Origin: Siminovitchia fordii DSM 16014 = CIP 108821
GTDB lineage: Bacteria > Bacillota > Bacilli > Bacillales > Bacillaceae_C
Assembly: GCF_000374565.1 (NCBI RefSeq)
Contig: NZ_KB894686.1
Location: 124,001 to 188,000, forward strand
Direction of reading: 5' to 3'
DNA: 64,000 bases
The notes under the pieces were generated by a model, which did no database searches, had not been told where the DNA came from, and saw nothing but the letters and a program-made list of their open reading frames with translations. This document shows positions 1 to 64,000 of the stretch, piece after piece (position 1 is the first letter of the stretch; every line of letters begins with the position of its first letter). A program made the position numbers and the translations under genes.

Positions 1-119
1 TACGCCTGTCCTTCTACAAACATATTCACAAACTCAGTTATTAGAAGCCTTTTTCCTCATGTTTATCAAATTGTTGCCCATACTAAGCCATGAGCTTTTT
101 TGACAGGGGGAAACAAATA

Positions 120-767
120 ATGAACGATTTTCTGGTTATTATCGTGCGGACTATTATCCTATATGGGGTGATCCTTGTTGTTTTTCGGCTCATGGGAAAA
201 AGGGAAATTGGGGAACTGAGTGTTCTCGATCTTGTGGTTTTTATAATGATGGGTGAGATGGCCGTGATTGGAATAGAACAACATAAAGATCCGATCTTGC
301 ACACGATTATCCCAATAGCGGTTTTACTTCTTATCCAGGCGGGAATGGCCTATATTTCATTAAAGAGCCGGAAATTCCGAAGCCTCGTTGATGGAAAGGC
401 ATCAATCATAATAGAAAAGGGAAAAATTAATGAAAAGGAGATGAAAAAACACCGCTATAATTTTGATGATTTACTCATGCAATTGAGGCAAAAGGATGTC
501 AATAATATTGCGGATGTTGAATTTGCCATTTTAGAAACATCCGGAGCATTGTCAGTTTTTAAAAAAGACAATAACAAGAAGGATGGATCCGTTACCATCC
601 CCTTTATCATTGACGGTGTAATCCAGTTGGACGGGTTAAAAGAATCGAACAAAAGCGAGCAGTGGCTTAGGCGTGAACTGGAGGCAAGAGGGCATAAAGA
701 AATAGAAAACATTTCTTTTTGCAGCTTTCAGGACGGAAGATTCTATGTAGACTATATTGATGAGTGA
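120..767 (+). CDS. yrbG: DUF421 membrane protein, YrbG/YetF family
   Basis: A 215-residue protein with three hydrophobic N-terminal segments (about residues 5-25, 37-53 and 62-80) followed by a soluble part of about 130 residues, which is the DUF421 (YetF-like) layout. The segment around 'RLMGKREIGELSVLDLV' is the family signature. ATG at 120 is chosen over the ATG at 90 because AGGGGG lies nine bases upstream of 120 and nothing comparable precedes 90. It sits upstream of a convergent spoVB, as yrbG does in B. subtilis. The molecular function of the family is not established; a membrane role during spore formation is only inferred from relatives. Confidence 0.85.
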   Translation: MNDFLVIIVRTIILYGVILVVFRLMGKREIGELSVLDLVVFIMMGEMAVIGIEQHKDPILHTIIPIAVLLLIQAGMAYISLKSRKFRSLVDGKASIIIEKGKINEKEMKKHRYNFDDLLMQLRQKDVNNIADVEFAILETSGALSVFKKDNNKKDGSVTIPFIIDGVIQLDGLKESNKSEQWLRRELEARGHKEIENISFCSFQDGRFYVDYIDE

Positions 768-838
768 GGGGTCTGCCCCCCCCCACCACATCAACCCATT
801 ACCACTTTAGTGTGATGGGAGTCAGACCCCTCTTTTTT
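766..838. terminator. Terminator between yrbG and spoVB
   Basis: GAGGGGTCTG (766-775) pairs with CAGACCCCTC (823-832), followed by six T. An inner CCCAT/ATGGG pair shortens the loop. It starts at the yrbG stop codon and ends just before the spoVB stop, so it can serve the convergent gene pair. Confidence 0.75.
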
Positions 839-2383
839 CTACCTTATAAAATTTCCGATGACCGGGATTTTTGTCATGTCACTTTTTTTCACAAGTTTAA
901 AGCCAAACAGCAAGGCTAAATAGATTAATGTTGTGAATATAATTCCTATGGCCAGTCTTATAAAATTTGAATCAAGGTATAGGCTGTCAAATATTATTTT
1001 TCCGCTCCACCCCGCAAGGATGGCTGCCGCGAAAAACTTTACATAATCATAAATATATACAGTAAATTGAACCTTTTTTAAAACGGTGGCATAATGCAGA
1101 GCAGTGATCAATAAGGTCCCGGTTGCAATTCCAAGAGCAGCTCCTGTAATTCCGATGTTCGGTTGGGATGCTAACAAGAAGATGACTGCCAGTTTGACGG
1201 CATTTCCGATCAAGCTGTTGATCATGGCGGCCCTAGCCAGGTCAAGGGCCTGTAAAATAGCCTGAAGCGGTCCCTGATAATAATGAAAGATGAAAAATGG
1301 GGCCATCAGCTTAATAAAATAAGCACCATTTTCCGAGCCGTATATAAGCTTCATTAATGGCTCGGAAAAAGTAAACAAAACAATTACGGACAACCCCCCG
1401 GAGAGCAGGGCGAAGCGCAGTGCCTGCTGAAGCCTGTATTCTACCAGCCTATGGTTGCGGACAGCGTTAGCCTCGCTTATGGCTGGGACAAGGGATGTGG
1501 CAAGGGAAAAAGTAATAAAAGAAGGCAGGGTCAGCAAAGGCAGGGCATAGCCAGTTAAAAGTCCATACTGTTTTGTGGCGATGCCGGCGGCAATCCCTGC
1601 CAACAGCAAACTTTGGGATACAATGATCGGCTCGAAAAACCAAGACAAAGACCCGATCATCCTGCTGCCGGTTGTAGGCAATGCCACATTCATCAATTCC
1701 TTGAACGTTTCTCTTCCACCTTTTAAGGCGTGTAAAAAATGTCTTCTGACGGGAAACCTTTTTTTCACTTTAAACATGGCAAACAAGTATAAAAGTGAAA
1801 TGAGCTCTCCTATCACTGATGCAACCATTGCAGCCGCCGCCGCATATTCAATCCCCATTGGAAGAAAGGCCTTTGTAAGTACGGCAATCAGCGTAATGCG
1901 AACTGCCTGTTCTAAGATTTGGGATACAGCAGACGGCTTCATATTCTGCTTTCCCTGAAAATAACCTCTAATAACTGAGGAAACGGCAACGATCGGTATG
2001 ATCGGCGCAATGGCTGTAAGCGGATAAAGGGTTCTGGGATCGGTAAAAAGTGTTTTGGAAAGCAGCGGCCCCAGCATAATTAACGCAGGGGTAAATATAA
2101 GAGAGAGCGTTCCGGTTACGGTTAATGAAACAACGAGAATCTTTTTTACTTTTCGCTGGTCTCCTTTTATATCTGCTTCAGCAACAGCTTTGGAAATGGC
2201 CACCGGCAGACCGAGTTGTGTAATTGTCACAACAAGGATCAATGTCGGATAAGCCATCATGTAAAGGCCTACCCCTTCTTCCCCGATCAACCGGGCAATA
2301 ACAATTCTGTTGATAAAGCCAAGCAGCCTTGTCACTAGCCCGGCAGCCATCAAAATCATTGTGCCTTTTAAAAACTTTGACAT
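839..2383 (-). CDS. spoVB: Stage V sporulation protein B (lipid-linked oligosaccharide flippase family)
   Basis: A 514-residue polytopic membrane protein of the polysaccharide-transporter/MOP superfamily with about 14 hydrophobic segments. The N-terminus 'LVTRLLGFINRIVIARLIG' is the typical first helix of SpoVB/MurJ-like transporters. In B. subtilis SpoVB is needed for spore cortex formation and is thought to move a cortex precursor across the forespore membrane; that role is inferred here from family and position. It is monocistronic on the minus strand, convergent with yrbG and divergent from comN, as in B. subtilis. Length is close to the usual 518 residues. Confidence 0.92.
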   Translation of the reverse strand: MSKFLKGTMILMAAGLVTRLLGFINRIVIARLIGEEGVGLYMMAYPTLILVVTITQLGLPVAISKAVAEADIKGDQRKVKKILVVSLTVTGTLSLIFTPALIMLGPLLSKTLFTDPRTLYPLTAIAPIIPIVAVSSVIRGYFQGKQNMKPSAVSQILEQAVRITLIAVLTKAFLPMGIEYAAAAAMVASVIGELISLLYLFAMFKVKKRFPVRRHFLHALKGGRETFKELMNVALPTTGSRMIGSLSWFFEPIIVSQSLLLAGIAAGIATKQYGLLTGYALPLLTLPSFITFSLATSLVPAISEANAVRNHRLVEYRLQQALRFALLSGGLSVIVLFTFSEPLMKLIYGSENGAYFIKLMAPFFIFHYYQGPLQAILQALDLARAAMINSLIGNAVKLAVIFLLASQPNIGITGAALGIATGTLLITALHYATVLKKVQFTVYIYDYVKFFAAAILAGWSGKIIFDSLYLDSNFIRLAIGIIFTTLIYLALLFGFKLVKKSDMTKIPVIGNFIR

Positions 2384-2500
2384 CTATTTCCCTGCCTTCT
2401 CAAATTTGCTCAATTCGATTACAATTATGTATATGCATGGACTTGGACAAAGCATGACAAGTTCAGGTTTTGTCTTGCAAAATGAAGGGTGGGAATGCGG

Positions 2501-2818
2501 ATGTCGGAACAAAGGCATGAGTACGATGATTATTTTCATAGGCTCAAACCTGCATTAATGAGCAAGGCTGAGGAGTTTGCGTTGCTTGGCTATGAGGATA
2601 TCTCCATAAATGATATTTGGAGATATTTAACGGAAAAAAGATGGAAAAAACCCACAGAAGGGATAAGGGTACACGAATTGGTTTCCGATGTCCTGGCATT
2701 GAAGGCCGGTGACTTTATGAACTTTGTAACTGTCGAAGCGTATCGTTCGCAAGAAGATCCATTTGAGGGGATCGGGAATGATGACCTTCAACAATTATTG
2801 AAAACAGATGATGATTGA
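2501..2818 (+). CDS. comN: Post-transcriptional regulator ComN (YrzD family)
   Basis: A soluble protein of 105 residues from the ATG at 2501, which lies eight bases after AAGGGTGG; in-frame GTG 2489 and ATG 2495 are too close to that site. The pattern 'LLGYEDISINDIWRYLTEKRWKK' and the acidic C-terminus match the ComN/YrzD family, which in B. subtilis controls comE mRNA together with DivIVA. Position between spoVB (divergent) and secDF is conserved. The exact role in this organism is inferred. Confidence 0.8.
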   Translation: MSEQRHEYDDYFHRLKPALMSKAEEFALLGYEDISINDIWRYLTEKRWKKPTEGIRVHELVSDVLALKAGDFMNFVTVEAYRSQEDPFEGIGNDDLQQLLKTDDD

Positions 2819-2893
2819 CACTCCTATTTATCTGTTTCATAATCTAAACAGACATAAGAAGATGCATGTCATCGCAAGGAGGACTTATTTTTA

Positions 2894-5161
2894 ATGGTAA
2901 AGAGAAGCAGGATCGTAGCCTTTTTTCTCATATTGATCTTTCTCGCTGGAATTATGGGCTCGACCACAAACAATATCATACAAAATATAAAGCTCGGTCT
3001 TGATCTCCAGGGTGGTTTTGAGGTCTTATATGACGTGGAACCGGCCAAAGAAGGGCAAAAAATAACAAAGGATACCTTGGTACATACAACAGATGCACTC
3101 AACCGAAGAGTAAACGTCCTGGGTGTAAGCGAGCCGAATATTCAGGTTGAAGGTACGAACAGGATAAGAGTTCAACTCGCAGGAGTCGAGGATCAGAACC
3201 AGGCCAGGGAGATTCTTGGAACTCAAGCAACGCTCACTTTTAGAGATGTTAATGACAAGGTGATGCTGGACGGCACTGATCTCGTTGAAGGAGCCGCCAA
3301 ACAAAGCTTCTCCCCGGATACGAACCAGCCGATCGTACTCGTGAAATTGAAGGATAAAAAGAAATTCAAAGAAGTGACAGAGAAGATTGTAAGCATGAAG
3401 CCGAACAATCAATTAGCCATTTGGATGGATTTTGAGGAAGGCGTTGACTCATACGAAAAGGCGGTTACAAGCGGCAGCCAAAAAATGCTTTCCGCCCCAA
3501 ACGTCAATCAGGTGTTTAATCAAACGGAAGTTTCAATTGAGGGGAATTTTACCACTGAAGAGGCTGAAAACCTTGCCAACCTGCTTAATGCCGGGGCCCT
3601 CCCTGTTAAATTGACGGAAGTTTACTCTACGTCAGTTGGTGCCAAATTTGGTGAGCAGGCAATGGATAAGACGGTTACTGCAGGAATCATCGGGATTGCG
3701 ATTATCTTCTTATTTATGATCTTTTATTATCGCTTCCCTGGTGTCATTGCTTCGATCACCTTATCCATTTACATCTATTTGATTTTGCTATTATTCAGCC
3801 TGATGAACGGGGTTCTTACTTTACCAGGCATTGCAGCCTTGATCCTCGGTGTAGGAATGGCGGTGGATGCCAACATACTGACATATGAAAGGCTGAAGGA
3901 GGAGATTAGGCTTGGACGGTCACTGCGCTCAGCCTTCCAGGCAGGAAACAAGTCTTCGTTCGTTGCCATTCTTGATGCAAATATAACAACTCTTTTGGCC
4001 GGAGCGGTTCTATTTTACTTCGGTACAAGCTCTGTCAAGGGATTTGCGACAATGCTCATATTAAGTATATTGATGAGCTTTGTGACAGCTGTATACGGCT
4101 CGAGGTTCCTTCTCGGGCTATGGATCAACAGCCGCTTCTTTAAAGAAAAACCGGGCTGGTTTGGGGTGAAAAAATCTGAAATCCATGATCTGTCGGAAAA
4201 TATTTCTGCGCACGAGCTGAAAACACCATTTGATCGATTTGATTTTGTAAAAAACAGGAAGAAATTTTATGTCTTTTCCGTCGCCCTGTTTGTTGCAGGA
4301 GCTATCGTCCTAGGTATGTTCAGATTGAATTTGGGAATTGATTTTTCAAGCGGAACCCGTGTGGAAATCGATGCCGGAAAACCTTTGACAACTGAAGAGT
4401 TGAAAGCTGATCTGGACGATATCGGAATGCCGTCTGATGACATTGTACTTTCGGGGGCAGATAAGGATATTGGCGTCGCACGTTATAAAGGTGTAATGAC
4501 TAAAAATGAAATTGCAAAGCTGAAAGATCATTTTGAAGATAAGTATGGGGCAGAGCCAAATGTCAGCACGGTTTCATCAACAGTAGGTAAAGAACTTGCA
4601 AGAAACGCATTATATGCTCTTTCAATAGCAGCCTTAGGTATAGTTATCTACGTATCACTTCGTTTTGAGTTCAGGATGGGGCTTTCAGCTATCCTCGGCC
4701 TTGTCCATGATGCTTTTTTCATTGTCGCGTTTTTTAGCTTGACGAGGCTGGAGGTGGACTTGACCTTTATTGCGGCTGTGTTGACCATTGTGGGGTATTC
4801 CATCAATGACACCATTGTCACATTTGACAGAATCCGCGAAAATATGAGGGCGAAAAAACGTCTGAAAACTGAGCAGGATATTGCAGATATTGTCAACACA
4901 GGGCTTCGCCAAACCTTGACGCGTTCCATTAATACGGTATTGACGGTCATTGTCACTGTATTGGCGCTAGTAATCTTTGGAAGTGAGTCCATTCGAAATT
5001 TTTCGTTTGCACTGCTCGTTGGCCTATTAGCAGGTACTTATTCATCCATCTTCATTTCAGCGCAGATTTGGTACGATTTGAAGGTTAAGGAATTGAAGAA
5101 AAAAGGACCGATCAATACGGTAAAAGAAAAGAAGAAATGGTCGGATGAACCGCAAGTATAA
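2894..5161 (+). CDS. secDF: Protein translocase subunits SecD and SecF, fused
   Basis: A 755-residue single-chain SecDF. The SecD half has an N-terminal membrane segment (about residues 7-24), the 'GLDLQGGFEVLYDV' motif of the first periplasmic-type domain, and a membrane block from about residue 255 to 415. The SecF half starts near residue 440 with 'FDFVKNRKKFYVFS' and carries 'LGIDFSSGTRVEI' and a second membrane block ending near residue 730. It is an accessory of SecYEG that uses proton motive force to help pull secreted proteins out. AAGGAGG ten bases upstream supports the ATG at 2894. The fused form is normal for Bacillaceae. Confidence 0.97.
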   Translation: MVKRSRIVAFFLILIFLAGIMGSTTNNIIQNIKLGLDLQGGFEVLYDVEPAKEGQKITKDTLVHTTDALNRRVNVLGVSEPNIQVEGTNRIRVQLAGVEDQNQAREILGTQATLTFRDVNDKVMLDGTDLVEGAAKQSFSPDTNQPIVLVKLKDKKKFKEVTEKIVSMKPNNQLAIWMDFEEGVDSYEKAVTSGSQKMLSAPNVNQVFNQTEVSIEGNFTTEEAENLANLLNAGALPVKLTEVYSTSVGAKFGEQAMDKTVTAGIIGIAIIFLFMIFYYRFPGVIASITLSIYIYLILLLFSLMNGVLTLPGIAALILGVGMAVDANILTYERLKEEIRLGRSLRSAFQAGNKSSFVAILDANITTLLAGAVLFYFGTSSVKGFATMLILSILMSFVTAVYGSRFLLGLWINSRFFKEKPGWFGVKKSEIHDLSENISAHELKTPFDRFDFVKNRKKFYVFSVALFVAGAIVLGMFRLNLGIDFSSGTRVEIDAGKPLTTEELKADLDDIGMPSDDIVLSGADKDIGVARYKGVMTKNEIAKLKDHFEDKYGAEPNVSTVSSTVGKELARNALYALSIAALGIVIYVSLRFEFRMGLSAILGLVHDAFFIVAFFSLTRLEVDLTFIAAVLTIVGYSINDTIVTFDRIRENMRAKKRLKTEQDIADIVNTGLRQTLTRSINTVLTVIVTVLALVIFGSESIRNFSFALLVGLLAGTYSSIFISAQIWYDLKVKELKKKGPINTVKEKKKWSDEPQV

Positions 5162-5565
5162 TAAAGCAGGAAACGTCCGTTCAACGACGATAACATTAAC
5201 AGAAATATGGAGAAGCCTTCTGTTGGCCAGAAAAGCACGAGACAATTCCCATAATGGCCTTGCAGATCTTGAGGGTTAGGTGGACCCCGCAATGAATAGG
5301 AAACAATGAGTCTTGCCGCTTAGCTTACTCTATGTGGATTGAACTTTGCTAAACATCATGCGACGATTTAGCGAGATTTTTGATGGCATAGAGGCAGTGA
5401 TTTCTGTAATCGTACTCTGAGTCATTATCCCTGAAAGCCATCTGCAAGAAAAAAAGGTACTTTGTCGAATAGGGGAGTAGGATGGTACGTCATAGGGAGG
5501 TTTGTCCCTGTGGCGCCGTCGACATATTCTGTCTCATAAAGCAGCATAAAGATTAATTTTTATTT
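5162..5565. other. Non-coding stretch after secDF
   Basis: About 400 bases without a convincing gene. Short open frames on both strands lack ribosome binding sites and family resemblance. In B. subtilis yrvC and yrvD lie around here; no recognisable remnant of either is seen. Confidence 0.5.
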
Positions 5566-5593
5566 GAAAAGCCGCGACTATGCGGCTTTTTTT
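5566..5593 (+). terminator. Rho-independent terminator
   Basis: GCCGC (5571-5575) and GCGGC (5582-5586) form the stem, extended by A/T pairs (AAAA before, TTTTTTT after). It lies upstream of the cation transporter gene and ends whatever is transcribed across 5162-5565. Confidence 0.8.
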
Positions 5594-5646
5594 CTTGGAA
5601 AGGGCAATATAAGTAATACCAGCTATTATAATGGGGGGTGGTTATT

Positions 5647-6573
5647 ATGGAGCAGAAGGATCGTTTTAAGCAAGCAGAAACTGCAGCATGGGTAGGCATC
5701 ATAGTCAATATATTATTAACGATTATAAAAGGAGTCTTTGGTATAAAAGCGAATAGTAAAGCATTAATTGCCGATGCGGTGCATTCAGCATCTGACATTG
5801 CCGGATCATTGGCGGTATATGTAGGTCTTCGGGCTGCGAAACAGCCTCCTGATGAGGAACATCCTTATGGTCATGGAAAAGCTGAATCTGTAGCGGCTAT
5901 TATTGTCTCTGTCATTCTATTTATTGTCGGAGTGCAAATTGGAAAGTCTTCTTTTGAATCTTTCTTCAAACCTCTTGAAGCCCCGGGTTCGAGCGCGATC
6001 TATGCGGTATTATTTTCCATCATTGTCAAGGAAGCATTGTTTAGGTACAAATACCGGCTAGGGAAGAAGCTCAATAGTGAGGCATTGGTGGTAAATGCTT
6101 ATGAACATCGTTCAGATGTCTATTCTTCCATCGCTGCACTGATTGGAATCGGGGCATCCATCATAGGAAATAAACTGAACGTTGAGTGGCTGGTTTTTGG
6201 GGATCCGGTAGCAGGTTTGGTTGTTTCAGTGATGGTTATGAGAATGGCGTGGAAACTTGGGGCAGAATCTATATATAACACCTTGGACCATGTGTTGGAT
6301 GACGAAAAAACCACCGTTTATAAAAAAATAGTTTTATCCGTACCTGATGTGAAGAGAGTTGATGAACTTCATGCCCGCCAGCATGGATATTATGTGATCA
6401 TTGATTTGAAAATTGCTGTCAATCCGGAAATAACAGTAGCTGAAGGACATCAGGTAGGTAAAAATGTGAAAAAAAAGCTGCTCAGCCAACCGGATGTTCA
6501 TAATGTGCTTGTGCATATCAATCCATATTACTCCGAACCCGACCCTATAAAAAATGATTCAAATGACAGGTGA
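5647..6573 (+). CDS. Cation diffusion facilitator (CDF) transporter
   Basis: A 308-residue CDF family protein. Helix 2 carries 'LIADAVHSASDIAGS' with the HxxxD metal site and helix 5 carries 'EHRSDVYSS', the second HxxxD site; together they are the transport site for Zn or similar divalent ions. 'HPYGHGKAE' is the conserved loop after helix 2-3. The C-terminal 80 residues form the cytoplasmic domain ('DVKRVDELHARQHG'). ATG 5647 is preferred because GGGGGGTGG ends about five bases before it; GTG at 5638 overlaps that site. Substrate cannot be told from sequence. It precedes recJ, as in several Bacillus genomes. Confidence 0.9.
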   Translation: MEQKDRFKQAETAAWVGIIVNILLTIIKGVFGIKANSKALIADAVHSASDIAGSLAVYVGLRAAKQPPDEEHPYGHGKAESVAAIIVSVILFIVGVQIGKSSFESFFKPLEAPGSSAIYAVLFSIIVKEALFRYKYRLGKKLNSEALVVNAYEHRSDVYSSIAALIGIGASIIGNKLNVEWLVFGDPVAGLVVSVMVMRMAWKLGAESIYNTLDHVLDDEKTTVYKKIVLSVPDVKRVDELHARQHGYYVIIDLKIAVNPEITVAEGHQVGKNVKKKLLSQPDVHNVLVHINPYYSEPDPIKNDSNDR

Positions 6574-6671
6574 ATTGGCAATATATTGGGTACGGCAAAG
6601 AAGCCGGTATTTTGTGGAATTGAAAGGAACTCTTCCATTTTGTATAATAGGAATTCTGGGAGAGTGAGAAA

Positions 6672-9041
6672 ATGTTACAGCCAAATACCCGCTGGATCGT
6701 TCGGAAAAATGATGAGAAAGCGGTTCAAATGTTATCTGATAAACTTGATATATCCCCGTTAACGGCCACATTACTTGTAAACAGAGGAATCGATGATCCT
6801 GTTGAAGCCAATCGATTTTTACATATTGAACGGGAAGACTTCCACGATCCATATTTGATGCAGGATATGAAAAAAGCGGTAGAACGGATTTCCCGCGCAA
6901 TCCAGGATCAAGAAAAGATCCTGGTATATGGCGATTATGATGCTGATGGTGTAACAAGCACCGCAGTTTTAATGACGGTATTAAGAGACTTGGGAGCCTC
7001 TGTTGAATTTTACATACCAAATCGATTTACAGAAGGATATGGCCCGAATGAAAATGCTTTCCGCCAGGCTGCAGATAATGGAGTCAAGTTAATCATAACT
7101 GTAGATACCGGAATTGCGTCTGTACATGAGGCAGAAATCGCGAAACAGCTTGGAATGGATCTGATTATCACGGATCATCACGAAATCAGGCCTGAAATAC
7201 CATCTGCATTTGCTATTATACATCCGAGGTATGATGACACCCCTTATCCGTTTCCGGATCTTGCGGGAGTAGGTGTCACTTTTAAGCTTGCCCATGCATT
7301 ATACGGGTCTGCGCCTGAACAACTTTTGGACCTTGTCGCTATTGGAACGATTGCCGACCTGGTACCCCTGCATGGAGAGAACCGGCTTATTGTCAAAAAA
7401 GGCCTACGGGTTCTCAGACAAACAGAACGTCCTGGATTAGCTGCAATGAGCAGGATGGCAAGTGTAAATCTCGCAGAAGCGAATGAAGAAACGATCGGTT
7501 TCACAATCGGTCCTCGTCTGAATGCGGCGGGAAGGCTGAATTCAGCCGTACCTGCTGCTGAACTACTGCTATCGGAAGATGGTGAGACAGCGGAATTGTT
7601 GGCTCGCGATATAGAACAATTGAACACTGAAAGGAAAGACATTGTTTCGGAAATAACGAAAGAAGCCATGGAAATGGTGGACACACTCTATCCGACTTCA
7701 GAAAATCATGTGCTCGTCATCGGAAAAGAGGGATGGAATCCAGGAGTGGTCGGTATTGTAGCCTCAAGACTAACTGAAAAGTACTACAGGCCAGCCATTG
7801 TATTGGGCTATGATACAGAAACGGGGAAGGCCAAGGGATCTGCAAGAAGTATTAAAGGTTTTGATTTGTTTGAAAGTCTGCTGTCTTGTTCCAGCTTGCT
7901 TGAACACTTCGGAGGACATCCAATGGCTGCTGGAATGACGCTCTCTATCTCTGATGTTGAAGAACTTAGAGCCCAATTGAACTTTTTAGCAAAAGAGCAG
8001 CTGAGTGAAGAAGATTTGGTTCCATTCACAGATCTTGATGCAGAGGCCTCATTAAGTGAAATAAGTATTGATTCAATTAAAGAGCTGGACATGCTGGCTC
8101 CATACGGGGTTGGCAACTCGAAGCCGAGGTTTATGGTCGATCAAGCTGTCCCTCAGGATATAAGAAAAATCGGAGCGAATCAAAATCATTTGAAGCTGAC
8201 TCTGAAACAAGCGGGGGGTACGCTGGATGGGATCGGTTTTAATCTCGGGTATCTTGCAGACAGTATCTCTCCCGATGCAAAGCTTTCCGTCATCGGGGAA
8301 CTGGCTATCAACGAATGGAATAATATGAGGAAGCCGCAAATATTTATTAGAGATGCCGGTATTAGGGACTGGCAGCTGTTTGACATGCGCGGAAAAAGAC
8401 GGCCTGACAGCTGGCTTCCACTTTTGCCGAAAAAGAATGTTTATTTCATCGTTTTTAGACAGCAAACCATAAAAGAATTTCCGTTGGATGCCGCTGAGTC
8501 AAATATCAAATTGATTGCAGATTCCGAAGAGGCGAAACAACTGATGATCGAAGGGAAGAGCATCGTATTACTTGATCTCCCTCCGAATTTATCCCTTCTC
8601 GAAGAATTGATAGAAGGAAAGGCGCCAGATCGTATATACGCTCATTTTTTACATGATCAGGGGCAATTTTTTAAGACGATCCCGACAAGAGATCACTTTA
8701 AATGGTATTATGCCTTTCTAGCGAAGAGACGCACGTTTGATGTAAGAAAATACGGTAAAGAACTGGAAAACTACCGTGGTTGGTCAAAAGAAACAGTCCA
8801 GTTTATGACTCAAGTGTTTTTTGAGTTGGAATTTGTTACAATTAAAGATGGAATTATCGTTCTTAACCAAGTTAAAATGAAGAAAGATTTATCTGATTCG
8901 CCTGCCTATCGGCAGAAACAGGCGGATATTGAACTGGAAAATGTGCTGATCTATTCATCATATCAGGATTTAAAGCAATGGTTTGAGAAGCGAGTCGCAC
9001 ACCCTGTTAATCATGAGGAGGAAGTGGATGCATGGACTTAA
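6672..9041 (+). CDS. recJ: Single-stranded-DNA-specific exonuclease RecJ
   Basis: A 789-residue RecJ. DHH-family motifs are clear: '[12 protein letters not shown]' near residues 86-97 and 'ITDHHEI' with DHH at 168-170, then 'HPRYDD' and 'GAGRLNSA'-like motif IV around residue 285. A DHHA1 domain with '[11 protein letters not shown]' follows near 415, then an OB fold and the Gram-positive C-terminal extension. RecJ degrades single-stranded DNA 5' to 3' in recombination and repair. The last ten bases overlap apt, suggesting translational coupling. Length fits the B. subtilis protein (about 786). Confidence 0.97.
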
Positions 9042-9544
9042 AACAATATATTACAATCGTTCCGGATTGGCCCCAAAAAGGAATTTTATTTAAAGATATC
9101 ACGACATTGATGGATAATGGCGAGGCTTATCGGTATGCAACAGATCAAATAGTTGAATATGCCAAACAAAAGGAAATAGATATTGTCGTCGGTCCTGAAG
9201 CGCGCGGATTCATCATTGGCTGCCCAGTTGCCTATGCCCTCGGAGTCGGCTTTGCCCCGGTCAGGAAAGAAGGAAAGCTTCCAAGGGAGACAATTAAGGC
9301 GAATTACGGAAAAGAATACGGCAAAGATGCTTTGACCATTCATAAGGATGCCATTAAAAAGGGTCAGCGGGTCTTGATTACTGATGATTTATTAGCCACT
9401 GGGGGGACGATTGAAGCGACAATCGAGCTTGTTGAAGAATTGGGCGGAATTGTTGCGGGTATCGCTTTCCTCATTGAACTCTCTTATTTGGACGGAAGGA
9501 AAAAGCTTGAGAATTATGATCTTCTGTCATTGATTACTTTTTAA
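9032..9544 (+). CDS. apt: Adenine phosphoribosyltransferase
   Basis: A 170-residue Apt that makes AMP from adenine and PRPP. '[16 protein letters not shown]' near residues 113-128 is the PRPP-binding loop and '[10 protein letters not shown]' near residue 55 is the family base-binding region. The start overlaps the end of recJ, with GAGGAGG-like sequence inside recJ just upstream. The recJ-apt-relA order is conserved across Bacilli. Confidence 0.97.
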
Positions 9545-9558
9545 TGCACAAAATTACT

Positions 9559-9590
9559 GAAAAGCACTCTCTATTTGAGTGCTTTTTATT
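9559..9590 (+). terminator. Terminator after apt
   Basis: AAAGCACTC and GAGTGCTTT form a perfect stem with a seven-base loop, followed by a T-rich tract. It separates recJ-apt from relA. Confidence 0.85.
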
Positions 9591-9749
9591 ATAGCTGCCT
9601 ACATAAAATTCGATATAATTTGATAAAATGATGGAAAATAACAGCTCGTTCTTTACAACCAACGTATAAAAAACGATAATAGTAATCATATATTCTTTTT
9701 AGATTCGACATTTTTCATAATCTTTATTTTTATAAAAAAGGTGATCCTT

Positions 9750-11939
9750 GTGGCAAAAGATAACATTTTAACAGCTGAAGATGTCTTTGAACGGACAAGT
9801 AAATATTTAAACGAGGAACACGTCGGACTGGTTAAAAGGGCTTATGAATTTGCCCGTCAGGCCCATAAGGATCAATTTCGAAAATCCGGGGAACCTTATA
9901 TTATCCATCCGGTCCAAGTAGCGGGTATACTTGCTGACCTCGAATTGGATCCTGCTGCAGTTGCAGCCGGTTTTCTTCACGATGTAGTGGAAGATACACA
10001 GGTGACAATCAAGCAGATTTCCGAGGAGTTTAATAGTGAAGTGGCAATGCTTGTTGATGGTGTCACTAAACTAGGGAAAATAAAATATAAATCGCATGAG
10101 GAGCAGCAGGCTGAAAATCACAGGAAGATGTTTGTCGCCATGGCGAAAGATATCCGGGTCATTTTGATCAAGCTTGCTGACCGACTCCACAATATGCGGA
10201 CATTAAAACACTTGGCACCTGAGAAACAAAGAAGGATTGCCAATGAGACGCTGGAAATCTTTGCTCCGCTTGCCCATAGGCTTGGGATTTCGAAAATCAA
10301 GTGGGAGTTGGAGGATACATCGCTTCGATACCTGAACCCGCAGCAATACTACCGCATCGTCAATCTGATGAAACGGAAGCGGGCAGAAAGGGAGCAATAC
10401 TTGGACAACGTTATGGATGAAGTGGAAAAGCGGCTGGAAGAAGTTGAGATTAAGGCTGAGCTTTATGGCCGGCCCAAGCATATTTATTCCATCTATCGGA
10501 AAATGACTCTCCAGCACAAACAATTCAACGAAATATATGATCTTCTTGCCGTACGGATAATTGTGAACAGCATCAAGGACTGCTATGCCGTTCTCGGTAT
10601 CATCCATACCTGCTGGAAGCCGATGCCTGGAAGGTTCAAAGATTATATTGCCATGCCCAAGCCGAATATGTATCAGTCGCTCCATACAACAGTTATCGGG
10701 CCAAATGGCGAGCCGTTAGAAGTGCAGATACGGACAATAGAAATGCATAGGATTGCCGAGTACGGGATCGCAGCTCACTGGGCTTATAAAGAAGGAAAGA
10801 CAATTGACCAAAAGGCTTCCTTTGATAAAAAACTCTCCTGGTTTCGGGAAATTTTAGAATTTCAAAATGAATCAGCTAATGCCGAAGAATTCATGGAGTC
10901 ATTAAAGATCGATTTATTTTCCGACATGGTGTTCGTGTTCACTCCAAAAGGGGATGTTATCGAACTTCCAGCCGGATCGGTCCCTATTGATTTTGCCTAC
11001 CGCATCCACTCAGAAATCGGCAACAAGACCATCGGTGCAAAAGTCAACGGGAAAATGGTAACGCTGGAATATAAGCTTCATACAGGCGATATAATTGAAA
11101 TCCTTACTTCCAAACATTCATATGGACCGAGCCAGGACTGGCTTAAGCTGGCACAGACATCTCAGGCTAAAAATAAAATAAAGCAATTTTTCAAAAAGCA
11201 GAGAAAAGAAGAGAATATCATTAAAGGCAAGGAATTGGTTGAAAGAGAGATCAAAGAACTTGAATTTGATGTCAAAGATATTCTTGTTCCCGAAAATATT
11301 GAAAGAACGGCCGAGAAATTCAATTTTCCGACCGAAGACGATATGTATGCCGCTGTCGGTTATAATGGGATTTCAGCACAACAGGTTGCCAATAGGCTGA
11401 CAGATAAATGGAGAAAGAAACGGGATGAGGAAGAGGCAGTCAAAGATATTGTAGCTGAGGGGAAACAATCTCCGCGTCCAGGTAGACATGAAGCTGGGGT
11501 TAAGGTAAAAGGAGCGGATAATTTGCTTATTCGTCTTTCCCGATGCTGTAATCCTGTGCCAGGTGATGAGATAATCGGATTCATCACAAAGGGGAGAGGT
11601 GTCTCTGTCCATAGATGCGATTGCCCAAATGTCACCAACTCCGAACAAGAAAATCGCCTCATCCCTGTTGAGTGGGTGCAAGGTGGAAATACCCGAAAAG
11701 AGTACAATGTCGATATTGAAGTGTTGGGCTATGATCGCCATGGACTTTTAAACGAAGTCCTGCAGACAGTGAGTGGGACAAGAACGAATATCACTGCTGT
11801 AACTGGCAGGACAGACCGGAATAAAATGGCTACGATCATGGTGACTATTGCCATTCATAACATCAGCCACCTTCATAAGGTCGTGGATAAAATTAAACAG
11901 ATTCCGGACGTGTATGCGGTCCATCGAATTATGAACTAA
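9750..11939 (+). CDS. relA: Bifunctional (p)ppGpp synthetase/hydrolase Rel
   Basis: A 729-residue long RSH protein. The HD hydrolase domain has 'FLHDVVEDT' with HD at about 77-78; the synthetase domain carries '[21 protein letters not shown]'-type residues near 290; a TGS domain starts near 390 ('[14 protein letters not shown]'), then a zinc-finger region ('[14 protein letters not shown]', 'RCDCPN') and a C-terminal ACT domain. It makes and destroys the alarmone (p)ppGpp during starvation. GTG 9750 is preferred since AAAAAAGGTGA lies just upstream and the protein then matches relatives; GTG at 9741 is inside that site. Confidence 0.96.
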
Positions 11940-11955
11940 AAGGAGCATTAGAAAA

Positions 11956-12399
11956 GTGAAAATCGTGCTTCAAAGATGTAAACAGGCAAAGGTGACGGCA
12001 GAAGGAAAATTGACAGGGTCCATCGGTAAAGGCTTTGTTCTGCTGGTTGGCATCACTCATGAGGACACTGAAAAAGAAGCGGAATGGCTGGCTGATAAAA
12101 TCGTAAATCTCCGTATTTTCGAAGATGAGGATAGGAAAATGAACCAATCATTAAAAGATGTGGGTGGCGAAATCCTGTCAGTCTCGCAGTTTACACTATA
12201 TGCCGATTGTAATAAAGGCAGGCGTCCAAGTTTTGTCGACGCAGCCGTGCCATACATGGCGAATGCCATGTATGAACGTTTTAATGAATTGTTGCGGAGC
12301 AGGGGTGTGAAGGTGGAGACAGGCGTTTTCGGAGCCATGATGGAAGTGGACCTTATCAATGACGGGCCGGTTACCCTTGTATTGGAACGAAATAGTTAA
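11956..12399 (+). CDS. dtd: D-aminoacyl-tRNA deacylase
   Basis: A 147-residue DTD. '[10 protein letters not shown]' near residues 74-84 is the SQxT catalytic motif. The cross-subunit GP motif that gives chiral proofreading is read as 'NDGPVT' near residue 137, where a GPVT sequence is conserved. It removes D-amino acids from tRNA. GTG at 11956 follows AAAAGGAG. Only 16 bases separate it from relA, so the two are probably co-transcribed, as in B. subtilis (relA-yrvI). Confidence 0.96.
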
Positions 12400-12435
12400 A
12401 AAAGTATGTGGATAGCATTATATGTATTAACGCTC

Positions 12436-12484
12436 AGCTTGTAGAGAAATTGGTTGTTATTTCTCTACAAGCTTTATATTTTTT
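12436..12484 (+). terminator. Strong terminator after dtd
   Basis: AGCTTGTAGAGAAA and TTTCTCTACAAGCT make a 14-bp perfect stem followed by a T-rich tract ending in TTTTTT. It closes the relA-dtd unit. Confidence 0.92.
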
Positions 12485-12884
12485 GTATTTTTCATCAGTT
12501 TTTTCACTCAATATAAAGGGAAAAACACTTTCACATCAATCTTGGCGGTACAGGTGTATGGTATCTTCTACCTTGCAGACGCCTGTTGGCTGCGCCCGCT
12601 TGGATAACTTCCTCAACTGGCCAATAAAGAATTCCATACAGTTCTGCCATATTTCCGAGTCTTGGTTCCACTATTTTTTTAGTCTAAGTGATGTCAAATG
12701 AACAAGGAGAAAAATTATATAATCCAAAATACACAAAAAGCCATCGAGGTTTTCTCGACAGCCTGAGCTATAATTGTTTGCTGATCCTTAATTCAGGGTT
12801 ATTGAAATTTTGGTGCTCTTTGAGAAGATGTAGTGTGTCTAAGTAATGTCGACTGTCCTTCTAAATAAAACGGGTATACTTCTT
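12485..12884. other. Non-coding stretch between dtd and the amidase gene
   Basis: About 400 bases with no supported gene. A near-repeat GTCTAAGTGATGTC (12682-12695) and GTCTAAGTAATGTC (12837-12850) brackets about 150 bases. No transposase remnant or structured RNA family was recognised. Confidence 0.45.
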
Positions 12885-14147
12885 TTATTTAAAATAATCA
12901 TTGAGCCCTTCCACAATCGCTTCGATAACTTTTTTACGGTATTTTTCAGTTTTTATTATTTTTTCTTCATCCTCGTTGCTCAAATACCCAAGTTCAAGCA
13001 AGACAGCCGGTTGAGTATTTTCCCTCATTACATAGTAATTTCCAAACTGTGAACCCCGATCTTTCAGTTGGATCGATTCGGATAAATGGCTGTGGAGTGT
13101 ATCAGCCAGCCGCCTTTCATATGAATGATAATAATATGTCGTATGACCGGAAGCGGAAGAATCGTCGATGCTGTCATAATGCAGGCTGATAAAAGCGTCC
13201 GCCCTGTTCTCGGCAGCTTTGTTTGTCCTGTCATAAAGGGGGACATACTTGTCGCCTGTTCTTGTCAATACGACATGGGCATCGGCTTTCTCTAGCTTTT
13301 TTTTAAGCATTTTTGCCGTTTTCAATGTCAGGTCTTTTTCAAGTGTTCCGTTTGTTCCTGCAGCACCCTGATCATGCCCTCCATGTCCTGCGTCAATCAC
13401 GATGAGCTTTCCCGATATTCCTTTGCCAGGTCTCCTTTGGCTGGCCGGTCTGTCAGTCATCGAAACAATCCAACTTGCAATGTAGCCTTTTTTTCCTTTG
13501 GAAGTTTTCACTTCAACCCAGTCATTTTTTTGGTCAATGACTTCGTATACTTCTCCAGCATATGCTTGTCCGACAATGCTTGATTCGATATCAGGTTTCT
13601 TTCTAATTTTTGAATCATCATGAAGAACCATGACATTGGCCGGTTCCCGTTTCGCTTTATCTTGGGCTACTTTGATATATTCACTGCTAACCCAGGCAGT
13701 CCCTGATTCAAAAGGAATCTTGGACCACCCGTTGTTCTCTTCGATAACTTTTACTTTGTCTCCTTCTTCCAGCTTGCCGAGAATATTACTTTCAGTGCTC
13801 GGCTCAGATCGGACATTCAAGTTTTGAACAGCAATGATTCCTTTTGATGGCTTTACTTTTCCCGCTTTTTTAGATGCCAGCCAACCGGCTATCCAACCGG
13901 TTTCTCCTGATTTTAATTCGATTTCATACCAGTCGTCTTTTTCTTCGATTACAGGATATGTTTCCCCTTTTTTTAATTGGGTAATGATTGGGTAAGAAGC
14001 GCCGGGTTTTTCGCGGACATTGACCACTTCACCTAAAATTGTGGCGGTTTCGGTGTCTTCAATGGTGAATGACGGATCCTTGCCGCATCCGGCGATTATG
14101 AAAATGAGTGCAAGAATCATCAATATCTCTCTTTTTCCCACGAACAT
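12885..14147 (-). CDS. N-acetylmuramoyl-L-alanine amidase lipoprotein with three SH3b repeats (YrvJ-like)
   Basis: A 420-residue cell-wall hydrolase. The N-terminus has a hydrophobic stretch ending in 'FIIAGC', a lipobox that predicts lipid anchoring to the membrane. Three bacterial SH3 repeats follow at about 38-95, 103-160 and 170-230, each with an 'NVREKPG/NVRSEPS/KIRKKPD' start. The Amidase_3 domain begins near 248 with 'VIDAGHGGHDQG' (zinc His), then the catalytic-region 'ISLHYD' and 'LLELGYLSNEDEE' with the conserved Glu. It cleaves the amide between muramic acid and the stem peptide. In B. subtilis yrvJ sits at this place. LytH-type function is possible but unproven. Confidence 0.9.
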   Translation of the reverse strand: MFVGKREILMILALIFIIAGCGKDPSFTIEDTETATILGEVVNVREKPGASYPIITQLKKGETYPVIEEKDDWYEIELKSGETGWIAGWLASKKAGKVKPSKGIIAVQNLNVRSEPSTESNILGKLEEGDKVKVIEENNGWSKIPFESGTAWVSSEYIKVAQDKAKREPANVMVLHDDSKIRKKPDIESSIVGQAYAGEVYEVIDQKNDWVEVKTSKGKKGYIASWIVSMTDRPASQRRPGKGISGKLIVIDAGHGGHDQGAAGTNGTLEKDLTLKTAKMLKKKLEKADAHVVLTRTGDKYVPLYDRTNKAAENRADAFISLHYDSIDDSSASGHTTYYYHSYERRLADTLHSHLSESIQLKDRGSQFGNYYVMRENTQPAVLLELGYLSNEDEEKIIKTEKYRKKVIEAIVEGLNDYFK

Positions 14148-14306
14148 ACCGCCTTTCTCTCTTGGTAATCATTATCGCATGATGCGTAAAAATAAAAAAG
14201 TGCTTGATTGTTTTTCTTTATTTCTAAAGAAATGGCCCACTTTTCATCATTATAAATTTTTGCGTATTGTAAATAATAAATGAATAACAGTTCCAGGAGG
14301 ATTTTT

Positions 14307-14483
14307 ATGCGGATTAATGAAAAAAGTCGTTACGCAGGGTCGGCTTTGCCAAATACGGCCGGATTAGATTTACAAAACTTGCTTGATAGGGAATCTGAAG
14401 AAGGACCAGCTCAATTCATGCATGAATCTGGCTGGGACAACTCAGGAATACAATTATTAAAAAGAGAGCTCAAACGGGGTTAA
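14307..14483 (+). CDS. Small hypothetical protein upstream of hisS
   Basis: A 58-residue soluble protein. ATG 14307 has a clear AGGAGG seven bases upstream. No domain is recognised; the middle contains 'AGLDLQNLLDRESEEG'. B. subtilis has a similarly small gene (yrzK) between yrvJ and hisS, and this could be its counterpart by position. The hisS promoter begins four bases after its stop codon. Confidence 0.6.
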   Translation: MRINEKSRYAGSALPNTAGLDLQNLLDRESEEGPAQFMHESGWDNSGIQLLKRELKRG

Positions 14484-14486
14484 GCA

Positions 14487-14515
14487 TTGACAAATTCTGT
14501 ATACCTTCGTATGAT
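14487..14515 (+). promoter_or_regulatory. Sigma-A promoter of hisS-aspS
   Basis: TTGACA (14487-14492), a 17-base spacer and TATGAT (14510-14515). It directly precedes the T-box leader. Confidence 0.8.
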
Positions 14516-14521
14516 TATATA

Positions 14522-14793
14522 AATAATTACAGATAGTTCATCCGGTGAGGGAGAGAGTAGTTGGGAACGGTTTGATCAGAGAGGAAATATCCAGGCTGAA
14601 AGTATTTCCGCAAATTGCCCCAGTGAAAGACACTCCTTAGGATTCCGCTTCGAACAGCCTTTGCTTAGTAGGAGTAGGACGCTAACAGCGTTATGTGAAA
14701 AGTGAAAGTGAAAGATCACTTTTAAAAGGGTGGCACCGCGGGAAATACTCTCGTCCCTTGTTTTACGAAACAAGGGACTGAGGGTATTTTTTT
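14522..14793 (+). promoter_or_regulatory. T-box riboswitch controlling hisS-aspS
   Basis: The leader has the parts of a T-box: an apical stem-I hairpin (GGAAATA ... TATTTCC, 14582-14609), AGTAGGA-type conserved sequence near 14669, the T-box proper GGGTGGCACCGCGGG (14728-14742), and a terminator stem built from TCCCTTGTTT and AAACAAGGGA with eight T at 14786-14793. The specifier region reads GTGAAAGACACTCC, in which GAC (14629-14631, Asp) is followed by the usual purine; CAC (14631-14633, His) overlaps it by one base. Uncharged tRNA would stabilise the antiterminator and allow reading into hisS-aspS. Confidence 0.93.
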
Positions 14794-14823
14794 TATCGGA
14801 TGTGATGGAAAGGAGATATGAGA

Positions 14824-16092
14824 TTGTCTATTCAAATTCCAAGAGGTACACAGGATATACTCCCAGGCGAAGTGGAAAAATGGCAGTTTATTGAACAAAA
14901 GGCGAAAGACATATGCAAAAGATATTTATACAAAGAGATCAGGACACCGGTTTTTGAACATACGGAACTTTTTCAACGGAGTGTTGGGGATACGACGGAT
15001 ATTGTCCAGAAAGAAATGTATACGTTCGAAGACAGAGGAAGCCGGAGTCTGACGCTGCGTCCGGAAGGTACGGCAGCTGTTGTACGGTCTTACGCCGAAA
15101 ATAAAATGTACGGACAAACGGTCCAACCTGTCAAGCTATATTATTTAGGGCCGATGTTTCGTTATGAACGTCCGCAAGCCGGCCGTTACCGCCAGTTTGT
15201 ACAATTTGGGGTGGAGGCAATTGGAAGCGATGATCCGGCCATAGATGCGGAAGTCATATCACTCGCGATGGAGCTTTACAGGGAGCTAGGTTTAAAAAAG
15301 CTGCGCCTTGTTCTCAACAGCTTGGGTGACAGTGCGAGCAGGAAGGCGCACAGGGATGCGTTAATCGCTCATTTCAAACCTAGAATTGGAGAATTCTGTG
15401 AAGATTGCAGGCACCGCCTTGAAACGAATCCACTGAGAATCCTGGATTGCAAACGGGACCGTGAGCATGAACTTATGTCTTCTGCACCTTCAATACTGGA
15501 TTATTTGAATGATGAATCACGGGATTATTTTGATAAAGTAAAAAAATATCTGGAAGACATGGAGATAGAATATGTGGTGGACCCGACCCTTGTTAGAGGC
15601 TTGGATTATTACAACCACACGGCTTTTGAAATTATGAGTGATGCAGAAGGCTTCGGTGCTATTACCACTTTATGCGGTGGTGGAAGATACAATGGGCTTG
15701 TGCAGGACGTAGGCGGTCCTGACCAGCCGGGAATCGGATTTGCGTTAAGCATCGAAAGACTTATAAGCGCACTCGAAGCAGAAGGGGTTTTACCTCCTCA
15801 TGAGGAATCCATTGATTGTTATATTATCGCACTTGGAGAAAAAGCGATGGATTATGCTGTCCCTCTTTTGCAGGAGATTCGGAGGGAAGGTCTTTCCGCG
15901 GAGAAAGATTATATGGGGCGCAAGATGAAAGCCCAGTTCAAGGCCGCAGAACGAATGAATGCCAAGCATGCCCTTATTATAGGGGAGGATGAACTGGAAA
16001 AAGGAAAAGCGGCAGTTAAAGATCTGCAAACGGGCGATCAAGAAATTGTTCCGCTTGAAAATATTGTTGATTTTTTAATCAGAGGAAAATAA
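14824..16092 (+). CDS. hisS: Histidyl-tRNA synthetase
   Basis: A class II synthetase of about 422 residues. '[11 protein letters not shown]' at the N-terminus, motif 2 '[19 protein letters not shown]' near 105-123, the His-specific '[14 protein letters not shown]' near 258-271 and 'GGRYNGL' are all present, then the C-terminal anticodon-binding domain. TTG at 14824 stands eight bases after AAGGAG; the ATG at 14818 is only two bases from that site, so it is less likely but possible. It is the first gene after the T-box and 13 bases before aspS. Confidence 0.96.
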
Positions 16093-16105
16093 GGAGAGTC
16101 TGCTC

Positions 16106-17878
16106 ATGTATGGAAGAACGTATTACTGTGGAGAAATTACAGAAAGTGCAATTGGAGAAGCTGTTAATTTAAAAGGGTGGGTTCAAAGACGCCGTGATTT
16201 GGGCGGATTGATATTCATCGATTTACGCGACCGTACGGGTGTCGTTCAAATTGTTTTTAATCCAGAAATTTCAAAAGAAGCTTTGGAAACAGCGGAAACA
16301 ATCCGTAATGAGTTTGTTATTGATGTAAGCGGAGAAGTGGTTAAGCGGGATGAAGCGACTTTTAATCCCAAAATCAACACAGGGACAATTGAAGTGATTG
16401 TTAATAACGTGAACATTATCAATAAGGCAAAAACCCCTCCGTTCATGATCGAGGACAGGACGGAAGCTGCAGAAGACATACGGTTAAAATACCGCTATTT
16501 GGATTTACGCAGGCCTGAGATGTTCGAAGTATTCAAGATGCGCCATGATATTACAAAAACGATTCGGAATTACTTGGATGAGAATGGTTTTCTTGATATC
16601 GAAACGCCGATGCTGACAAAAAGCACACCAGAAGGTGCAAGGGATTACCTTGTCCCAAGCCGGGTTCATCCTGGGGAATTTTATGCATTGCCGCAGTCAC
16701 CTCAGTTGTTCAAGCAGCTGTTAATGGTCAGTGGATTTGATAAATATTACCAAATTGCCCGCTGTTTCAGGGATGAGGATCTAAGGGCGGACCGTCAACC
16801 TGAATTTACACAGGTGGATATTGAAACTAGCTTCATGAACCAGAAGGACATTATGGATATGACAGAAAAGATGATGGCCAAAGTCATGAAAGATGTAAAA
16901 GGCATTGAGGTTCCTTCTCCGTTTCCAGTCATAACATATGATGAGGCGATGGCCCGTTTCGGTTCCGATAAACCTGATACTCGTTTTGAAATGGAACTTC
17001 AGGACGTTTCCGAAATCGTCAAAAACTCTAATTTCAAGGTTTTTTCCGGGGCGGTCGAATCTGGAGGACAGGTGAAAGCCATTGTTGTAAAGCAGGCAGC
17101 TGAAAAATACTCCAGAAAAGATATTGATGCGCTGGGCGAATATGCATCCATTTATGGAGCAAAAGGGCTTGCCTGGATGAAGGTCGAAGAGGACGGGATC
17201 AAAGGACCAATTGCCAAATTCTTTGATGAAGAGGAAGTGAAGCAGCTTACCTCTGTCCTTGATGCAGAAATCGGCGATTTGATTCTTTATGTTGCGGACA
17301 AAAAGAGCGTTGTGGCTGACTCTCTCAATGCCTTAAGGTTGAAGCTTGGAAAAGACCTTGGGCTTATCGATGAAAGCAAATTCAACTTCCTTTGGGTCGT
17401 AGACTGGCCGTTATTGGAATATGATGAAGAGGAAGGGCGATACACAGCAGCACACCATCCATTTACAATGCCTGTCAGGGAGGACGTCGAGTTGCTTGAA
17501 GCAAAGCCTGAGCTTGTACGCGCGCAGGCCTATGACCTTGTCTTAAACGGGTATGAACTCGGAGGAGGTTCCTTGAGGATTTTCGAAAGGGATATCCAGG
17601 AAAAAATGTTCAAAGCACTCGGGTTTTCGGAAGAGGAAGCTCGGGAACAATTCGGATTTTTGCTTGAAGCTTTCGAATATGGCACTCCACCGCATGGAGG
17701 GATTGCGCTTGGCCTTGATAGGATGGTTATGGTTCTTGCCGGACGATCCAGCCTTAGAGACACCATTGCTTTTCCAAAAACAGCAAGTGCAAGCGATCTT
17801 CTGATGAAAGCACCGGACGAGGTAGACAGTAAGCAATTGAAAGAACTTCATCTTCAAGTTGGAGAGAAGAAAATATAA
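16106..17878 (+). CDS. aspS: Aspartyl-tRNA synthetase
   Basis: A 590-residue bacterial-type AspRS: N-terminal OB-fold anticodon domain (residues 1-105, '[20 protein letters not shown]'), motif 2 '[18 protein letters not shown]' near 216-233, a GAD insertion domain around 290-415 and motif 3 '[15 protein letters not shown]'-like '[13 protein letters not shown]' near 530. It shares the hisS transcript. AAGGAGAG lies ahead of the ATG at 16106. Bacterial AspRS of this type may be discriminating or not; that is not resolved here. Confidence 0.97.
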
Positions 17879-17968
17879 TATAAAAGGTTGAAGCAAAAAC
17901 GCAAGGCCCCTTGTTATTGTTTTGACAAGATAACTTAGCCACCAACACCTTGGTTATTAAAGTGAATA

Positions 17969-18015
17969 CAAAAAGGAAAGCAGGTCCGGCATTTAAAGAA
18001 GTCGGCCTACTTTCC
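17969..18015 (-). terminator. Terminator of the GerPC-like gene
   Basis: Read on the minus strand, GGAAAGTAGGCC pairs imperfectly with GGNCCTGCTTTCC and is followed by TTTTT. It starts right at the stop codon of the minus-strand gene. Confidence 0.75.
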
Positions 18016-18016
18016 G

Positions 18017-18853
18017 TTACTCAATGGAAATTTCTGTGAAGTCGTCATTATCATCGATAACCCGTTTTTGTTCTCTAGCGTCTTGGTGTTCACTGAACCT
18101 CTCATTGGATTCCTCACTAGATTGCCAACTGGATTCTTCACTGTCTTCCACACTAGACTCATCCCCAGCATCTTCCTTATCTTCATTTTCTTGCTTGAAG
18201 CTTTCAAAATCAGCTTTTAAATCTTCAGCAATTTCTGTGGGAAGTGTACTTGATCCATATGTTGCCCCTATGTTGAGCTGTCCGCCTAAATCCTTAATTC
18301 CCAAAGAACCGAAATTATTGTTTTGCTCATATTTATCCAATAAAATTTTATCAACCTTTATTTCTCGTATGACGACAGATTGTTCGTCCTTTTTCGGAAT
18401 GGAATTCTTTTTAAGCTTTTCTAATTCGTCCTTTAGTTCTATTGTCTGTTGCCTGTTTTCTTCTATGATCCCCTCCATTATGGCAAAATGCCCTTCCATA
18501 ACAGCTAACCGCTCATCCAAACTGTTTACTTTGGATTGGATGGGTGCCAGCGTTTCTGAAATAAACTTGGACAATTGCGTTAAAAAGTGCTCATCCACCG
18601 TAATATATGCTTCTCGTTTTTTAGTTGTTTCCTTATCTGATCTCTTGGGAATTCTATTCCGTTCATTATAGTCATATTGGGAGGATATGGTTTCTTTTTT
18701 CCACTTACTCTCCAGTTTAAGAAGCCTGTTCATATGTACATCTATTGAATTTATTTTTTTCACTTGTTGTTCAAGTGTCTGTACCCTTTTCGTGAGTTTC
18801 TGTATTTCCTCATCATTATTTTCATTTCGGTTGAATAAACCTTTTATAGGCAT
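18017..18853 (-). CDS. GerPC-like spore protein with coiled coil and acidic tail
   Basis: A 278-residue hydrophilic protein. Residues 15-45 and about 90-150 are heptad-rich coiled coil. Around 165-200 the segment 'IREIKVDKILLDKYEQNNN' followed by 'LGGQLNIGATYG' resembles the C-terminal motif of GerPC-type spore germination proteins. The last 65 residues are a Ser/Glu/Asp-rich tail. GerPC homologues help germinants pass the coat; whether this longer protein does so is inference. ATG 18853 lies nine bases after AAAGGTGT. It is divergent from a GerPA/GerPF-like gene, which supports a spore role. Confidence 0.6.
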   Translation of the reverse strand: MPIKGLFNRNENNDEEIQKLTKRVQTLEQQVKKINSIDVHMNRLLKLESKWKKETISSQYDYNERNRIPKRSDKETTKKREAYITVDEHFLTQLSKFISETLAPIQSKVNSLDERLAVMEGHFAIMEGIIEENRQQTIELKDELEKLKKNSIPKKDEQSVVIREIKVDKILLDKYEQNNNFGSLGIKDLGGQLNIGATYGSSTLPTEIAEDLKADFESFKQENEDKEDAGDESSVEDSEESSWQSSEESNERFSEHQDAREQKRVIDDNDDFTEISIE

Positions 18854-18915
18854 TATCAATTCACACCTTTATTGTTTAAAAGAATGTTGTTCTAAAATGA
18901 AAGGGGTTGTTCAAA

Positions 18916-19137
18916 ATGAAAGCAAAAACGACCATTAATTTGCATGGCTTGCACATTCGGTCAATAGACAGGAGATCTTCCGTTACTTTAGGCAGTACAA
19001 ATTCGCATGGAAACCATGTTTTCAACCATCGAAATGAAGGATTTGGGGAGCAAAGTGGCGATGGAGTAATACAAAATTATCCTATTTCGGTTGTAGAAGA
19101 TTCTGATTTTATCGATAATAATGGCCTGAAAAAGTAA
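18916..19137 (+). CDS. GerPA/GerPF-like small spore germination protein
   Basis: A 73-residue protein with the GerPA/GerPF-type layout: a beta-rich N-terminus ('INLHGLHIRSIDRRSSVTLG'), a Gly-rich middle ('NEGFGEQSGDG') and a C-terminal 'VVEDSDFIDNN' that matches the 'D.DV/FID' ending of this family. ATG 18916 follows AAAGGGG at nine bases. It is divergent from the GerPC-like gene and convergent with the Hsp20 gene. Members are spore-coat-associated proteins that help germinants reach their receptors. Confidence 0.6.
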   Translation: MKAKTTINLHGLHIRSIDRRSSVTLGSTNSHGNHVFNHRNEGFGEQSGDGVIQNYPISVVEDSDFIDNNGLKK

Positions 19138-19139
19138 AT

Positions 19140-19604
19140 CTACTGGATAGGTATATTTTCTTGTTGGGTATATCTTTTCTTATATGTCACAAATAGGAGG
19201 CCGCTCTCAAATTTAGCTTGTACATCTTTATGATCAGCAGGTTCTGGCAGCTCAATAACCCTCTCAAATTCTCCATGATGCCGTTCAGCTAGAAAGGGGG
19301 ATCCTGAAACAATCGGTTTTTTACTTATTCCTTTGACAAGCAGCTTAGTTCCCGAGAGTGATAGCTGAACCTCGTCTTTCTGAAGACCTGGTAATTCAAT
19401 GATAACCATTATTTGTGTGTCCGTTAAATAAATATCTACTAACGGGAATTTGGTCGAAGGTCTGCTTGCCTGTGAACTTATTGGATATCGCTGAGAGTTT
19501 TGCCCCGACGTATCCATAAATTGGTCGAAAATGGCATCCCAAAAGTTTCCGTTTTGGTATTTTTGTGCCATTTCCATCCACTGTTTCAGTTTTTCCAGGT
19601 CCAT
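19140..19604 (-). CDS. Hsp20/alpha-crystallin family protein
   Basis: A 154-residue small heat-shock protein. The alpha-crystallin domain runs from about 55 to 145: 'PLVDIYLTDTQIMVIIELPG' start, 'EVQLSLSGTKLLVKG' strands, 'GEFERVIELP' and the end 'AKFESGLLFVTYKK' (variant of AxxxxGLL). ATG 19604 has GGAGG at about eight bases; the upstream ATG at 19619 overlaps that site. B. subtilis has coat-related members (CotM, CotP). The surrounding GerP-like genes suggest a spore role, but general chaperone function cannot be excluded. Confidence 0.85.
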   Translation of the reverse strand: MDLEKLKQWMEMAQKYQNGNFWDAIFDQFMDTSGQNSQRYPISSQASRPSTKFPLVDIYLTDTQIMVIIELPGLQKDEVQLSLSGTKLLVKGISKKPIVSGSPFLAERHHGEFERVIELPEPADHKDVQAKFESGLLFVTYKKRYTQQENIPIQ

Positions 19605-19920
19605 TATTCCTACCTCCAAACATTTATCATTTTACTTGGACAGGAATAGGATAAGTTGCACAAGTATGTTCGTAATGGAGGACTTGACTGAACCACCGTT
19701 CAAGCATACCGGACTTCCCTAATTTAAAGTGCTGGCTTGATCTTCAAAGTTAGTACGAAGAAGAATTTCATTTTTGACTATCCTTTTATATATGTATTAA
19801 CACTGGGATCCATTCATTACTCCAATTCTTTACACTTCAGAGGGGGCGGGTTCTTTCGCATTTATCTCATATATGGAAGAGCTTTGTAATATATTCACTA
19901 AAAGGAGGGAGGGGCCATGC
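19605..19920. other. Intergenic stretch before the second GerP-like gene
   Basis: About 315 bases separating the minus-strand Hsp20 gene from the next plus-strand gene. No gene or clear hairpin is seen. It should contain the divergent promoters; none with a convincing sigma-A consensus was found, which would fit a sporulation sigma factor. Confidence 0.4.
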
Positions 19921-20172
19921 ATGAATGGGGGATCTATTAATATAAATATATATATGTTAAAGATAAATTCCTTCGAGAACGCATCTGCCGTTAATATAGG
20001 CCAAAACTTGTTGGCTAATTGGAATAATTCGGATAAGAAAACACAAGGTTTTGGACAGAACTTTGGAGATGACAGTGCCTTTTTTAGTCCGCAAGGATTT
20101 ATTGATGACCGTGATCTAGTGGATTCTCCATCCACCTTTAATGCCTTGCCTAAGATGAGGGGGAAAGGGTGA
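19921..20172 (+). CDS. GerPA/GerPF-like small spore germination protein
   Basis: An 83-residue protein with 'INIYMLKINSFENASAVNIG' at the start, 'QGFGQNFGDDSAF' in the middle and 'FIDDRDLVDSPS' toward the end, the same pattern as the neighbouring GerP-like proteins. ATG 19921 is preceded by AAAGGAGGGAGGGG. Four bases separate it from the next gene, so the pair is co-transcribed. Specific function not known. Confidence 0.6.
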   Translation: MNGGSININIYMLKINSFENASAVNIGQNLLANWNNSDKKTQGFGQNFGDDSAFFSPQGFIDDRDLVDSPSTFNALPKMRGKG

Positions 20173-20176
20173 TATA

Positions 20177-20407
20177 GTGTTTGGACCTGTAGTCATAAAC
20201 CTGTTGGTATTTAAAGTCAATACAATGGATCGAAACGCATCCGTAAACTTAGCAGCTTCTGCGAGGTTTGATGTTTTTCTGTCCAATAAACAAAACTATG
20301 GTTTAGGGGAAGAAAACGGCGACTTTTCGATCATGAATGTCCCGCTCAATCTTGTCAATGACCAAGATGTCAATGACTCTAATTCACAGAAGACAAGTGT
20401 TATATAA
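20177..20407 (+). CDS. GerPA/GerPF-like small spore germination protein
   Basis: A 76-residue protein from GTG 20177 (AAAGGGTGAT upstream). 'INLLVFKVNTMDRNASVNLA', 'NYGLGEENGDF' and 'LVNDQDVNDSNS' repeat the family pattern seen in the previous gene. It ends the short operon before a hairpin at 20427-20452. Confidence 0.6.
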   Translation: MFGPVVINLLVFKVNTMDRNASVNLAASARFDVFLSNKQNYGLGEENGDFSIMNVPLNLVNDQDVNDSNSQKTSVI

Positions 20408-20426
20408 AAACGGTAAATATGTTCAG

Positions 20427-20452
20427 AAAGGCGAACCGAAAGAGGTTCGCCT
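20427..20452 (+). terminator. Hairpin after the GerP-like genes
   Basis: AAGGCGAACC and GGTTCGCCTT form a perfect 10-bp stem with a six-base loop; only a weak T tract follows (TTATTGTAT). Confidence 0.7.
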
Positions 20453-20568
20453 TATTGTATGATTGGGCTAGGGGCAGAATTCCGTTGTATAAGAACAGTT
20501 AGCTTAACTTTTATCAATTGGATTAGCAAGGTTGGCTCTGTATGGAAGATTATCCAGCATGATTTCGA

Positions 20569-20597
20569 TTGATATATTTTTGTGCCTGTGATAATAT
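20569..20597 (+). promoter_or_regulatory. Promoter of 6S RNA
   Basis: TTGATA (20569-20574), 17 bases, TAATAT (20592-20597), ending a few bases before the predicted 5' end of the RNA. Confidence 0.75.
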
Positions 20598-20604
20598 TTA
20601 ATCA

Positions 20605-20800
20605 ATCAGAAAAGTCCTGATGTGTTCGTTTAAATACCTTATCGTTTTGACCGACAAGTTTTAACTACGGGAGCTTGGAGTTTCCATATCGATGGCAAGC
20701 CTTTGGTAAAAGGACGCTTGAGATTTGGAGCAGAGCACCCACCTGCTGAGAGCGGGTTCAAAACAAAGGATCATAAAAAACGGCACAATCGGGACTTTTC
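20605..20800 (+). ncRNA. ssrS: 6S RNA (BsrA/6S-2 type)
   Basis: The sequence matches the B. subtilis BsrA 6S RNA as I recall it: closing stem AAAAGTCC (from 20610) with GGGACTTTT (to 20799), the conserved blocks 'CTACGGGAGCTTGGAGTT', 'GCTTGAGATTTGGAGCAGAG' and 'CACCCACCTGCTGAGAGCGG', then 'AAACAAAGGATCATAAAAAA'. 6S RNA mimics an open promoter and binds sigma-A RNA polymerase. Location between aspS and tcdA (yrvM) is that of bsrA in B. subtilis. Exact ends are estimated from the stem and promoter. Confidence 0.95.
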
Positions 20801-20810
20801 ACTTTGTAAA

Positions 20811-20840
20811 AACAATCCGCTTTATTGCGGATTGTTTTTT
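20811..20840 (+). terminator. Terminator of 6S RNA
   Basis: AACAATCCGC and GCGGATTGTT form a 10-bp stem with loop TTTATT followed by a T run. Confidence 0.92.
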
Positions 20841-21009
20841 GTTTTTCGGAATGATTGAATCGAAATTGTTCAATTTTTTTAATCGTTTGATCATGCAAAT
20901 ATGGAGTAAGAGCTGAAGGTGTTAAAGGTACCCCTGTTATTTGCTTGCCAATGTTTTTATTTTCCTTTAATCTAATTCCAGAGTCCATTCGAATTTGGAG
21001 ATGATTTTC

Positions 21010-21774
21010 ATGTTACATCAGTTTTCGCGCAATGAATTGGCAATTGGAAAAGAAGGGTTGGATATATTGAAAAACAGCACTGTCGCTGTTCTTGGGATTG
21101 GCGGAGTGGGTTCATTTTCCGCTGAGGCCTTGGCAAGGTCTGGAGTTGGAAAATTAATACTTGTTGATAAAGATAATGTCGATATTACGAATGTCAACAG
21201 ACAGATCATAGCCTTGTTGTCCACTATTGGACAGCCAAAAGCGGATTTGATGAAAGAAAGGATCAATGATATTAATCCGGAATGTGAAGTAGTGGCTTTA
21301 AAGATGTTTTATACCGAAGAAACATATGAGGAATTTTTTTCGCATGATCTTGATTTTGTTGTGGACGCATCAGATACGATTTCTTATAAAATTCATCTAA
21401 TAAAAGAATGTCTTAAAAGGGATATACCGATGATCTCAAGTATGGGAGCCGCAAACAAGATGGATCCAACGAGATTCATGATCAAGGATATATTCAAAAC
21501 ACATACAGATCCGATTGCAAAGGTGATCAGAACAAGGCTTAGGAAAGAGGGGATCAAAAAAGGGGTTCCCGTCGTATTTTCGGATGAAAGCCCGATCGTT
21601 GTAAAAGAAGAGGTCGTTACGGAAGTCGGAAAACAAGATTCGGTAATAAGGAAAGCCAAAATGCCCCCTTCATCGAACGCCTTCGTTCCTTCAGCCGCTG
21701 GGCTTATCATGGCCAGCCATGTTGTAAGGAATCTGTTGAAAGATATTCATATTGAGCGAGTTAATAATGGTTAG
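21010..21774 (+). CDS. tcdA: tRNA threonylcarbamoyladenosine dehydratase
   Basis: A 254-residue E1-like enzyme (YrvM). 'VAVLGIGGVGSFSAEALARS' near residues 25-44 is the ATP-binding Rossmann motif; 'DITNVNRQ' and the 'SSMGAANKMDPT' segment are typical of TcdA/CsdL. It uses ATP to cyclise t6A to ct6A at tRNA position 37. ATG 21010 has TTGGAG nine bases upstream and starts 'MLHQFSRNELA', as relatives do. Convergent with rarA. Confidence 0.95.
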   Translation: MLHQFSRNELAIGKEGLDILKNSTVAVLGIGGVGSFSAEALARSGVGKLILVDKDNVDITNVNRQIIALLSTIGQPKADLMKERINDINPECEVVALKMFYTEETYEEFFSHDLDFVVDASDTISYKIHLIKECLKRDIPMISSMGAANKMDPTRFMIKDIFKTHTDPIAKVIRTRLRKEGIKKGVPVVFSDESPIVVKEEVVTEVGKQDSVIRKAKMPPSSNAFVPSAAGLIMASHVVRNLLKDIHIERVNNG

Positions 21775-21780
21775 AAATTG

Positions 21781-21803
21781 ACGGGACCTTGCGGTCCCGT
21801 TGG
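21781..21803. terminator. Terminator between tcdA and rarA
   Basis: ACGGGACC and GGTCCCGT form a perfect 8-bp stem with a four-base loop; T-rich sequence follows on the plus strand. It lies between two convergent genes. Confidence 0.8.
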
Positions 21804-23081
21804 TTATTTTATTCCATTTTGATTGATCTTTTCATAGACAGCTGCCAAGGCTTGTTCGAATTTCCCCGTTTTTAAGGGCTTGTAATATTCTTTGCCTTTT
21901 AATTTGTCTGGGAGATATTGTTGTTTAACCCATCCTGATTCATAGTTGTGAGGATATTTGTAGTCAATCCCCCTGCCTAATGCTTCCGCTCCTTTGTAGT
22001 GAGCATCTTTCAAATGAAGGGGAACTTCTCCGCTTTTTCCTGATCTGATATCACTTAACGCTTCGTCCATCGCTTTATAGGCAGAGTTGGATTTCGGAGA
22101 TAAGCATAATTCAATCACTGCGTTCGCCAAAGGAATTCGGGCTTCAGGAAAACCTATTTTTTCCGCTGTCTGTACTGCTGCGAGTGCCCTGGGACCGGCT
22201 TGCGGATTAGCCAATCCTATATCTTCATATGCGGTGACAAGCAAACGTCTTGAGATGCTTGGTAAATCGCCAGCCTCAATCATTCTTCCTAAGTAATGCA
22301 ATGCCGCATTAACATCGCTTCCACGGATTGATTTTTGAAAAGCGCTTAAAACATCATAATGCGCGTCTCCGTCTTTGTCATGAGAGAAAGCTTTTTTCTG
22401 AAGGCATTCTTCCGCGACTTCCACTGTAATGTGGATTACCCCGTCAATATCAGTTTCTGTTGAAAGGACAGCCAATTCAAGGGCATTCAACGCACTTCTT
22501 ACATCTCCGCTGCTTGCGGCAGCAAAATGGTGAAGCGCATTCTGATCCAAATCAATCTTATATTTGCCGAGACCGCGTTCTTCATCATGGAGTGCCGTTT
22601 CAATGGCTTTGACCATATCAGACTTTTCTAAAGGGAAAAGTTCGAAAATCTGGCATCGGCTTCTTATTGCTGGATTGATTGCATGGTATGGGTTACTTGT
22701 TGTCGCTCCGACCAGAATAATCATGCCGTTTTCCAAATATGGCAGAAGGAAATCCTGCTTCGCCTTGTCAAGGCGGTGCACCTCATCCAATAATAGTATG
22801 ACCTTCCCGCTCATTTTTGCTTCGGCAGCCACAATTTCCATATCCTTTTTATTATTTGTCACTGCATTTAATGATCGGAATGCATACTTTGTACTTCCAG
22901 CGATGGCACTTGCAATCGAAGTTTTTCCAATGCCGGGAGGGCCATATAAAATCATGGATGAGAGTTGTTTTGCTTTTACCATCCTAGAGATGATCTTTCC
23001 TTCGCCAACAAGATGCTCCTGTCCGACTACTTCATCAATTGTTCTTGGACGCATCCGAAAAGCCAAAGGTTGTGAGTTCAT
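21804..23081 (-). CDS. rarA: Replication-associated recombination protein RarA (MgsA)
   Basis: A 425-residue AAA+ ATPase. 'RPRTIDEVVGQEHLVG' at the N-terminus, Walker A 'GPPGIGKTS' near 45-53, Walker B 'LLLDEVHRLDKAKQD' near 98-112, sensor 1 'GATTSNP' and the C-terminal MgsA_C domain ('YKYPHNYESGWVKQQYLP') are all present. It acts at stalled replication forks. Minus strand, convergent with tcdA, divergent from the YczE-like gene; equivalent to yrvN. Confidence 0.95.
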   Translation of the reverse strand: MNSQPLAFRMRPRTIDEVVGQEHLVGEGKIISRMVKAKQLSSMILYGPPGIGKTSIASAIAGSTKYAFRSLNAVTNNKKDMEIVAAEAKMSGKVILLLDEVHRLDKAKQDFLLPYLENGMIILVGATTSNPYHAINPAIRSRCQIFELFPLEKSDMVKAIETALHDEERGLGKYKIDLDQNALHHFAAASSGDVRSALNALELAVLSTETDIDGVIHITVEVAEECLQKKAFSHDKDGDAHYDVLSAFQKSIRGSDVNAALHYLGRMIEAGDLPSISRRLLVTAYEDIGLANPQAGPRALAAVQTAEKIGFPEARIPLANAVIELCLSPKSNSAYKAMDEALSDIRSGKSGEVPLHLKDAHYKGAEALGRGIDYKYPHNYESGWVKQQYLPDKLKGKEYYKPLKTGKFEQALAAVYEKINQNGIK

Positions 23082-23199
23082 GACATCCTCTCCAAACTGC
23101 TGTTCTATTCTTTGTTGCTTCTATCATACCAAACTTGCCTCCCATATGCATTTTAACTTGCTTATATGCTATAATGGAGTAATGCAAAGGGGTAGAGGA

Positions 23200-23868
23200 A
23201 TGAAGAGAAAGCAGCATTTACAAAAAAGATTCGTCTTATTTTCTGTTGGATTGCTTATCATGGCCCTTGGAATCACGCTGACGATCGTGGCTGATTTAGG
23301 TGCCGCTCCTTGGGATGTTCTTCATGTCGGCCTCTATTACCAATTCGGCTTGACAATCGGTACCTGGAGTATTATTGTCGGGTTTATCGTCCTGGGTTCT
23401 GCCGGGATCATGATGAAAGAGTGGCCGAAGTTCGGAGCTTATTTAAATATGATTTTAGTTGGCATTTTTATTGATATGTATATGCTCTTGCCGTTTATGA
23501 CAGAGCCGCAATCGTGGCAAGGAAAAGCTGTCATGTTTTTAGTTGGAATGGTTGTTTATGCATACGGCATGGGAATCTATTTATCAGCAGAGTTTGGAGC
23601 CGGTCCAAGAGACAGCTTTATGCTCGCTTTGACTGCCAAGACGAAATGGAAAGTCTCCAATGCAAGGCGGCTGATGGAGATTGGTGTGCTTGCAATCGGT
23701 TGGCTGCTTGGAGGCCCTGTTTTTATAGGAACAATCGTATTCAGTATTGTTGCAGGCACTTTCATCGGCATTGCTTTGCCGCAATGCCGGACACTTACAC
23801 ATAAATGGCTTAGAGATTCTGTGGAAAACGAAAAAGTGAAAGAAATCGAACGGGGTGCAAGTGTATGA
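23200..23868 (+). CDS. YczE/YitT-type membrane protein
   Basis: A 222-residue protein with five or six hydrophobic segments and a short basic N-terminus. 'VADLGAAPWDVLHVGL' and 'AEFGAGPRDSFMLAL' are the duplicated G-A-x-P-[WR]-D motifs of the YczE/YyaS family. ATG 23200 follows AAAGGGG; an in-frame ATG at 23182 lies too close to TATAAT (23170-23175), which may be its own -10 box. Its stop overlaps the cymR start by four bases (ATGA), so the two are translationally coupled, unlike in B. subtilis where cymR is not preceded by this gene. Function unknown; transport is a guess. Confidence 0.8.
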   Translation: MKRKQHLQKRFVLFSVGLLIMALGITLTIVADLGAAPWDVLHVGLYYQFGLTIGTWSIIVGFIVLGSAGIMMKEWPKFGAYLNMILVGIFIDMYMLLPFMTEPQSWQGKAVMFLVGMVVYAYGMGIYLSAEFGAGPRDSFMLALTAKTKWKVSNARRLMEIGVLAIGWLLGGPVFIGTIVFSIVAGTFIGIALPQCRTLTHKWLRDSVENEKVKEIERGASV

Positions 23869-24284
23869 AAATTTCTACCAAAGGTCGTTATGGTCTGACA
23901 ATCATGATTGAACTTGGAAAAAGATATGGAGAAGGACCCATATCCTTAAAATCGATCGCACAATCTCATAATCTTTCCGAACATTATTTGGAGCAGCTTG
24001 CTGGTCCTCTTCGGAATGCGGGATTAGTCAAAAGCGTAAGGGGAGCATACGGCGGTTACATTTTGGCGAAGGAGCCTTCAGAAATTACGGCCGGTGATAT
24101 CATCCGTGTATTGGAAGGCCCTATCAGCCCTGTAGAAGGTATTGAGGATGAAGAACCTGCTAAAAGGGCATTATGGATAAGAATACGCGACGCAGTAAAA
24201 GATGTTTTGGACAGCACGACTGTTGAAGATTTGGCCAATCATGAAGACGAAGGCCAGGTACAACCATATATGTTTTATATCTAA
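23865..24284 (+). CDS. cymR: Rrf2-family cysteine metabolism repressor CymR
   Basis: A 139-residue Rrf2 regulator: 'MKISTKGRYGLTIMIEL', winged-helix 'SLKSIAQSHNLSEHYLEQL' and 'VKSVRGAYGGYILAK'. It has none of the three cysteines that hold an Fe-S cluster in IscR, which fits CymR, the repressor of sulfur uptake and cysteine synthesis genes that acts with CysK. It precedes iscS and mnmA, linking regulation to sulfur transfer. Its start is inside the end of the YczE-like gene. Confidence 0.9.
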   Translation: MKISTKGRYGLTIMIELGKRYGEGPISLKSIAQSHNLSEHYLEQLAGPLRNAGLVKSVRGAYGGYILAKEPSEITAGDIIRVLEGPISPVEGIEDEEPAKRALWIRIRDAVKDVLDSTTVEDLANHEDEGQVQPYMFYI

Positions 24285-24305
24285 TCTAAAAAATTGGTGG
24301 GAACA

Positions 24306-26580
<2,275 letters not shown>

Positions 26581-26582
26581 TT

Positions 26583-26614
26583 GAAAGGCTGCTTATACTC
26601 ATAAGCAGCTTTTT
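26583..26614 (+). terminator. Terminator after mnmA
   Basis: GCTGCTTAT and ATAAGCAGC pair with loop ACTC, extended by AAAG/CTTT, then TTTTT. It ends the iscS-mnmA transcript. Confidence 0.85.
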
Positions 26615-27060
26615 CAAAGTGATAATAAAATCATATTTAAAAGAATTTTCATTCAAATTTAGATTTTAGATCCAGTCAGTACCCAGGATTAGCAAACCTC
26701 GCACACCTTTTATTCGAGGAGTCTGCTCGGAGCATACGATCAGTCAATATGAGCTCCTATTTAGTGGATTCCCTTAGTACCACGGGTGTACAAGTAGTAC
26801 TATACGCAAGCGAAACGCAGGATATTGCGTCCTGAGCCTGCATTGGATGTGGGTGGCGACTTGATGTGTTGTCCGTCTGCGAAATGCCAGCGCCTCAAGT
26901 TCATAAGTGGCCAAAGCTAATGAATGGGAATTGCCTAATGATCTAGGCGGCTACGCATTCCTTTGGAGGTTTACACATCGTCAAGCGGGCGGTCGCACTT
27001 TTCTTAAGTCGTATATGTTATAATTTTATAGTAAAAGAACTTATGTACGGAGTGTAGCAA
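26615..27060. other. Long non-coding stretch upstream of yrrB
   Basis: About 440 bases, more GC-rich than other intergenic parts, with several possible short hairpins (for example GCAGGA/TCCTG around 26818-26835 and AGGAG/CTCCT around 26718-26758) but no gene. TATAAT-like TTATAATTTTAT lies near 27018-27029, just before yrrB. No known RNA family is recognised. Confidence 0.4.
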
Positions 27061-27729
27061 ATGGAAAAAAACAAGCAGGGCATTGAATATTTACAACAGG
27101 GAGAAATTGAAAAAGCCGTCCAGATGTTTACGGAGGCCATCGAAGAAAACCCGAAAGATCCCGTAGGTTATGTAAACTTTGCGAACGTTCTTTTGTCAGT
27201 TGGAGATCCCCAGCGGGCGGAGGAATTTTTAAAGCGCGCAATTGAACTGGATGATCAGGCGACAGCGGCCTACTATAGTTATGGGAATTTATACTTTAAT
27301 CAGGAGAAATATCCGGAAGCCGCCGGTATGTTTGAAAGAGCATTGGCCATCGGGCCGGAAACAAATGATTTACATTACATGCTTGGCATGTGTTTTGTAA
27401 ATCTGGGCAGGAATGAGTTGTCACTCCCATACCTTCAAAGGAGTGTGGAACTGGATGATACGGATACTGAAGCAAAATTTCAGTACGGACTTGCATTGGC
27501 CCGGGCAGGAGTCATGGACGAAGCGATTAAGAAGCTGACAGAAGTGGTCGAAGCGGATCCCGAGCATGCGGATGCTTTTTATAATCTGGGAGTTGCATAT
27601 TCGGGAATGGAAAATCTATTGGAAAATGCCTTGGAATATTTTAATAAAGCGTTGGCTATCCAGCCTGACCATATTCTTGCCGGTAATGGAAAAAAACTGG
27701 TGGAACAGGCGTTGAAAGAGCAAGACTAA
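27061..27729 (+). CDS. yrrB: TPR repeat protein YrrB
   Basis: A 222-residue protein composed almost entirely of about six tetratricopeptide repeats ('GIEYLQQGEIEKAVQMFTEA', 'AVSYSYGNLYF'-like 'AAYYSYGNLYFNQEKYPEA', 'ADAFYNLGVAYSGM'). TPR arrays bind partner proteins. In B. subtilis yrrB lies between trmU/mnmA and yrrC/recD2, as here. The partner is unknown. The next gene starts 21 bases later. Confidence 0.9.
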   Translation: MEKNKQGIEYLQQGEIEKAVQMFTEAIEENPKDPVGYVNFANVLLSVGDPQRAEEFLKRAIELDDQATAAYYSYGNLYFNQEKYPEAAGMFERALAIGPETNDLHYMLGMCFVNLGRNELSLPYLQRSVELDDTDTEAKFQYGLALARAGVMDEAIKKLTEVVEADPEHADAFYNLGVAYSGMENLLENALEYFNKALAIQPDHILAGNGKKLVEQALKEQD

Positions 27730-27750
27730 GCAATAGGGGAGGTCCCGGCA

Positions 27751-30147
27751 GTGGATTCGCTCGATCTGTTTTCTGAAGATGAAAAGTTCATAAAGGGCCG
27801 GCCCCTCGTCACGATTTTTCATAATGAACAAAACCTTTATTCAGTCATAAGAATTAAAGTGGAAGAGACTAACGAGGAATACAAAGAAAAAGAAGCGGTC
27901 ATCACAGGTTATTTTCCAAAAATACACGAACAAGAAACGTATATTTTTTACGGAGGATTCAAGGAACACCCTAAGTTCGGTCTGCAATTTCACGCAAAGC
28001 ATTTCAAAAAGGAAATGCCCCAGACCAAACAAGGTCTCATCATGTATCTTTCCGGTGATTTATTCAAGGGTATTGGTGAAAAAACAGCTAAAAGAATCGT
28101 GGAAGCACTCGGAGAGAATGCTATCAGTATCATTTTAAGCAAACCTTCTGTTTTGGATGAAATACCACGAGTTTCTCCTGAAGTTGCAAAAGATTTATAT
28201 GAGACTTTGCTTGAACATCAGGGACTTGAGCAGGTAATGATCGGTTTGAACAAATACGGGTTTGGACCGCAAATATCCATGAAAATTTACCAGGTTTACA
28301 AAGAAGAAACATTAACCATTATTGAAAAAAACCCTTATCAGCTTATTGAAGATGTAGAGGGGATTGGATTCGGCAGGGCTGACGAGCTGGGAGTCCAGCT
28401 AGGTATTGTCAGCAATCATCCGGACAGGATCAAAGCAGGCTGCTTGTATGTTCTTGAACAGCAATGTATGCAAAACGGCCATGTCTATTTGGATGCGGAG
28501 CAGCTCCTTGAACAGGTAAAACAGCTATTGGAAAGCAGCCAGGCTGTCGAGATCCCTTTTCAATTAATTGCTGATTCTCTCATTCAATTGAAAGAGGAAG
28601 GAAAAATAATCGGGGAAGAACAGCGAGTGTACATTCCGTCGCTTTACTTTTCCGAGAAAGGTCTTGTTACAAACATTCGCAGGATTCTGGATCAAAAGCA
28701 ATACGCCGATCAATTCCCTGAATCTGAGTTTTTATTGGCGCTTGGGAATTTGGAGGAGAGATTGGGAGTCCAGTATGCACCCTCACAAAAGGAAGCGATC
28801 CAAACGGCTCTTACTAGTCCGCTGATGATCCTGACTGGAGGTCCCGGAACTGGTAAGACGACCGTCATAAAAGGGATTGTGGAACTGTATGCCGAGCTTC
28901 ACGGATGTTCCCTCGATCCTCATGCATATAAAAGGGAAGACGTATTTCCGTTTATTTTGGCTGCCCCGACCGGGCGTGCCGCAAAAAGGATGGCGGAGTC
29001 GACTGGGCTTCCGGCCATGACTATTCATCGGCTATTGGGCATGTCAGGTCAGGAGGACATGGATGCAGAAAGTGATCGGCAAATAGAGGGGAATATCGTG
29101 ATTATCGACGAGGTGTCGATGGTCGACACTTGGCTTGCTCATCAGCTGTTCAAATCCCTCCCTGATTCCATCCAAGTCATTCTTGTAGGGGATGAAGATC
29201 AACTTCCTTCAGTTGGACCCGGTCAAGTTCTTAAAGATCTTTTGGCATCCAATACTCTCCCGGTTGTTCAATTAACAGATATTTATCGTCAAGCTGACGG
29301 TTCGTCGATTGTGGAAATGGCGCATGAGATAAAGAATGGGAACATACCAGCAGATATTACAGTGCAGCGGAAAGACCGTTCCTTTATCAAATGTCAGGCA
29401 CCGCAAATCGGGGACGTTGTTGAACAGGTTGTAAAAAATGCTATATCGAAAGGATACACCGCTAAGGATATTCAGGTACTGGCACCCATGTACAGAGGAC
29501 CTGCAGGAATCGATAACTTGAATAAAATTTTGCAGGAAGTTTTTAATCCCAAAAAAGATAAAAGAAATAAGGAGATCGTCCTGGGTGAGACTAAATTCAG
29601 GATAGGGGATAAAGTGCTGCAACTCGTCAACCAGCCTGAAAAAAATGTCTTTAATGGAGATATCGGTGAAATTATATCAATATTGTATGCGAAGGAAAAT
29701 GTCGAAAAACAAGACATGATCATTGTCTCTTTTGAGGGGACGGAAGTAACATACATGCGCCAGGATTTTAATCAGATCACCCATGCTTTTTGCTGTTCTA
29801 TCCATAAATCTCAGGGAAGCGAATTTCCGATTGTCATTCTTCCCGTTGTAAGAAATTATTATCGGATGCTACGTCGGAATCTATTATATACAGCTATAAC
29901 AAGGAGCCGGCAATTTTTAATTTTGTGCGGGGAAGAAAGTGCATTTCGTGTTGGAATTGAGCGTGAAGATGACCAGAAAAGACAAACAACATTGCGTGAG
30001 AAGCTGGCAGGTGAGAATAAACAGCAAATAGAAGAAAAAATGGATGACAATTTCAATCAAGAAGAATTATCATATGAAGATAAACTTTTCATGACAGATC
30101 CCATGATTGGTATGGAAAATGTTTCACCTTATGATTTCCTCGATTGA
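27751..30147 (+). CDS. recD2: ATP-dependent DNA helicase RecD2
   Basis: A 798-residue superfamily 1B helicase. An N-terminal OB/HhH region of about 330 residues ('GIGEKTAKRIVEALGENAI', 'DVEGIGFGRADELG') precedes Walker A 'LTGGPGTGKTTVIKGI' near 360, motif II 'VIIDEVSMVDTWL' and motif VI 'LLYTAITRSRQFLILCG' near 713-729. The long N-terminus separates RecD2 from RecBCD-type RecD. It is 5'-3' helicase acting in repair and mutation avoidance. GTG 27751 follows GGGGAGG. Confidence 0.95.
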   Translation: MDSLDLFSEDEKFIKGRPLVTIFHNEQNLYSVIRIKVEETNEEYKEKEAVITGYFPKIHEQETYIFYGGFKEHPKFGLQFHAKHFKKEMPQTKQGLIMYLSGDLFKGIGEKTAKRIVEALGENAISIILSKPSVLDEIPRVSPEVAKDLYETLLEHQGLEQVMIGLNKYGFGPQISMKIYQVYKEETLTIIEKNPYQLIEDVEGIGFGRADELGVQLGIVSNHPDRIKAGCLYVLEQQCMQNGHVYLDAEQLLEQVKQLLESSQAVEIPFQLIADSLIQLKEEGKIIGEEQRVYIPSLYFSEKGLVTNIRRILDQKQYADQFPESEFLLALGNLEERLGVQYAPSQKEAIQTALTSPLMILTGGPGTGKTTVIKGIVELYAELHGCSLDPHAYKREDVFPFILAAPTGRAAKRMAESTGLPAMTIHRLLGMSGQEDMDAESDRQIEGNIVIIDEVSMVDTWLAHQLFKSLPDSIQVILVGDEDQLPSVGPGQVLKDLLASNTLPVVQLTDIYRQADGSSIVEMAHEIKNGNIPADITVQRKDRSFIKCQAPQIGDVVEQVVKNAISKGYTAKDIQVLAPMYRGPAGIDNLNKILQEVFNPKKDKRNKEIVLGETKFRIGDKVLQLVNQPEKNVFNGDIGEIISILYAKENVEKQDMIIVSFEGTEVTYMRQDFNQITHAFCCSIHKSQGSEFPIVILPVVRNYYRMLRRNLLYTAITRSRQFLILCGEESAFRVGIEREDDQKRQTTLREKLAGENKQQIEEKMDDNFNQEELSYEDKLFMTDPMIGMENVSPYDFLD

Positions 30148-30186
30148 GCAGAAAATAAAAATGTTCGAAAAAGGCGGTGTTTCTTT

Positions 30187-30705
30187 TTGCGGACATTTTC
30201 TTTATTGAAAGGGATGCCGGTTTATGACCGGAATGGTGAATTGTTAGGTGAAGTTTGCGACATTTGCATAGGCGATGAGGGAATGGTGACAGATCTTTTG
30301 CTGCAGATGAAAGGGTTCATCGGTAAAAAGCTGCGTGTTCCCGTCCAGTCTATTTCATCCTTTGGCGAGGATGGAATCATGGTCGACAGCAACGGGCATT
30401 GCTCCAAATACCAGGAGCTTGATGATGAGTATACCATGCATCATGGGCGCCCTTTAGCCAAGAAAATGACAATGACGCCGCATGGCGAACAGCTCGGAAT
30501 GCTGGATGACGTATATTTTTTGGAAAAAGAGGGCACAATCGTTGGATATGAGCTGACCGATGGATTTTTTTCAGACATAACGGAAGGGAAGAGGATAATC
30601 CGTACCCTTATTCCTCCGAGTATAGGAAAGGATGCCATCATCGTGTCGGCAATTAATCAACGAGGTGGCAATGCCCATGATGAAATGTCCGAATTGTCAA
30701 AGTAA
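30187..30705 (+). CDS. yrrD: PRC-barrel domain protein YrrD
   Basis: A 172-residue protein with two PRC-barrel-like halves: 'LKGMPVYDRNGELLGEVCDI' (residues 6-25) and 'EQLGMLDDVYFLEKEGTIVGY' (about 100-120). TTG 30187 follows AAAGGCGG. PRC barrels act as adaptor folds; the role of YrrD is not established. Its end overlaps the zinc-ribbon gene by 29 bases. Confidence 0.85.
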   Translation: MRTFSLLKGMPVYDRNGELLGEVCDICIGDEGMVTDLLLQMKGFIGKKLRVPVQSISSFGEDGIMVDSNGHCSKYQELDDEYTMHHGRPLAKKMTMTPHGEQLGMLDDVYFLEKEGTIVGYELTDGFFSDITEGKRIIRTLIPPSIGKDAIIVSAINQRGGNAHDEMSELSK

Positions 30706-30865
30706 GGACCTTGGTAAAATTGGGGTCAATCAGTATTACTGCTGGAATTGCTTCATCGAACTTTCCATCGGAGAGGAAATCATTTATACCCATCAGGTGG
30801 AAGAAGATGGTACCTTGAGTTCCTTGGATGACTTGTTTGACGAGCGGGAACGCAAATTGAGCTAG
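30677..30865 (+). CDS. Small zinc-ribbon protein (YrzR-like)
   Basis: A 62-residue protein with 'MMKCPNCQSKDLGKIG' and 'YYCWNCFIEL': two CxxC pairs that form a zinc ribbon, followed by an acidic tail. ATG 30677 is eight bases after GAGGTGG; ATGs at 30671 and 30680 are alternatives. It overlaps yrrD and is followed by a terminator, so it closes the yrrB-recD2-yrrD group. Function unknown. Confidence 0.8.
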   Translation: MMKCPNCQSKDLGKIGVNQYYCWNCFIELSIGEEIIYTHQVEEDGTLSSLDDLFDERERKLS

Positions 30866-30900
30866 AGGCTGCCTTTGATGAGGCAGTCTCTTATTTTTTT
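30865..30900 (+). terminator. Terminator after the zinc-ribbon gene
   Basis: GAGGCTGCCT and AGGCAGTCTC form a stem (one mismatch) with loop TTGATG, then TTATTTTTTT. Confidence 0.88.
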
Positions 30901-30957
30901 CTTCCTCTCGATTAAAAACATAAAAAATGCGGAAAACTAATCGAAGGAGGGAAGATT

Positions 30958-32028
30958 TTGAAGCAAAAGCGGCTCCGCTTACTATACAATTTGGCTGTCG
31001 TGTTATTATTATTTATCATTCTTTATTGTTTTCTTTTGATAAAACCCCTTTGGAAACCGATATTTACTATTGTGGGCATAGGGCTCCTTCCGTTTGTCAT
31101 TGGGGGGTTTATTGCTTATTTGCTGCACCCGGTTGTTGAGAAATTAGAATTGCTTGGCATCAATCGGATTGTGGCTATTCTTGCCATTTATGTGCTGTTT
31201 TTTGGGGGAATAGGCTATTCTGTTTACATAGGGATTCCTGTGCTTATTGACCAAGTAAGCCATTTCTCGGAACGCATTCCAGAACTGGCGGGCCATTACA
31301 AAGGGTTGGTCAAAGATTTGCATGAATCCACATCAAGATGGCCGGATGGAATACAGGCACAAATTGAAGAACGCGTTGATGACTTTGAACAATGGCTAAC
31401 CCGGTTTTTGGAAAAAATGATGTCCATTTTTAAAGGGTTGATCAATTTTGTTTTTATTTTGGCAGTCATCCCGTTTATTTCTTTCTACATATTGAAGGAT
31501 TTGGATTTGATCAAAAAAGCTGCCTGGTACATGACGCCTAAAAAATGGCGGAAACAAGGAAAGGAATTTCTTTCTGCTGTCAATATTTCCCTTGGAGGAT
31601 ACATCCGTGGCCAGTTGCTCGTTTGTGTATTGATCGGAACGATTTCTAGCCTGTTATTTTGGATGATTGGGTTGGATTATCCTGTGATTATGGGATCAAT
31701 TGTAGCTTTTACCAATATTATTCCCTATTTTGGTCCGGTGATCGGGGCTGTACCTATCATTGCCATTGCTTTGCTAAGCTCAGTCAAGCTAGCGTTAATG
31801 TCCGCCGGAATTATTGTTTTTCTCCAGCTGTTGGAGGGGAATGTCCTATCCCCTTTTATCGTTGGGAAATCTATCAACATCCACCCGCTTTTTATTATTG
31901 CCGCTTTGATTGTAGGTGGAGAATGGGGAGGTGTGATCGGTATGCTTGTCGCCGTTCCTTTTTTGGCGATTGTAAAAGTGGCTGTTGTCCATTCACGTGA
32001 TCATTTTATCAAGGCAAAACAGACTTAA
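30958..32028 (+). CDS. yrrI: AI-2E family transporter (YrrI)
   Basis: A 356-residue polytopic protein with about eight membrane segments: two N-terminal helices, one near 65-90, a soluble part around 95-150, and a C-terminal block with 'NIIPYFGPVIGAVPIIAIALL' and 'EGNVLSPFIVGKSINIHPL', both signatures of the AI-2E/TqsA/PurR-region exporter family. TTG 30958 is preceded by GAAGGAGGG. Substrate unknown. It sits just upstream of the alaS T-box as in B. subtilis. Confidence 0.88.
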   Translation: MKQKRLRLLYNLAVVLLLFIILYCFLLIKPLWKPIFTIVGIGLLPFVIGGFIAYLLHPVVEKLELLGINRIVAILAIYVLFFGGIGYSVYIGIPVLIDQVSHFSERIPELAGHYKGLVKDLHESTSRWPDGIQAQIEERVDDFEQWLTRFLEKMMSIFKGLINFVFILAVIPFISFYILKDLDLIKKAAWYMTPKKWRKQGKEFLSAVNISLGGYIRGQLLVCVLIGTISSLLFWMIGLDYPVIMGSIVAFTNIIPYFGPVIGAVPIIAIALLSSVKLALMSAGIIVFLQLLEGNVLSPFIVGKSINIHPLFIIAALIVGGEWGGVIGMLVAVPFLAIVKVAVVHSRDHFIKAKQT

Positions 32029-32030
32029 CA

Positions 32031-32059
32031 TTGACAAAGGATTTCTCATTACCTATAAT
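32031..32059 (+). promoter_or_regulatory. Sigma-A promoter of alaS
   Basis: TTGACA (32031-32036), exactly 17 bases, TATAAT (32054-32059): full consensus. It begins two bases after the yrrI stop. Confidence 0.93.
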
Positions 32060-32065
32060 TTCTAG

Positions 32066-32330
32066 TAGTTAATACTTGAAAACGAAGAAGGATCCATTCT
32101 TATTACTGCCCATCTGAGCAACAGGCTGTTCTGTTGTGGAAGAGAGGAATTTCCGCGGCTGAAAGAAATTCCAGATGAAGAGTAATAATGAGCTAATCCG
32201 GAGTGCAGTTAAAAGCCTGCCGTTCACCGCGTTAAGGTCCTGAGAGATGACAAAGATTTTGCTTTGTTAAATCAGGGTGGTACCGCGTGCAAGCTTCGCC
32301 CCTGGCTGGGGAGGAGCTTTTTTTATTTTG
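32066..32330 (+). promoter_or_regulatory. T-box riboswitch of alaS (Ala, GCU specifier)
   Basis: The leader contains AGAGAGGAATTTCC/GGAAATTCC-type stem-I elements, a specifier region AATAATGAGCTAATCC in which GCT (32192-32194, Ala) is followed by A, the T-box AGGGTGGTACCGCG (32273-32287) and a terminator stem built from AAGCT..GCCCC and GGGG..AGCTT with a T run near 32320. It matches the alanyl-tRNA-responsive leader of Bacillus alaS. Confidence 0.93.
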
Positions 32331-32350
32331 TAATTAGAGGAGGAAAATTC

Positions 32351-34981
32351 ATGAAAAAACTGACCGGCTCACAAATCAGAAGGATGTTTTTGGATTTTTT
32401 TCAGGAAAAAGGACATAAGCTTGAGCCTAGTGCTTCCCTCATTCCACATGATGATCCATCCTTGTTATGGATCAATAGCGGTGTTGCAACACTTAAAAAA
32501 TATTTCGATGGAAGGGTGATTCCCGAAAATCCGAGAATAGTGAACGCTCAAAAGTCCATTCGGACAAATGATATTGAAAATGTCGGAAAAACGGCTAGAC
32601 ATCATACCTTCTTTGAAATGCTCGGCAACTTTTCCATTGGGGATTATTTCAAGAAAGAAGCAATTGAATGGGCATGGGAATTTCTTACAAGTGAAAAATG
32701 GATTGGATTTCATCCGGAAAAACTGTCTGTAACGATCCATCCTGAAGACGATGAGGCCTTTGAACTGTGGAATAAAGTGATCGGTTTGCCGAAAGAAAGG
32801 ATCATTCGTCTAGAGGAGAACTTCTGGGATATCGGTGAAGGTCCGAGCGGCCCGAATTCAGAGATTTTCTATGACAGGGGACCGGAATATGGCGACGATC
32901 CGAATGACCCTGAGCTATTTCCAGGTGGAGAAAATGAAAGATACCTTGAAATCTGGAATCTTGTCTTTTCACAGTTCAATCACAATCCAGACGGGTCATA
33001 CACACCTCTTCCAAAGAAAAACATCGATACAGGAATGGGACTCGAGCGGATGGCTTCTGTTGTTCAAGACGTCCCTACTAATTTTGAGACCGATTTGTTT
33101 ATGCCGATCATTAAAGAGACAGAAAAGCTATCATCGAAAACATATGGTGAAGATACGGAAAAGGATACTGCATTCAAGGTGATCGCCGATCATGTGCGGA
33201 CTGTTGCCTTTGCCGTAAGCGATGGCGCGCTTCCTTCTAATGAAGGACGTGGATATGTATTGAGGAGACTGCTCCGCAGGGCTGTCCGCTATGGAAAAGA
33301 ATTAGGGATTGAAAAACCTTTCATGTACCACCTCGTGCCTGTGGTGGGTAACATCATGGAGGATTTCTATCCTAAAGTACTGGAGAACGCGGAATTCATT
33401 CAGCGGGTGATCAAAAATGAAGAAGAACGCTTCCACGAAACATTGCATGATGGATTGGAAATCTTATCTTCAATGATTCAAAGTGCGAAAGCGGAAGGAA
33501 AGGATATGATTTCTGGGGAGGATGTTTTCAGACTCTACGATACGTACGGCTTTCCTGTTGAATTAACAGAAGAATATGCTGAAGAAGCGCAAATGAAAGT
33601 CGATCATGATGGATTTGCAAAAGAAATGGAAAAGCAAAGGGAAAGAGCCCGCTCTGCAAGGAGCGAAACGGATTCAATGCAGGTTCAAAGCGGAACGCTC
33701 GCAGAATTGACTACCAGCAGTGAGTTTGTAGGTTATGAGCGCCTTGATGTGAATTCAGTCGTTCTGGCTATCATAAAGGACGGCGGTATGACTGAAAAAG
33801 CGGGCAAAGGGGAGGAAATCCAGTTCATATTGGATGTCACGCCTTTTTACGCGGAAAGCGGCGGCCAAGTTGCTGACCGTGGAATTGTAAGTGGACCTGG
33901 CTTGGAAGTTGAAGTAATCAAGGTCATAAAAGCTCCAAACGGCCAGAATTTGCATACCGGGATTGTCAAAGAAGGCACCATCAAAACCGGCAGTGCTGTA
34001 AATGCAAAAGTCGATGAGAAAATGCGCAGCCAAATCATCAAAAACCATACAGCAACCCACTTATTGCATAAGGTATTGAAGGATGTTCTAGGCATCCATG
34101 TTAATCAGGCAGGCTCATATGTTGGACCGGAAAGGCTCCGTTTCGACTTTTCTCATTTTGGGTCTGTAACAGATGAAGAATTGAAAATGATTGAAGAGAG
34201 GGTTAACCGTGATATTTGGGCCAATCATCCCGTTGTCACGAAACTGACAAGTTTGGCAGAAGCGAAAGAAATGGGAGCCATGGCTCTATTCGGTGAAAAA
34301 TACGGAGAAGACGTACGTGTTGTATCCGCAGGAGACAGTCTGGAATTGTGCGGAGGCTGTCATGTATCCAATACTGCTGAAATAGGCTTGTTTAAAATTG
34401 TTGCTGAAAGCGGAATTGGGGCTGGAGTGCGCAGGATTGAAGCGGTGACTGGGGAGCATGCGTTCCGATTCATGGATGACCAGGTTAAAGACTTGCATGC
34501 TGTGGCTGACAAGTTGAAGACCAAGCCGGCTCAAACGGTGGAAAGAACGGAAGCCCTCCTTCTGGAATTAAAGGAACTCCAAAGGCAAAATGAATCCCTT
34601 ACATCAAAACTGGCTCATGTCGAAGCAGGAAGCCTTGTCCAAAAAGCCAAGGAGGTTGAGGGGATCAAAGTAATTGCCAGCATTGTCCAGGGTGCGGATA
34701 TGAATACACTGAGAAATATGGGGGATGATTTAAAGCAGCAGCTTGGTTCAGGGATTGTCGTGCTTGGATCGGCGCAAAACGGAAAAGTGAATATTATCGC
34801 CGGAGTAACGAAAGATCTGATGGAAAAAGGGTATCATGCTGGAAAATTGGTCAAAGAGGTTGCTTCCCGATGTGGTGGAGGCGGTGGAGGCCGTCCGGAT
34901 ATGGCTCAGGCCGGAGGAAAAAATCCTGATCAATTGGAATCAGCTCTATCATATGTGGGCGAATGGATAAAATCCGTTTGA
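32351..34981 (+). CDS. alaS: Alanyl-tRNA synthetase
   Basis: An 876-residue AlaRS. The class II core has '[20 protein letters not shown]' (motif 1 region), '[16 protein letters not shown]' (motif 2) and '[14 protein letters not shown]' (motif 3). The editing domain carries the zinc site '[11 protein letters not shown]' and '[17 protein letters not shown]'. The C-Ala domain ends with '[16 protein letters not shown]'. ATG 32351 follows GAGGAGG and gives the usual length; an upstream frame extension to 32264 runs through the T-box terminator and is not used. Confidence 0.97.
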
Positions 34982-35068
34982 TTCCGGCTTCAAATCATGT
35001 ACAATGAAGGTAATGTTTGACAGCCGGGCCAATCTGTACGCAAGTTCTGAAAGAAGGTGTTGTTGAAA

Positions 35069-35338
35069 ATGGGCTCTTTTGATAAAACAATGCGTTTCGA
35101 GTTTTATGAAGATCCAATGGAACATGACGTTAAAGAAGTTTTACTGCATGTATACGGGGCTCTTCAAGAAAAGGGTTATAATCCAATCAATCAAATAGTC
35201 GGTTATTTGTTATCCGGCGACCCCGCCTATATTCCAAGGCACCAAGATGCACGTAATATTATGAGGAAGCTGGAAAGGGATGAAATCATCGAAGAGCTGG
35301 TGAAGTCCTATTTAAAGCAGCATCGTGAGGAGAAGTAA
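35069..35338 (+). CDS. ireB: IreB family regulatory phosphoprotein
   Basis: An 89-residue protein with the highly conserved core '[20 protein letters not shown]' and 'DPAYIPRH', diagnostic for IreB/YrzL. IreB in enterococci is phosphorylated by the IreK Ser/Thr kinase and lowers cephalosporin resistance. 'SFDKTMRF' contains the Thr region that is phosphorylated in relatives. ATG 35069 is nine bases from GAAGGTG. It is the first of the alaS-distal ireB-ruvX-yrzB genes. Confidence 0.93.
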
Positions 35339-35340
35339 AT

Positions 35341-35766
35341 TTGAGAATGATGGGCCTTGATGTTGGCTCCAAGACAGTGGGGGTCGCAGTCAGCGATGAA
35401 ATGGGCTGGACCGCCCAAGGTATTGAGACAGTATCAATCGATGAAGAAAAAAACAGGTTTGGATTTGAACGGATTGGTGAAATTATTAAAGAATACAGTA
35501 TTGGACAAATCATTGTCGGCCTGCCAAAGAATATGAACAATACGATTGGCCCACGCGGAGAAGCGTCGATGGCTTATGCTGAAAAATTAAGAAGCAGGTT
35601 TCAGCTGCCTGTCCAGTTATGGGATGAACGACTGAGTACAATGGCGGCCGAAAGGGTCCTTCTTGCAGCGGATGTCAGCAGAAAGAAAAGGAAAAAGGTC
35701 ATCGATAAAATGGCAGCTGCAATGATATTGCAAAGTTTCTTGGATAGCCAACAAATAATGAGGTGA
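35341..35766 (+). CDS. ruvX: Holliday junction resolvase-like protein RuvX (YqgF/YrrK)
   Basis: A 141-residue RNase H-fold protein. '[19 protein letters not shown]' near the N-terminus supplies the first acidic residue; '[17 protein letters not shown]', '[14 protein letters not shown]' and '[18 protein letters not shown]' give the remaining catalytic acids. Proposed to act on pre-16S rRNA 5' ends and on Holliday junctions. Its TTG start lies two bases after ireB; ATG 35347 is an alternative. Confidence 0.93.
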
Positions 35767-35772
35767 TTACTA

Positions 35773-36060
35773 ATGGAAAATGGTGAAAATTATATTACAG
35801 TTGTAGATGAAGAAGGCAACGAAGAATTATTTGAAGTGCTCTTCACTTTCGACTCTGATGAATTCAACAAATCATATGTTTTATATTATCCTGCTGGAGC
35901 AGATAATGATGAAAACGAAGAAATTGAGATTCACGCATCCTCTTATACTCCAAACGAAAATGGAGAAGCAGGGAATATGCAGCCTATTGATACCGATGAG
36001 GAATGGGACATGATAGAAGAAATGCTCAACACCTTCCTTGCTGAAGAGGAAGAAGAGTAA
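35773..36060 (+). CDS. yrzB: DUF1292 acidic protein YrzB
   Basis: A 95-residue very acidic protein; '[20 protein letters not shown]' and 'YVLYYPA' match DUF1292 (YrzB). The C-terminus '[20 protein letters not shown]' is a run of acidic residues. The ireB-ruvX-yrzB triad is conserved across Firmicutes. Function unknown. A strong terminator follows. Confidence 0.92.
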
Positions 36061-36062
36061 TA

Positions 36063-36102
36063 AAAATACGCCGATCCGGATATAACAGGTCGGCGTATTT
36101 TT
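36063..36102 (+). terminator. Terminator after yrzB
   Basis: AAAATACGCCGA (36063-36074) and TCGGCGTATTTT (36090-36101) form a 12-bp stem; the T-rich end gives termination in both directions. Confidence 0.88.
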
Positions 36103-36246
36103 ATGTCCGTACGCACCACGACACCTTTCTTTTTGGCACTTTCGATCAAATCAGTGGATTTTCGCTGACGTTCAATAAAATTATTGTATAATAGGTGTGG
36201 TGCGCAAACAAAATATCAGCAATATCGGGAGGGGGACCCCTGCTTA

Positions 36247-37404
36247 ATGAAGAACGAAGAAAAAAATAAAATAGATAAGCAGGCACGGGCAGCTTTGATG
36301 AAAGAGAATTTGCTCGAAAAAAGGAGTGAGGCAGTCATCATAAGAAAAATTGTTTCCATTATAACGCTGACTTGCGGTGCTTTGCTTTTAATAGCCGCAC
36401 TTGGCAGTTATTTATATATAAAATCTGCCCTCAAACCGGTTGATTCAGACAGTAAAAAAGAGATCCAAGTGGAAGTGCCAATCGGTTCATCAACAACTTC
36501 CATTGGAAAGTTGCTTGAAGATAAAGGAGTTATAAAAAACTCCTCCGTCTTCAAATACTATGTCAAATTGAATAACATATCAGGTTTTCAGGCTGGTACT
36601 TATACATTCTCACCATCCATGTCATTGAAAGAGATCTCGCAAAACCTGCAAACCGGGATTCTGGCTCAAAAGCCGGCATTTAAAATTACGGTTCCGGAAG
36701 GTTATTCTTTGGATCAAATAGCTGGATTGATTTCAAAACAGACAGGTGAACCGAAAGAAAAGGTATTGAAGGAACTTGATAAAGAAGAGACTGTTAAGCT
36801 TTTTGAAGAAAAATATCCGGAGCTTTTGACGGATAATGCGTTAAGCAACAAAGTGAAACATCCATTGGAAGGGTATTTATATCCGGCGAGCTATCCATAT
36901 TACGAAGAAAAGCCATCCATTGAGGCAATCATCGATCCGATGATTAAAAAAACTCAGGAAGTTATAGCGAAGTATTCGGATAAAATAGAAGAAAAGGATA
37001 TCAGTATCCATGAACTGTTAACGATGGCATCTCTGATTGAAAAGGAAGCAACGGAAAAAGCGGACAGGCATTTGATTTCAAGTGTTTTCTATAACCGCCT
37101 TGATCAGGACATGCCCCTTCAGACAGATCCTACTGTTTTATATGCATTGGGCAAACACAAAAAGCGGACCATGTATAAAGATCTAAAAGTGGAGTCACCA
37201 TATAACACGTATAAAGTTAAAGGTCTGCCGCCAGGACCGATTTCCAATGCGGGTGAATCGTCAATTGAGGCAGCACTAAACCCGGCAGACAGCCAATATT
37301 TGTACTTCCTGGCTGAACATGGCACTGGGGAAGTCCATTATGCAAAAACATTAAAAGAGCATAATGAATTAAAAGCAAAATATATCACGGATAAAAGGAA
37401 GTAG
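36247..37404 (+). CDS. mltG: Endolytic murein transglycosylase MltG
   Basis: A 385-residue membrane-anchored enzyme. A basic cytoplasmic N-terminus of about 35 residues and one membrane helix ('IVSIITLTCGALLLIAALGSYL') precede a LysM-like part ('VPIGSSTTSIGKLLEDKGVI') and the YceG/MltG domain. The catalytic Glu is in 'LLTMASLIEKEA' and 'PYNTYKVKGLPPGPISNAG' is the second family signature. It cuts nascent glycan strands and sets chain length. ATG 36247 follows GGGAGGGGG at a somewhat long spacing (12). Confidence 0.95.
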   Translation: MKNEEKNKIDKQARAALMKENLLEKRSEAVIIRKIVSIITLTCGALLLIAALGSYLYIKSALKPVDSDSKKEIQVEVPIGSSTTSIGKLLEDKGVIKNSSVFKYYVKLNNISGFQAGTYTFSPSMSLKEISQNLQTGILAQKPAFKITVPEGYSLDQIAGLISKQTGEPKEKVLKELDKEETVKLFEEKYPELLTDNALSNKVKHPLEGYLYPASYPYYEEKPSIEAIIDPMIKKTQEVIAKYSDKIEEKDISIHELLTMASLIEKEATEKADRHLISSVFYNRLDQDMPLQTDPTVLYALGKHKKRTMYKDLKVESPYNTYKVKGLPPGPISNAGESSIEAALNPADSQYLYFLAEHGTGEVHYAKTLKEHNELKAKYITDKRK

Positions 37405-37415
37405 GTGTCAAGAAA

Positions 37416-38051
37416 ATGGATCGTTCCATTGATCATTATATTGAATCCTTGCTTCCGACAAGAAATGAACTATTTGAGGAAATGGAGAAAGTTGCAGAAA
37501 AAGAGCACATTCCGATTATGGAACAAATGGCTATCGAGGTGATGCTTCAATTCATGAGGATGCAAAATCCGGCTAAAATATTGGAAGTTGGAACAGCAAT
37601 CGGCTATTCGGCATTAAGGATGGCAGATGCTTTGCCTGATGTGGAAATTGTAACCTTAGAAATAGACCCGGTAAGAGCGGAACAGGCAAGGAAATACTTC
37701 CGGAAAGCCGGTGCAGATGGACGAATAACCATATTGGAAGGCGATGCATTGGAGTTAGTTGATAAAGTCACGGAACGAGGCCCTTATGATGCTATTTTTA
37801 TTGATGCAGCAAAAGGCCAGTATATGAAATTTTTCAATATGTATGGCCCGCTGCTTGGCGACCGGGGATGCATTTACTCTGATAATGTCTTATTCAGGGG
37901 GTATGTTGCGGAAGAAATCGTCCAACAGCGGCGTTTCAGAAGTCTTGCTAGAAAAATGAAGGAATTCAATAGGTTTCTTATGGAGCATGAAGGGTATATT
38001 ACCACCATTATTCCTGTAGGGGACGGGCTTGCAGTGAGCAAAAAGCGATGA
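37416..38051 (+). CDS. trmR: tRNA 5-hydroxyuridine methyltransferase TrmR (YrrM)
   Basis: A 211-residue O-methyltransferase of the class I SAM fold. 'KILEVGTAIGYSALRMA' near 52-68 is motif I, 'VTLEIDPVRAEQARKYF' motif II and 'YDAIFIDAAKGQYMKFF' the metal/catalytic region. In B. subtilis YrrM methylates ho5U34 of tRNA to mo5U34. It lies 11 bases after mltG. In B. subtilis the U32 peptidase-like genes yrrN-yrrO that make ho5U and udk follow; none is here. Confidence 0.92.
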   Translation: MDRSIDHYIESLLPTRNELFEEMEKVAEKEHIPIMEQMAIEVMLQFMRMQNPAKILEVGTAIGYSALRMADALPDVEIVTLEIDPVRAEQARKYFRKAGADGRITILEGDALELVDKVTERGPYDAIFIDAAKGQYMKFFNMYGPLLGDRGCIYSDNVLFRGYVAEEIVQQRRFRSLARKMKEFNRFLMEHEGYITTIIPVGDGLAVSKKR

Positions 38052-38148
38052 ATATATACTAAACTGATGCCCATGCTCTTGAACAAAAGTCATTTTTGTA
38101 ATATGATGACATAGATAATAACATAAAGAACTAATTTGAATAATAGAT

Positions 38149-38189
38149 AGCGCGCCCTCCATGTGGCGCGCTGTCATGTATTTCATGAC
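38149..38189 (+). other. Two tandem hairpins upstream of greA
   Basis: AGCGCGCC/GGCGCGCT (38149-38172) is followed at once by GTCATG/CATGAC (38173-38189). No T tract follows, so they are not ordinary terminators. They lie in the gap where yrrN-yrrO-udk would be expected and may belong to the greA leader. Confidence 0.5.
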
Positions 38190-38238
38190 CAGATAATCCA
38201 TCTTGTATGGATGAGGGAATTATAAGGAGTGAAGGGAA

Positions 38239-38715
38239 ATGGCTGCAGAAAAAGAATTTCATATGACAGAAGCCGGAAAAGAAAAATTGGAACAGGAACT
38301 TGATTACTTAAAAACCGTTCGAAGAAAAGAAGTGGTAGAGCGGATAAAGGTGGCAAGAAGTTTTGGGGATCTTTCGGAGAACTCGGAATATGACTCTGCG
38401 AAAGAAGAACAGGCGTTTGTTGAGGGACGAATAACCACTTTGGAAAACATGATCCGCAATGCGAAAATCATTGAAGAAGATGATCTAAATTCTGATAAAG
38501 TGTCTCTCGGGAAAACGGTTACGTTCAAAGAGCTTCCTGACGGCGACGAAGAAACATATACCATAGTCGGAAGTGCCGAAGCCGATCCGTTTGAAGGCAA
38601 AATTTCCAACGATTCACCAATCGCCAAAAGTCTGATGGGACAAAAAGTGAATGAGGAGGTAACAGTTCAGACGCCTGGCGGTGAAATGAGAGTAAAGATC
38701 GTTTCAATCAACTGA
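38239..38715 (+). CDS. greA: Transcription elongation factor GreA
   Basis: A 158-residue GreA. The N-terminal coiled coil (residues 8-75) carries '[20 protein letters not shown]', whose tip acidic residues enter the RNA polymerase secondary channel to stimulate cleavage of backtracked RNA. The C-terminal FKBP-like domain has '[11 protein letters not shown]' and '[18 protein letters not shown]'. AAGGAGTGAAGGG precedes the ATG. Confidence 0.97.
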
Positions 38716-38761
38716 CAAAAAACACGGGTGCCTTTCAAAAAAGGCATATCCGTGTTTTTTA
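38716..38761 (+). terminator. Terminator after greA
   Basis: AAAAAACACGG and CCGTGTTTTTT enclose a second stem (GTGCCTT/AAGGCAT); the T run completes a strong terminator. Confidence 0.93.
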
Positions 38762-38871
38762 ATGGGTTGCAACCTCGTGCAGGATTTTAGAAGCAGCCAA
38801 CCACAAAGGATTTTATTCTTAGGGTTATATCTCTTTCCACTCGCGGCAACAATGGGAAAGAGGTGCTTGAA

Positions 38872-40614
38872 ATGCTGCAAAAACGAATATTGTTCATAAC
38901 AGTTCTGATATTTATGATGATGGCTGGCCTCTTGGGAAGGTTAATGCAAATACAATTATTTCAGGCTGAGAATTTTTCTGAAAATCACGTGAACTTAATT
39001 AAGGAGAGTGTCAGGCAAAGAACACATGAGCTGATTTTGGATGACGGAAGGGGGCAGTTCCTCGATAGGGATGGAAACCCGCTTTCCTACGAGGAAAAAT
39101 CAGTGCTTGTCATTTTTCCTTTTATCAAAAAAATGGACTGGAACAGTGCACAAGTTGCAAAAATCTTAAATGTTTCCCATCAGGATCTTATAAAACAAGT
39201 GGAGGGGTCCAGGGAGCCTATCGTTGCAGGGGGGAAGGACCCGCTTTTATTAACAGAGAGGCAAGCTGATGATATCAACCAGCTTCAAATTCCCGGAGTG
39301 TTCGCTGTTAAAAAGAAAATATTTCCTGAGCATCCCCCCGCTGGACAATTCATTGGCGTTTATGGAGAAAATGAGGAAATATTTAAAAGCCGCTACCCTG
39401 ACAAAGATTGGAGAAATAAGTCTGTTGGACTTTCAGGTTTGGAAAAAAGTTTTGATGAGTTTCTGCAGGCTGAAAGTGAATCTAAATTTGTCTATCATGT
39501 TGATGGAATAGGAAACCCTTTATTCGGTATCGATGTTAAATATGCAGGTCAGGCCAATCCTTTTTTTCCGTTGCATATCAAAACAACGATTGACCAAAAT
39601 TTGCAAAAAGAGATTGAACACTTGTTGGATGAACATAACATTCAAAAGGGTGGAGCAATCTTGCTTGATGTTGAGACAAACGATTTATTGGCAGTCGCTT
39701 CAAGGCCTCGCATTAACAGCCGGGATCCTTTTTTCGATGAAGGATCAAAAAATATGATGTTCAAGCAGCTCATACCGGGATCAGTGTTTAAAACAGTCAT
39801 CGCTGCAGCAGCGGTAGAGGAAGGGCTTGTATCAGAAAAGGATCAGTTCCGGTGTGATTTAGATATAAGGGGAAACCCTGCTGAGCGGAATCTAGGCCGC
39901 CTGGATTTTGAGGAAAGCTTTGCCAGGAGCTGCAACCGCACCTTTGCAGAATTGGCGTTATCTTTAATGGAAAAAGACCCGAAGATTCTTGAAGATTATG
40001 CTCGAAAGCTTGGTTTGCTTGACTCTGTCTCATGGCAGGGGGATGTGTTCCGACTAAGGGAATTTAAACAGTTTGAGCATGATTCCGGCAGAATCTTTGC
40101 TGATAAAGAAAGCAGAAAAGACCAAAATTTCATAGCGCAGACCGGTATCGGCCAGCAGGAGGTCCGCCTTTCTCCGATAGCTGTGGCAAACATGCTAGCC
40201 TCGATTGCAAGAGGAGGACAAAAAATGTCTGTCAGGGCGGTAAACGAGATTCAATATGGTGATGGAACAACAATGACTTCATTCAACCCTCAAAAGCCGG
40301 AGGGAGAGCAATTATCGCCATACACAGCGATTAAAATGCAACAACTTCTAAGGAGAGTAGTAACCGACCCTGAAGGGACGGGAAGCGTTCTTAAGGATTT
40401 GCCATATGAGGTGGCTGGAAAAACCGGCACTGCAGAAACTTCGGTCCTTCATGATGGAGAACAGCTACATCATAAATGGTTTGCTGGTTACTTCCCATTT
40501 GATGACCCTAAATATGTGCTTGTTACTGTGAATGTGGATGTACCCGACGATCAAGGCGGTGTCAATCTTCTGTTCGCTGATATTGTTCAGATGATTCATC
40601 AACAAAACCCATGA
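38872..40614 (+). CDS. pbpI: Class B penicillin-binding protein (PbpI/YrrR-like)
   Basis: A 580-residue membrane-anchored transpeptidase. One N-terminal helix (about 5-25), a pedestal domain ('DGRGQFLDRDGNPLSYEEKS'), and the penicillin-binding domain with SxxK in 'IPGSVFKTVIAAAA' near 307, SxN in 'ARSCNRTFAELA' and KTG in 'VAGKTGTAETSV' near 522. It cross-links peptidoglycan; in B. subtilis PbpI (PBP4b) is made during sporulation. ATG 38872 follows AAAGAGGTG. pbpI-yrrS order is conserved. Confidence 0.92.
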   Translation: MLQKRILFITVLIFMMMAGLLGRLMQIQLFQAENFSENHVNLIKESVRQRTHELILDDGRGQFLDRDGNPLSYEEKSVLVIFPFIKKMDWNSAQVAKILNVSHQDLIKQVEGSREPIVAGGKDPLLLTERQADDINQLQIPGVFAVKKKIFPEHPPAGQFIGVYGENEEIFKSRYPDKDWRNKSVGLSGLEKSFDEFLQAESESKFVYHVDGIGNPLFGIDVKYAGQANPFFPLHIKTTIDQNLQKEIEHLLDEHNIQKGGAILLDVETNDLLAVASRPRINSRDPFFDEGSKNMMFKQLIPGSVFKTVIAAAAVEEGLVSEKDQFRCDLDIRGNPAERNLGRLDFEESFARSCNRTFAELALSLMEKDPKILEDYARKLGLLDSVSWQGDVFRLREFKQFEHDSGRIFADKESRKDQNFIAQTGIGQQEVRLSPIAVANMLASIARGGQKMSVRAVNEIQYGDGTTMTSFNPQKPEGEQLSPYTAIKMQQLLRRVVTDPEGTGSVLKDLPYEVAGKTGTAETSVLHDGEQLHHKWFAGYFPFDDPKYVLVTVNVDVPDDQGGVNLLFADIVQMIHQQNP

Positions 40615-40693
40615 CTTGCCTTCCACGTGAAAAATGGATGCATGTTTTCCCTTGTCCATGATATTATAGGTACAATGACGGGGGGGATTTTTA

Positions 40694-41323
40694 ATGCCGA
40701 TAGATTTCAAGGATGATAAATCACGCTCTGCTCTTCGTGCAAAACGGAGAAAAACGAATATTGTTCTAAACACGCTTATTGCGGTAGTCATCATTTTAAT
40801 TTTACTTGTAGGAGGAACCATCTTTTTCGGCGGAAGTGATACGGGGGAAGAACAGGCGAAACGCCCGCAGAATACCGAAAAAGAAATTACTAACAAACCT
40901 GCTGACAAGAGTGACGAGACCGATGATAACTCAAAAGAGGATACACCAGATGAAGAGGAGGAAGATGAAAACGGCAAATTGGAAGAGATAGAAAGTGATG
41001 AACCGAATGTTGAAAAAGTCTTGATCAATCCTGCCTGGAAACCGATAGGGACTGAGCAGGGAGACGGTCATCAATCATCATATAACATGGGAACAACTGA
41101 CTGGAATGAAAAGCTCAAGGCCGCTGCTTATGCCGTCGACATTCCTGTTGAAAACATGACTACATGGTGGGTCACCGGCGGTGACGATCCAGACAATCAA
41201 GCCGAATTGACAGTATCCGCAAAGAACAGCGATGATACATACCGCGTAAATATCGAATGGGTTACCGGTGAAGGCTGGAAGCCTGTCGAAGTAAAAAAAC
41301 TGATTCAAAATGATAAAAGATAA
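40694..41323 (+). CDS. yrrS: YrrS family protein (DUF1510)
   Basis: A 209-residue protein with a basic cytoplasmic start, one membrane helix ('TLIAVVIILILLVGGTIFF', about 27-45), a long acidic Asp/Glu/Ser linker (50-110) and a C-terminal DUF1510 domain ('PAWKPIGTEQGDG', 'NIEWVTGEGWKPVEV'). In B. subtilis yrrS is co-transcribed with pbpI under sporulation control. Molecular function unknown. Confidence 0.9.
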   Translation: MPIDFKDDKSRSALRAKRRKTNIVLNTLIAVVIILILLVGGTIFFGGSDTGEEQAKRPQNTEKEITNKPADKSDETDDNSKEDTPDEEEEDENGKLEEIESDEPNVEKVLINPAWKPIGTEQGDGHQSSYNMGTTDWNEKLKAAAYAVDIPVENMTTWWVTGGDDPDNQAELTVSAKNSDDTYRVNIEWVTGEGWKPVEVKKLIQNDKR

Positions 41324-41572
41324 TTAAGAAATCGGCGAATTTGCCTGCTTATCGGCGACAAGGAGCAGACAAGTGCTGGAGTAATCGGCCTTCAAAAGCG
41401 ATTGGTTTGATCTTTGAATCGCTGGCTCTAACAGGCGGGCAACGCGGTGACGCAGACTGCCTCAGGGTGGCTATATCCTGTGGTTTCGGCAGACTCAGGA
41501 CGCGACATCCTGTCCGGGAAGCGGGACGGTAAAAAATTTAGACTTTATTAACAGAACAAGGGAGCAGGAGAA
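41324..41572. other. Non-coding stretch upstream of mtnN
   Basis: About 250 bases with repeated complementary patches (for example CATCCTGTCC/GGGACGG near 41506-41530 and AAGCGATTGG/GAATCGCT near 41395-41426). It does not match a riboswitch class I can name. The single open frame in it has no ribosome binding site. Confidence 0.4.
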
Positions 41573-42271
41573 ATGAAAATAGCAGTTATAGGAGCGATGG
41601 AAGAAGAGGTTGAGCTGCTGCGCGAAAAAATGGATGTGCATAAGGCAGAAGTGATCGCTCATTGTGAGTATTTTATCGGAACCTTACAAGGTAAAGAAGT
41701 CGTTTTATCAAAATCCGGGATAGGAAAGGTAAATGCAGCCATGGCCACAGCTATCCTTTTTGAAAGGTATAACCCAGATGTCGTAGTCAATACGGGATCT
41801 GCCGGTGGGTATAATTCGGAGCTGAAAATCGGTGACCTTGTTATTTCGAGTGAGGTTTGCCATCATGACGTTGACGTAACCGCATTTGGATACAAATACG
41901 GCCAGGTTCCCCAGCTACCGGAAGCTTTTAAGGCGGATGCATCAATGATTGAAATTGCCGAAGCTGCAGCACGATCGATTGAAGGGGTTCAGGCAGTCAA
42001 AGGGCTGATTGCTACCGGCGATACGTTTATGAGTGACCCTGACAAAGTTGAGTTTGTCAGGGGAAAATTTCCCGATATTCAAGCAGTGGAGATGGAAGGA
42101 GCGGCGATCGCCCAAGTAGCATACCAATTCGACATTCCATTTGTCATCATCAGGTCTTTATCAGACATCGCCGGTCAGAAATCCGAAATCTCATTTGATA
42201 AATTCATTGAAAAAGCTTCAGTCAATTCAGCCAACCTTGTCATGGAGATGATTAAGGGGCTGGAAAAATAA
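41573..42271 (+). CDS. mtnN: 5'-methylthioadenosine/S-adenosylhomocysteine nucleosidase
   Basis: A 232-residue MTA/SAH nucleosidase. 'MKIAVIGAMEEEVELLREKM' start, 'SGIGKVNAAMATAILF', and the purine/ribose site 'DIQAVEMEGAAIAQVAYQF' near 163-182, then 'IRSLSDIAGQ' with the catalytic Asp. It hydrolyses MTA and SAH for methionine salvage and removal of methylation by-products. GGGAGCAGGAG precedes the ATG. In B. subtilis mccA and mccB follow; here a terminator and pepF follow. Confidence 0.96.
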   Translation: MKIAVIGAMEEEVELLREKMDVHKAEVIAHCEYFIGTLQGKEVVLSKSGIGKVNAAMATAILFERYNPDVVVNTGSAGGYNSELKIGDLVISSEVCHHDVDVTAFGYKYGQVPQLPEAFKADASMIEIAEAAARSIEGVQAVKGLIATGDTFMSDPDKVEFVRGKFPDIQAVEMEGAAIAQVAYQFDIPFVIIRSLSDIAGQKSEISFDKFIEKASVNSANLVMEMIKGLEK

Positions 42272-42274
42272 TAC

Positions 42275-42304
42275 AAAGCCGAAGGCAGACGCCTTCGGCT
42301 TTTC
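42275..42304 (+). terminator. Terminator after mtnN
   Basis: AAAGCCGAAGGC and GCCTTCGGCTTTT form a 12-bp stem with loop AGAC. Confidence 0.92.
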
Positions 42305-42317
42305 ATTCAACAAGCTT

Positions 42318-44111
42318 TTATTTGGTTAATTCAAGAAATTCTTCTACGTCTTTTATACAGAGATCAACAGCTGCCTGCCAAAAATCTTCCTTCGTCAAGT
42401 CCGCTCCCAAGTGTTTTTTAGCCAATTCTTCAACGGTCATTCTTCCAGTGTCTTTCAGAAGTGAAATGTATTTTTCCTCGTAACCTTTGCCTTCCTTCTT
42501 TGCCTGGGCATAAATTCCAAGTGAAAATAAATAGCCGAACGTATAAGGGAAGTTATAGAAAGGAATGTCTGAAATATAGAAATGTAGTTTGGATCCCCAA
42601 AAATACGGGTGATATTGACTTAATGAGTCGGCATAGGCTTCTTTCTGCGCTTTCTCCATTAATTGGTTCAGTCTTTCCGTGCTTACCATACCCTTTTTGC
42701 GTTCCTCGTAGAAGCGTGTCTCAAAAAGAAAGCGGGCATGAATATTCATGAAAAAGGCAATGGAATTTTGGATTTTGCTTTCCAGGAGTGCGATCTTCTC
42801 ACTATTCTCTTTTGCCTGTTCAAACGCTGCATCAGCAACGATCGTTTCGGCGAATGTAGAGGCGGTCTCAGCTACATTCATTGCATAATGACAGTTTAAA
42901 GGATGGACATCTTTCATTGCATAAGTGTGGAAAGCATGACCTAATTCATGTGCAAGGGTCGAAACATTTTCGTATGTGTCTGAGTATGTCATGAAAATCC
43001 TGGACTGGCTGCTCAAAGGAAAGGAAGTACAAAAACCTCCAGGCCGCTTTCCAGGCCGATCCTCTGCTTCAATCCATCTGCCTTTGAACGCTTTTTCAGC
43101 AAACTTGGAAAGTTCATCGCCAAATTTACCAAAATGATCGATGATAAAGGCGGCACCTTCCCGATAGGTATATGTTTTTGATGAATCAGTAGCAGGGGCA
43201 TCCAAGTCATACCAATTCAGCTTTTCAACTCCGAGCAGGTGAGCTTTTCTTTTGAGAAATTCTACAAAAGGCTTCTTGTTATCTGAAATGACTTTCCACA
43301 TGATGTCCAATGTCTCTTTGCTCATTCGGTTATATTCCAAGGCCTCTTTTAAAACATCATTCCAGCCTCGTTTTTTATATACAGCCAGGCGAAAGCCGGA
43401 AAGATGATTTAATGTAGTAGCAATGAGTTCAGCATTTTTGCCCCATGCTTTTTCCCATTCATCAAATACATTTTTCCGTACTTGCCTGTCAAGGCTTGAA
43501 AACTTATTTTGGGCCTGGCCGACAGATAAAAGAACTTCCTTGCCATTTTCTTTAAAAGGAATACATAGTTGGCTGACAATCGCATCATACATTTCTTCCC
43601 AGCCGTGATAGCCGTCCACCGCTAAATCATTGATCAAGGCTTCTTCTTCTTTTGACAATTTATCTACCGCCTGCCTGCGCCTTTCATTCAGAATGAAACT
43701 CAATTCATTTAAATGTTCGTTTTCAACGAGGCTCTTCCAGACAGAGTCATCAATTTCAAGAATGGCCTTATCCAAATGGGTCAATGCCGTATTAAGTTGT
43801 GAAGCTAATGCAGTGACAATTCCTCTTAGCTCATTGGCATTTACATCATCTGTATTCTGTGCTTGAAGGCACGATACGAAAGATTCGGCTTGTTCAAGAC
43901 CTGAGTCGGCCTTTTGAAACTTTTCCAGAATATCGGATAGTCCACTATCTTCACTGCCTGAGGCATCCCAGCTCTTTATGCTTGCTTCGAATGAATGAAT
44001 TTCTTTCTCCACTTTCTCCAGGTGGTCCCGAAATTCTTTAGATGAACTGCCCCCGGGAAAAATAACATCTAGATCCCATGTCATTGAATATGTACTTGGA
44101 GTCAAAAGCAT
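42318..44111 (-). CDS. pepF: M3 family oligoendopeptidase F
   Basis: A 597-residue zinc metallopeptidase. 'STLAHELGHAFHTYAM' near 382-397 contains the HExxH site and 'NVAETASTFAETIV' about 25 residues later holds the third zinc ligand Glu. The C-terminus 'FWQAAVDLCIKDVEEFLELT' is typical of PepF/M3B enzymes. It hydrolyses short cytoplasmic peptides. ATG 44111 follows GGAGGAG on the minus strand. It is divergent from sigK. Confidence 0.94.
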   Translation of the reverse strand: MLLTPSTYSMTWDLDVIFPGGSSSKEFRDHLEKVEKEIHSFEASIKSWDASGSEDSGLSDILEKFQKADSGLEQAESFVSCLQAQNTDDVNANELRGIVTALASQLNTALTHLDKAILEIDDSVWKSLVENEHLNELSFILNERRRQAVDKLSKEEEALINDLAVDGYHGWEEMYDAIVSQLCIPFKENGKEVLLSVGQAQNKFSSLDRQVRKNVFDEWEKAWGKNAELIATTLNHLSGFRLAVYKKRGWNDVLKEALEYNRMSKETLDIMWKVISDNKKPFVEFLKRKAHLLGVEKLNWYDLDAPATDSSKTYTYREGAAFIIDHFGKFGDELSKFAEKAFKGRWIEAEDRPGKRPGGFCTSFPLSSQSRIFMTYSDTYENVSTLAHELGHAFHTYAMKDVHPLNCHYAMNVAETASTFAETIVADAAFEQAKENSEKIALLESKIQNSIAFFMNIHARFLFETRFYEERKKGMVSTERLNQLMEKAQKEAYADSLSQYHPYFWGSKLHFYISDIPFYNFPYTFGYLFSLGIYAQAKKEGKGYEEKYISLLKDTGRMTVEELAKKHLGADLTKEDFWQAAVDLCIKDVEEFLELTK

Positions 44112-44268
44112 TCTCCTCCTATAGAAATTTCTTTTATTATATGATAATCTGTTATTTTTTCATAACAAAGCTAATATAAAAAGAACTATTTTGGAGAGAC
44201 AAGCAATTGTCTTTTTTTTCCATCATATACATGTAACCAGTGGGTCATTACATTAGGGGGGTGAGGAA

Positions 44269-44628
44269 TTGTCGGGAATTCTGACCGCTATCGGCTTGCT
44301 ATTCAAAGAACTGGTCTTTCTTGTGTCATATGTGAAAAATAATGCATTTCCTCAGCCGCTTTCTCCGGAAGATGAAAAAAAATACTTAATGAGAATGGCT
44401 GAAGGGGATGAAGAAGCACGAAACATATTGATTGAGCACAACCTCCGACTTGTCGCCCACATTGTAAAGAAGTTTGAAAATACAGGGGAAGACTCGGAAG
44501 ATTTGATCTCCATAGGCACTATCGGATTGATCAAGGCCATTGAAAGCTATTCGTTCGGAAAAGGAACAAAACTTGCGACCTATGCGGCTCGCTGCATAGA
44601 GAATGAGATTATAATGTCATTAGGGTAG
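44269..44628 (+). CDS. sigK: Pro-sigma-K, N-terminal half, interrupted by the prophage
   Basis: A 119-residue fragment of the mother-cell sporulation sigma factor. The pro-sequence and the cleavage context '[19 protein letters not shown]' are intact, with SpoIVFB expected to cut between Ser20 and Tyr21. Sigma region 2 follows ('[20 protein letters not shown]', '[17 protein letters not shown]', '[14 protein letters not shown]'). Intact SigK continues 'LMHLRALKK' into regions 3 and 4; here it becomes 'IMSLG' and stops. TTG 44269 is preceded by GGGGGGTGAGGAA. This equals spoIVCB of B. subtilis; the C-terminal half (spoIIIC) should lie beyond the window. Functional SigK requires excision of the element. 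Confidence 0.95.
44600..44616 (+). other. Probable attachment-site core in sigK (attL)
   Basis: SigK homology continues through AGAATGAGATTATAATG and ends within a few bases afterward. AATGA (44602-44606) corresponds to the five-base crossover sequence reported for B. subtilis skin. The precise core needs comparison with the other junction. Confidence 0.55.
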
Positions 44629-44709
44629 ATGGAAATTCTTGAATTCATTGAATCTGATTTAAAGAAGGAGTACAATATACATAACCGATTAAAGAAGGAG
44701 GGGGGCAAC

Positions 44710-45426
44710 TTGAGGAAAACAGTTTTATTAGCTTCTGTTTGGGTTGTTGCTTTCGCATTAATTATTATCAACATTTTAATTAACCCCGGATCATTCTTTA
44801 CGAACGGAACATTAATAGTTGGTTGGTTGTTTTTTTCTTTTCAACTGACCTGGAGTCAATCTGAACGGTTTTATATGCAACTCAAAAGCATTTGGTTTTT
44901 TGTGAAAAATCCCGATTGTATATGGAACATGCAAGTTGAACTTTGTGGGAATTTCCATTACGAAATGCTAGGAAAAATCGATTCGTTTTTTTTGTCCAAG
45001 TACGAAGAAATAAAAATAACAAAATTAAGCAACTGCAGGGTGCTTTACAAAATCAATACATTAGCGTTTGAGATTGTCATCGAAGAGAACCAAATCCGAT
45101 TTACGATAGATGATTTGGAAGTTTCCTACCGAAGGTCCAGAACAATCATACAAAAGGAAATCGGCGGCTTGCTTGAAGGTTTATCACGAATAGCAAAGGA
45201 AGATAGTAGTGATTACTACTTAAACATTAACTTTAAGGAGTATAATCCCTATTTTGGATTTTTTGTTAGGCGTTTGAATGCAAACGAAATTAATACTTTC
45301 AATGTAAAGTTTAATATCGATAACGAAAAGGTTAGTATAAACAAAAAATCCATTGAACTTCATACTGATAGTCTTAGCAAGCTAACCGATTTATCCAAAG
45401 AATATTTATCATTATCCCCACGCTAA
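44710..45426 (+). CDS. Hypothetical membrane protein next to attL
   Basis: A 238-residue protein from TTG 44710, which follows AAGGAGGGGGG; an open frame extends back to the sigK stop but lacks a site. Two hydrophobic segments (about 3-24 and 33-50) form an N-terminal hairpin, followed by about 185 cytoplasmic residues rich in Lys/Glu/Asn. No family recognised. The direct repeat GATT(T)AAAGAAGGAG occurs just upstream (44646-44660 and 44686-44699). It is more AT-rich than the chromosomal genes, and probably cargo of the prophage. Confidence 0.7.
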   Translation: MRKTVLLASVWVVAFALIIINILINPGSFFTNGTLIVGWLFFSFQLTWSQSERFYMQLKSIWFFVKNPDCIWNMQVELCGNFHYEMLGKIDSFFLSKYEEIKITKLSNCRVLYKINTLAFEIVIEENQIRFTIDDLEVSYRRSRTIIQKEIGGLLEGLSRIAKEDSSDYYLNINFKEYNPYFGFFVRRLNANEINTFNVKFNIDNEKVSINKKSIELHTDSLSKLTDLSKEYLSLSPR

Positions 45427-45442
45427 CTATAGGTGGGGCTTT
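45416..45442. terminator. Hairpin between convergent prophage genes
   Basis: CCCCAC and GTGGGG pair around an 11-base loop that contains the stop codon; a T-rich tract follows on the plus strand. Confidence 0.65.
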
Positions 45443-46098
45443 ATTAATTTATTAAATACATCGCAAACTAAATATAGTTCATCTTCCACAGTGGAAAGTG
45501 AGTCGTAAAGAATTATAGATCCTTTCTTAGAAATTGCAACATAGTACTCGTTTCCATCGTGTTCCGCAATATATTTCATCTGTATGGATGAGACGTTTCC
45601 CTCTGCAGCAGCTTCCTTATACTCTTCACTTTTATGAACATTTGGACCAAAGAACCCAGCTGTTTTCAAATGGGCACGCTTTAAGTCGGCAATCCAGGCA
45701 CCAGCAACTTCTGATATTAAAGGGATCATTTTTTTGAAATCCATATTTACCGGATCCAATTCATAGCGATTGGTGGAGTTTAATTTGTTAACAAAGTCTA
45801 AGCTTGCATCAGTCTTAGTCTGAATGATTAATAAATTATCAATATCATGATAGTAAGAATAAAAATTAAGAGGTTCAAAGTAATGATTAAAGTCTCTCCC
45901 GAAAACCCTTCCTCTTCTTTTATGTATATAGTCGTGATGGCAAATGTACTGGTCAAAACCTAAATGGAAATTCGAGATGTTTATTTTAAGACTTATTTCT
46001 GAACTACCTTCGTCCTTAAGAAGGGTTTGTTGAATAGGTACTAAAAATTCATCAGCAAAAAATCTATTAACATTACAAATAAGAAATGACTTAGCCAA
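45427..46098 (-). CDS. Hypothetical prophage protein
   Basis: A 223-residue soluble protein from TTG 46098, with AGGAGGAG upstream on the minus strand. 'ISNFHLGFDQYICHHDYIHK' and 'EVAGAWIADLKRAHLKTAGF' are its most distinctive segments; no catalytic motif is evident. It is not a recombinase. It stands alone between the attL-proximal gene and the DUF898-like pseudogene, reading toward sigK. Confidence 0.65.
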   Translation of the reverse strand: MAKSFLICNVNRFFADEFLVPIQQTLLKDEGSSEISLKINISNFHLGFDQYICHHDYIHKRRGRVFGRDFNHYFEPLNFYSYYHDIDNLLIIQTKTDASLDFVNKLNSTNRYELDPVNMDFKKMIPLISEVAGAWIADLKRAHLKTAGFFGPNVHKSEEYKEAAAEGNVSSIQMKYIAEHDGNEYYVAISKKGSIILYDSLSTVEDELYLVCDVFNKLIKPHL

Positions 46099-46206
46099 TG
46101 GATCTCCTCCTATTTAGTACAATTGGATACTTAATTTATTCGCAGTTTTTCTAACTCACCCTATCGTTTATTTTTTATAATAGAGAAAAGCCCGGAAGGG
46201 CTTATT

Positions 46207-46581
46207 CTAATTTACAAACGTAGTATTACGAGCTTTCCAATCTTCGAGCTTGATAAACACCCAAAATCCATAAATACCGAGTGTAATGACCGTAAAGAAC
46301 CACCATTTAATCCAATGACCAAATAAACCAATTGCAGAACCATGAAATTGCATTCAATTACCTTCGATGACAGTGTGATTAATTTTCCATCCATAGATCA
46401 TCGTAATGGACCATGGATAGCAAATACCAAAGGTGCAAACCGTGACAAGTGTACCAAGAATAACCCAACCTATGTATTGTAGTAGACCACCATCAAAGAA
46501 TGAACTTCTACCTTTGTACGTTTCAACCTTATTAGTTTGAGCCAACTTTTCTCCCTCCATCTCTAATGTTAGCTTCTTCAA
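46207..46581 (-). pseudogene. DUF898-like membrane protein broken by an in-frame TGA
   Basis: The frame from ATG 46581 reads 'SSFFDGGLLQYIGWVILG' and 'CTFGICYPWSITMIYGWKIN' to 'HTVIEGN', then a TGA (46354-46356), and continues in the same frame as 'MQFHGSAIGLFGHWIKWWFF', 'TVITLGIYGFWVFIKLEDWK' to TAG at 46207-46209. Homologous short DUF898-type proteins carry an unbroken 'HTVI.G..L.F.G....LFG.WIKW' sequence across this point. A single base change such as CGA to TGA explains the break. Without the stop the protein would have 124 residues and four hydrophobic segments. Sequencing error is the alternative. Confidence 0.75.
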
Positions 46582-46593
46582 ACATTGTTGTTA

Positions 46594-48021
46594 TCATCTT
46601 TTCGGAGCCCTATAACCAGCATTTTGCGCTTCTTGTTCAGAACAGAACCACTGAGCTACGTTTGTTGTCCTGTCATAATAAGTACTTCCAGGAACGTGAT
46701 ATATTCCATTTTGACTACCTTTGATATTGCAAGCTGCTTGATCCTGCGCAGGCTTCGGTTCTGGCTTAGGAGCTGGTGCCGGCTTTGTTTCAGGTTTGGG
46801 CTGTGGAGCAGGATTAGTTTCTGCCTTTGGCTCCGGCTGAGCTACTTGCTTTTTAGGTTGTGGCTCTGGCTTCGGTTCAGCTTTCTTCAAAGGTGGTTGA
46901 TTTGTATCTTTCTTAGGAGCAATAGCAACAGCTTTTTCTTTTTCCCTTTCCGGCTCTTTAAATCCATCATCTTGAGCATAGTTTTCAATTGCCCAGATGC
47001 CGATGCCTTTTTTCTTAGCTTTTTCTTGTGTGGCTTCAAATTCATCAAGATATTTCGTGTTCGGGGGATAGACGGCCACTCTGGCAAACCCTTTTTCAAG
47101 CAGCATATTATTAAAGAGCTTGTCCTCAATCCAAACATAGGCAAGGAGACGGCCATATTTGTCCCTTTCTTGCGTTCCGAGCTCAAGGGTGACCATTTGA
47201 TTCTCTAGGGTTTTAGTCGTGAATTTAGAAGCTTCTGGACCAAATGGCTGCACTCCCAACCGTGGATGCTTAGTTTCCGGGGTATCTACTAAAATCATTC
47301 GAACTTTTTCTGATTTGCCATTTAAATCAACTTCGATTGTATCACCATCAACAACACGGGTGACTTTAACTTTTTCTCCCTTTACATCACTAGGAGGGGA
47401 GCGCTCACTGGGAACATCTACTTTGGCAGATACTTTTAATTGTTTTTCATCATCAACAAACTTACCAGCCAATAATTTTCCATCGAGACCTATTACTTCT
47501 ATAACCGAATCAGGTTGGTCATCGTGCAACGATACTTTTATCTCTTGTTTTCCTGACTTCAATTCTTCGATAGGAATGGCATCTAATGAAAATTTTCCGT
47601 CCTGGACAGTAGCTGCTTTTTCTACATTCTTGTCCTTGCTATCCTTTAGGGTAACCAAGAGGGCGGTTTCATCCGGAAAATTGGTCTCTCCGGAAATTTC
47701 AACTTGGTTGTCAATAACCTCACTAGCAATCTTTAATTCTGGTGTAAATGTTTTTTCTGTTTCAGCCTGCTTCGTCTGAGTTTCTTTTTCTGGTGCCGTT
47801 GATACTTGCTCTGTTGGTTCAATATTAAGTGCCAAAATAAAAGTAAGAATGAATAAGGCCAGAAATGGTACGCCTGTGATCAAACTGATAAATTTAAATG
47901 ATGGCCCTTTTTTAAATAAACCTCTAATGATAGAGAGGACAATAAAAGCTAATAATGCCGCTCCACTAGCAAGGATGGCCATAATTAGCAAAAAATCAAG
48001 AAACACCTGAATTACCCCCAT
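46594..48021 (-). CDS. Membrane-anchored thermonuclease (SNase-like) with C-terminal sunset-type domain
   Basis: A 475-residue multidomain protein. Two hydrophobic segments (about 7-35 and 42-66) anchor it; residues 85-200 form a beta-rich Ig/FIMAH-like linker ('[20 protein letters not shown]'). The staphylococcal nuclease domain runs from about 212 to 350 with '[18 protein letters not shown]', '[13 protein letters not shown]' and '[13 protein letters not shown]', keeping the Asp/Arg/Glu active-site pattern. A Pro/Lys/Glu-rich spacer (355-425) leads to '[14 protein letters not shown]' and '[14 protein letters not shown]', a short domain frequent at the end of secreted thermonucleases. It probably degrades DNA at the cell surface. 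Confidence 0.88.
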
Positions 48022-48113
48022 TTTAATTTTGTTGCAAAAAGAGTGCTTAGCTTCTTGGAAGTGTTTTGTTCATTAGATATTTATAAGAGAAGCCCCGAAG
48101 GGCTAATCTACTA

Positions 48114-48752
48114 TTATTTAATTTTATAACCACCAGTTAGTTTTGGTTCTGCTACAATGCGATCATCTTTTTCATATCTAAAGACCACGCCTGTATACGG
48201 AGATTTACCAGATCGTTCAACCATTTCTTGAACCGCAGGACCTACAGATTCCACCATAGCCAATTGTTGGTCGACACTAGGAATGAAGAAATCGGAACTA
48301 ACGTATACATTGGTTACTTCCCAATCATCTTCCATAGAGGGTTCAACACTTGTTATAATTCCATCACCAGTTTCGATAAGATCGTTAACCCAAGAATCGA
48401 ACTCCTCGTCAGTTAAATCTTGTGAGCCGTTTTCGCTTGATTCATTATTTTCTTTGCTTTTTGTTTTTTTCTGAGCTTCTTTTTTCTTTTCTTCTGCTTC
48501 TTGGGCTTTAATTAATTCTTCTAGTTTAATTTTTTCCAGTCGCTCTTCGACTTCTTTTAACTCAGTAAGAGCTTGTTCATCATTAGGTTTTTCCTTTAAT
48601 GCTTTATTAAAGGCGGAAGCAGCTTTTTCAAGTTGATAATCCTTAGCAAATTCTCTACCTTGCTGCATGTGTTTTTTGTATTCTGATGATGTACATGCAA
48701 CCAGTGCTAGAGCGCAGAACAAAATGAACACACTAATAAAAACTTTTTTCAT
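48114..48752 (-). CDS. Lipoprotein with TPR-like segment
   Basis: A 212-residue protein with a lipoprotein signal ('FILFCALALVAC', Cys20). Residues 30-70 look like one or two tetratricopeptide units ('EFAKDYQLEKAASAFNKALK'), then a Lys/Glu-rich coiled coil (70-105), a Ser/Asn linker and a C-terminal domain ('DSWVNDLIETGDGIITSVEP') that resembles uncharacterised domains of Bacillus prophage lipoproteins. ATG 48752 follows GGGAGAAAAG. It is likely expressed with the thermonuclease downstream. Function unknown. Confidence 0.75.
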   Translation of the reverse strand: MKKVFISVFILFCALALVACTSSEYKKHMQQGREFAKDYQLEKAASAFNKALKEKPNDEQALTELKEVEERLEKIKLEELIKAQEAEEKKKEAQKKTKSKENNESSENGSQDLTDEEFDSWVNDLIETGDGIITSVEPSMEDDWEVTNVYVSSDFFIPSVDQQLAMVESVGPAVQEMVERSGKSPYTGVVFRYEKDDRIVAEPKLTGGYKIK

Positions 48753-48832
48753 AACTTTTCTCCCTGTTCTTAAGTACTTAAAAAAGAGATCATTTATTAT
48801 TTGACTTATCTATAATGCTTTTTATTTGCTAT

Positions 48833-49195
48833 TTATTCCTCTGTATATTGTACGTCGTCAACCCATTCAAGGGCCCTAAGATGAAGACCACGAGTTACCA
48901 GTAATACTATTATTGACAATACAAAAGCAGCACCGTAGCCACCATATTTCAATCCTAGCCAAAAAGTTATAACTGTCCAAAAGATCGACAATAATGTCAA
49001 TAAAATGATTGCTAGTTTTCTAACCCTAAGCATAAATATCATGCCTAAAAGTATTCCTCCAAACACCCACCATGAACTGGAGGCAAGACCTAAAAATACA
49101 GACAGCAATAGAATTTCACCAAACAACCAGTTGGATGCAGTTTCATTAAATTCTGCCTGAGTGTAGCCTCTCCTAACGTTCTTCATAGATATCAT
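48833..49195 (-). CDS. Small membrane protein, cargo region
   Basis: A 120-residue protein with four closely spaced hydrophobic segments between about residues 25 and 108 and a polar N-terminus ('MKNVRRGYTQAEFNET'). GGGAGGGAA precedes ATG 49195; ATG 49186 is an alternative. No family recognised. Confidence 0.65.
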   Translation of the reverse strand: MISMKNVRRGYTQAEFNETASNWLFGEILLLSVFLGLASSSWWVFGGILLGMIFMLRVRKLAIILLTLLSIFWTVITFWLGLKYGGYGAAFVLSIIVLLVTRGLHLRALEWVDDVQYTEE

Positions 49196-49328
49196 ATATT
49201 CCCTCCCTCTTTATCCTCTTTCGTGGCATAGTTCCAACGTTAATATTAACAAAAATTTTAAGCTTTTATAGATATACCAATTCCAAACGGGGACCTAAGA
49301 TTCAAGCTATCTCAAAAGAAAATCGATT

Positions 49329-49913
49329 TTAATCTATCCACTCAAAAGTCCCTAATTTTCCATTTGCGTATAGCAAAGCATCCATTTTTTTATTGTAGGT
49401 CAGGTTCATTCTATATTGTACAAATTCCTCAGTCACAACAAAAAAATCGGCAATGTCAGAAATGAGTACAGCCTCTTCAATGGCTACATTAAAAACTGTT
49501 TTTAAAAAATGTTCTGGCATAAGAAGATATGCCGCCATACGCTTGGCTTGATTTTCAGTTTTGGCAATCTGATAAGGGTCCTCGGATAGTTGTGATTGGC
49601 AATGACTATAAAGGTGACAAAACTCTTCAGCAAGGATCAGTTTCTTTTCAATAGGTCTTAGGCCTGGTTTAAGGTATATAGTTCCTCGGCGCCCTTTATT
49701 TTTGGGAATGGACAATGCCTTTAAATGACTAATAGATTCATATGCTACAGATTCATCCATAAAGGGCAGTTCCAGCGGTTTTATTTGGATACCATACCGC
49801 CAACATATATCATACATGTCAATTTCATCGGGATATGTATAGTTAAAATGGGAGAGAACCCTATAGGCTCGTTCTTCCCAGTAATCGAAATTATATTTTT
49901 TATCCAGCTGCAT
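49329..49913 (-). CDS. ImmA/IrrE-type metallopeptidase with EExxH variant
   Basis: A 194-residue protein next to the repressor gene, the usual place of ImmA. 'ILAEEFCHLYSHCQS' near 100-114 is the active-site helix: the classical HExxH reads EEFCH, so the first His is Glu, as in some phage ImmA relatives. 'ENQAKRMAAYLLMP' holds the downstream Glu ligand region. ImmA proteins cleave the immunity repressor on induction. ATG 49913 has GGAAGTGA upstream. Activity with the altered motif is uncertain. Confidence 0.85.
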   Translation of the reverse strand: MQLDKKYNFDYWEERAYRVLSHFNYTYPDEIDMYDICWRYGIQIKPLELPFMDESVAYESISHLKALSIPKNKGRRGTIYLKPGLRPIEKKLILAEEFCHLYSHCQSQLSEDPYQIAKTENQAKRMAAYLLMPEHFLKTVFNVAIEEAVLISDIADFFVVTEEFVQYRMNLTYNKKMDALLYANGKLGTFEWID

Positions 49914-50075
49914 GTTATCACTTCCAGTAAACAAACCACGTATATATCAAATGTAATGGTTAAATATTCCTGTTGCTTTTATAAAAATAAACACGACCTA
50001 TTTGATCGTGAGTGCGCTTTCTTTAATGTCTAAATTAGTAAAGCAAATGTAAAACAATAATTTATTTTGTTTTTA

Positions 50076-50507
50076 TCAGTCCTCTAATTCTCCAAATCCA
50101 TCGGCTTCTTCTTGATCATCTTCAAGGAGTATCTTTTTCATTTTATAGAGTTTGATTAGTTCTTTTATCTTTTGTTCTGGATTTGAGGCTAAGTCATGGA
50201 AGAGAACCGGGTTCTTCTTAAGTTCTTCAAAAAGTTTTAACTCTTCTGGAGAAAGGGTAATTTTTTGACCAGCAACAGTGACTTCATTATTTATTTCGTT
50301 ATTAACAGTTCTTCCAAGAAGATAATCAGTAGTTACATCAAATAGTTCTGCGAGTTTTTTCACTGAAGCAAGATCAGGCTCTCTTTTACTCGTTTCGCTC
50401 TCGTAATAACCATACGCTTGCCGTGTGATTCCCAACAAATTTGCGACATCCTGTTGTGTTAGTTTTTTATTTAACCTTAATTTTTTAAGTCGTTTTTGAA
50501 AACTCAT
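50076..50507 (-). CDS. CI/SknR-like XRE-family prophage repressor
   Basis: A 143-residue repressor. Residues 5-62 form an HTH_3 domain ('RLKKLRLNKKLTQQDVANLL', 'GITRQAYGYYESETSKREPD'); the C-terminal half is Lys/Glu-rich and may oligomerise. ATG 50507 is six bases after GAGGAG. It is divergent from a Cro-like gene, with four operator-like sites between them, and adjacent to the ImmA-like gene, so it should keep the prophage silent. Confidence 0.9.
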   Translation of the reverse strand: MSFQKRLKKLRLNKKLTQQDVANLLGITRQAYGYYESETSKREPDLASVKKLAELFDVTTDYLLGRTVNNEINNEVTVAGQKITLSPEELKLFEELKKNPVLFHDLASNPEQKIKELIKLYKMKKILLEDDQEEADGFGELED

Positions 50508-50540
50508 TTTTTTCTCCTCGCAAATCATCAATTAAGTAAT

Positions 50541-50568
50541 AGTATACAGCAACAAATAGTTGCGTAAA
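50541..50568 (-). promoter_or_regulatory. Repressor promoter (leftward)
   Basis: On the minus strand TTTACG (complement of 50563-50568) and TATACT (complement of 50541-50546) are 16 bases apart. Operator O1 fills the spacer. Confidence 0.65.
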
Positions 50569-50654
50569 TAAATAGAAACAAAAAATTGCGTTAAAGTGTT
50601 GACAGAAACAAATTGTTGCGTATAATGTTAATTAATAAAGCAACAAAACGTTTC
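50549..50654. promoter_or_regulatory. Four 15-bp operators O1-O4 of the prophage switch
   Basis: O1 GCAACAAATAGTTGC (50549-50563), O2 GAAACAAAAAATTGC (50575-50589), O3 GAAACAAATTGTTGC (50605-50619) and O4 GCAACAAAACGTTTC (50640-50654) fit the consensus G[CA]AAC-AAANN-[GA]TT[GT]C, an imperfect inverted repeat. O1 lies between the -35 and -10 of the leftward promoter and O3 between those of the rightward promoter. These are the likely binding sites of the repressor and Cro-like protein. Confidence 0.85.
50599..50626 (+). promoter_or_regulatory. Early promoter (rightward)
   Basis: TTGACA (50599-50604), 16 bases, TATAAT (50621-50626), full consensus boxes, with O3 in the spacer. It should drive the early operon from 50674 on. 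Confidence 0.88.
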
Positions 50655-50673
50655 GTTTGGAGGTGAACATTAG

Positions 50674-50901
50674 ATGAGAGATTGGCTTGCAACAGCAAGA
50701 AAAACAAAAAATTTTACTCATCAAGAAGTTGCAGACAAAGCCGGTATTAAACGACAATACTATGGCATGATAGAAAGCGGAGATCGTACACCAAGCGTTA
50801 CCATTGCAAAGAATATTTCCTCAGTTCTTGATGTTGATTGGACTCTTTTTTTTGAAAATCAAAGCAACAAAATGTTGCTAAATGAAAAAGAAGTCAGTTA
50901 G
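50674..50901 (+). CDS. Cro-like XRE-family regulator
   Basis: A 75-residue protein that is essentially one HTH_3 domain ('LATARKTKNFTHQEVADKAG', 'IKRQYYGMIESGDRTPSVTI'). ATG 50674 follows GGAGGTGAAC. First gene of the early operon and divergent from the repressor, as Cro is. It probably competes for the same operators. Confidence 0.88.
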   Translation: MRDWLATARKTKNFTHQEVADKAGIKRQYYGMIESGDRTPSVTIAKNISSVLDVDWTLFFENQSNKMLLNEKEVS

Positions 50902-50912
50902 GAGGTGACACC

Positions 50913-51065
50913 TTGAACTCCAATCAAAAACAAATGGTCACTGACCAATTAATCAAAGTTCTAGCAAACAACAACGTCACATTTTCCGAAGTACCTGAAG
51001 TGATAAAAAAACTGGAAGTTGAGCTTGACCTTCTATGCAAGCAGCAAGTTATTCAAAATCCATAA
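50913..51065 (+). CDS. Small early prophage protein
   Basis: A 50-residue soluble protein starting at TTG 50913 with AGGAGGTGACACC just upstream. It contains 'MVTDQLIKVLANNNVTFSEV' and is largely helical in appearance. It fits tightly between the Cro-like and antirepressor genes. No family recognised. Confidence 0.7.
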   Translation: MNSNQKQMVTDQLIKVLANNNVTFSEVPEVIKKLEVELDLLCKQQVIQNP

Positions 51066-51076
51066 AGGAGGTAACT

Positions 51077-51778
51077 ATGAATCATTTACAGCCAATCACT
51101 CAAAACGGACAACGTGTATTAACAACCGCGCAACTCGCTGAATCTTTTGGAGCGGATACTAAGATCATCAATAGAAATTTTCAGCGTAACTCTGAAAGGT
51201 ACACCCAAGGGAAGCATTATTTTTCCTTAACCGGAGAAGAGTTAAGGGAATTTAAAGGGTCACGTCAATTTGACGACAGCCTGAAATTTACATCCGTTTT
51301 ATATCTTTGGACTGAAAAAGGAGCTTGGCTACATGCAAAATCCCTGAATACCGATCGAGCTTGGGATGCCTATGAAATGTTAGTCGATGAATACTACCGT
51401 ATTAAAGAAAAAATCGTGCCATTGTCAAAGGACCAAGCATTAGTAACAGTTCTCAGAACGACGGCAGACCTTGTGGAGAGCCGTGATTCGATTATTAAAG
51501 AACAACATGAACTTCGAAAGCTAGTTTCACAAGTTGATCAAAAAGTAGATGAGCAAATCACCTTAGACCATGGTGAACAGCGACGACTACAAAAGGCAGT
51601 TGCAGCTAAAGTATACGAACTTTGCAACGATCCAGAAGAAAGGCCGAAATTGTTCCGTGAAATTTACCGGGAAATCAAAGATAGGTTTGCAGTAGCTTCC
51701 TACAAAGATGTGAAACGCAGAGAACTACAGTCGGCCATTCGCTACGTTGAAAACTGGATTCCAAGGAGAGTGAGCTGA
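51077..51778 (+). CDS. Phage antirepressor with ORF6N and ORF6C domains
   Basis: A 233-residue protein. The ORF6N domain spans about 1-105 ('VLTTAQLAESFGADTKIINR', 'GKHYFSLTGEELREFK', 'TSVLYLWTEKGAWLHAKSLN') and the ORF6C domain about 125-230 ('AAKVYELCNDPEERPKLFRE', 'FAVASYKDVKRRELQSA'). Such proteins counter repressors or regulate phage early genes. ATG 51077 follows AAAGGAGGTAAC; an open frame reaches back to 51035 without a site. Confidence 0.9.
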   Translation: MNHLQPITQNGQRVLTTAQLAESFGADTKIINRNFQRNSERYTQGKHYFSLTGEELREFKGSRQFDDSLKFTSVLYLWTEKGAWLHAKSLNTDRAWDAYEMLVDEYYRIKEKIVPLSKDQALVTVLRTTADLVESRDSIIKEQHELRKLVSQVDQKVDEQITLDHGEQRRLQKAVAAKVYELCNDPEERPKLFREIYREIKDRFAVASYKDVKRRELQSAIRYVENWIPRRVS

Positions 51779-51910
51779 TTGAAAAGAAAAATCACAATTA
51801 TTGAAGGTGAGCACTCACAGAAGGTTAAGAAGGCCGCTCAAAAGCGACTGATAGAGATTGCCAGGAAGTATGTCAAGAAGGGGAAAAATCCCCTGAAAAC
51901 TACATCTTAA
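51779..51910 (+). CDS. Small basic early protein
   Basis: A 43-residue very basic protein from TTG 51779, overlapping nothing but directly following the antirepressor stop; AAGGAGAG lies in the end of that gene. 'AAQKRLIEIARKYVKKGKN' suggests an amphipathic helix. Could bind nucleic acid; not recognised. Confidence 0.6.
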   Translation: MKRKITIIEGEHSQKVKKAAQKRLIEIARKYVKKGKNPLKTTS

Positions 51911-51993
51911 TACTAGTTTACTAGCCTTTGAAACAAATGTCTGTTCAACCTCGGAACATGTTCAGAATTTGAACATTCGAAGGAGGTGAAAAA

Positions 51994-52275
51994 TTGAAGG
52001 AGATGAAATTCGGTCCTCTATTAAGGAGTTGGAGGAAAGGGGCAGGTCTTACGCAAGAAGATATGGCAATTAAACTTAAAATATCGCGTCCAAACATATC
52101 GAAACTCGAAAGAGATCAAATTGAGTTAAAGGCCGCCGACTTAATCGGATGGTTTCAAGCTACTAATGCACCGGAAATTGCGGCGGCCATGTTATGTGGA
52201 GCAGACCTAACGGCGCTCACTGAAATCCTAACAAGAGTATCAACACTAATAGGAGGGTTCATTTTATGGATGTAA
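51994..52275 (+). CDS. XRE-family regulator, early operon
   Basis: A 93-residue HTH_3 protein ('LLRSWRKGAGLTQEDMAIKL', 'KISRPNISKLERDQIELKAA'). TTG 51994 follows AAGGAGGTGAAAAA. The C-terminus turns hydrophobic ('VSTLIGGFILWM'). It overlaps the next gene by ten bases. Third HTH regulator in the cluster; target unknown. Confidence 0.82.
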   Translation: MKEMKFGPLLRSWRKGAGLTQEDMAIKLKISRPNISKLERDQIELKAADLIGWFQATNAPEIAAAMLCGADLTALTEILTRVSTLIGGFILWM

Positions 52276-52538
52276 AAAGTTTTTTGACTGAGGATTACCA
52301 CGCTGCATTTAAAGAAACAACCTGCATTATGGATTGTATTTATGTTATGCGGAACGAACTGGTTGAGGGAGATTTTGAGAGAGCTATCATCGCTACAGAG
52401 AACGCTCTGAGGTCCTTCAAAGAATTAAGAAAAATGCAGTTGGAAAAGGAAAAAATCAATGAATTGCAATTGATATTGCAAGAAGCAGAGAAGTCAGGAA
52501 TGGGGATTGTCGTCATACAGGGGTTACTCAATGGATAA
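52266..52538 (+). CDS. Hypothetical early prophage protein
   Basis: A 90-residue helical protein ('FERAIIATENALRSFKELRK', 'INELQLILQEAEKSGMG'). AGGAGG precedes ATG 52266. Position between the XRE gene and the YqaI-like gene corresponds to YqaH of skin, though sequence similarity is not established here. Confidence 0.7.
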   Translation: MDVKSFLTEDYHAAFKETTCIMDCIYVMRNELVEGDFERAIIATENALRSFKELRKMQLEKEKINELQLILQEAEKSGMGIVVIQGLLNG

Positions 52539-52656
52539 CTGGTGGACAGCCTTAATAATGTGGGGGATACCGTTCATCATTCTATCACTCTACTGTATTA
52601 CAACTTTCATCATCAACGAAAGGAGATCAGAAAGTGGAACTAAGACAAGAAATTGA
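52531..52656 (+). CDS. Small single-span membrane protein
   Basis: A 41-residue protein starting at ATG 52531, overlapping the previous stop by eight bases and running into the next gene. One hydrophobic segment covers residues 4-26 ('WWTALIMWGIPFIILSLYCI') followed by a basic tail. No clear ribosome binding site, so translation may depend on coupling. Confidence 0.55.
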   Translation: MDNWWTALIMWGIPFIILSLYCITTFIINERRSESGTKTRN

Positions 52657-52840
52657 AAATTCGATGGTGGTTGATAGTCATTGGAATGATCATGAAAAGC
52701 ATTGGGGCACAGATGCCATGGGTGATGAAATTCTTGAAGGGGACTCAATTATTGAAATTGATGATGATGTGATATTGGAAGAAAACCTGGAGGACTTTCT
52801 CATTGAACATCTTGGAGCAAGGTTCACTTTGGCAAAATAA
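52634..52840 (+). CDS. YqaI family protein
   Basis: A 68-residue acidic protein. 'HWGTDAMGDEILEGDSIIEI' and 'ILEENLEDFLIEHLGARF' match the compact YqaI fold known from the B. subtilis skin element, including the 'G[DE]E...GD.I' and 'ENL..FL...LG' patterns. GTG 52634 follows AAAGGAGATC. It immediately precedes yqaJ here, as in skin. Function unknown. Confidence 0.78.
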   Translation: MELRQEIENSMVVDSHWNDHEKHWGTDAMGDEILEGDSIIEIDDDVILEENLEDFLIEHLGARFTLAK

Positions 52841-52938
52841 AAGACCCCTGTTGCAGCAGAGGTCCCAAGCAATCTTTATAACATTGTTGACACTGGCATT
52901 ATATCACACAGGTGTAATGGCGGTAAAGGAGGATAAAA

Positions 52939-53871
52939 ATGCAAGCGGAAATTCTGATGATGACAAATGATATGTCTCGTAAGGAATGGCTTAAAGCGAG
53001 AAAGAAAGGCGTTGGCGGTTCAGATGCAGCTGCCATAGTTGGTTTGAATAAATGGAAGTCACCTGTAGCTGTTTATCTTGAAAAAGTGGGACAGGCCCCG
53101 GAGGACGAAGCAGGGGAGGCAGCCTATTGGGGAAACGTCATGGAGGATATTGTAGCCCAAGAATTTGCGAAAAGAACCGGTATGAAGGTCCGAAAAAGGA
53201 ACGCCATACTAAAACACTCGGAGCATTCCTTTATGCTTGCCAACGTTGACAGGTTGATTGTGGGGGAAAGAGAAGGGCTGGAATGTAAGACAGCATCCGA
53301 ATACTTGAAAGACAGTTGGATGGATGATGAAGTCCCTGCAGCTTACTTGATTCAATGTCAGCACTATATGGCAGTCACAGGTTATGAAGCTTGGTGGATT
53401 GCGGTATTGGTTGGTGGTAACAAATTTATCTATAAGAAGGTGGATCGGGACGAGGAATTGATCCAGTACCTTATCGATATTGAAAAGAATTTTTGGGAAG
53501 AACATGTTCTCAAAGAAAACCCGCCAGCCTTTGACGGTTCGGATGCTTCGACTGAATTACTTAAAACTTTATATCCAGAGGCTATCCCGGAATCAGAAAT
53601 TACATTGCCACCTGATACTGAGAAACTTATTGATGCTCTAGATCAAGTAAATACCGAGTTGAAAGAACTGCAAATGCAGAAAAAAGAGTACGAGAACAAG
53701 GTCAAAGCCCTTATGGGAGAAAACGAAAAGGCGGTTGCTGGAGGTCGTATTGTCACATGGAAATCAATTACATCAAACAAATTTGATAGCAAACGCTTTT
53801 CAAAAGAATATCCGGAGCTTTATAACAAATTCACTAAACAATCAATCTACCGTAGATTTGCGGTCAAATAG
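52939..53871 (+). CDS. yqaJ: YqaJ family viral recombinase (exonuclease)
   Basis: A 310-residue lambda-exonuclease-type nuclease. 'GVGGSDAAAIVGLNKWKSP' near 27-45 is the YqaJ signature; 'FMLANVDRLI' gives the catalytic Asp and 'GLECKTASEY' the ExK pair near 113-122; 'IQCQHYMAVTGYEAWWIAVL' follows. The C-terminal third is coiled coil. It resects double-stranded ends 5' to 3' to feed the annealing protein encoded next. AAAGGAGG precedes ATG 52939. Confidence 0.94.
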   Translation: MQAEILMMTNDMSRKEWLKARKKGVGGSDAAAIVGLNKWKSPVAVYLEKVGQAPEDEAGEAAYWGNVMEDIVAQEFAKRTGMKVRKRNAILKHSEHSFMLANVDRLIVGEREGLECKTASEYLKDSWMDDEVPAAYLIQCQHYMAVTGYEAWWIAVLVGGNKFIYKKVDRDEELIQYLIDIEKNFWEEHVLKENPPAFDGSDASTELLKTLYPEAIPESEITLPPDTEKLIDALDQVNTELKELQMQKKEYENKVKALMGENEKAVAGGRIVTWKSITSNKFDSKRFSKEYPELYNKFTKQSIYRRFAVK

Positions 53872-53882
53872 GAGGATATTGA

Positions 53883-54692
53883 ATGGCAACTAACCAGGAC
53901 ATTAAAAATCAACTAGCAAACAAGGCTAACGGAAATAAACCGGCATCACCAGCTAATACAATTGCTGCTTACTTAAAGAAAATGGGGCCTGAAATTGAAA
54001 AGGCCCTTCCAAAACACATGGATGCTGACAGGCTTGCAAGAATTGCCCTCACAACAATTCGAACAACACCAAAGCTATTGGAGTGCAACATTTCATCTCT
54101 TATGGGAGCAGTAATGCAGTCGGCTCAATTAGGATTAGAGCCCGGATTAATCGGTCATTGCTACATCATCCCATACGGAAAAGAAGCCACTTTTATCATC
54201 GGTTACAAGGGCATGATTGATTTAGCCCGTAGGTCCGGACAAATTCAAAACATTTATGCTCATGCGGTATTTGAAAATGACGAATTCGATTATGCATTAG
54301 GGTTGCACCCCAAGTTAGAACATAAGCCAGCAGGATCAAACAGAGGGGAAATCATCGGAGCATATGCGGTGGCGCACTTTAAAGATGGTGGCTACCAATT
54401 TGAATACATGGCAAAAGAGGATATCGAAAAACGTAAAAGTCGGTCAGCTGCCGCAAGGTCCAAACATAGTCCTTGGGCAACAGATTACGAGGAAATGGCT
54501 AAGAAAACAGTAATCCGGCACATGTGGAAGTATTTGCCGATCAGTGTAGAGATCCAGCAACAGGCTATACAAGATGAAGTTGTACGGAAAGATGTTACTT
54601 CGGAGCCGGAGTTCATCGATATGGAAGATATGCCGGAGGTTGAGGAAGGTCAGAGTGAAGAATCAGAACAAGTAGAAGCTCCGTTTGATTGA
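53883..54692 (+). CDS. recT: RecT family single-strand annealing protein
   Basis: A 269-residue RecT. 'PKHMDADRLARIALTTIRTT' near 40-60, 'QSAQLGLEPGLIGHCYIIPY' near 80-99 and 'KKTVIRHMWKYLPISVEIQQ' near 205-224 are family hallmarks; the C-terminus is acidic. It works with the YqaJ nuclease in phage recombination and equals YqaK of skin. Eleven bases separate it from yqaJ. Confidence 0.96.
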   Translation: MATNQDIKNQLANKANGNKPASPANTIAAYLKKMGPEIEKALPKHMDADRLARIALTTIRTTPKLLECNISSLMGAVMQSAQLGLEPGLIGHCYIIPYGKEATFIIGYKGMIDLARRSGQIQNIYAHAVFENDEFDYALGLHPKLEHKPAGSNRGEIIGAYAVAHFKDGGYQFEYMAKEDIEKRKSRSAAARSKHSPWATDYEEMAKKTVIRHMWKYLPISVEIQQQAIQDEVVRKDVTSEPEFIDMEDMPEVEEGQSEESEQVEAPFD

Positions 54693-54726
54693 AAAAGGCA
54701 TCTCATTTTAAAAGGCAGGTGATTCG

Positions 54727-55605
54727 GTGCCTCACAGTTATCCATTTTACACTTACTCAGGATTGCTTACACCAAAGCATTATAAAAAGATCGGAAATGC
54801 TATTTGGTTGTTTTTATGGTGTATCAGTTCAACGACATCGGAAAAAGAGAAGGATGGCATTGTGTGGGGCATCGTAAAAGGGAACCAGCCCCACAAACTC
54901 TCGGATTTATCGGAGATATTCGGAGTTAATGAGAAGACCGTCAGAAGGTGGCTCGATGTACTAGAGCAGCATGGATACTTACGTATCACTCGGGCCCCTT
55001 ATGGGTTGGTTTTAACTGTCAGAAATTCAAAAAGAGGACATTTAAAGAGATTGGACAATAATGTCCAATCTGAAAATAGAGATCGGACAAAAATGTCCAA
55101 TCAGTCGGAGAGAGTGGACAAAAATGTCCATTCCAGATCGGACAAAAGTGTCCAATCTAATAAAGATATTATAAATACTACTATTACTACTACTAATAAA
55201 GATATTGACCCTGTCGATGCCATTGCTGAAAAATTCATCGACTTACGAACAATACAAGAAGGTCGTCCGGTTTATCCAAATGCAAAAGACTATGAAGCAA
55301 TCGCCCGGATTGTCGCCCGTGGTATGCCGTTGCCACAAACAATCAAATTGCTTGAGCAGTGTTTTAGCGAATATGCCGAACGTGAGCCGAACGGATCCAT
55401 AAAGGCATTCAGCTATTGCGAAAAATATATTGACGACCATTACGAAAAATTAAAAGCCAGGGATGATGCCCGACGGCTGGCAAAGAGGAGGATATCTGAG
55501 CATGGCAAGCCAGAACATAGCCGAGGTCCTGGAAAAACTCCGCCTAAGGACGAATCAATCACAGGAGGTCAAGTTGGACGAATCCGAAGAAGAAAAACAG
55601 TATGA
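54727..55605 (+). CDS. DnaD/YqaL-like replication initiator
   Basis: A 292-residue protein from GTG 54727. The N-terminus 'YPFYTYSGLLTPKHYKKIGN' and the winged helix 'LSDLSEIFGVNEKTVRRWLD' (about 65-84) are the DNA-binding part of phage replisome organisers; residues 165-255 look like a DnaD-like C-domain ('YEAIARIVARGMPLPQTIKL', 'IKAFSYCEKYIDDHYEKL'). In between, residues 108-145 are encoded by the iteron cluster. Its end overlaps the helicase-loader gene by 104 bases. Equivalent to YqaL of skin by order. Confidence 0.85.
   Translation: MPHSYPFYTYSGLLTPKHYKKIGNAIWLFLWCISSTTSEKEKDGIVWGIVKGNQPHKLSDLSEIFGVNEKTVRRWLDVLEQHGYLRITRAPYGLVLTVRNSKRGHLKRLDNNVQSENRDRTKMSNQSERVDKNVHSRSDKSVQSNKDIINTTITTTNKDIDPVDAIAEKFIDLRTIQEGRPVYPNAKDYEAIARIVARGMPLPQTIKLLEQCFSEYAEREPNGSIKAFSYCEKYIDDHYEKLKARDDARRLAKRRISEHGKPEHSRGPGKTPPKDESITGGQVGRIRRRKTV
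55053..55206 (+). other. Putative replication origin: four iterons plus AT-rich tract
   Basis: Four 14-bp palindromes GGACA-NNNN-TGTCC at 55053-55066, 55085-55098, 55116-55129 and 55140-55153 (start-to-start 32, 31, 24) lie inside the initiator gene and are followed by an A/T-only-like tract TATTATAAATACTACTATT to about 55206. Initiator-binding iterons beside an unwinding element within the initiator gene are typical of phage origins. Confidence 0.75.
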
Positions 55606-56305
55606 CTGCCCAAAATGTCAAGACCAACTTGGTTACATTCAGGGTGAATGGCCCAATGAAGTATGGATCAGGTGCAGCTGCATCGAATGGCGCCGGGCGC
55701 AACGCTTGATGAAATCGAGTGAAATTACGGAGGAATTTAAAAAACTAGGATTCAAAAACTTCAACACTAAGGGCAAACCACAAGTGATACAGGATGCCTA
55801 CGATTGTGCCCTTGAATATTTCCAGGAGTTTGATGCAATCAAGTGCCAACGGCAAAACAGTATTGCTTTACTCGGACAACCTGGGGCCGGCAAGACTCAT
55901 TTACTTACTGCGGTTGCAAACAACTTGATTAATAGATTACATGTACCGGTTCTCTACTTCCCATATGTTGAGGGCTTCAACGATTTGAAAGACGACTTCG
56001 ACAAACTGGAAGAAAAGGTGGAACGCATGAAAAAAGTGGATGTTCTGTTCATTGACGACCTATTCAAGCCGACCGGTAGGGAACGGAAACCGAGAGCCAC
56101 CGAATGGCAGATAGAGCAAATGTACGCGGTCGTTAACAACCGGTATTTAAATCACATGCCAATCATGGTGTCATCAGAACTGACGGTGGACGAGCTTTGC
56201 AATGTTGATGAAGCACTCGGGACTAGGATTTATCAAATGTGCAAGGACTTTACTGTAGTTATTAAAGGAGATCGAAAAATATTAAACCATCGATTGGAGG
56301 ATTAA
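55502..56305 (+). CDS. DnaC/DnaI-like helicase loader (YqaM)
   Basis: A 267-residue AAA+ ATPase. Residues 30-65 hold a four-Cys zinc site ('YDCPKCQDQLGYIQG', 'RCSCIEWRRAQ'). Walker A is 'LLGQPGAGKTHLLTAVANNL' near 122-141, Walker B 'VDVLFIDDLFKPTG' near 180-193. It should load the replicative helicase onto the origin together with the DnaD-like protein. ATG 55502 is about ten bases after GAGGAGG, so the gene starts 104 bases inside the previous one in another frame. Confidence 0.9.
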   Translation: MASQNIAEVLEKLRLRTNQSQEVKLDESEEEKQYDCPKCQDQLGYIQGEWPNEVWIRCSCIEWRRAQRLMKSSEITEEFKKLGFKNFNTKGKPQVIQDAYDCALEYFQEFDAIKCQRQNSIALLGQPGAGKTHLLTAVANNLINRLHVPVLYFPYVEGFNDLKDDFDKLEEKVERMKKVDVLFIDDLFKPTGRERKPRATEWQIEQMYAVVNNRYLNHMPIMVSSELTVDELCNVDEALGTRIYQMCKDFTVVIKGDRKILNHRLED

Positions 56306-56308
56306 CGC

Positions 56309-56485
56309 ATGTGTAACTTTTGTAACGGAACTCACGTGATGAAGGATGATAACGGACCATTGGCTTTTTTTGTAACCTGCCCGGTATGCGGACCAAAATC
56401 GGCGGAGGTCCTGGAAGCAGATCGAAAGGAACGATTAAGACGATTGGAAGAGGCTAGGGCGAAGTTTAAGAAGGAGGCGGTATAA
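56309..56485 (+). CDS. Small zinc-finger protein
   Basis: A 58-residue protein with two Cys pairs, 'MCNFCNGTHVM' and 'VTCPVCGPKSAE', then a charged helix ('RKERLRRLEEARAKFKKEAV'). Start three bases after the loader stop, with GGAGG upstream; its stop abuts the next start. Too short for a named family. Confidence 0.75.
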   Translation: MCNFCNGTHVMKDDNGPLAFFVTCPVCGPKSAEVLEADRKERLRRLEEARAKFKKEAV

Positions 56486-56677
56486 ATGGCTAAATTTCAA
56501 GTTTCAGAGAATGCTAAACGCAAATTTTATATTGATCAGCTGCTTGAAAAGGGATGGACTCATACAAAGGATGGTGTACCAGTCCATGACCTTCCATATG
56601 AGGAGCTCAGGGCAGAGGCGGTACTGATGTCATTTAGGGAAATTGATACGGAGTGTGAAGCAAATCAGTTCTTTTAG
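56486..56677 (+). CDS. Small hypothetical prophage protein
   Basis: A 63-residue protein whose ATG directly follows the previous stop, with AAGGAGG eight to ten bases upstream. 'KFYIDQLLEKGWTHTKDGVP' followed by 'LPYEELRAEAVLM' resembles the small basic proteins of the FbpA type in arrangement only. Function unknown. Confidence 0.7.
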   Translation: MAKFQVSENAKRKFYIDQLLEKGWTHTKDGVPVHDLPYEELRAEAVLMSFREIDTECEANQFF

Positions 56678-56687
56678 GAGGGTTAGC

Positions 56688-57098
56688 ATGGGACAGAGGA
56701 TGTCCGTAGCGGAGTACCGGAAGATCAAACGGAAACCGCGATCCAAGTATAAAAACCGAAAAAGAGAAATTGACGGAATCGTGTTCGATTCGGTCGCTGA
56801 AAGCAAATATTATGAGCAGCTGAAGTGGCTGGAGGCTAACAAGCAGATTCTCTTCTTCCGGATCCAACCTCGGTATCTTTTGCAGGAAGCGTTTGAGAAA
56901 GATGGAAAGACTCACAGAAAGATAGATTACATTGCGGACTTTGAAATACACCATAAGGACGGAACTATTGAAGTGGTGGACGTAAAGGGAGTTAAGACGG
57001 ACGTTTTCCGGATTAAGGAGAAGATGTTTCATAAAAGGTATCCGCATAAGCTGTCGATAGTTAAATACGAGAAGGGAAGATTTGAGGAAGTGAACTAA
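56688..57098 (+). CDS. DUF1064 nuclease (YqaN-like)
   Basis: A 136-residue protein. 'VFDSVAESKYYEQLKWLEAN' (Glu in first helix), 'RKIDYIADFEIHHKDG' and 'EVVDVKGVKTDVFRIKEKMF' show the E...D...[DE]xK order of a PD-(D/E)xK nuclease, as in DUF1064 proteins proposed to be Holliday-junction or replication nucleases. ATG 56688 follows AGGAGGG. Its stop codon is the base before the 3' end of the minus-strand tRNA-like RNA. Confidence 0.85.
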   Translation: MGQRMSVAEYRKIKRKPRSKYKNRKREIDGIVFDSVAESKYYEQLKWLEANKQILFFRIQPRYLLQEAFEKDGKTHRKIDYIADFEIHHKDGTIEVVDVKGVKTDVFRIKEKMFHKRYPHKLSIVKYEKGRFEEVN

Positions 57099-57296
57099 TG
57101 CCACTGACGGGATTCGAACCCGCACTCGTTTCCTAAGCATAGGCTAGGGGAGAACACGCTTCCCTACGGAATTTCACCGGCAGGAATTGCACCTGCCTCA
57201 GCTGTTTTTGCTTTTCGGTGCTTCTGAAACCCTTGCCTTGCGACCCGGGTGCACAATTGTTTTCCGGCGCTCTTCCCTTCTGGAGCTACAGTGGCA
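57099..57296 (-). ncRNA. tRNA-like structured RNA with large central insertion
   Basis: Read on the minus strand: acceptor TGCCACTG (57296-57289) pairs perfectly with CAGTGGCA (57106-57099); TA follows; a D-arm GCTC-CAGAAGGGAA-GAGC (57286-57269); and a T-arm GCGGG-TTCGAAT-CCCGT (57123-57107) stacks directly on the 8-bp acceptor. Between D- and T-arms lie about 145 bases instead of about 25. They contain CCTAG-CCTATGC-TTAGG (57148-57132, anticodon-arm-like, but no T33), a second T-loop-like hairpin GGCAGG-TGCAATT-CCTGCC, and TAGGG/CCCTA. No CCA is encoded. It does not fit tmRNA (no G3-U70, no tag frame) or a group I intron. Confidence 0.65.
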
Positions 57297-57312
57297 ATCT
57301 TAAAGTTCATTT

Positions 57313-57318
57313 ATTATA
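57313..57318 (-). promoter_or_regulatory. -10 box of the tRNA-like RNA
   Basis: TATAAT on the minus strand, 16 bases before the acceptor 5' end. The -35 region (ATTCCA, 17 bases upstream) is weak. Confidence 0.5.
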
Positions 57319-57393
57319 TCAAAAGTCGTTGTGGCTGGAATAGTGAATTTTTCACGGGGTGAAAAAAACAGTTCGACAAATGATGCATTTGAA

Positions 57394-57412
57394 AGGGGAG
57401 CAACCTCCCCTA
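57394..57412 (-). terminator. Hairpin after the SRAP gene
   Basis: Minus strand GGGGAG-GTTG-CTCCCC begins at the stop codon of the SRAP gene and is followed by TTTC only, so it may be a weak terminator or leave read-through toward the tRNA-like RNA. Confidence 0.6.
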
Positions 57413-58087
57413 ACAGATTTTCTGTATTAAATTAGGGCTGTTATTTTTGGGAGAATTGACCAAGCTTGATACCTTATAAGCTTCCATCAGGTCTTCGGGC
57501 AATGGAGCCAATAGGTCATTAAGCTGGTCCGTATTAGTGATGGACTTATCAAGCCAAACAGACTCGTTCTCGGGTTTGAGGATAACCGGCATTCTATCAT
57601 GTATATCCTTTACAAGCTCGTTGGGCCTAGTGGTGATAACCGTACACGAATGAATTGATTCGCCTTCCGGGGATTTCCATGTTTCCCACAATCCGGCCAT
57701 AGCAAAGAGGTCCTCGGATTTAAGTTTGATACGCATGGGAGTTTTGGATTTATCTTCATGGCGTTTCCATTCATAAAAAGAGTCAGCAAGGATTAAGCAG
57801 CGTCTTTTCTTGTATGCATTACGGTAGCTGGGCTTTTCAGCTAAAGTTTCAGCTCGAGCGTTAATCATCTTATAGCCAATTTTAGGATCATTGGCCCAGT
57901 AAGGTATTAACCCCCAACGCAGATAGCCAAGTCGATTGTATGTACCGTCATTGATTACAGCAAGGACATTTTGAGATGGGGCGACATTGTAATTGGGTGA
58001 GTACAAATCTTCGTCAAAGAGATTTTGGATTTCGAACCGGTCAATAATTTCAGGGAATGTAGCAGTAAGGGTAAAACGGCCACACAT
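57410..58087 (-). CDS. SRAP-domain (YedK/HMCES-type) abasic-site processing protein
   Basis: A 225-residue SRAP protein. The N-terminus 'MCGRFTLTA' supplies the catalytic Cys2 that forms the thiazolidine crosslink with abasic sites; 'INARAETLAEKPSYRNAYKK' contains the Asn and Glu region, 'ADSFYEWKR' the Glu, and 'DIHDRMPVIL' the His. These proteins shield abasic sites in single-stranded DNA. B. subtilis SP-beta carries a similar gene (yoqW). Here it is reversed against the early operon together with the tRNA-like RNA, as an inserted unit. Confidence 0.95.
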   Translation of the reverse strand: MCGRFTLTATFPEIIDRFEIQNLFDEDLYSPNYNVAPSQNVLAVINDGTYNRLGYLRWGLIPYWANDPKIGYKMINARAETLAEKPSYRNAYKKRRCLILADSFYEWKRHEDKSKTPMRIKLKSEDLFAMAGLWETWKSPEGESIHSCTVITTRPNELVKDIHDRMPVILKPENESVWLDKSITNTDQLNDLLAPLPEDLMEAYKVSSLVNSPKNNSPNLIQKIC

Positions 58088-58163
58088 ATGATCACCTCGA
58101 AAATGATTTGGTTCATTGTATCAAATTCAAGCTGCAAAATAAATGGAAATCGGAGGGATGCAG

Positions 58164-58343
58164 TTGAGTCCATTACAAGAAATTATTTTATTATCAAACA
58201 AATTACCGGCATTAGTCCTAAAGAATATAAATCAACGAATAGGGGATTGGTTGGCATCAGGGGGAAAAGAGAATGATCCATACATCGAGCAGCAGCTGAG
58301 ATTCGCAAGACGTTTTATTGATCAAGACAAGAGGTGCGATTGA
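58164..58343 (+). CDS. Small hypothetical prophage protein
   Basis: A 59-residue protein from TTG 58164, six bases after GGAGGG; an ATG at 58158 is too close to the site. 'RIGDWLASGGKENDPYIEQQ' followed by 'LRFARRFID' is reminiscent of small phage proteins annotated as DUF6877 (recognition weak). Its stop overlaps the next start (ATGA). Confidence 0.7.
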   Translation: MSPLQEIILLSNKLPALVLKNINQRIGDWLASGGKENDPYIEQQLRFARRFIDQDKRCD

Positions 58344-58885
58344 TGAAAGCCGTATGTATAGATGCTAATCTAATAACTGTATTGCAGGAGGGGAAAGAAT
58401 ATTTTGTCTTTCCTAATGGCCCTAGTAGTTTCTTTGTTTCAAATTTTAACTCAGTAAGGTCACACATGGGAGCATTTCAAAGGTCAAGGTTCAAGCTGAA
58501 CTATATGAACGAAAAACTGGATAAAAGTAACGGACCTCTCATTGAAAATAACAAATATCAAGGAAATAGTAACGATTCTGCAGCTAAAGTGAACGTCTTA
58601 GAACAAATGGATATATTCGATTTTCTATCTGAGGACCACGAGAACGTACCGCCGATAGGCATCGAAATCATTATTCCGCATGATGTGATTAGTCCACTCG
58701 AATGTACCAAGGGTGTGAAGACGAAAGAATTTCGGATTGTGCAAAAAAGGTGGAAAAACTACGTGGATGCGCTGAATGAGCAAGAGGGCGGTTCCTGGTT
58801 AGAGGCAAGAGAAAAATTGATAAGGCACCGAGACAATAAAGAACCGTTATTAGTGGCATGGGACCCACAAAAAACAGAAAAATAA
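58343..58885 (+). CDS. Hypothetical prophage protein
   Basis: A 180-residue soluble protein from ATG 58343 (GAGGTG six bases upstream). The first 50 residues ('AVCIDANLITVLQEGKEYFV') look like a small beta domain, the middle is Asn/Ser-rich, and the end ('VQKRWKNYVDALNEQEGGSW') is helical. No family recognised. Coupled to the preceding gene. Confidence 0.7.
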   Translation: MKAVCIDANLITVLQEGKEYFVFPNGPSSFFVSNFNSVRSHMGAFQRSRFKLNYMNEKLDKSNGPLIENNKYQGNSNDSAAKVNVLEQMDIFDFLSEDHENVPPIGIEIIIPHDVISPLECTKGVKTKEFRIVQKRWKNYVDALNEQEGGSWLEAREKLIRHRDNKEPLLVAWDPQKTEK

Positions 58886-58890
58886 GCCAG

Positions 58891-58952
58891 GATCCCTCCC
58901 GGCTAAATCAATTCAGCAAGTTGATTATACCATATTTGGGAGGGATCTTTTT
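58891..58952 (+). promoter_or_regulatory. Hairpin combining a terminator with the xtrA ribosome binding site
   Basis: GATCCCTCCC (58891-58900) pairs perfectly with GGGAGGGATC (58938-58947), followed by TTTTT and then the ATG of the XtrA gene. The 3' arm is at the same time the GGGAGGG ribosome binding site. An inner ATCAA/TTGAT pair shortens the loop. The hairpin could end transcription or mask translation of xtrA. Confidence 0.78.
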
Positions 58953-59150
58953 ATGAGATTACAAGATATTGAACTGACTAGTTCAAATAGACTACAATTA
59001 GATTTAATGGATATTCCATCCAGCTGTGTAATCGTCATCTGTGATGGAAAAGCTAAGTTGAGAGAGCTTCCTCCTCACGGAGAGTACAAGATTGTTACTC
59101 ATCAAGGGAAAGTGAAGAGGATGCGGAAGGAAGAGGGGGAAGAGTTTTGA
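58953..59150 (+). CDS. xtrA: XtrA/YqaO family protein
   Basis: A 65-residue protein. 'CVIVICDGKAKLRELPPHGE' and 'IVTHQGKVKRM' match the XtrA (PBSX) / YqaO (skin) family. Position between the early replication genes and the sigma-like factor is that seen in PBSX and skin. Function unknown. Its expression is probably controlled by the upstream hairpin. Confidence 0.78.
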   Translation: MRLQDIELTSSNRLQLDLMDIPSSCVIVICDGKAKLRELPPHGEYKIVTHQGKVKRMRKEEGEEF

Positions 59151-59530
59151 GTGCTGAAGTCGTAAAAATACCTTTTGATGTTGCATGGGACATATGGACA
59201 CCTTTTATTATCGCATCATTATTATATTTTTTAGCTTCTATTATTATTAAAAGTGATGCATTTGCTAATTACCAATATTTACTAAAGGTTGTATTTTTAG
59301 CTATTGCTATCTATTTGATAGTCTATTTCAATTTTGATTTTGATTCAGGAACGTTATCTTTGGAAAAACCTCAAGAAATAACTCTAATTCAAGTTGTTTT
59401 GGTTCCGTTATTATTTTTTGATCTATTAATTAGTTTAAGAGAAGTACTAAAGATTTTTGGAGTTGGAATTAAAAAGGCTAATACCGGCATCTCGAGCACA
59501 CTGAATAACAACAATCGAATGCGGAGGTAG
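59147..59530 (+). CDS. Hypothetical membrane protein
   Basis: A 127-residue protein from TTG 59147, overlapping xtrA by four bases. Three hydrophobic segments at about 15-31, 41-60 and 80-100. AT-rich. No family recognised. It is likely co-translated with xtrA and paired with the following membrane protein. Confidence 0.65.
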   Translation: MSAEVVKIPFDVAWDIWTPFIIASLLYFLASIIIKSDAFANYQYLLKVVFLAIAIYLIVYFNFDFDSGTLSLEKPQEITLIQVVLVPLLFFDLLISLREVLKIFGVGIKKANTGISSTLNNNNRMRR

Positions 59531-59535
59531 GAGTT

Positions 59536-60054
59536 TTGATTTTTAGGAGATATTTAACCCAAGTATTAATATTTCTATTCGAATTGCTTATCATAGTTTG
59601 TTTGGGAAGCTATTTCTTCGAAGGTAGTTTCTTTAGTTTGATTAAGAATATTAGGAACATCGAGATGTTCGAGAAAATTACAGTGATTCTGGTTATATAC
59701 GAAATTATTGTTTTCGCATTCCTGTCACTATATGATTCATCGAGAAAAGATGCATTGTTATCAAAAATAACCATGATAAATTATGGAATTTCAAGCATAG
59801 ATCATGATGAACCGTTTGAATATTTAACTCGGGTTTACGAAAAATTTACGAAGGATGATAGCATCTTTTTTAATACACAAGATCTCTTGGATATTACAGA
59901 CATTAAAGCGATGTATGACTCTTATTGTAATAATGAAATTAGTAAGAACGAATATAGATACTTTTTGAATGTTAAATTAACACAACTCCATCATGTTTAT
60001 GAATACTATGATCTAACTTGGAGGATGTCACTTTTGTTAAGGTTATTTAAATAA
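59536..60054 (+). CDS. Hypothetical membrane protein
   Basis: A 172-residue protein from TTG 59536 (GGAGGTAGGAG upstream). Two hydrophobic segments (about 8-32 and 48-68) precede a cytoplasmic helical domain of about 100 residues ('FEYLTRVYEKFTKDDSIFFN'). It lies five bases after the previous membrane protein, so the two may form a complex. Function unknown. Confidence 0.65.
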   Translation: MIFRRYLTQVLIFLFELLIIVCLGSYFFEGSFFSLIKNIRNIEMFEKITVILVIYEIIVFAFLSLYDSSRKDALLSKITMINYGISSIDHDEPFEYLTRVYEKFTKDDSIFFNTQDLLDITDIKAMYDSYCNNEISKNEYRYFLNVKLTQLHHVYEYYDLTWRMSLLLRLFK

Positions 60055-60059
60055 GTCCG

Positions 60060-60085
60060 CTAGCCTACTGGAGGACACTGAATGA
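60060..60085 (+). repeat. 26-bp repeat, copy 1
   Basis: Matches 60421-60446 at 22 of 26 positions; the last 15 bases GAGGACACTGAATGA are identical. The two copies bracket the 96-residue gene. Confidence 0.75.
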
Positions 60086-60101
60086 AAGGGGTAGAAGACA
60101 T

Positions 60102-60392
60102 TTGAGAGGTGTAGATGTAAGGTTTTATTTGAATGACGAAAGTCTAATAGAAAAAGCAAGAGTAAAGAGGTACATTGATCAAGAAAAAATATCGGAATTT
60201 ACTTTTAAAATAGGAAGTGAATTGGTGATTAAGCCACTCAATAAGCAAAAAAAGAAGAATCGTGATCGGAGGGTTCAAATCTTAGGATTTGATAAACGTA
60301 ACGAAAAAGACCTGGAAAGAGTAAAAGTTAAATATCTAGATACGAACAGAAACGGCTTTGTTGAGATAGATGACTTAGATGTCTTGGACTAG
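60102..60392 (+). CDS. Hypothetical basic prophage protein
   Basis: A 96-residue basic protein starting with TTG at 60102, shortly after GAAAGGGG. 'FTFKIGSELVIKPLNKQKKK' and 'RRVQILGFDKRNEKDLERVK' suggest a small nucleic-acid-binding beta barrel, but no family is assigned. It is flanked by two copies of a 26-bp repeat. Confidence 0.6.
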   Translation: MRGVDVRFYLNDESLIEKARVKRYIDQEKISEFTFKIGSELVIKPLNKQKKKNRDRRVQILGFDKRNEKDLERVKVKYLDTNRNGFVEIDDLDVLD

Positions 60393-60420
60393 ATTTTTCC
60401 TATCATAGTTTATGGTCCCC

Positions 60421-60446
60421 CTGGCCAACCAGAGGACACTGAATGA
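60421..60446 (+). repeat. 26-bp repeat, copy 2
   Basis: Second copy of the repeat at 60060-60085. Here its end forms the left arm of a terminator stem. Confidence 0.75.
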
Positions 60447-60480
60447 CGCAATATGCGTTGTTTGGTGTCCTTTTTTATTT
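60433..60480 (+). terminator. Terminator before the small basic gene
   Basis: AGGACAC (60433-60439) pairs with GTGTCCT (60465-60471), with an inner ACGCA/TGCGT stem, then a run of six T. Confidence 0.88.
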
Positions 60481-60498
60481 GTTGAAAGGAGTAAAACT

Positions 60499-60678
60499 GT
60501 GAATCGAAGCTTGAAAGAGCAACTGAAGGATTGGAAATGGCACCATCGAGAAGTTAAGCAACACAGGAAGCCGCAGAAACGTCGTACAGAGCGATTAACG
60601 GAATTCGAACTCAAAAGCCTTATGGATGTAAACAGACCGACATACAGGAGACACAGAGGTTCATTTAGGCAGCGTTAG
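60499..60678 (+). CDS. Small basic prophage protein
   Basis: A 59-residue protein very rich in Arg, Lys and His ('WKWHHREVKQHRKPQKRRTE', ending 'RRHRGSFRQR'). GTG 60499 follows GAAAGGAG. An open frame reaches back through the terminator but lacks a site. Likely nucleic-acid binding. Next gene starts 11 bases later. Confidence 0.7.
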   Translation: MNRSLKEQLKDWKWHHREVKQHRKPQKRRTERLTEFELKSLMDVNRPTYRRHRGSFRQR

Positions 60679-60689
60679 GAGGTATTTTT

Positions 60690-61181
60690 ATGCCAAATTG
60701 GGCGGACAAATTGATTCAAGAATACTCAGATGGAAAAAGACAATTATTAAAAGCCAGCAAAAATTTGGATAAAAAGAATCCTGTCGAAAGTGAGTATAAG
60801 ACTATGATTAATAGCATGGCAGAGGATATGGATTTTGTTATTAAATGGCTAGAAACAGGAAGACAGCCAGGCACATATCGGGGCGTTGATAAAAAATCGG
60901 TTTATCAAATTCGTTCTCTTGAAAGCATGGACTTGATCCCGGATATTACGGAGCAGTTGGATGATGTGAATGAAAAGAAATTAATGATGACCAGAGAGGA
61001 AAAAGTGATTTTGGCAGATATTCTTTCATCATTTTCACTTCGAGAGAGGCAATGCTATATTTTGCATACTGCACATGGATTGAGTATGCAGAGGATTGCG
61101 AATGAACTCAGTTTAAGCAAAGCAACGGTGCAAATGTACATCTCAAGAGCGAGAAAAAAAGTGGAAAAAAGAGTGGGTTAA
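60690..61181 (+). CDS. Sigma-like late activator (Xpf/ArpU type)
   Basis: A 163-residue protein. The C-terminal 55 residues form a sigma region 4 ('SSFSLRERQCYILHTAHGLS', 'MQRIANELSLSKATVQMYIS', 'RARKKVEKRV'), while region 2 is absent. PBSX Xpf and ArpU-like proteins with this layout turn on phage late genes. GGAGG precedes ATG 60690. It is the last regulator before the terminase-side region and is followed by a direct repeat and a terminator. Confidence 0.85.
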   Translation: MPNWADKLIQEYSDGKRQLLKASKNLDKKNPVESEYKTMINSMAEDMDFVIKWLETGRQPGTYRGVDKKSVYQIRSLESMDLIPDITEQLDDVNEKKLMMTREEKVILADILSSFSLRERQCYILHTAHGLSMQRIANELSLSKATVQMYISRARKKVEKRVG

Positions 61182-61188
61182 ATTATTT

Positions 61189-61209
61189 TTGTCATACGCT
61201 TGTCATACG
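61189..61209 (+). repeat. Tandem TTGTCATACG repeats
   Basis: TTGTCATACG at 61189-61198 and 61200-61209, one helical turn (11 bases) apart, just after the sigma-like gene. TGTATAA follows at 61215-61221. A binding site for the late activator or another regulator is possible. Confidence 0.6.
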
Positions 61210-61246
61210 AAGTCTGTATAAGTGAAAAGTGTTTTTGTATCTGTCG

Positions 61247-61282
61247 GCGCTGTCCTCGGAAAAGGATGGCGCTATTCCTTTT
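61247..61282 (+). terminator. Terminator after the sigma-like gene
   Basis: GCGCTGTCCT (61247-61256) pairs with AGGATGGCGC (61263-61272) with two G-T pairs; TATTCCTTTT follows. Confidence 0.7.
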
Positions 61283-61335
61283 AAGAAGGTTAAATCCCTC
61301 CTTATGTTGAATTACTTAGATAAGGAGGAATGGAT

Positions 61336-62040
61336 ATGGATCTAGATATATTTAAAAAGCTTAAAGAAAGTTTCGATAATATTATTAACCTTCAGGAGAT
61401 GTTTAAAACTAACGTTCAACTTAAAGAAGCATTCAAATTAGAATTTGATCTCAATGATTCTGAATCACTTATTGATGCTTTAAATTTAAAAAACCTTTCA
61501 ATGTGGAGCACTCAATTTCCACATATTTCAATGAAACAATATTTTCAGCAGATAGATGCTCTTAAAACTTTAAGAAAAAATCCAAAGCTTTTTTCACAAT
61601 CACTCACCTATTCAGGATTTTTGAATTCTGTATCAAAAAACATCAATGATGGTTTGATAGATAATTTAGAAGAAGAGATTGAAAATGTGGAAGAGATTAA
61701 AACCGAAACCGAATATGGAATAGAGACAGCATTAGATGAAATAAATTTAAAACACCCGGCTTTATTAAATATTGCTTTTAAAATAAATATTATTATATCC
61801 TCGACTGATAACGAGCTAGAACAAAAAGAGATAAATGATGAGGAGTTAAATAATTGGAAAAGAGTCACAAGACCAATACTTTTGATAATCAGTCAATTGT
61901 TTCTAGCTTGGGCTTTCAGTAGCACTTCAATAAAAGAGATGAATATTTATAAATCAATCGAAGGGATTTTTAATCAATTAGAAACTATAGAAATTGATAA
62001 TGATGAGGATTTTATAATCGCTAGTAAGAAAGAAAAGTGA
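61336..62040 (+). CDS. AT-rich orphan protein with C-terminal hydrophobic segment
   Basis: A 234-residue protein from ATG 61336, seven bases after AAGGAGG (ATG 61330 is too close). Mostly helical and acidic; residues 112-130 are a run of Glu-rich helix, and about 182-198 ('PILLIISQLFLAWAFS') is a possible membrane segment. No family recognised. It is much more AT-rich than its neighbours and lies between the late regulator and the packaging-side genes, a place where phages often carry extra genes. Confidence 0.65.
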   Translation: MDLDIFKKLKESFDNIINLQEMFKTNVQLKEAFKLEFDLNDSESLIDALNLKNLSMWSTQFPHISMKQYFQQIDALKTLRKNPKLFSQSLTYSGFLNSVSKNINDGLIDNLEEEIENVEEIKTETEYGIETALDEINLKHPALLNIAFKINIIISSTDNELEQKEINDEELNNWKRVTRPILLIISQLFLAWAFSSTSIKEMNIYKSIEGIFNQLETIEIDNDEDFIIASKKEK

Positions 62041-62064
62041 ATTGTAATCTAATAAATTTGTCAC

Positions 62065-62098
62065 TTATTGTCGAACGATTACAGTAGGTGAATAGTCC
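62065..62098 (+). repeat. 34-bp intergenic repeat, copy 1
   Basis: Identical to 62521-62554 at 30 of 34 positions (TTATTGTCGA ... AGTAGGT ... AATAGTCC). It lies about 40-70 bases before a small gene. Confidence 0.8.
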
Positions 62099-62136
62099 CT
62101 TTTGTCGAATAGGTTCGATGGGAGGGGGGGGAAGTA

Positions 62137-62439
62137 TTGGCATATTTTTTATTATCTATTAACTACCAAGAAGATCACAAGTCTTGGGATTTTAAGGAAA
62201 GTGGACAAGGGTATAAATTATATGAAGAAGTTAAGAGACGTTTTGAGAACTATGAATATAAAAGTAAACAAGAGGCTTTTAAGGTTAAGGATATAGTGCA
62301 GATGACAATTATTCCTGTCAAAGAAAAGACAGATAATTATAGCGCTGCTAGTATTTGCCCGGAGACGTTCTTTAAAGCTGAGAAATTTCAAGAAATAGTG
62401 GATTTCGTAGAAAAAGAATACCAGGTAATCAATAAATAA
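62137..62439 (+). CDS. Small hypothetical protein, repeat cassette gene 1
   Basis: A 100-residue soluble protein starting at TTG 62137 (GGGAGGGGGGGGAAG upstream). 'QGYKLYEEVKRRFENYEYKS' and 'EKFQEIVDFVEKEYQVINK' are charged helical parts. No family recognised. First of three small genes each preceded by related intergenic sequence. Confidence 0.6.
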   Translation: MAYFLLSINYQEDHKSWDFKESGQGYKLYEEVKRRFENYEYKSKQEAFKVKDIVQMTIIPVKEKTDNYSAASICPETFFKAEKFQEIVDFVEKEYQVINK

Positions 62440-62442
62440 AAT

Positions 62443-62466
62443 GCACCTATTGAGGTGCTTTTCCTT
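62443..62466 (+). terminator. Terminator after cassette gene 1
   Basis: GCACCT and AGGTGC with loop ATTG, followed by TTTTCCTTATG. Confidence 0.75.
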
Positions 62467-62520
62467 ATGACTAAAACACTTTAGAGTTGATGCGGATGGC
62501 AAATTAGAGAATTTTGGTGA

Positions 62521-62554
62521 TTATTGTCGATTGATTAAAGTAGGTAAATAGTCC
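62521..62554 (+). repeat. 34-bp intergenic repeat, copy 2
   Basis: Second copy of 62065-62098, again 40-75 bases before a small gene. A shorter related piece, AGGTAAATAGT, occurs at 62863-62873 before the third gene. Confidence 0.8.
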
Positions 62555-62594
62555 TCCTGTGTAGAAGTGAGTAGTCAAAAAGGAGGGGTTGTAA

Positions 62595-62864
62595 GTGGGA
62601 TACAAATTGCAAAAATTATTTGATGATCCGAACTTTGCTGTCGGCTCAATCGGTTGTGACACAGGCCTGATGATAAATCCTCAAAACGATGTGGTTGATT
62701 ACATGATTATAGAATATCCTGGGAGATTTGAGGTTTATTTGAATCTCTTCGATTATGAAGATCCATCTATCCCGAATGTTTTAGTGAAAGGCAAATCGAA
62801 AAGCCTGGAAGTGGCGAAAAGTATTGCCGTTAGAAAACTAAACAAAGAAGCGTATGGTATTTAG
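62595..62864 (+). CDS. Small hypothetical protein, repeat cassette gene 2
   Basis: An 89-residue protein starting at GTG 62595 (AAAGGAGGGG upstream). 'YMIIEYPGRFEVYLNLFDYE' and 'KSKSLEVAKSIAVRKLNKEA' give a beta-then-helix pattern. Unlike gene 1 or 3 in sequence. Function unknown. Confidence 0.6.
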   Translation: MGYKLQKLFDDPNFAVGSIGCDTGLMINPQNDVVDYMIIEYPGRFEVYLNLFDYEDPSIPNVLVKGKSKSLEVAKSIAVRKLNKEAYGI

Positions 62865-62936
62865 GTAAATAGTTGCAGGAAAATATCTCCTTTTGTCGAA
62901 GAACTTAAGGTAGACAAAAGAGAGGTGAGATATAAG

Positions 62937-63152
62937 TTGGCTTATTTTAACGTTCGATTTAAGTTGATAAACGGAGAAGAAAAGCTATATGTACAATATA
63001 AGGCAAAGGATTATGGTCATGTCGCTAATGAGGTTATGAACAGCAATGATGGTTGGTTTGGGGTCTATGGCGACTTAACTAACCTATCCAATGTACTTAC
63101 GTGTAGTATTATTGAGGTCGATGAAGATGGGTATGAAATAGCATCGAAATAA
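62937..63152 (+). CDS. Small hypothetical protein, repeat cassette gene 3
   Basis: A 71-residue protein from TTG 62937, seven bases after GAGAGGTGAG; ATG 62925 lies inside that region. 'AYFNVRFKLINGEEKLYVQY' and 'VLTCSIIEVDEDGYEI' suggest a small beta-sheet fold. Function unknown. Confidence 0.6.
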   Translation: MAYFNVRFKLINGEEKLYVQYKAKDYGHVANEVMNSNDGWFGVYGDLTNLSNVLTCSIIEVDEDGYEIASK

Positions 63153-63164
63153 GCAAAACAAACT

Positions 63165-63190
63165 AGGTGCCTAATAAGGCGCCTTTTCTT
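63165..63190 (+). terminator. Terminator after cassette gene 3
   Basis: AGGTGCC and GGCGCCT pair (one T-G), then TTTTCTTATG. The tail TTATG[AC]CTAAAA is shared with the terminator of gene 1. Confidence 0.75.
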
Positions 63191-63219
63191 ATGCCTAAAA
63201 TTCGGAGGTGGCAGTTAAA

Positions 63220-64000
63220 ATGCTGATAAGCAAAATTTCAATCAACGAGATAAATCCTGCACCTTATAATCCGAGAGTGGATTTAAAACCAGGTGATCCG
63301 GAATACGAAAAATTGAAACGATCAATTCAAGAATTCGGGTATGTTGAACCACTTGTTTGGAATAAGCAGACAGGTAATCTGGTTGGCGGTCATCAGCGTT
63401 TGAAGGTGCTGATCGATGAGGGTGTGACAGAGGTTCAAGTGTCAGTTATTGATATGGACCTCACAAAGGAAAAGGCGCTTAATATTGCTCTAAATAAAAT
63501 AAGCGGTGAATGGGATGACGAAAAATTAGCGGAGTTGCTGCATGAATTATCCCAAAGTTCAATTGGAATAGATTTAACCGGATTCGAGGAAGAGGAGCTG
63601 GACGATCTCATTGCCATTTTACCTTCAGATACGGAAATAGATGATCCAGTCACAGAAGATGAATTCGATGTTCAAGCTGCACTTGAAAATATCAAAGAGC
63701 CTGAAACAAATTATGGTGACGTCTGGAAACTTGGGCGTCATCTTTTAGTTTGTGGTGATGCAACAAAGTCAGAAGACATTGCAAAGCTCATGGGAAACGA
63801 CAAGGCAGATCTCGTAATTACGGATCCTCCTTACAATGTGGCCGTCACCAGTGAATCAAAGGAATTAAGTGAGTCCGGGAGAGATTCCATTCTAAATGAT
63901 GATATGTCAGCAGAGGAATTTGATCAATTTTTAAGTGATGTATTCAAAGGGTATGCAGCTCTTATGAAAGATTCAGCAGCCATATATGTATTTCATGGTT
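63220..64000 (+). CDS. ParB-domain/DNA methyltransferase fusion, incomplete at window end
   Basis: The first 260 residues are visible. Residues 1-90 form a ParB/sulfiredoxin-like domain ('INEINPAPYNPRVDLKPGDP', 'LVGGHQRLKVLIDEGVTEVQ'). After an acidic linker, 'YGDVWKLGRHLLVCGDA' and 'ADLVITDPPYNVAVTSESKE' start an adenine/cytosine-N4-type methyltransferase with the catalytic DPPY at about 202-205. Such enzymes occur in phages next to terminase genes and modify phage DNA. ATG 63220 follows GGAGGTGG. Confidence 0.92.
   Translation, partial: MLISKISINEINPAPYNPRVDLKPGDPEYEKLKRSIQEFGYVEPLVWNKQTGNLVGGHQRLKVLIDEGVTEVQVSVIDMDLTKEKALNIALNKISGEWDDEKLAELLHELSQSSIGIDLTGFEEEELDDLIAILPSDTEIDDPVTEDEFDVQAALENIKEPETNYGDVWKLGRHLLVCGDATKSEDIAKLMGNDKADLVITDPPYNVAVTSESKELSESGRDSILNDDMSAEEFDQFLSDVFKGYAALMKDSAAIYVFHG

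Follow-up and report, generated by a model that had tools for sequence, protein, structure and literature searches.

A probable skin-type prophage divides sigK in Siminovitchia fordii

Introduction

In Bacillus subtilis, sigK is interrupted by the skin element (spoIVCB-skin-spoIIIC), which carries the large serine recombinase SpoIVCA and a small overlapping ORF for an RDF, Skr. One report describes skr as encoding 64 aa, overlapping spoIVCA by 101 nt and being needed for excision (PMC6957869). The skin of C. difficile is excised during sporulation by a serine recombinase together with an RDF, as a second report states (PMC5025042), and the Alicyclobacillus phage MMB025 is described, in a third, as infectious and as integrated in sigK with a SpoIVCA-family integrase (PMC13141910). 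Bacteria only rarely build a cell-fate regulator by programmed DNA removal.

Here we describe an interrupted sigK in Siminovitchia fordii, a species represented here by one genome (4.51 Mb in 45 contigs). The analysed stretch of 64,000 nucleotides, hereafter the window, corresponds to C2:124001-188000 of the 326,546-bp contig C2; features outside it are given in contig coordinates. It is very likely that the interrupting DNA is a skin-type prophage, integrated by a SpoIVCA-type recombinase and excised in the mother cell with the aid of a Skr-like protein.

Results

The two halves of sigK

The left end of the interruption lies in the window, with the following features.

44197..44230, + strand: sigK promoter-like region, agACAAGC (SpoIIID-like) followed by CATATAC (-10)
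44269..44628, + strand: sigK 5'-half ORF, TTG start, 119 aa, ending ENEIIMSLG-stop
44269..44610, + strand: host-derived part of the 5' half (pro-sequence, region 2, to ENEI)
44604..44610, + strand: attL core TGAGATT, with the attR copy at C2:220872-220878
44611..44628, + strand: phage half of attL, ATAATGTCATTAGGGTAG, where the sigK frame reads IMSLG-stop; similar half-sites occur in relatives
44611..64000, + strand: in-window part of the sigK-intervening prophage, which runs on to C2:220871

The initial annotation recognised a SigK start, pro-sequence and region 2 at 44269-44628, and the ORF present there matches Sigma70_r2 of Pfam (7.8e-17). Extending the contig, the check suggested at that stage, located both the C-terminal half of sigK (C2:220885-221262) and the second junction (C2:220872-220878). 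This 3' half lies beyond the window, 52.27 kb downstream of the 5' half, on the same contig strand (+) and in phase with it. The two halves flank the element with phage DNA between them, so that the claim of a sigK split by a prophage holds. When joined in silico at the empty site, the halves give an in-frame sigK, the product of which shares 94-98% protein identity with the intact SigK of five same-genus genomes.

We found no second sigK across the 4.5-Mb genome, the remaining matches being more distant sigma factors. The next best match, 49% identical over its full length and 60% over the 5' half, lies beside another sigma gene, and we read this pair as sigE-sigG. No intact sigK was found elsewhere and a spoIIIC-like half is present beyond the element, two of the points on which the initial annotation had staked its reading. 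dN/dS ranged from 0.00 to 0.03 in nine of the ten comparisons of the two sigK halves with five intact relatives, the tenth (C half versus L029) being not calculable and synonymous sites being near saturation in several; by this measure both halves are under strong constraint. The locus may nevertheless be that of a young lysogen in which sigK is in practice dead, because dN/dS cannot date the insertion.

The draft state of the assembly (45 contigs), and nothing else, speaks for an assembly artefact or a stray sigK pseudogene. We rejected an assembly error, a second sigK and a pseudogene, as (i) a single contig spans both junctions, (ii) the genome search yielded no other sigK, (iii) both halves are intact, conserved and constrained, and (iv) many other genomes with elements of this family have similar att half-sites. 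The assembly error that the initial annotation had allowed for is therefore unlikely, and we regard an artefact or pseudogene as having practically no chance of being correct.

Junctions and attachment site

The left junction, ATTATAATG, and the right junction, ATTCTCATG, have TGAGATT in common. All five intact same-genus relatives read ENEI-LM-HLRALKK at this place, their empty-site DNA being ENEILMHLRALKK. The comparison of these five genes with both junctions places the crossover within TGAGATT; a crossover at the common ATG, which was our first guess, was dropped once the empty sites pointed to TGAGATT. Given the ENEI-LM of the relatives and the shared TGAGATT, host coding ends at ENEI and the ATA ATG (I-M) that follows belongs to the phage half-site. 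The break had been put after 'ENEIIM' in the initial annotation, which is how the ORF reads, but its 'IM' is phage DNA.

Measured from core to core, the element comprises 52,268 bp (52.27 kb). In the reconstructed attP, 16 of 23 positions form an imperfect dyad whose centre lies between the G and A of the core TGA; none of 2000 shuffles equalled it. The host flanks, C2:164000-168610 and 220872-225000, match one region of genome G001, in which they are adjacent around an intact sigK.

Gene content of the prophage

The in-window part of the prophage carries the following genes.

44629..45426, + strand: membrane-protein-like ORF, 265 aa; likelier start TTG 44710, with a good ribosome site by eye
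46594..48021, - strand: staphylococcal-nuclease-domain protein (Pfam SNase, 2.5e-28)
49329..49934, - strand: ImmA/IrrE-type peptidase, lysogeny control (Pfam Peptidase_M78, 7.3e-13)
50076..50531, - strand: HTH repressor (Pfam HTH_3, 1.4e-14)
50674..50901, + strand: small HTH regulator in a Cro-like place (PHROG transcriptional repressor, 7.7e-11)
51035..51778, + strand: ORF6N/ORF6C phage regulator
52939..53871, + strand: YqaJ-type exonuclease (Pfam YqaJ, 1e-45)
53883..54692, + strand: RecT annealase (Pfam RecT, 1.1e-59)
55463..56305, + strand: DnaC/IstB-type ATPase (Pfam IstB_IS21, 4.9e-9)
57410..58087, - strand: SRAP-domain protein (Pfam SRAP, 1.4e-78)
60690..61181, + strand: sigma-region-4 late regulator (Pfam Sigma70_r4_2, 1.8e-10)
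63208..64000, on to C2:188500, + strand: ParB-N / DNA methylase protein (Pfam N6_N4_Mtase, 6.3e-29)

The 265-aa ORF at 44629..45426 had no Pfam or PHROG match. Over the whole element, Pfam, PHROGs and tblastn detected genes for head and packaging (small and large terminase, portal, head morphogenesis, cement and capsid proteins) and for the tail (sheath, tube, XkdN-like protein, tape measure, LysM protein, baseplate proteins and fibre), besides lysis genes (holin, amidase), lysogeny and replication genes such as those for the repressor, the ImmA-like peptidase and RecT, and genes for the ORF6N/ORF6C regulator, YqaJ, SRAP and the methylase. With head, tail, lysis and lysogeny genes all represented and no obvious decay, the element is, judging from gene presence, apparently a complete myophage, and it may produce virions. 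Among the terminases listed, the nearest large ones were those of Parageobacillus phage JGon-2020a (65%) and C. difficile phage phiCD27 (60%), and the relation to PBSX that we assumed at first was dropped on this ground. Megablast of the in-window part against phages gave no match, and no tRNA was found in C2:160001-240000.

We noticed copies of the nuclease-domain gene (46594-48021), 77-78% identical, between pepF and an intact sigK in two same-genus genomes (G002:C26:192701-194131 and G004:C1:227717-229138); the gene is absent from that place in G001. This pattern may reflect capture of the gene by the phage, or else a scar that an earlier element left.

Recombinase and Skr-like ORF

Two overlapping genes lie at the right end of the element.

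C2:219348-220847: large serine recombinase, reading towards the sigK 3' half and ending 24 nt before the attR core
C2:219254 (start): Skr-like ORF of 55 codons, overlapping the recombinase start by 74 nt in another frame

The recombinase contains the Pfam domains Resolvase, Recombinase and Zn-ribbon. Of 158 relatives the best 80, each at a genome locus, were kept; 61 of these 80 loci had a sigK half in the flanking sequence retrieved. The overlapping skr frame was open over the tested interval in 78 of 79 genome loci from these best 80 of 158, and the third frame in two of the 79; on viral contigs the corresponding counts were 27 and 0 of 34, and five viral loci had no Skr-like ORF. One of the 80 genome loci and two of 36 viral loci (short upstream sequence) were left out of these counts, as was L179, a partial locus among the 37 viral ones.

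A profile built from 70 Skr-like ORFs, this genome excluded, ranked the ORF first among 3741 translated pieces of C2:160001-326546 (1.1e-16), and a second profile, from 71 sequences and confined to the stretch preceding the recombinase start, matched it at 6.3e-6. The Skr profiles also matched G142 and MMB025, and gave no match at E 0.3 or better in L054 and L055, which have a more distant recombinase. G142, which we take to belong to the B. subtilis group, has a recombinase 48% identical to ours and the same sigK site. The small ORF resembles the B. subtilis skr, and the recombinase may be a homologue of SpoIVCA, to which it is linked indirectly via G142 (48%) and the MMB025 integrase (50.6%).

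Promoter-like sequences upstream of skr and sigK

Upstream of skr we found ATGGACAAAC-N8-CATA (C2:219206-219227) within a promoter-like sequence spanning C2:219203-219231. We assume that CATA fits a sigma-E/K -10 element and that GACAA fits a SpoIIID site; a literature search did not find the SpoIIID consensus used here. The pattern ACAR-N9-16-CATA, present in this element, was found upstream of skr in 62 of 88 distinct regions (shuffle mean 2.8, maximum 7). Identical regions were merged, and the 88, none of them directly behind a 5'-sigK, include those of MMB025 and of this element besides regions from genome loci and viral ones. The strict 10-base SpoIIID pattern occurred in 25 of the 88 (shuffle mean 4.2, maximum 13) and the looser pattern was picked after looking at the sequences, so that the SpoIIID/sigma-E site is to be read as a resemblance and not as a test. 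As parts of one recombination module in the relatives, the Skr-like ORF (78 of 79 among the best 80 of 158 loci) and the less uniform promoter sequence (62 of 88) open the co-option of phage excision by sporulation to comparative tests.

In the sigK promoter-like region (44197..44230), the agACAAGC and CATATAC stretches are conserved in all six same-genus sequences aligned; their reading as SpoIIID-like and as a sigma-E/K-type -10 presumes the consensus sequences used here. The genome also contains spoIIID (147 bits).

These observations bear on the possibility that the element is an ordinary temperate phage for which sigK is a mere attachment site, one that excises only on induction and leaves a lysogen unable to complete sporulation. 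The phage gene set looks complete, and a LexA-box-like pair (C2:218563 and 218587, 24 nt apart) lies just upstream of the WYL- and YolD-like ORFs ahead of skr-int. However, skr-int has a promoter-like sequence of the mother-cell type, which recurs in the family, and MMB025 combines reported infectivity with a Skr-like ORF, so that phage character and a sporulation unit go together. We therefore consider this alternative improbable.

The LexA-box-like pair may instead point to dual control, with excision both in the mother cell and, via the LexA-box unit, on DNA damage. A precedent is SP-beta at spsM (PMC6957869), and the phage modules together with the paired sites favour such control. Both strands of the 166.5 kb searched hold four matches to CGAACN4GTTY, and the pair accounts for two of them; a one-strand reading had made the site seem unique on the contig. 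We take this pattern to be the LexA-box consensus. Against dual control, the YolD-like ORF of the unit is apparently frameshifted, and a hairpin with a T-run, seen by eye before skr-int, might stop SOS transcription, although a terminator scan did not list it on the + strand, gave no support for a + strand terminator between the WYL/YolD unit and skr-int, and found no more sites than in shuffles (2 versus 1.8). In the YolD-like gene (C2:218829-219174), the Pfam YolD match begins only at profile position 28, the N-terminal part apparently being in another frame. Dual control is compatible with, and not exclusive of, excision in the mother cell; we hold it to be conceivable, with the balance somewhat against it.

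Survey of related loci

Inspected by eye, the 61 loci with a sigK half fall into four groups: 20 have the recombinase adjoining the 3' half and co-directional, as here; 14 have it beside the 5' half and convergent; in 13 it follows the 5' half directly and in the same direction; and 14 have other layouts. The recombinase lies 171-286 bp behind the 5' half, co-directional and with skr between, in L085, L087, L092, L094, L095, L098, L101, L102, L103, L104, L106, L107 and L131. Where skr-int directly follows the 5'-sigK in the same direction, the promoter pattern occurs in only 3 of 11 distinct regions; the sigK promoter possibly drives skr-int there, and hence its own repair. With this arrangement, L092, L095, L103, L104, L106 and L107 have elements of 6.5-7.1 kb.

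The sigK halves are inverted, 9-11 kb apart and with recognisable att half-sites, at 3 of the 44 loci (counted by eye, partial matches included) that have both halves on one contig; the three are draft assemblies. The halves are direct at the other 41. One of the searches behind these counts covered 39 of its 41 loci.

L077/G414:C7:450050-461780: inverted halves, Pseudalkalibacillus salsuginis
L138/G415:C2:355791-365851: inverted halves, Virgibacillus proomii
L135/G416:C9:69587-80148: inverted halves, Caenibacillus caldisaponilyticus

Given this orientation, recombination would invert the segment and rejoin sigK with no excision. Our literature search on sigK rejoining by serine-recombinase inversion returned PMC5025042 alone, which reports that, in E. 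coli, the C. difficile recombinase inverts DNA flanked by attP and attB in inverted orientation.

sigK is interrupted in 3 of 34 same-family genomes, the C-half frame being 139-181 aa in these as against 246 or more in the rest. One of these three, G027, and four genomes picked from the matches listed order-wide (G336, G071, G366 and G355) have a recombinase only 28-33% identical; the interruption in G027 is around codon 70, another site, and no 5' sigK half was found at 1e-32 in the other four. These interruptions form a second class. In L089 (Anoxybacillus sediminis, 7357-17479), sigK is apparently in three pieces (codons 1-66, codons 62-114 and the C half), as though one gene held two different elements. 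L068, L088 and L111 are perhaps similar, codons 1-61 or so being not found in the fetched stretch. In G301 (C21:309337-318020) and G378 (C9:170372-193457), one complete sigK is accompanied by a second copy of the C-terminal half at a distance of 8-23 kb; neither has a match to our recombinase at 1e-40.

Discussion

In the mechanism that we propose, a SpoIVCA-type large serine recombinase would integrate the 52.27-kb myophage at a fixed sigK site (between ENEI and LM, core TGAGATT). Transcription of skr-int would start in the mother cell at the promoter-like sequence C2:219203-219231, driven by sigma-E together with SpoIIID, and the Skr-like protein would switch the recombinase from integration to excision. 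Recombination of attL with attR would then remove the prophage as a circle. This would leave sigK in frame (...ENEILMHLRALKK...), pro-sequence included; in the forespore the prophage would stay. The developmental rearrangement implied by the initial annotation is supported by the recombinase, the Skr-like ORF, the mother-cell-type promoter sequence, spoIIID and the constraint on both halves, all of them features read from DNA.

It is attractive to speculate, tentatively, that selection acts on a portable sporulation switch, made up of attL/attR, skr overlapping int and a mother-cell promoter, rather than on the phage. In S. fordii such a switch would ride on a complete phage that is possibly infectious; in other genomes it would be carried by islands of ~7 kb directly behind the 5'-sigK, perhaps driven by the sigK promoter itself, and three genera would have it in an invertible arrangement that rejoins sigK with no DNA lost. 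The element is a further example of an apparently complete phage that keeps its place in an essential sporulation gene, it seems, at the price of excising on a developmental signal of the host. The locus gains interest from this apparent completeness, from the LexA-box-like pair upstream and from a Skr/promoter module that recurs in many genera.

Like B. subtilis skin, the element interrupts sigK and has a large serine recombinase with a small overlapping RDF-type ORF. In contrast to skin as described, its phage modules look complete. We take the recombinase of skin to adjoin the sigK 5' half, whereas that of S. fordii lies at the 3'-half end and is co-directional with sigK. The Skr-like ORF spans 55 aa with a 74-nt overlap, and the B. 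subtilis Skr 64 aa with 101 nt (PMC6957869). The initial annotation held that B. subtilis skin and clostridial skin-like elements interrupt sigK at the same place; this does not extend to all clostridial elements, as the C. difficile skin, although it too interrupts sigK, has a different site and the opposite orientation according to both reports (PMC5025042; PMC6957869).

Four elements share the codon site and a Skr-like ORF with ours and differ in the position of the recombinase: those of B. chungangensis (G007; recombinase 61% identical, about 19 kb), Sutcliffiella horikoshii (G403; 59%, about 14 kb), Bacillus sp. HNG (G271; 58%, about 6.8 kb) and Peribacillus acanthi (G062; 49%, about 40 kb). 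Among 50,697 phage records, the top match to the recombinase is that of MMB025 (50.6% identical), which likewise has a Skr-like ORF at the equivalent place but is a 105-kb phage. The S. fordii element is a further member of the kind known from skin and MMB025.
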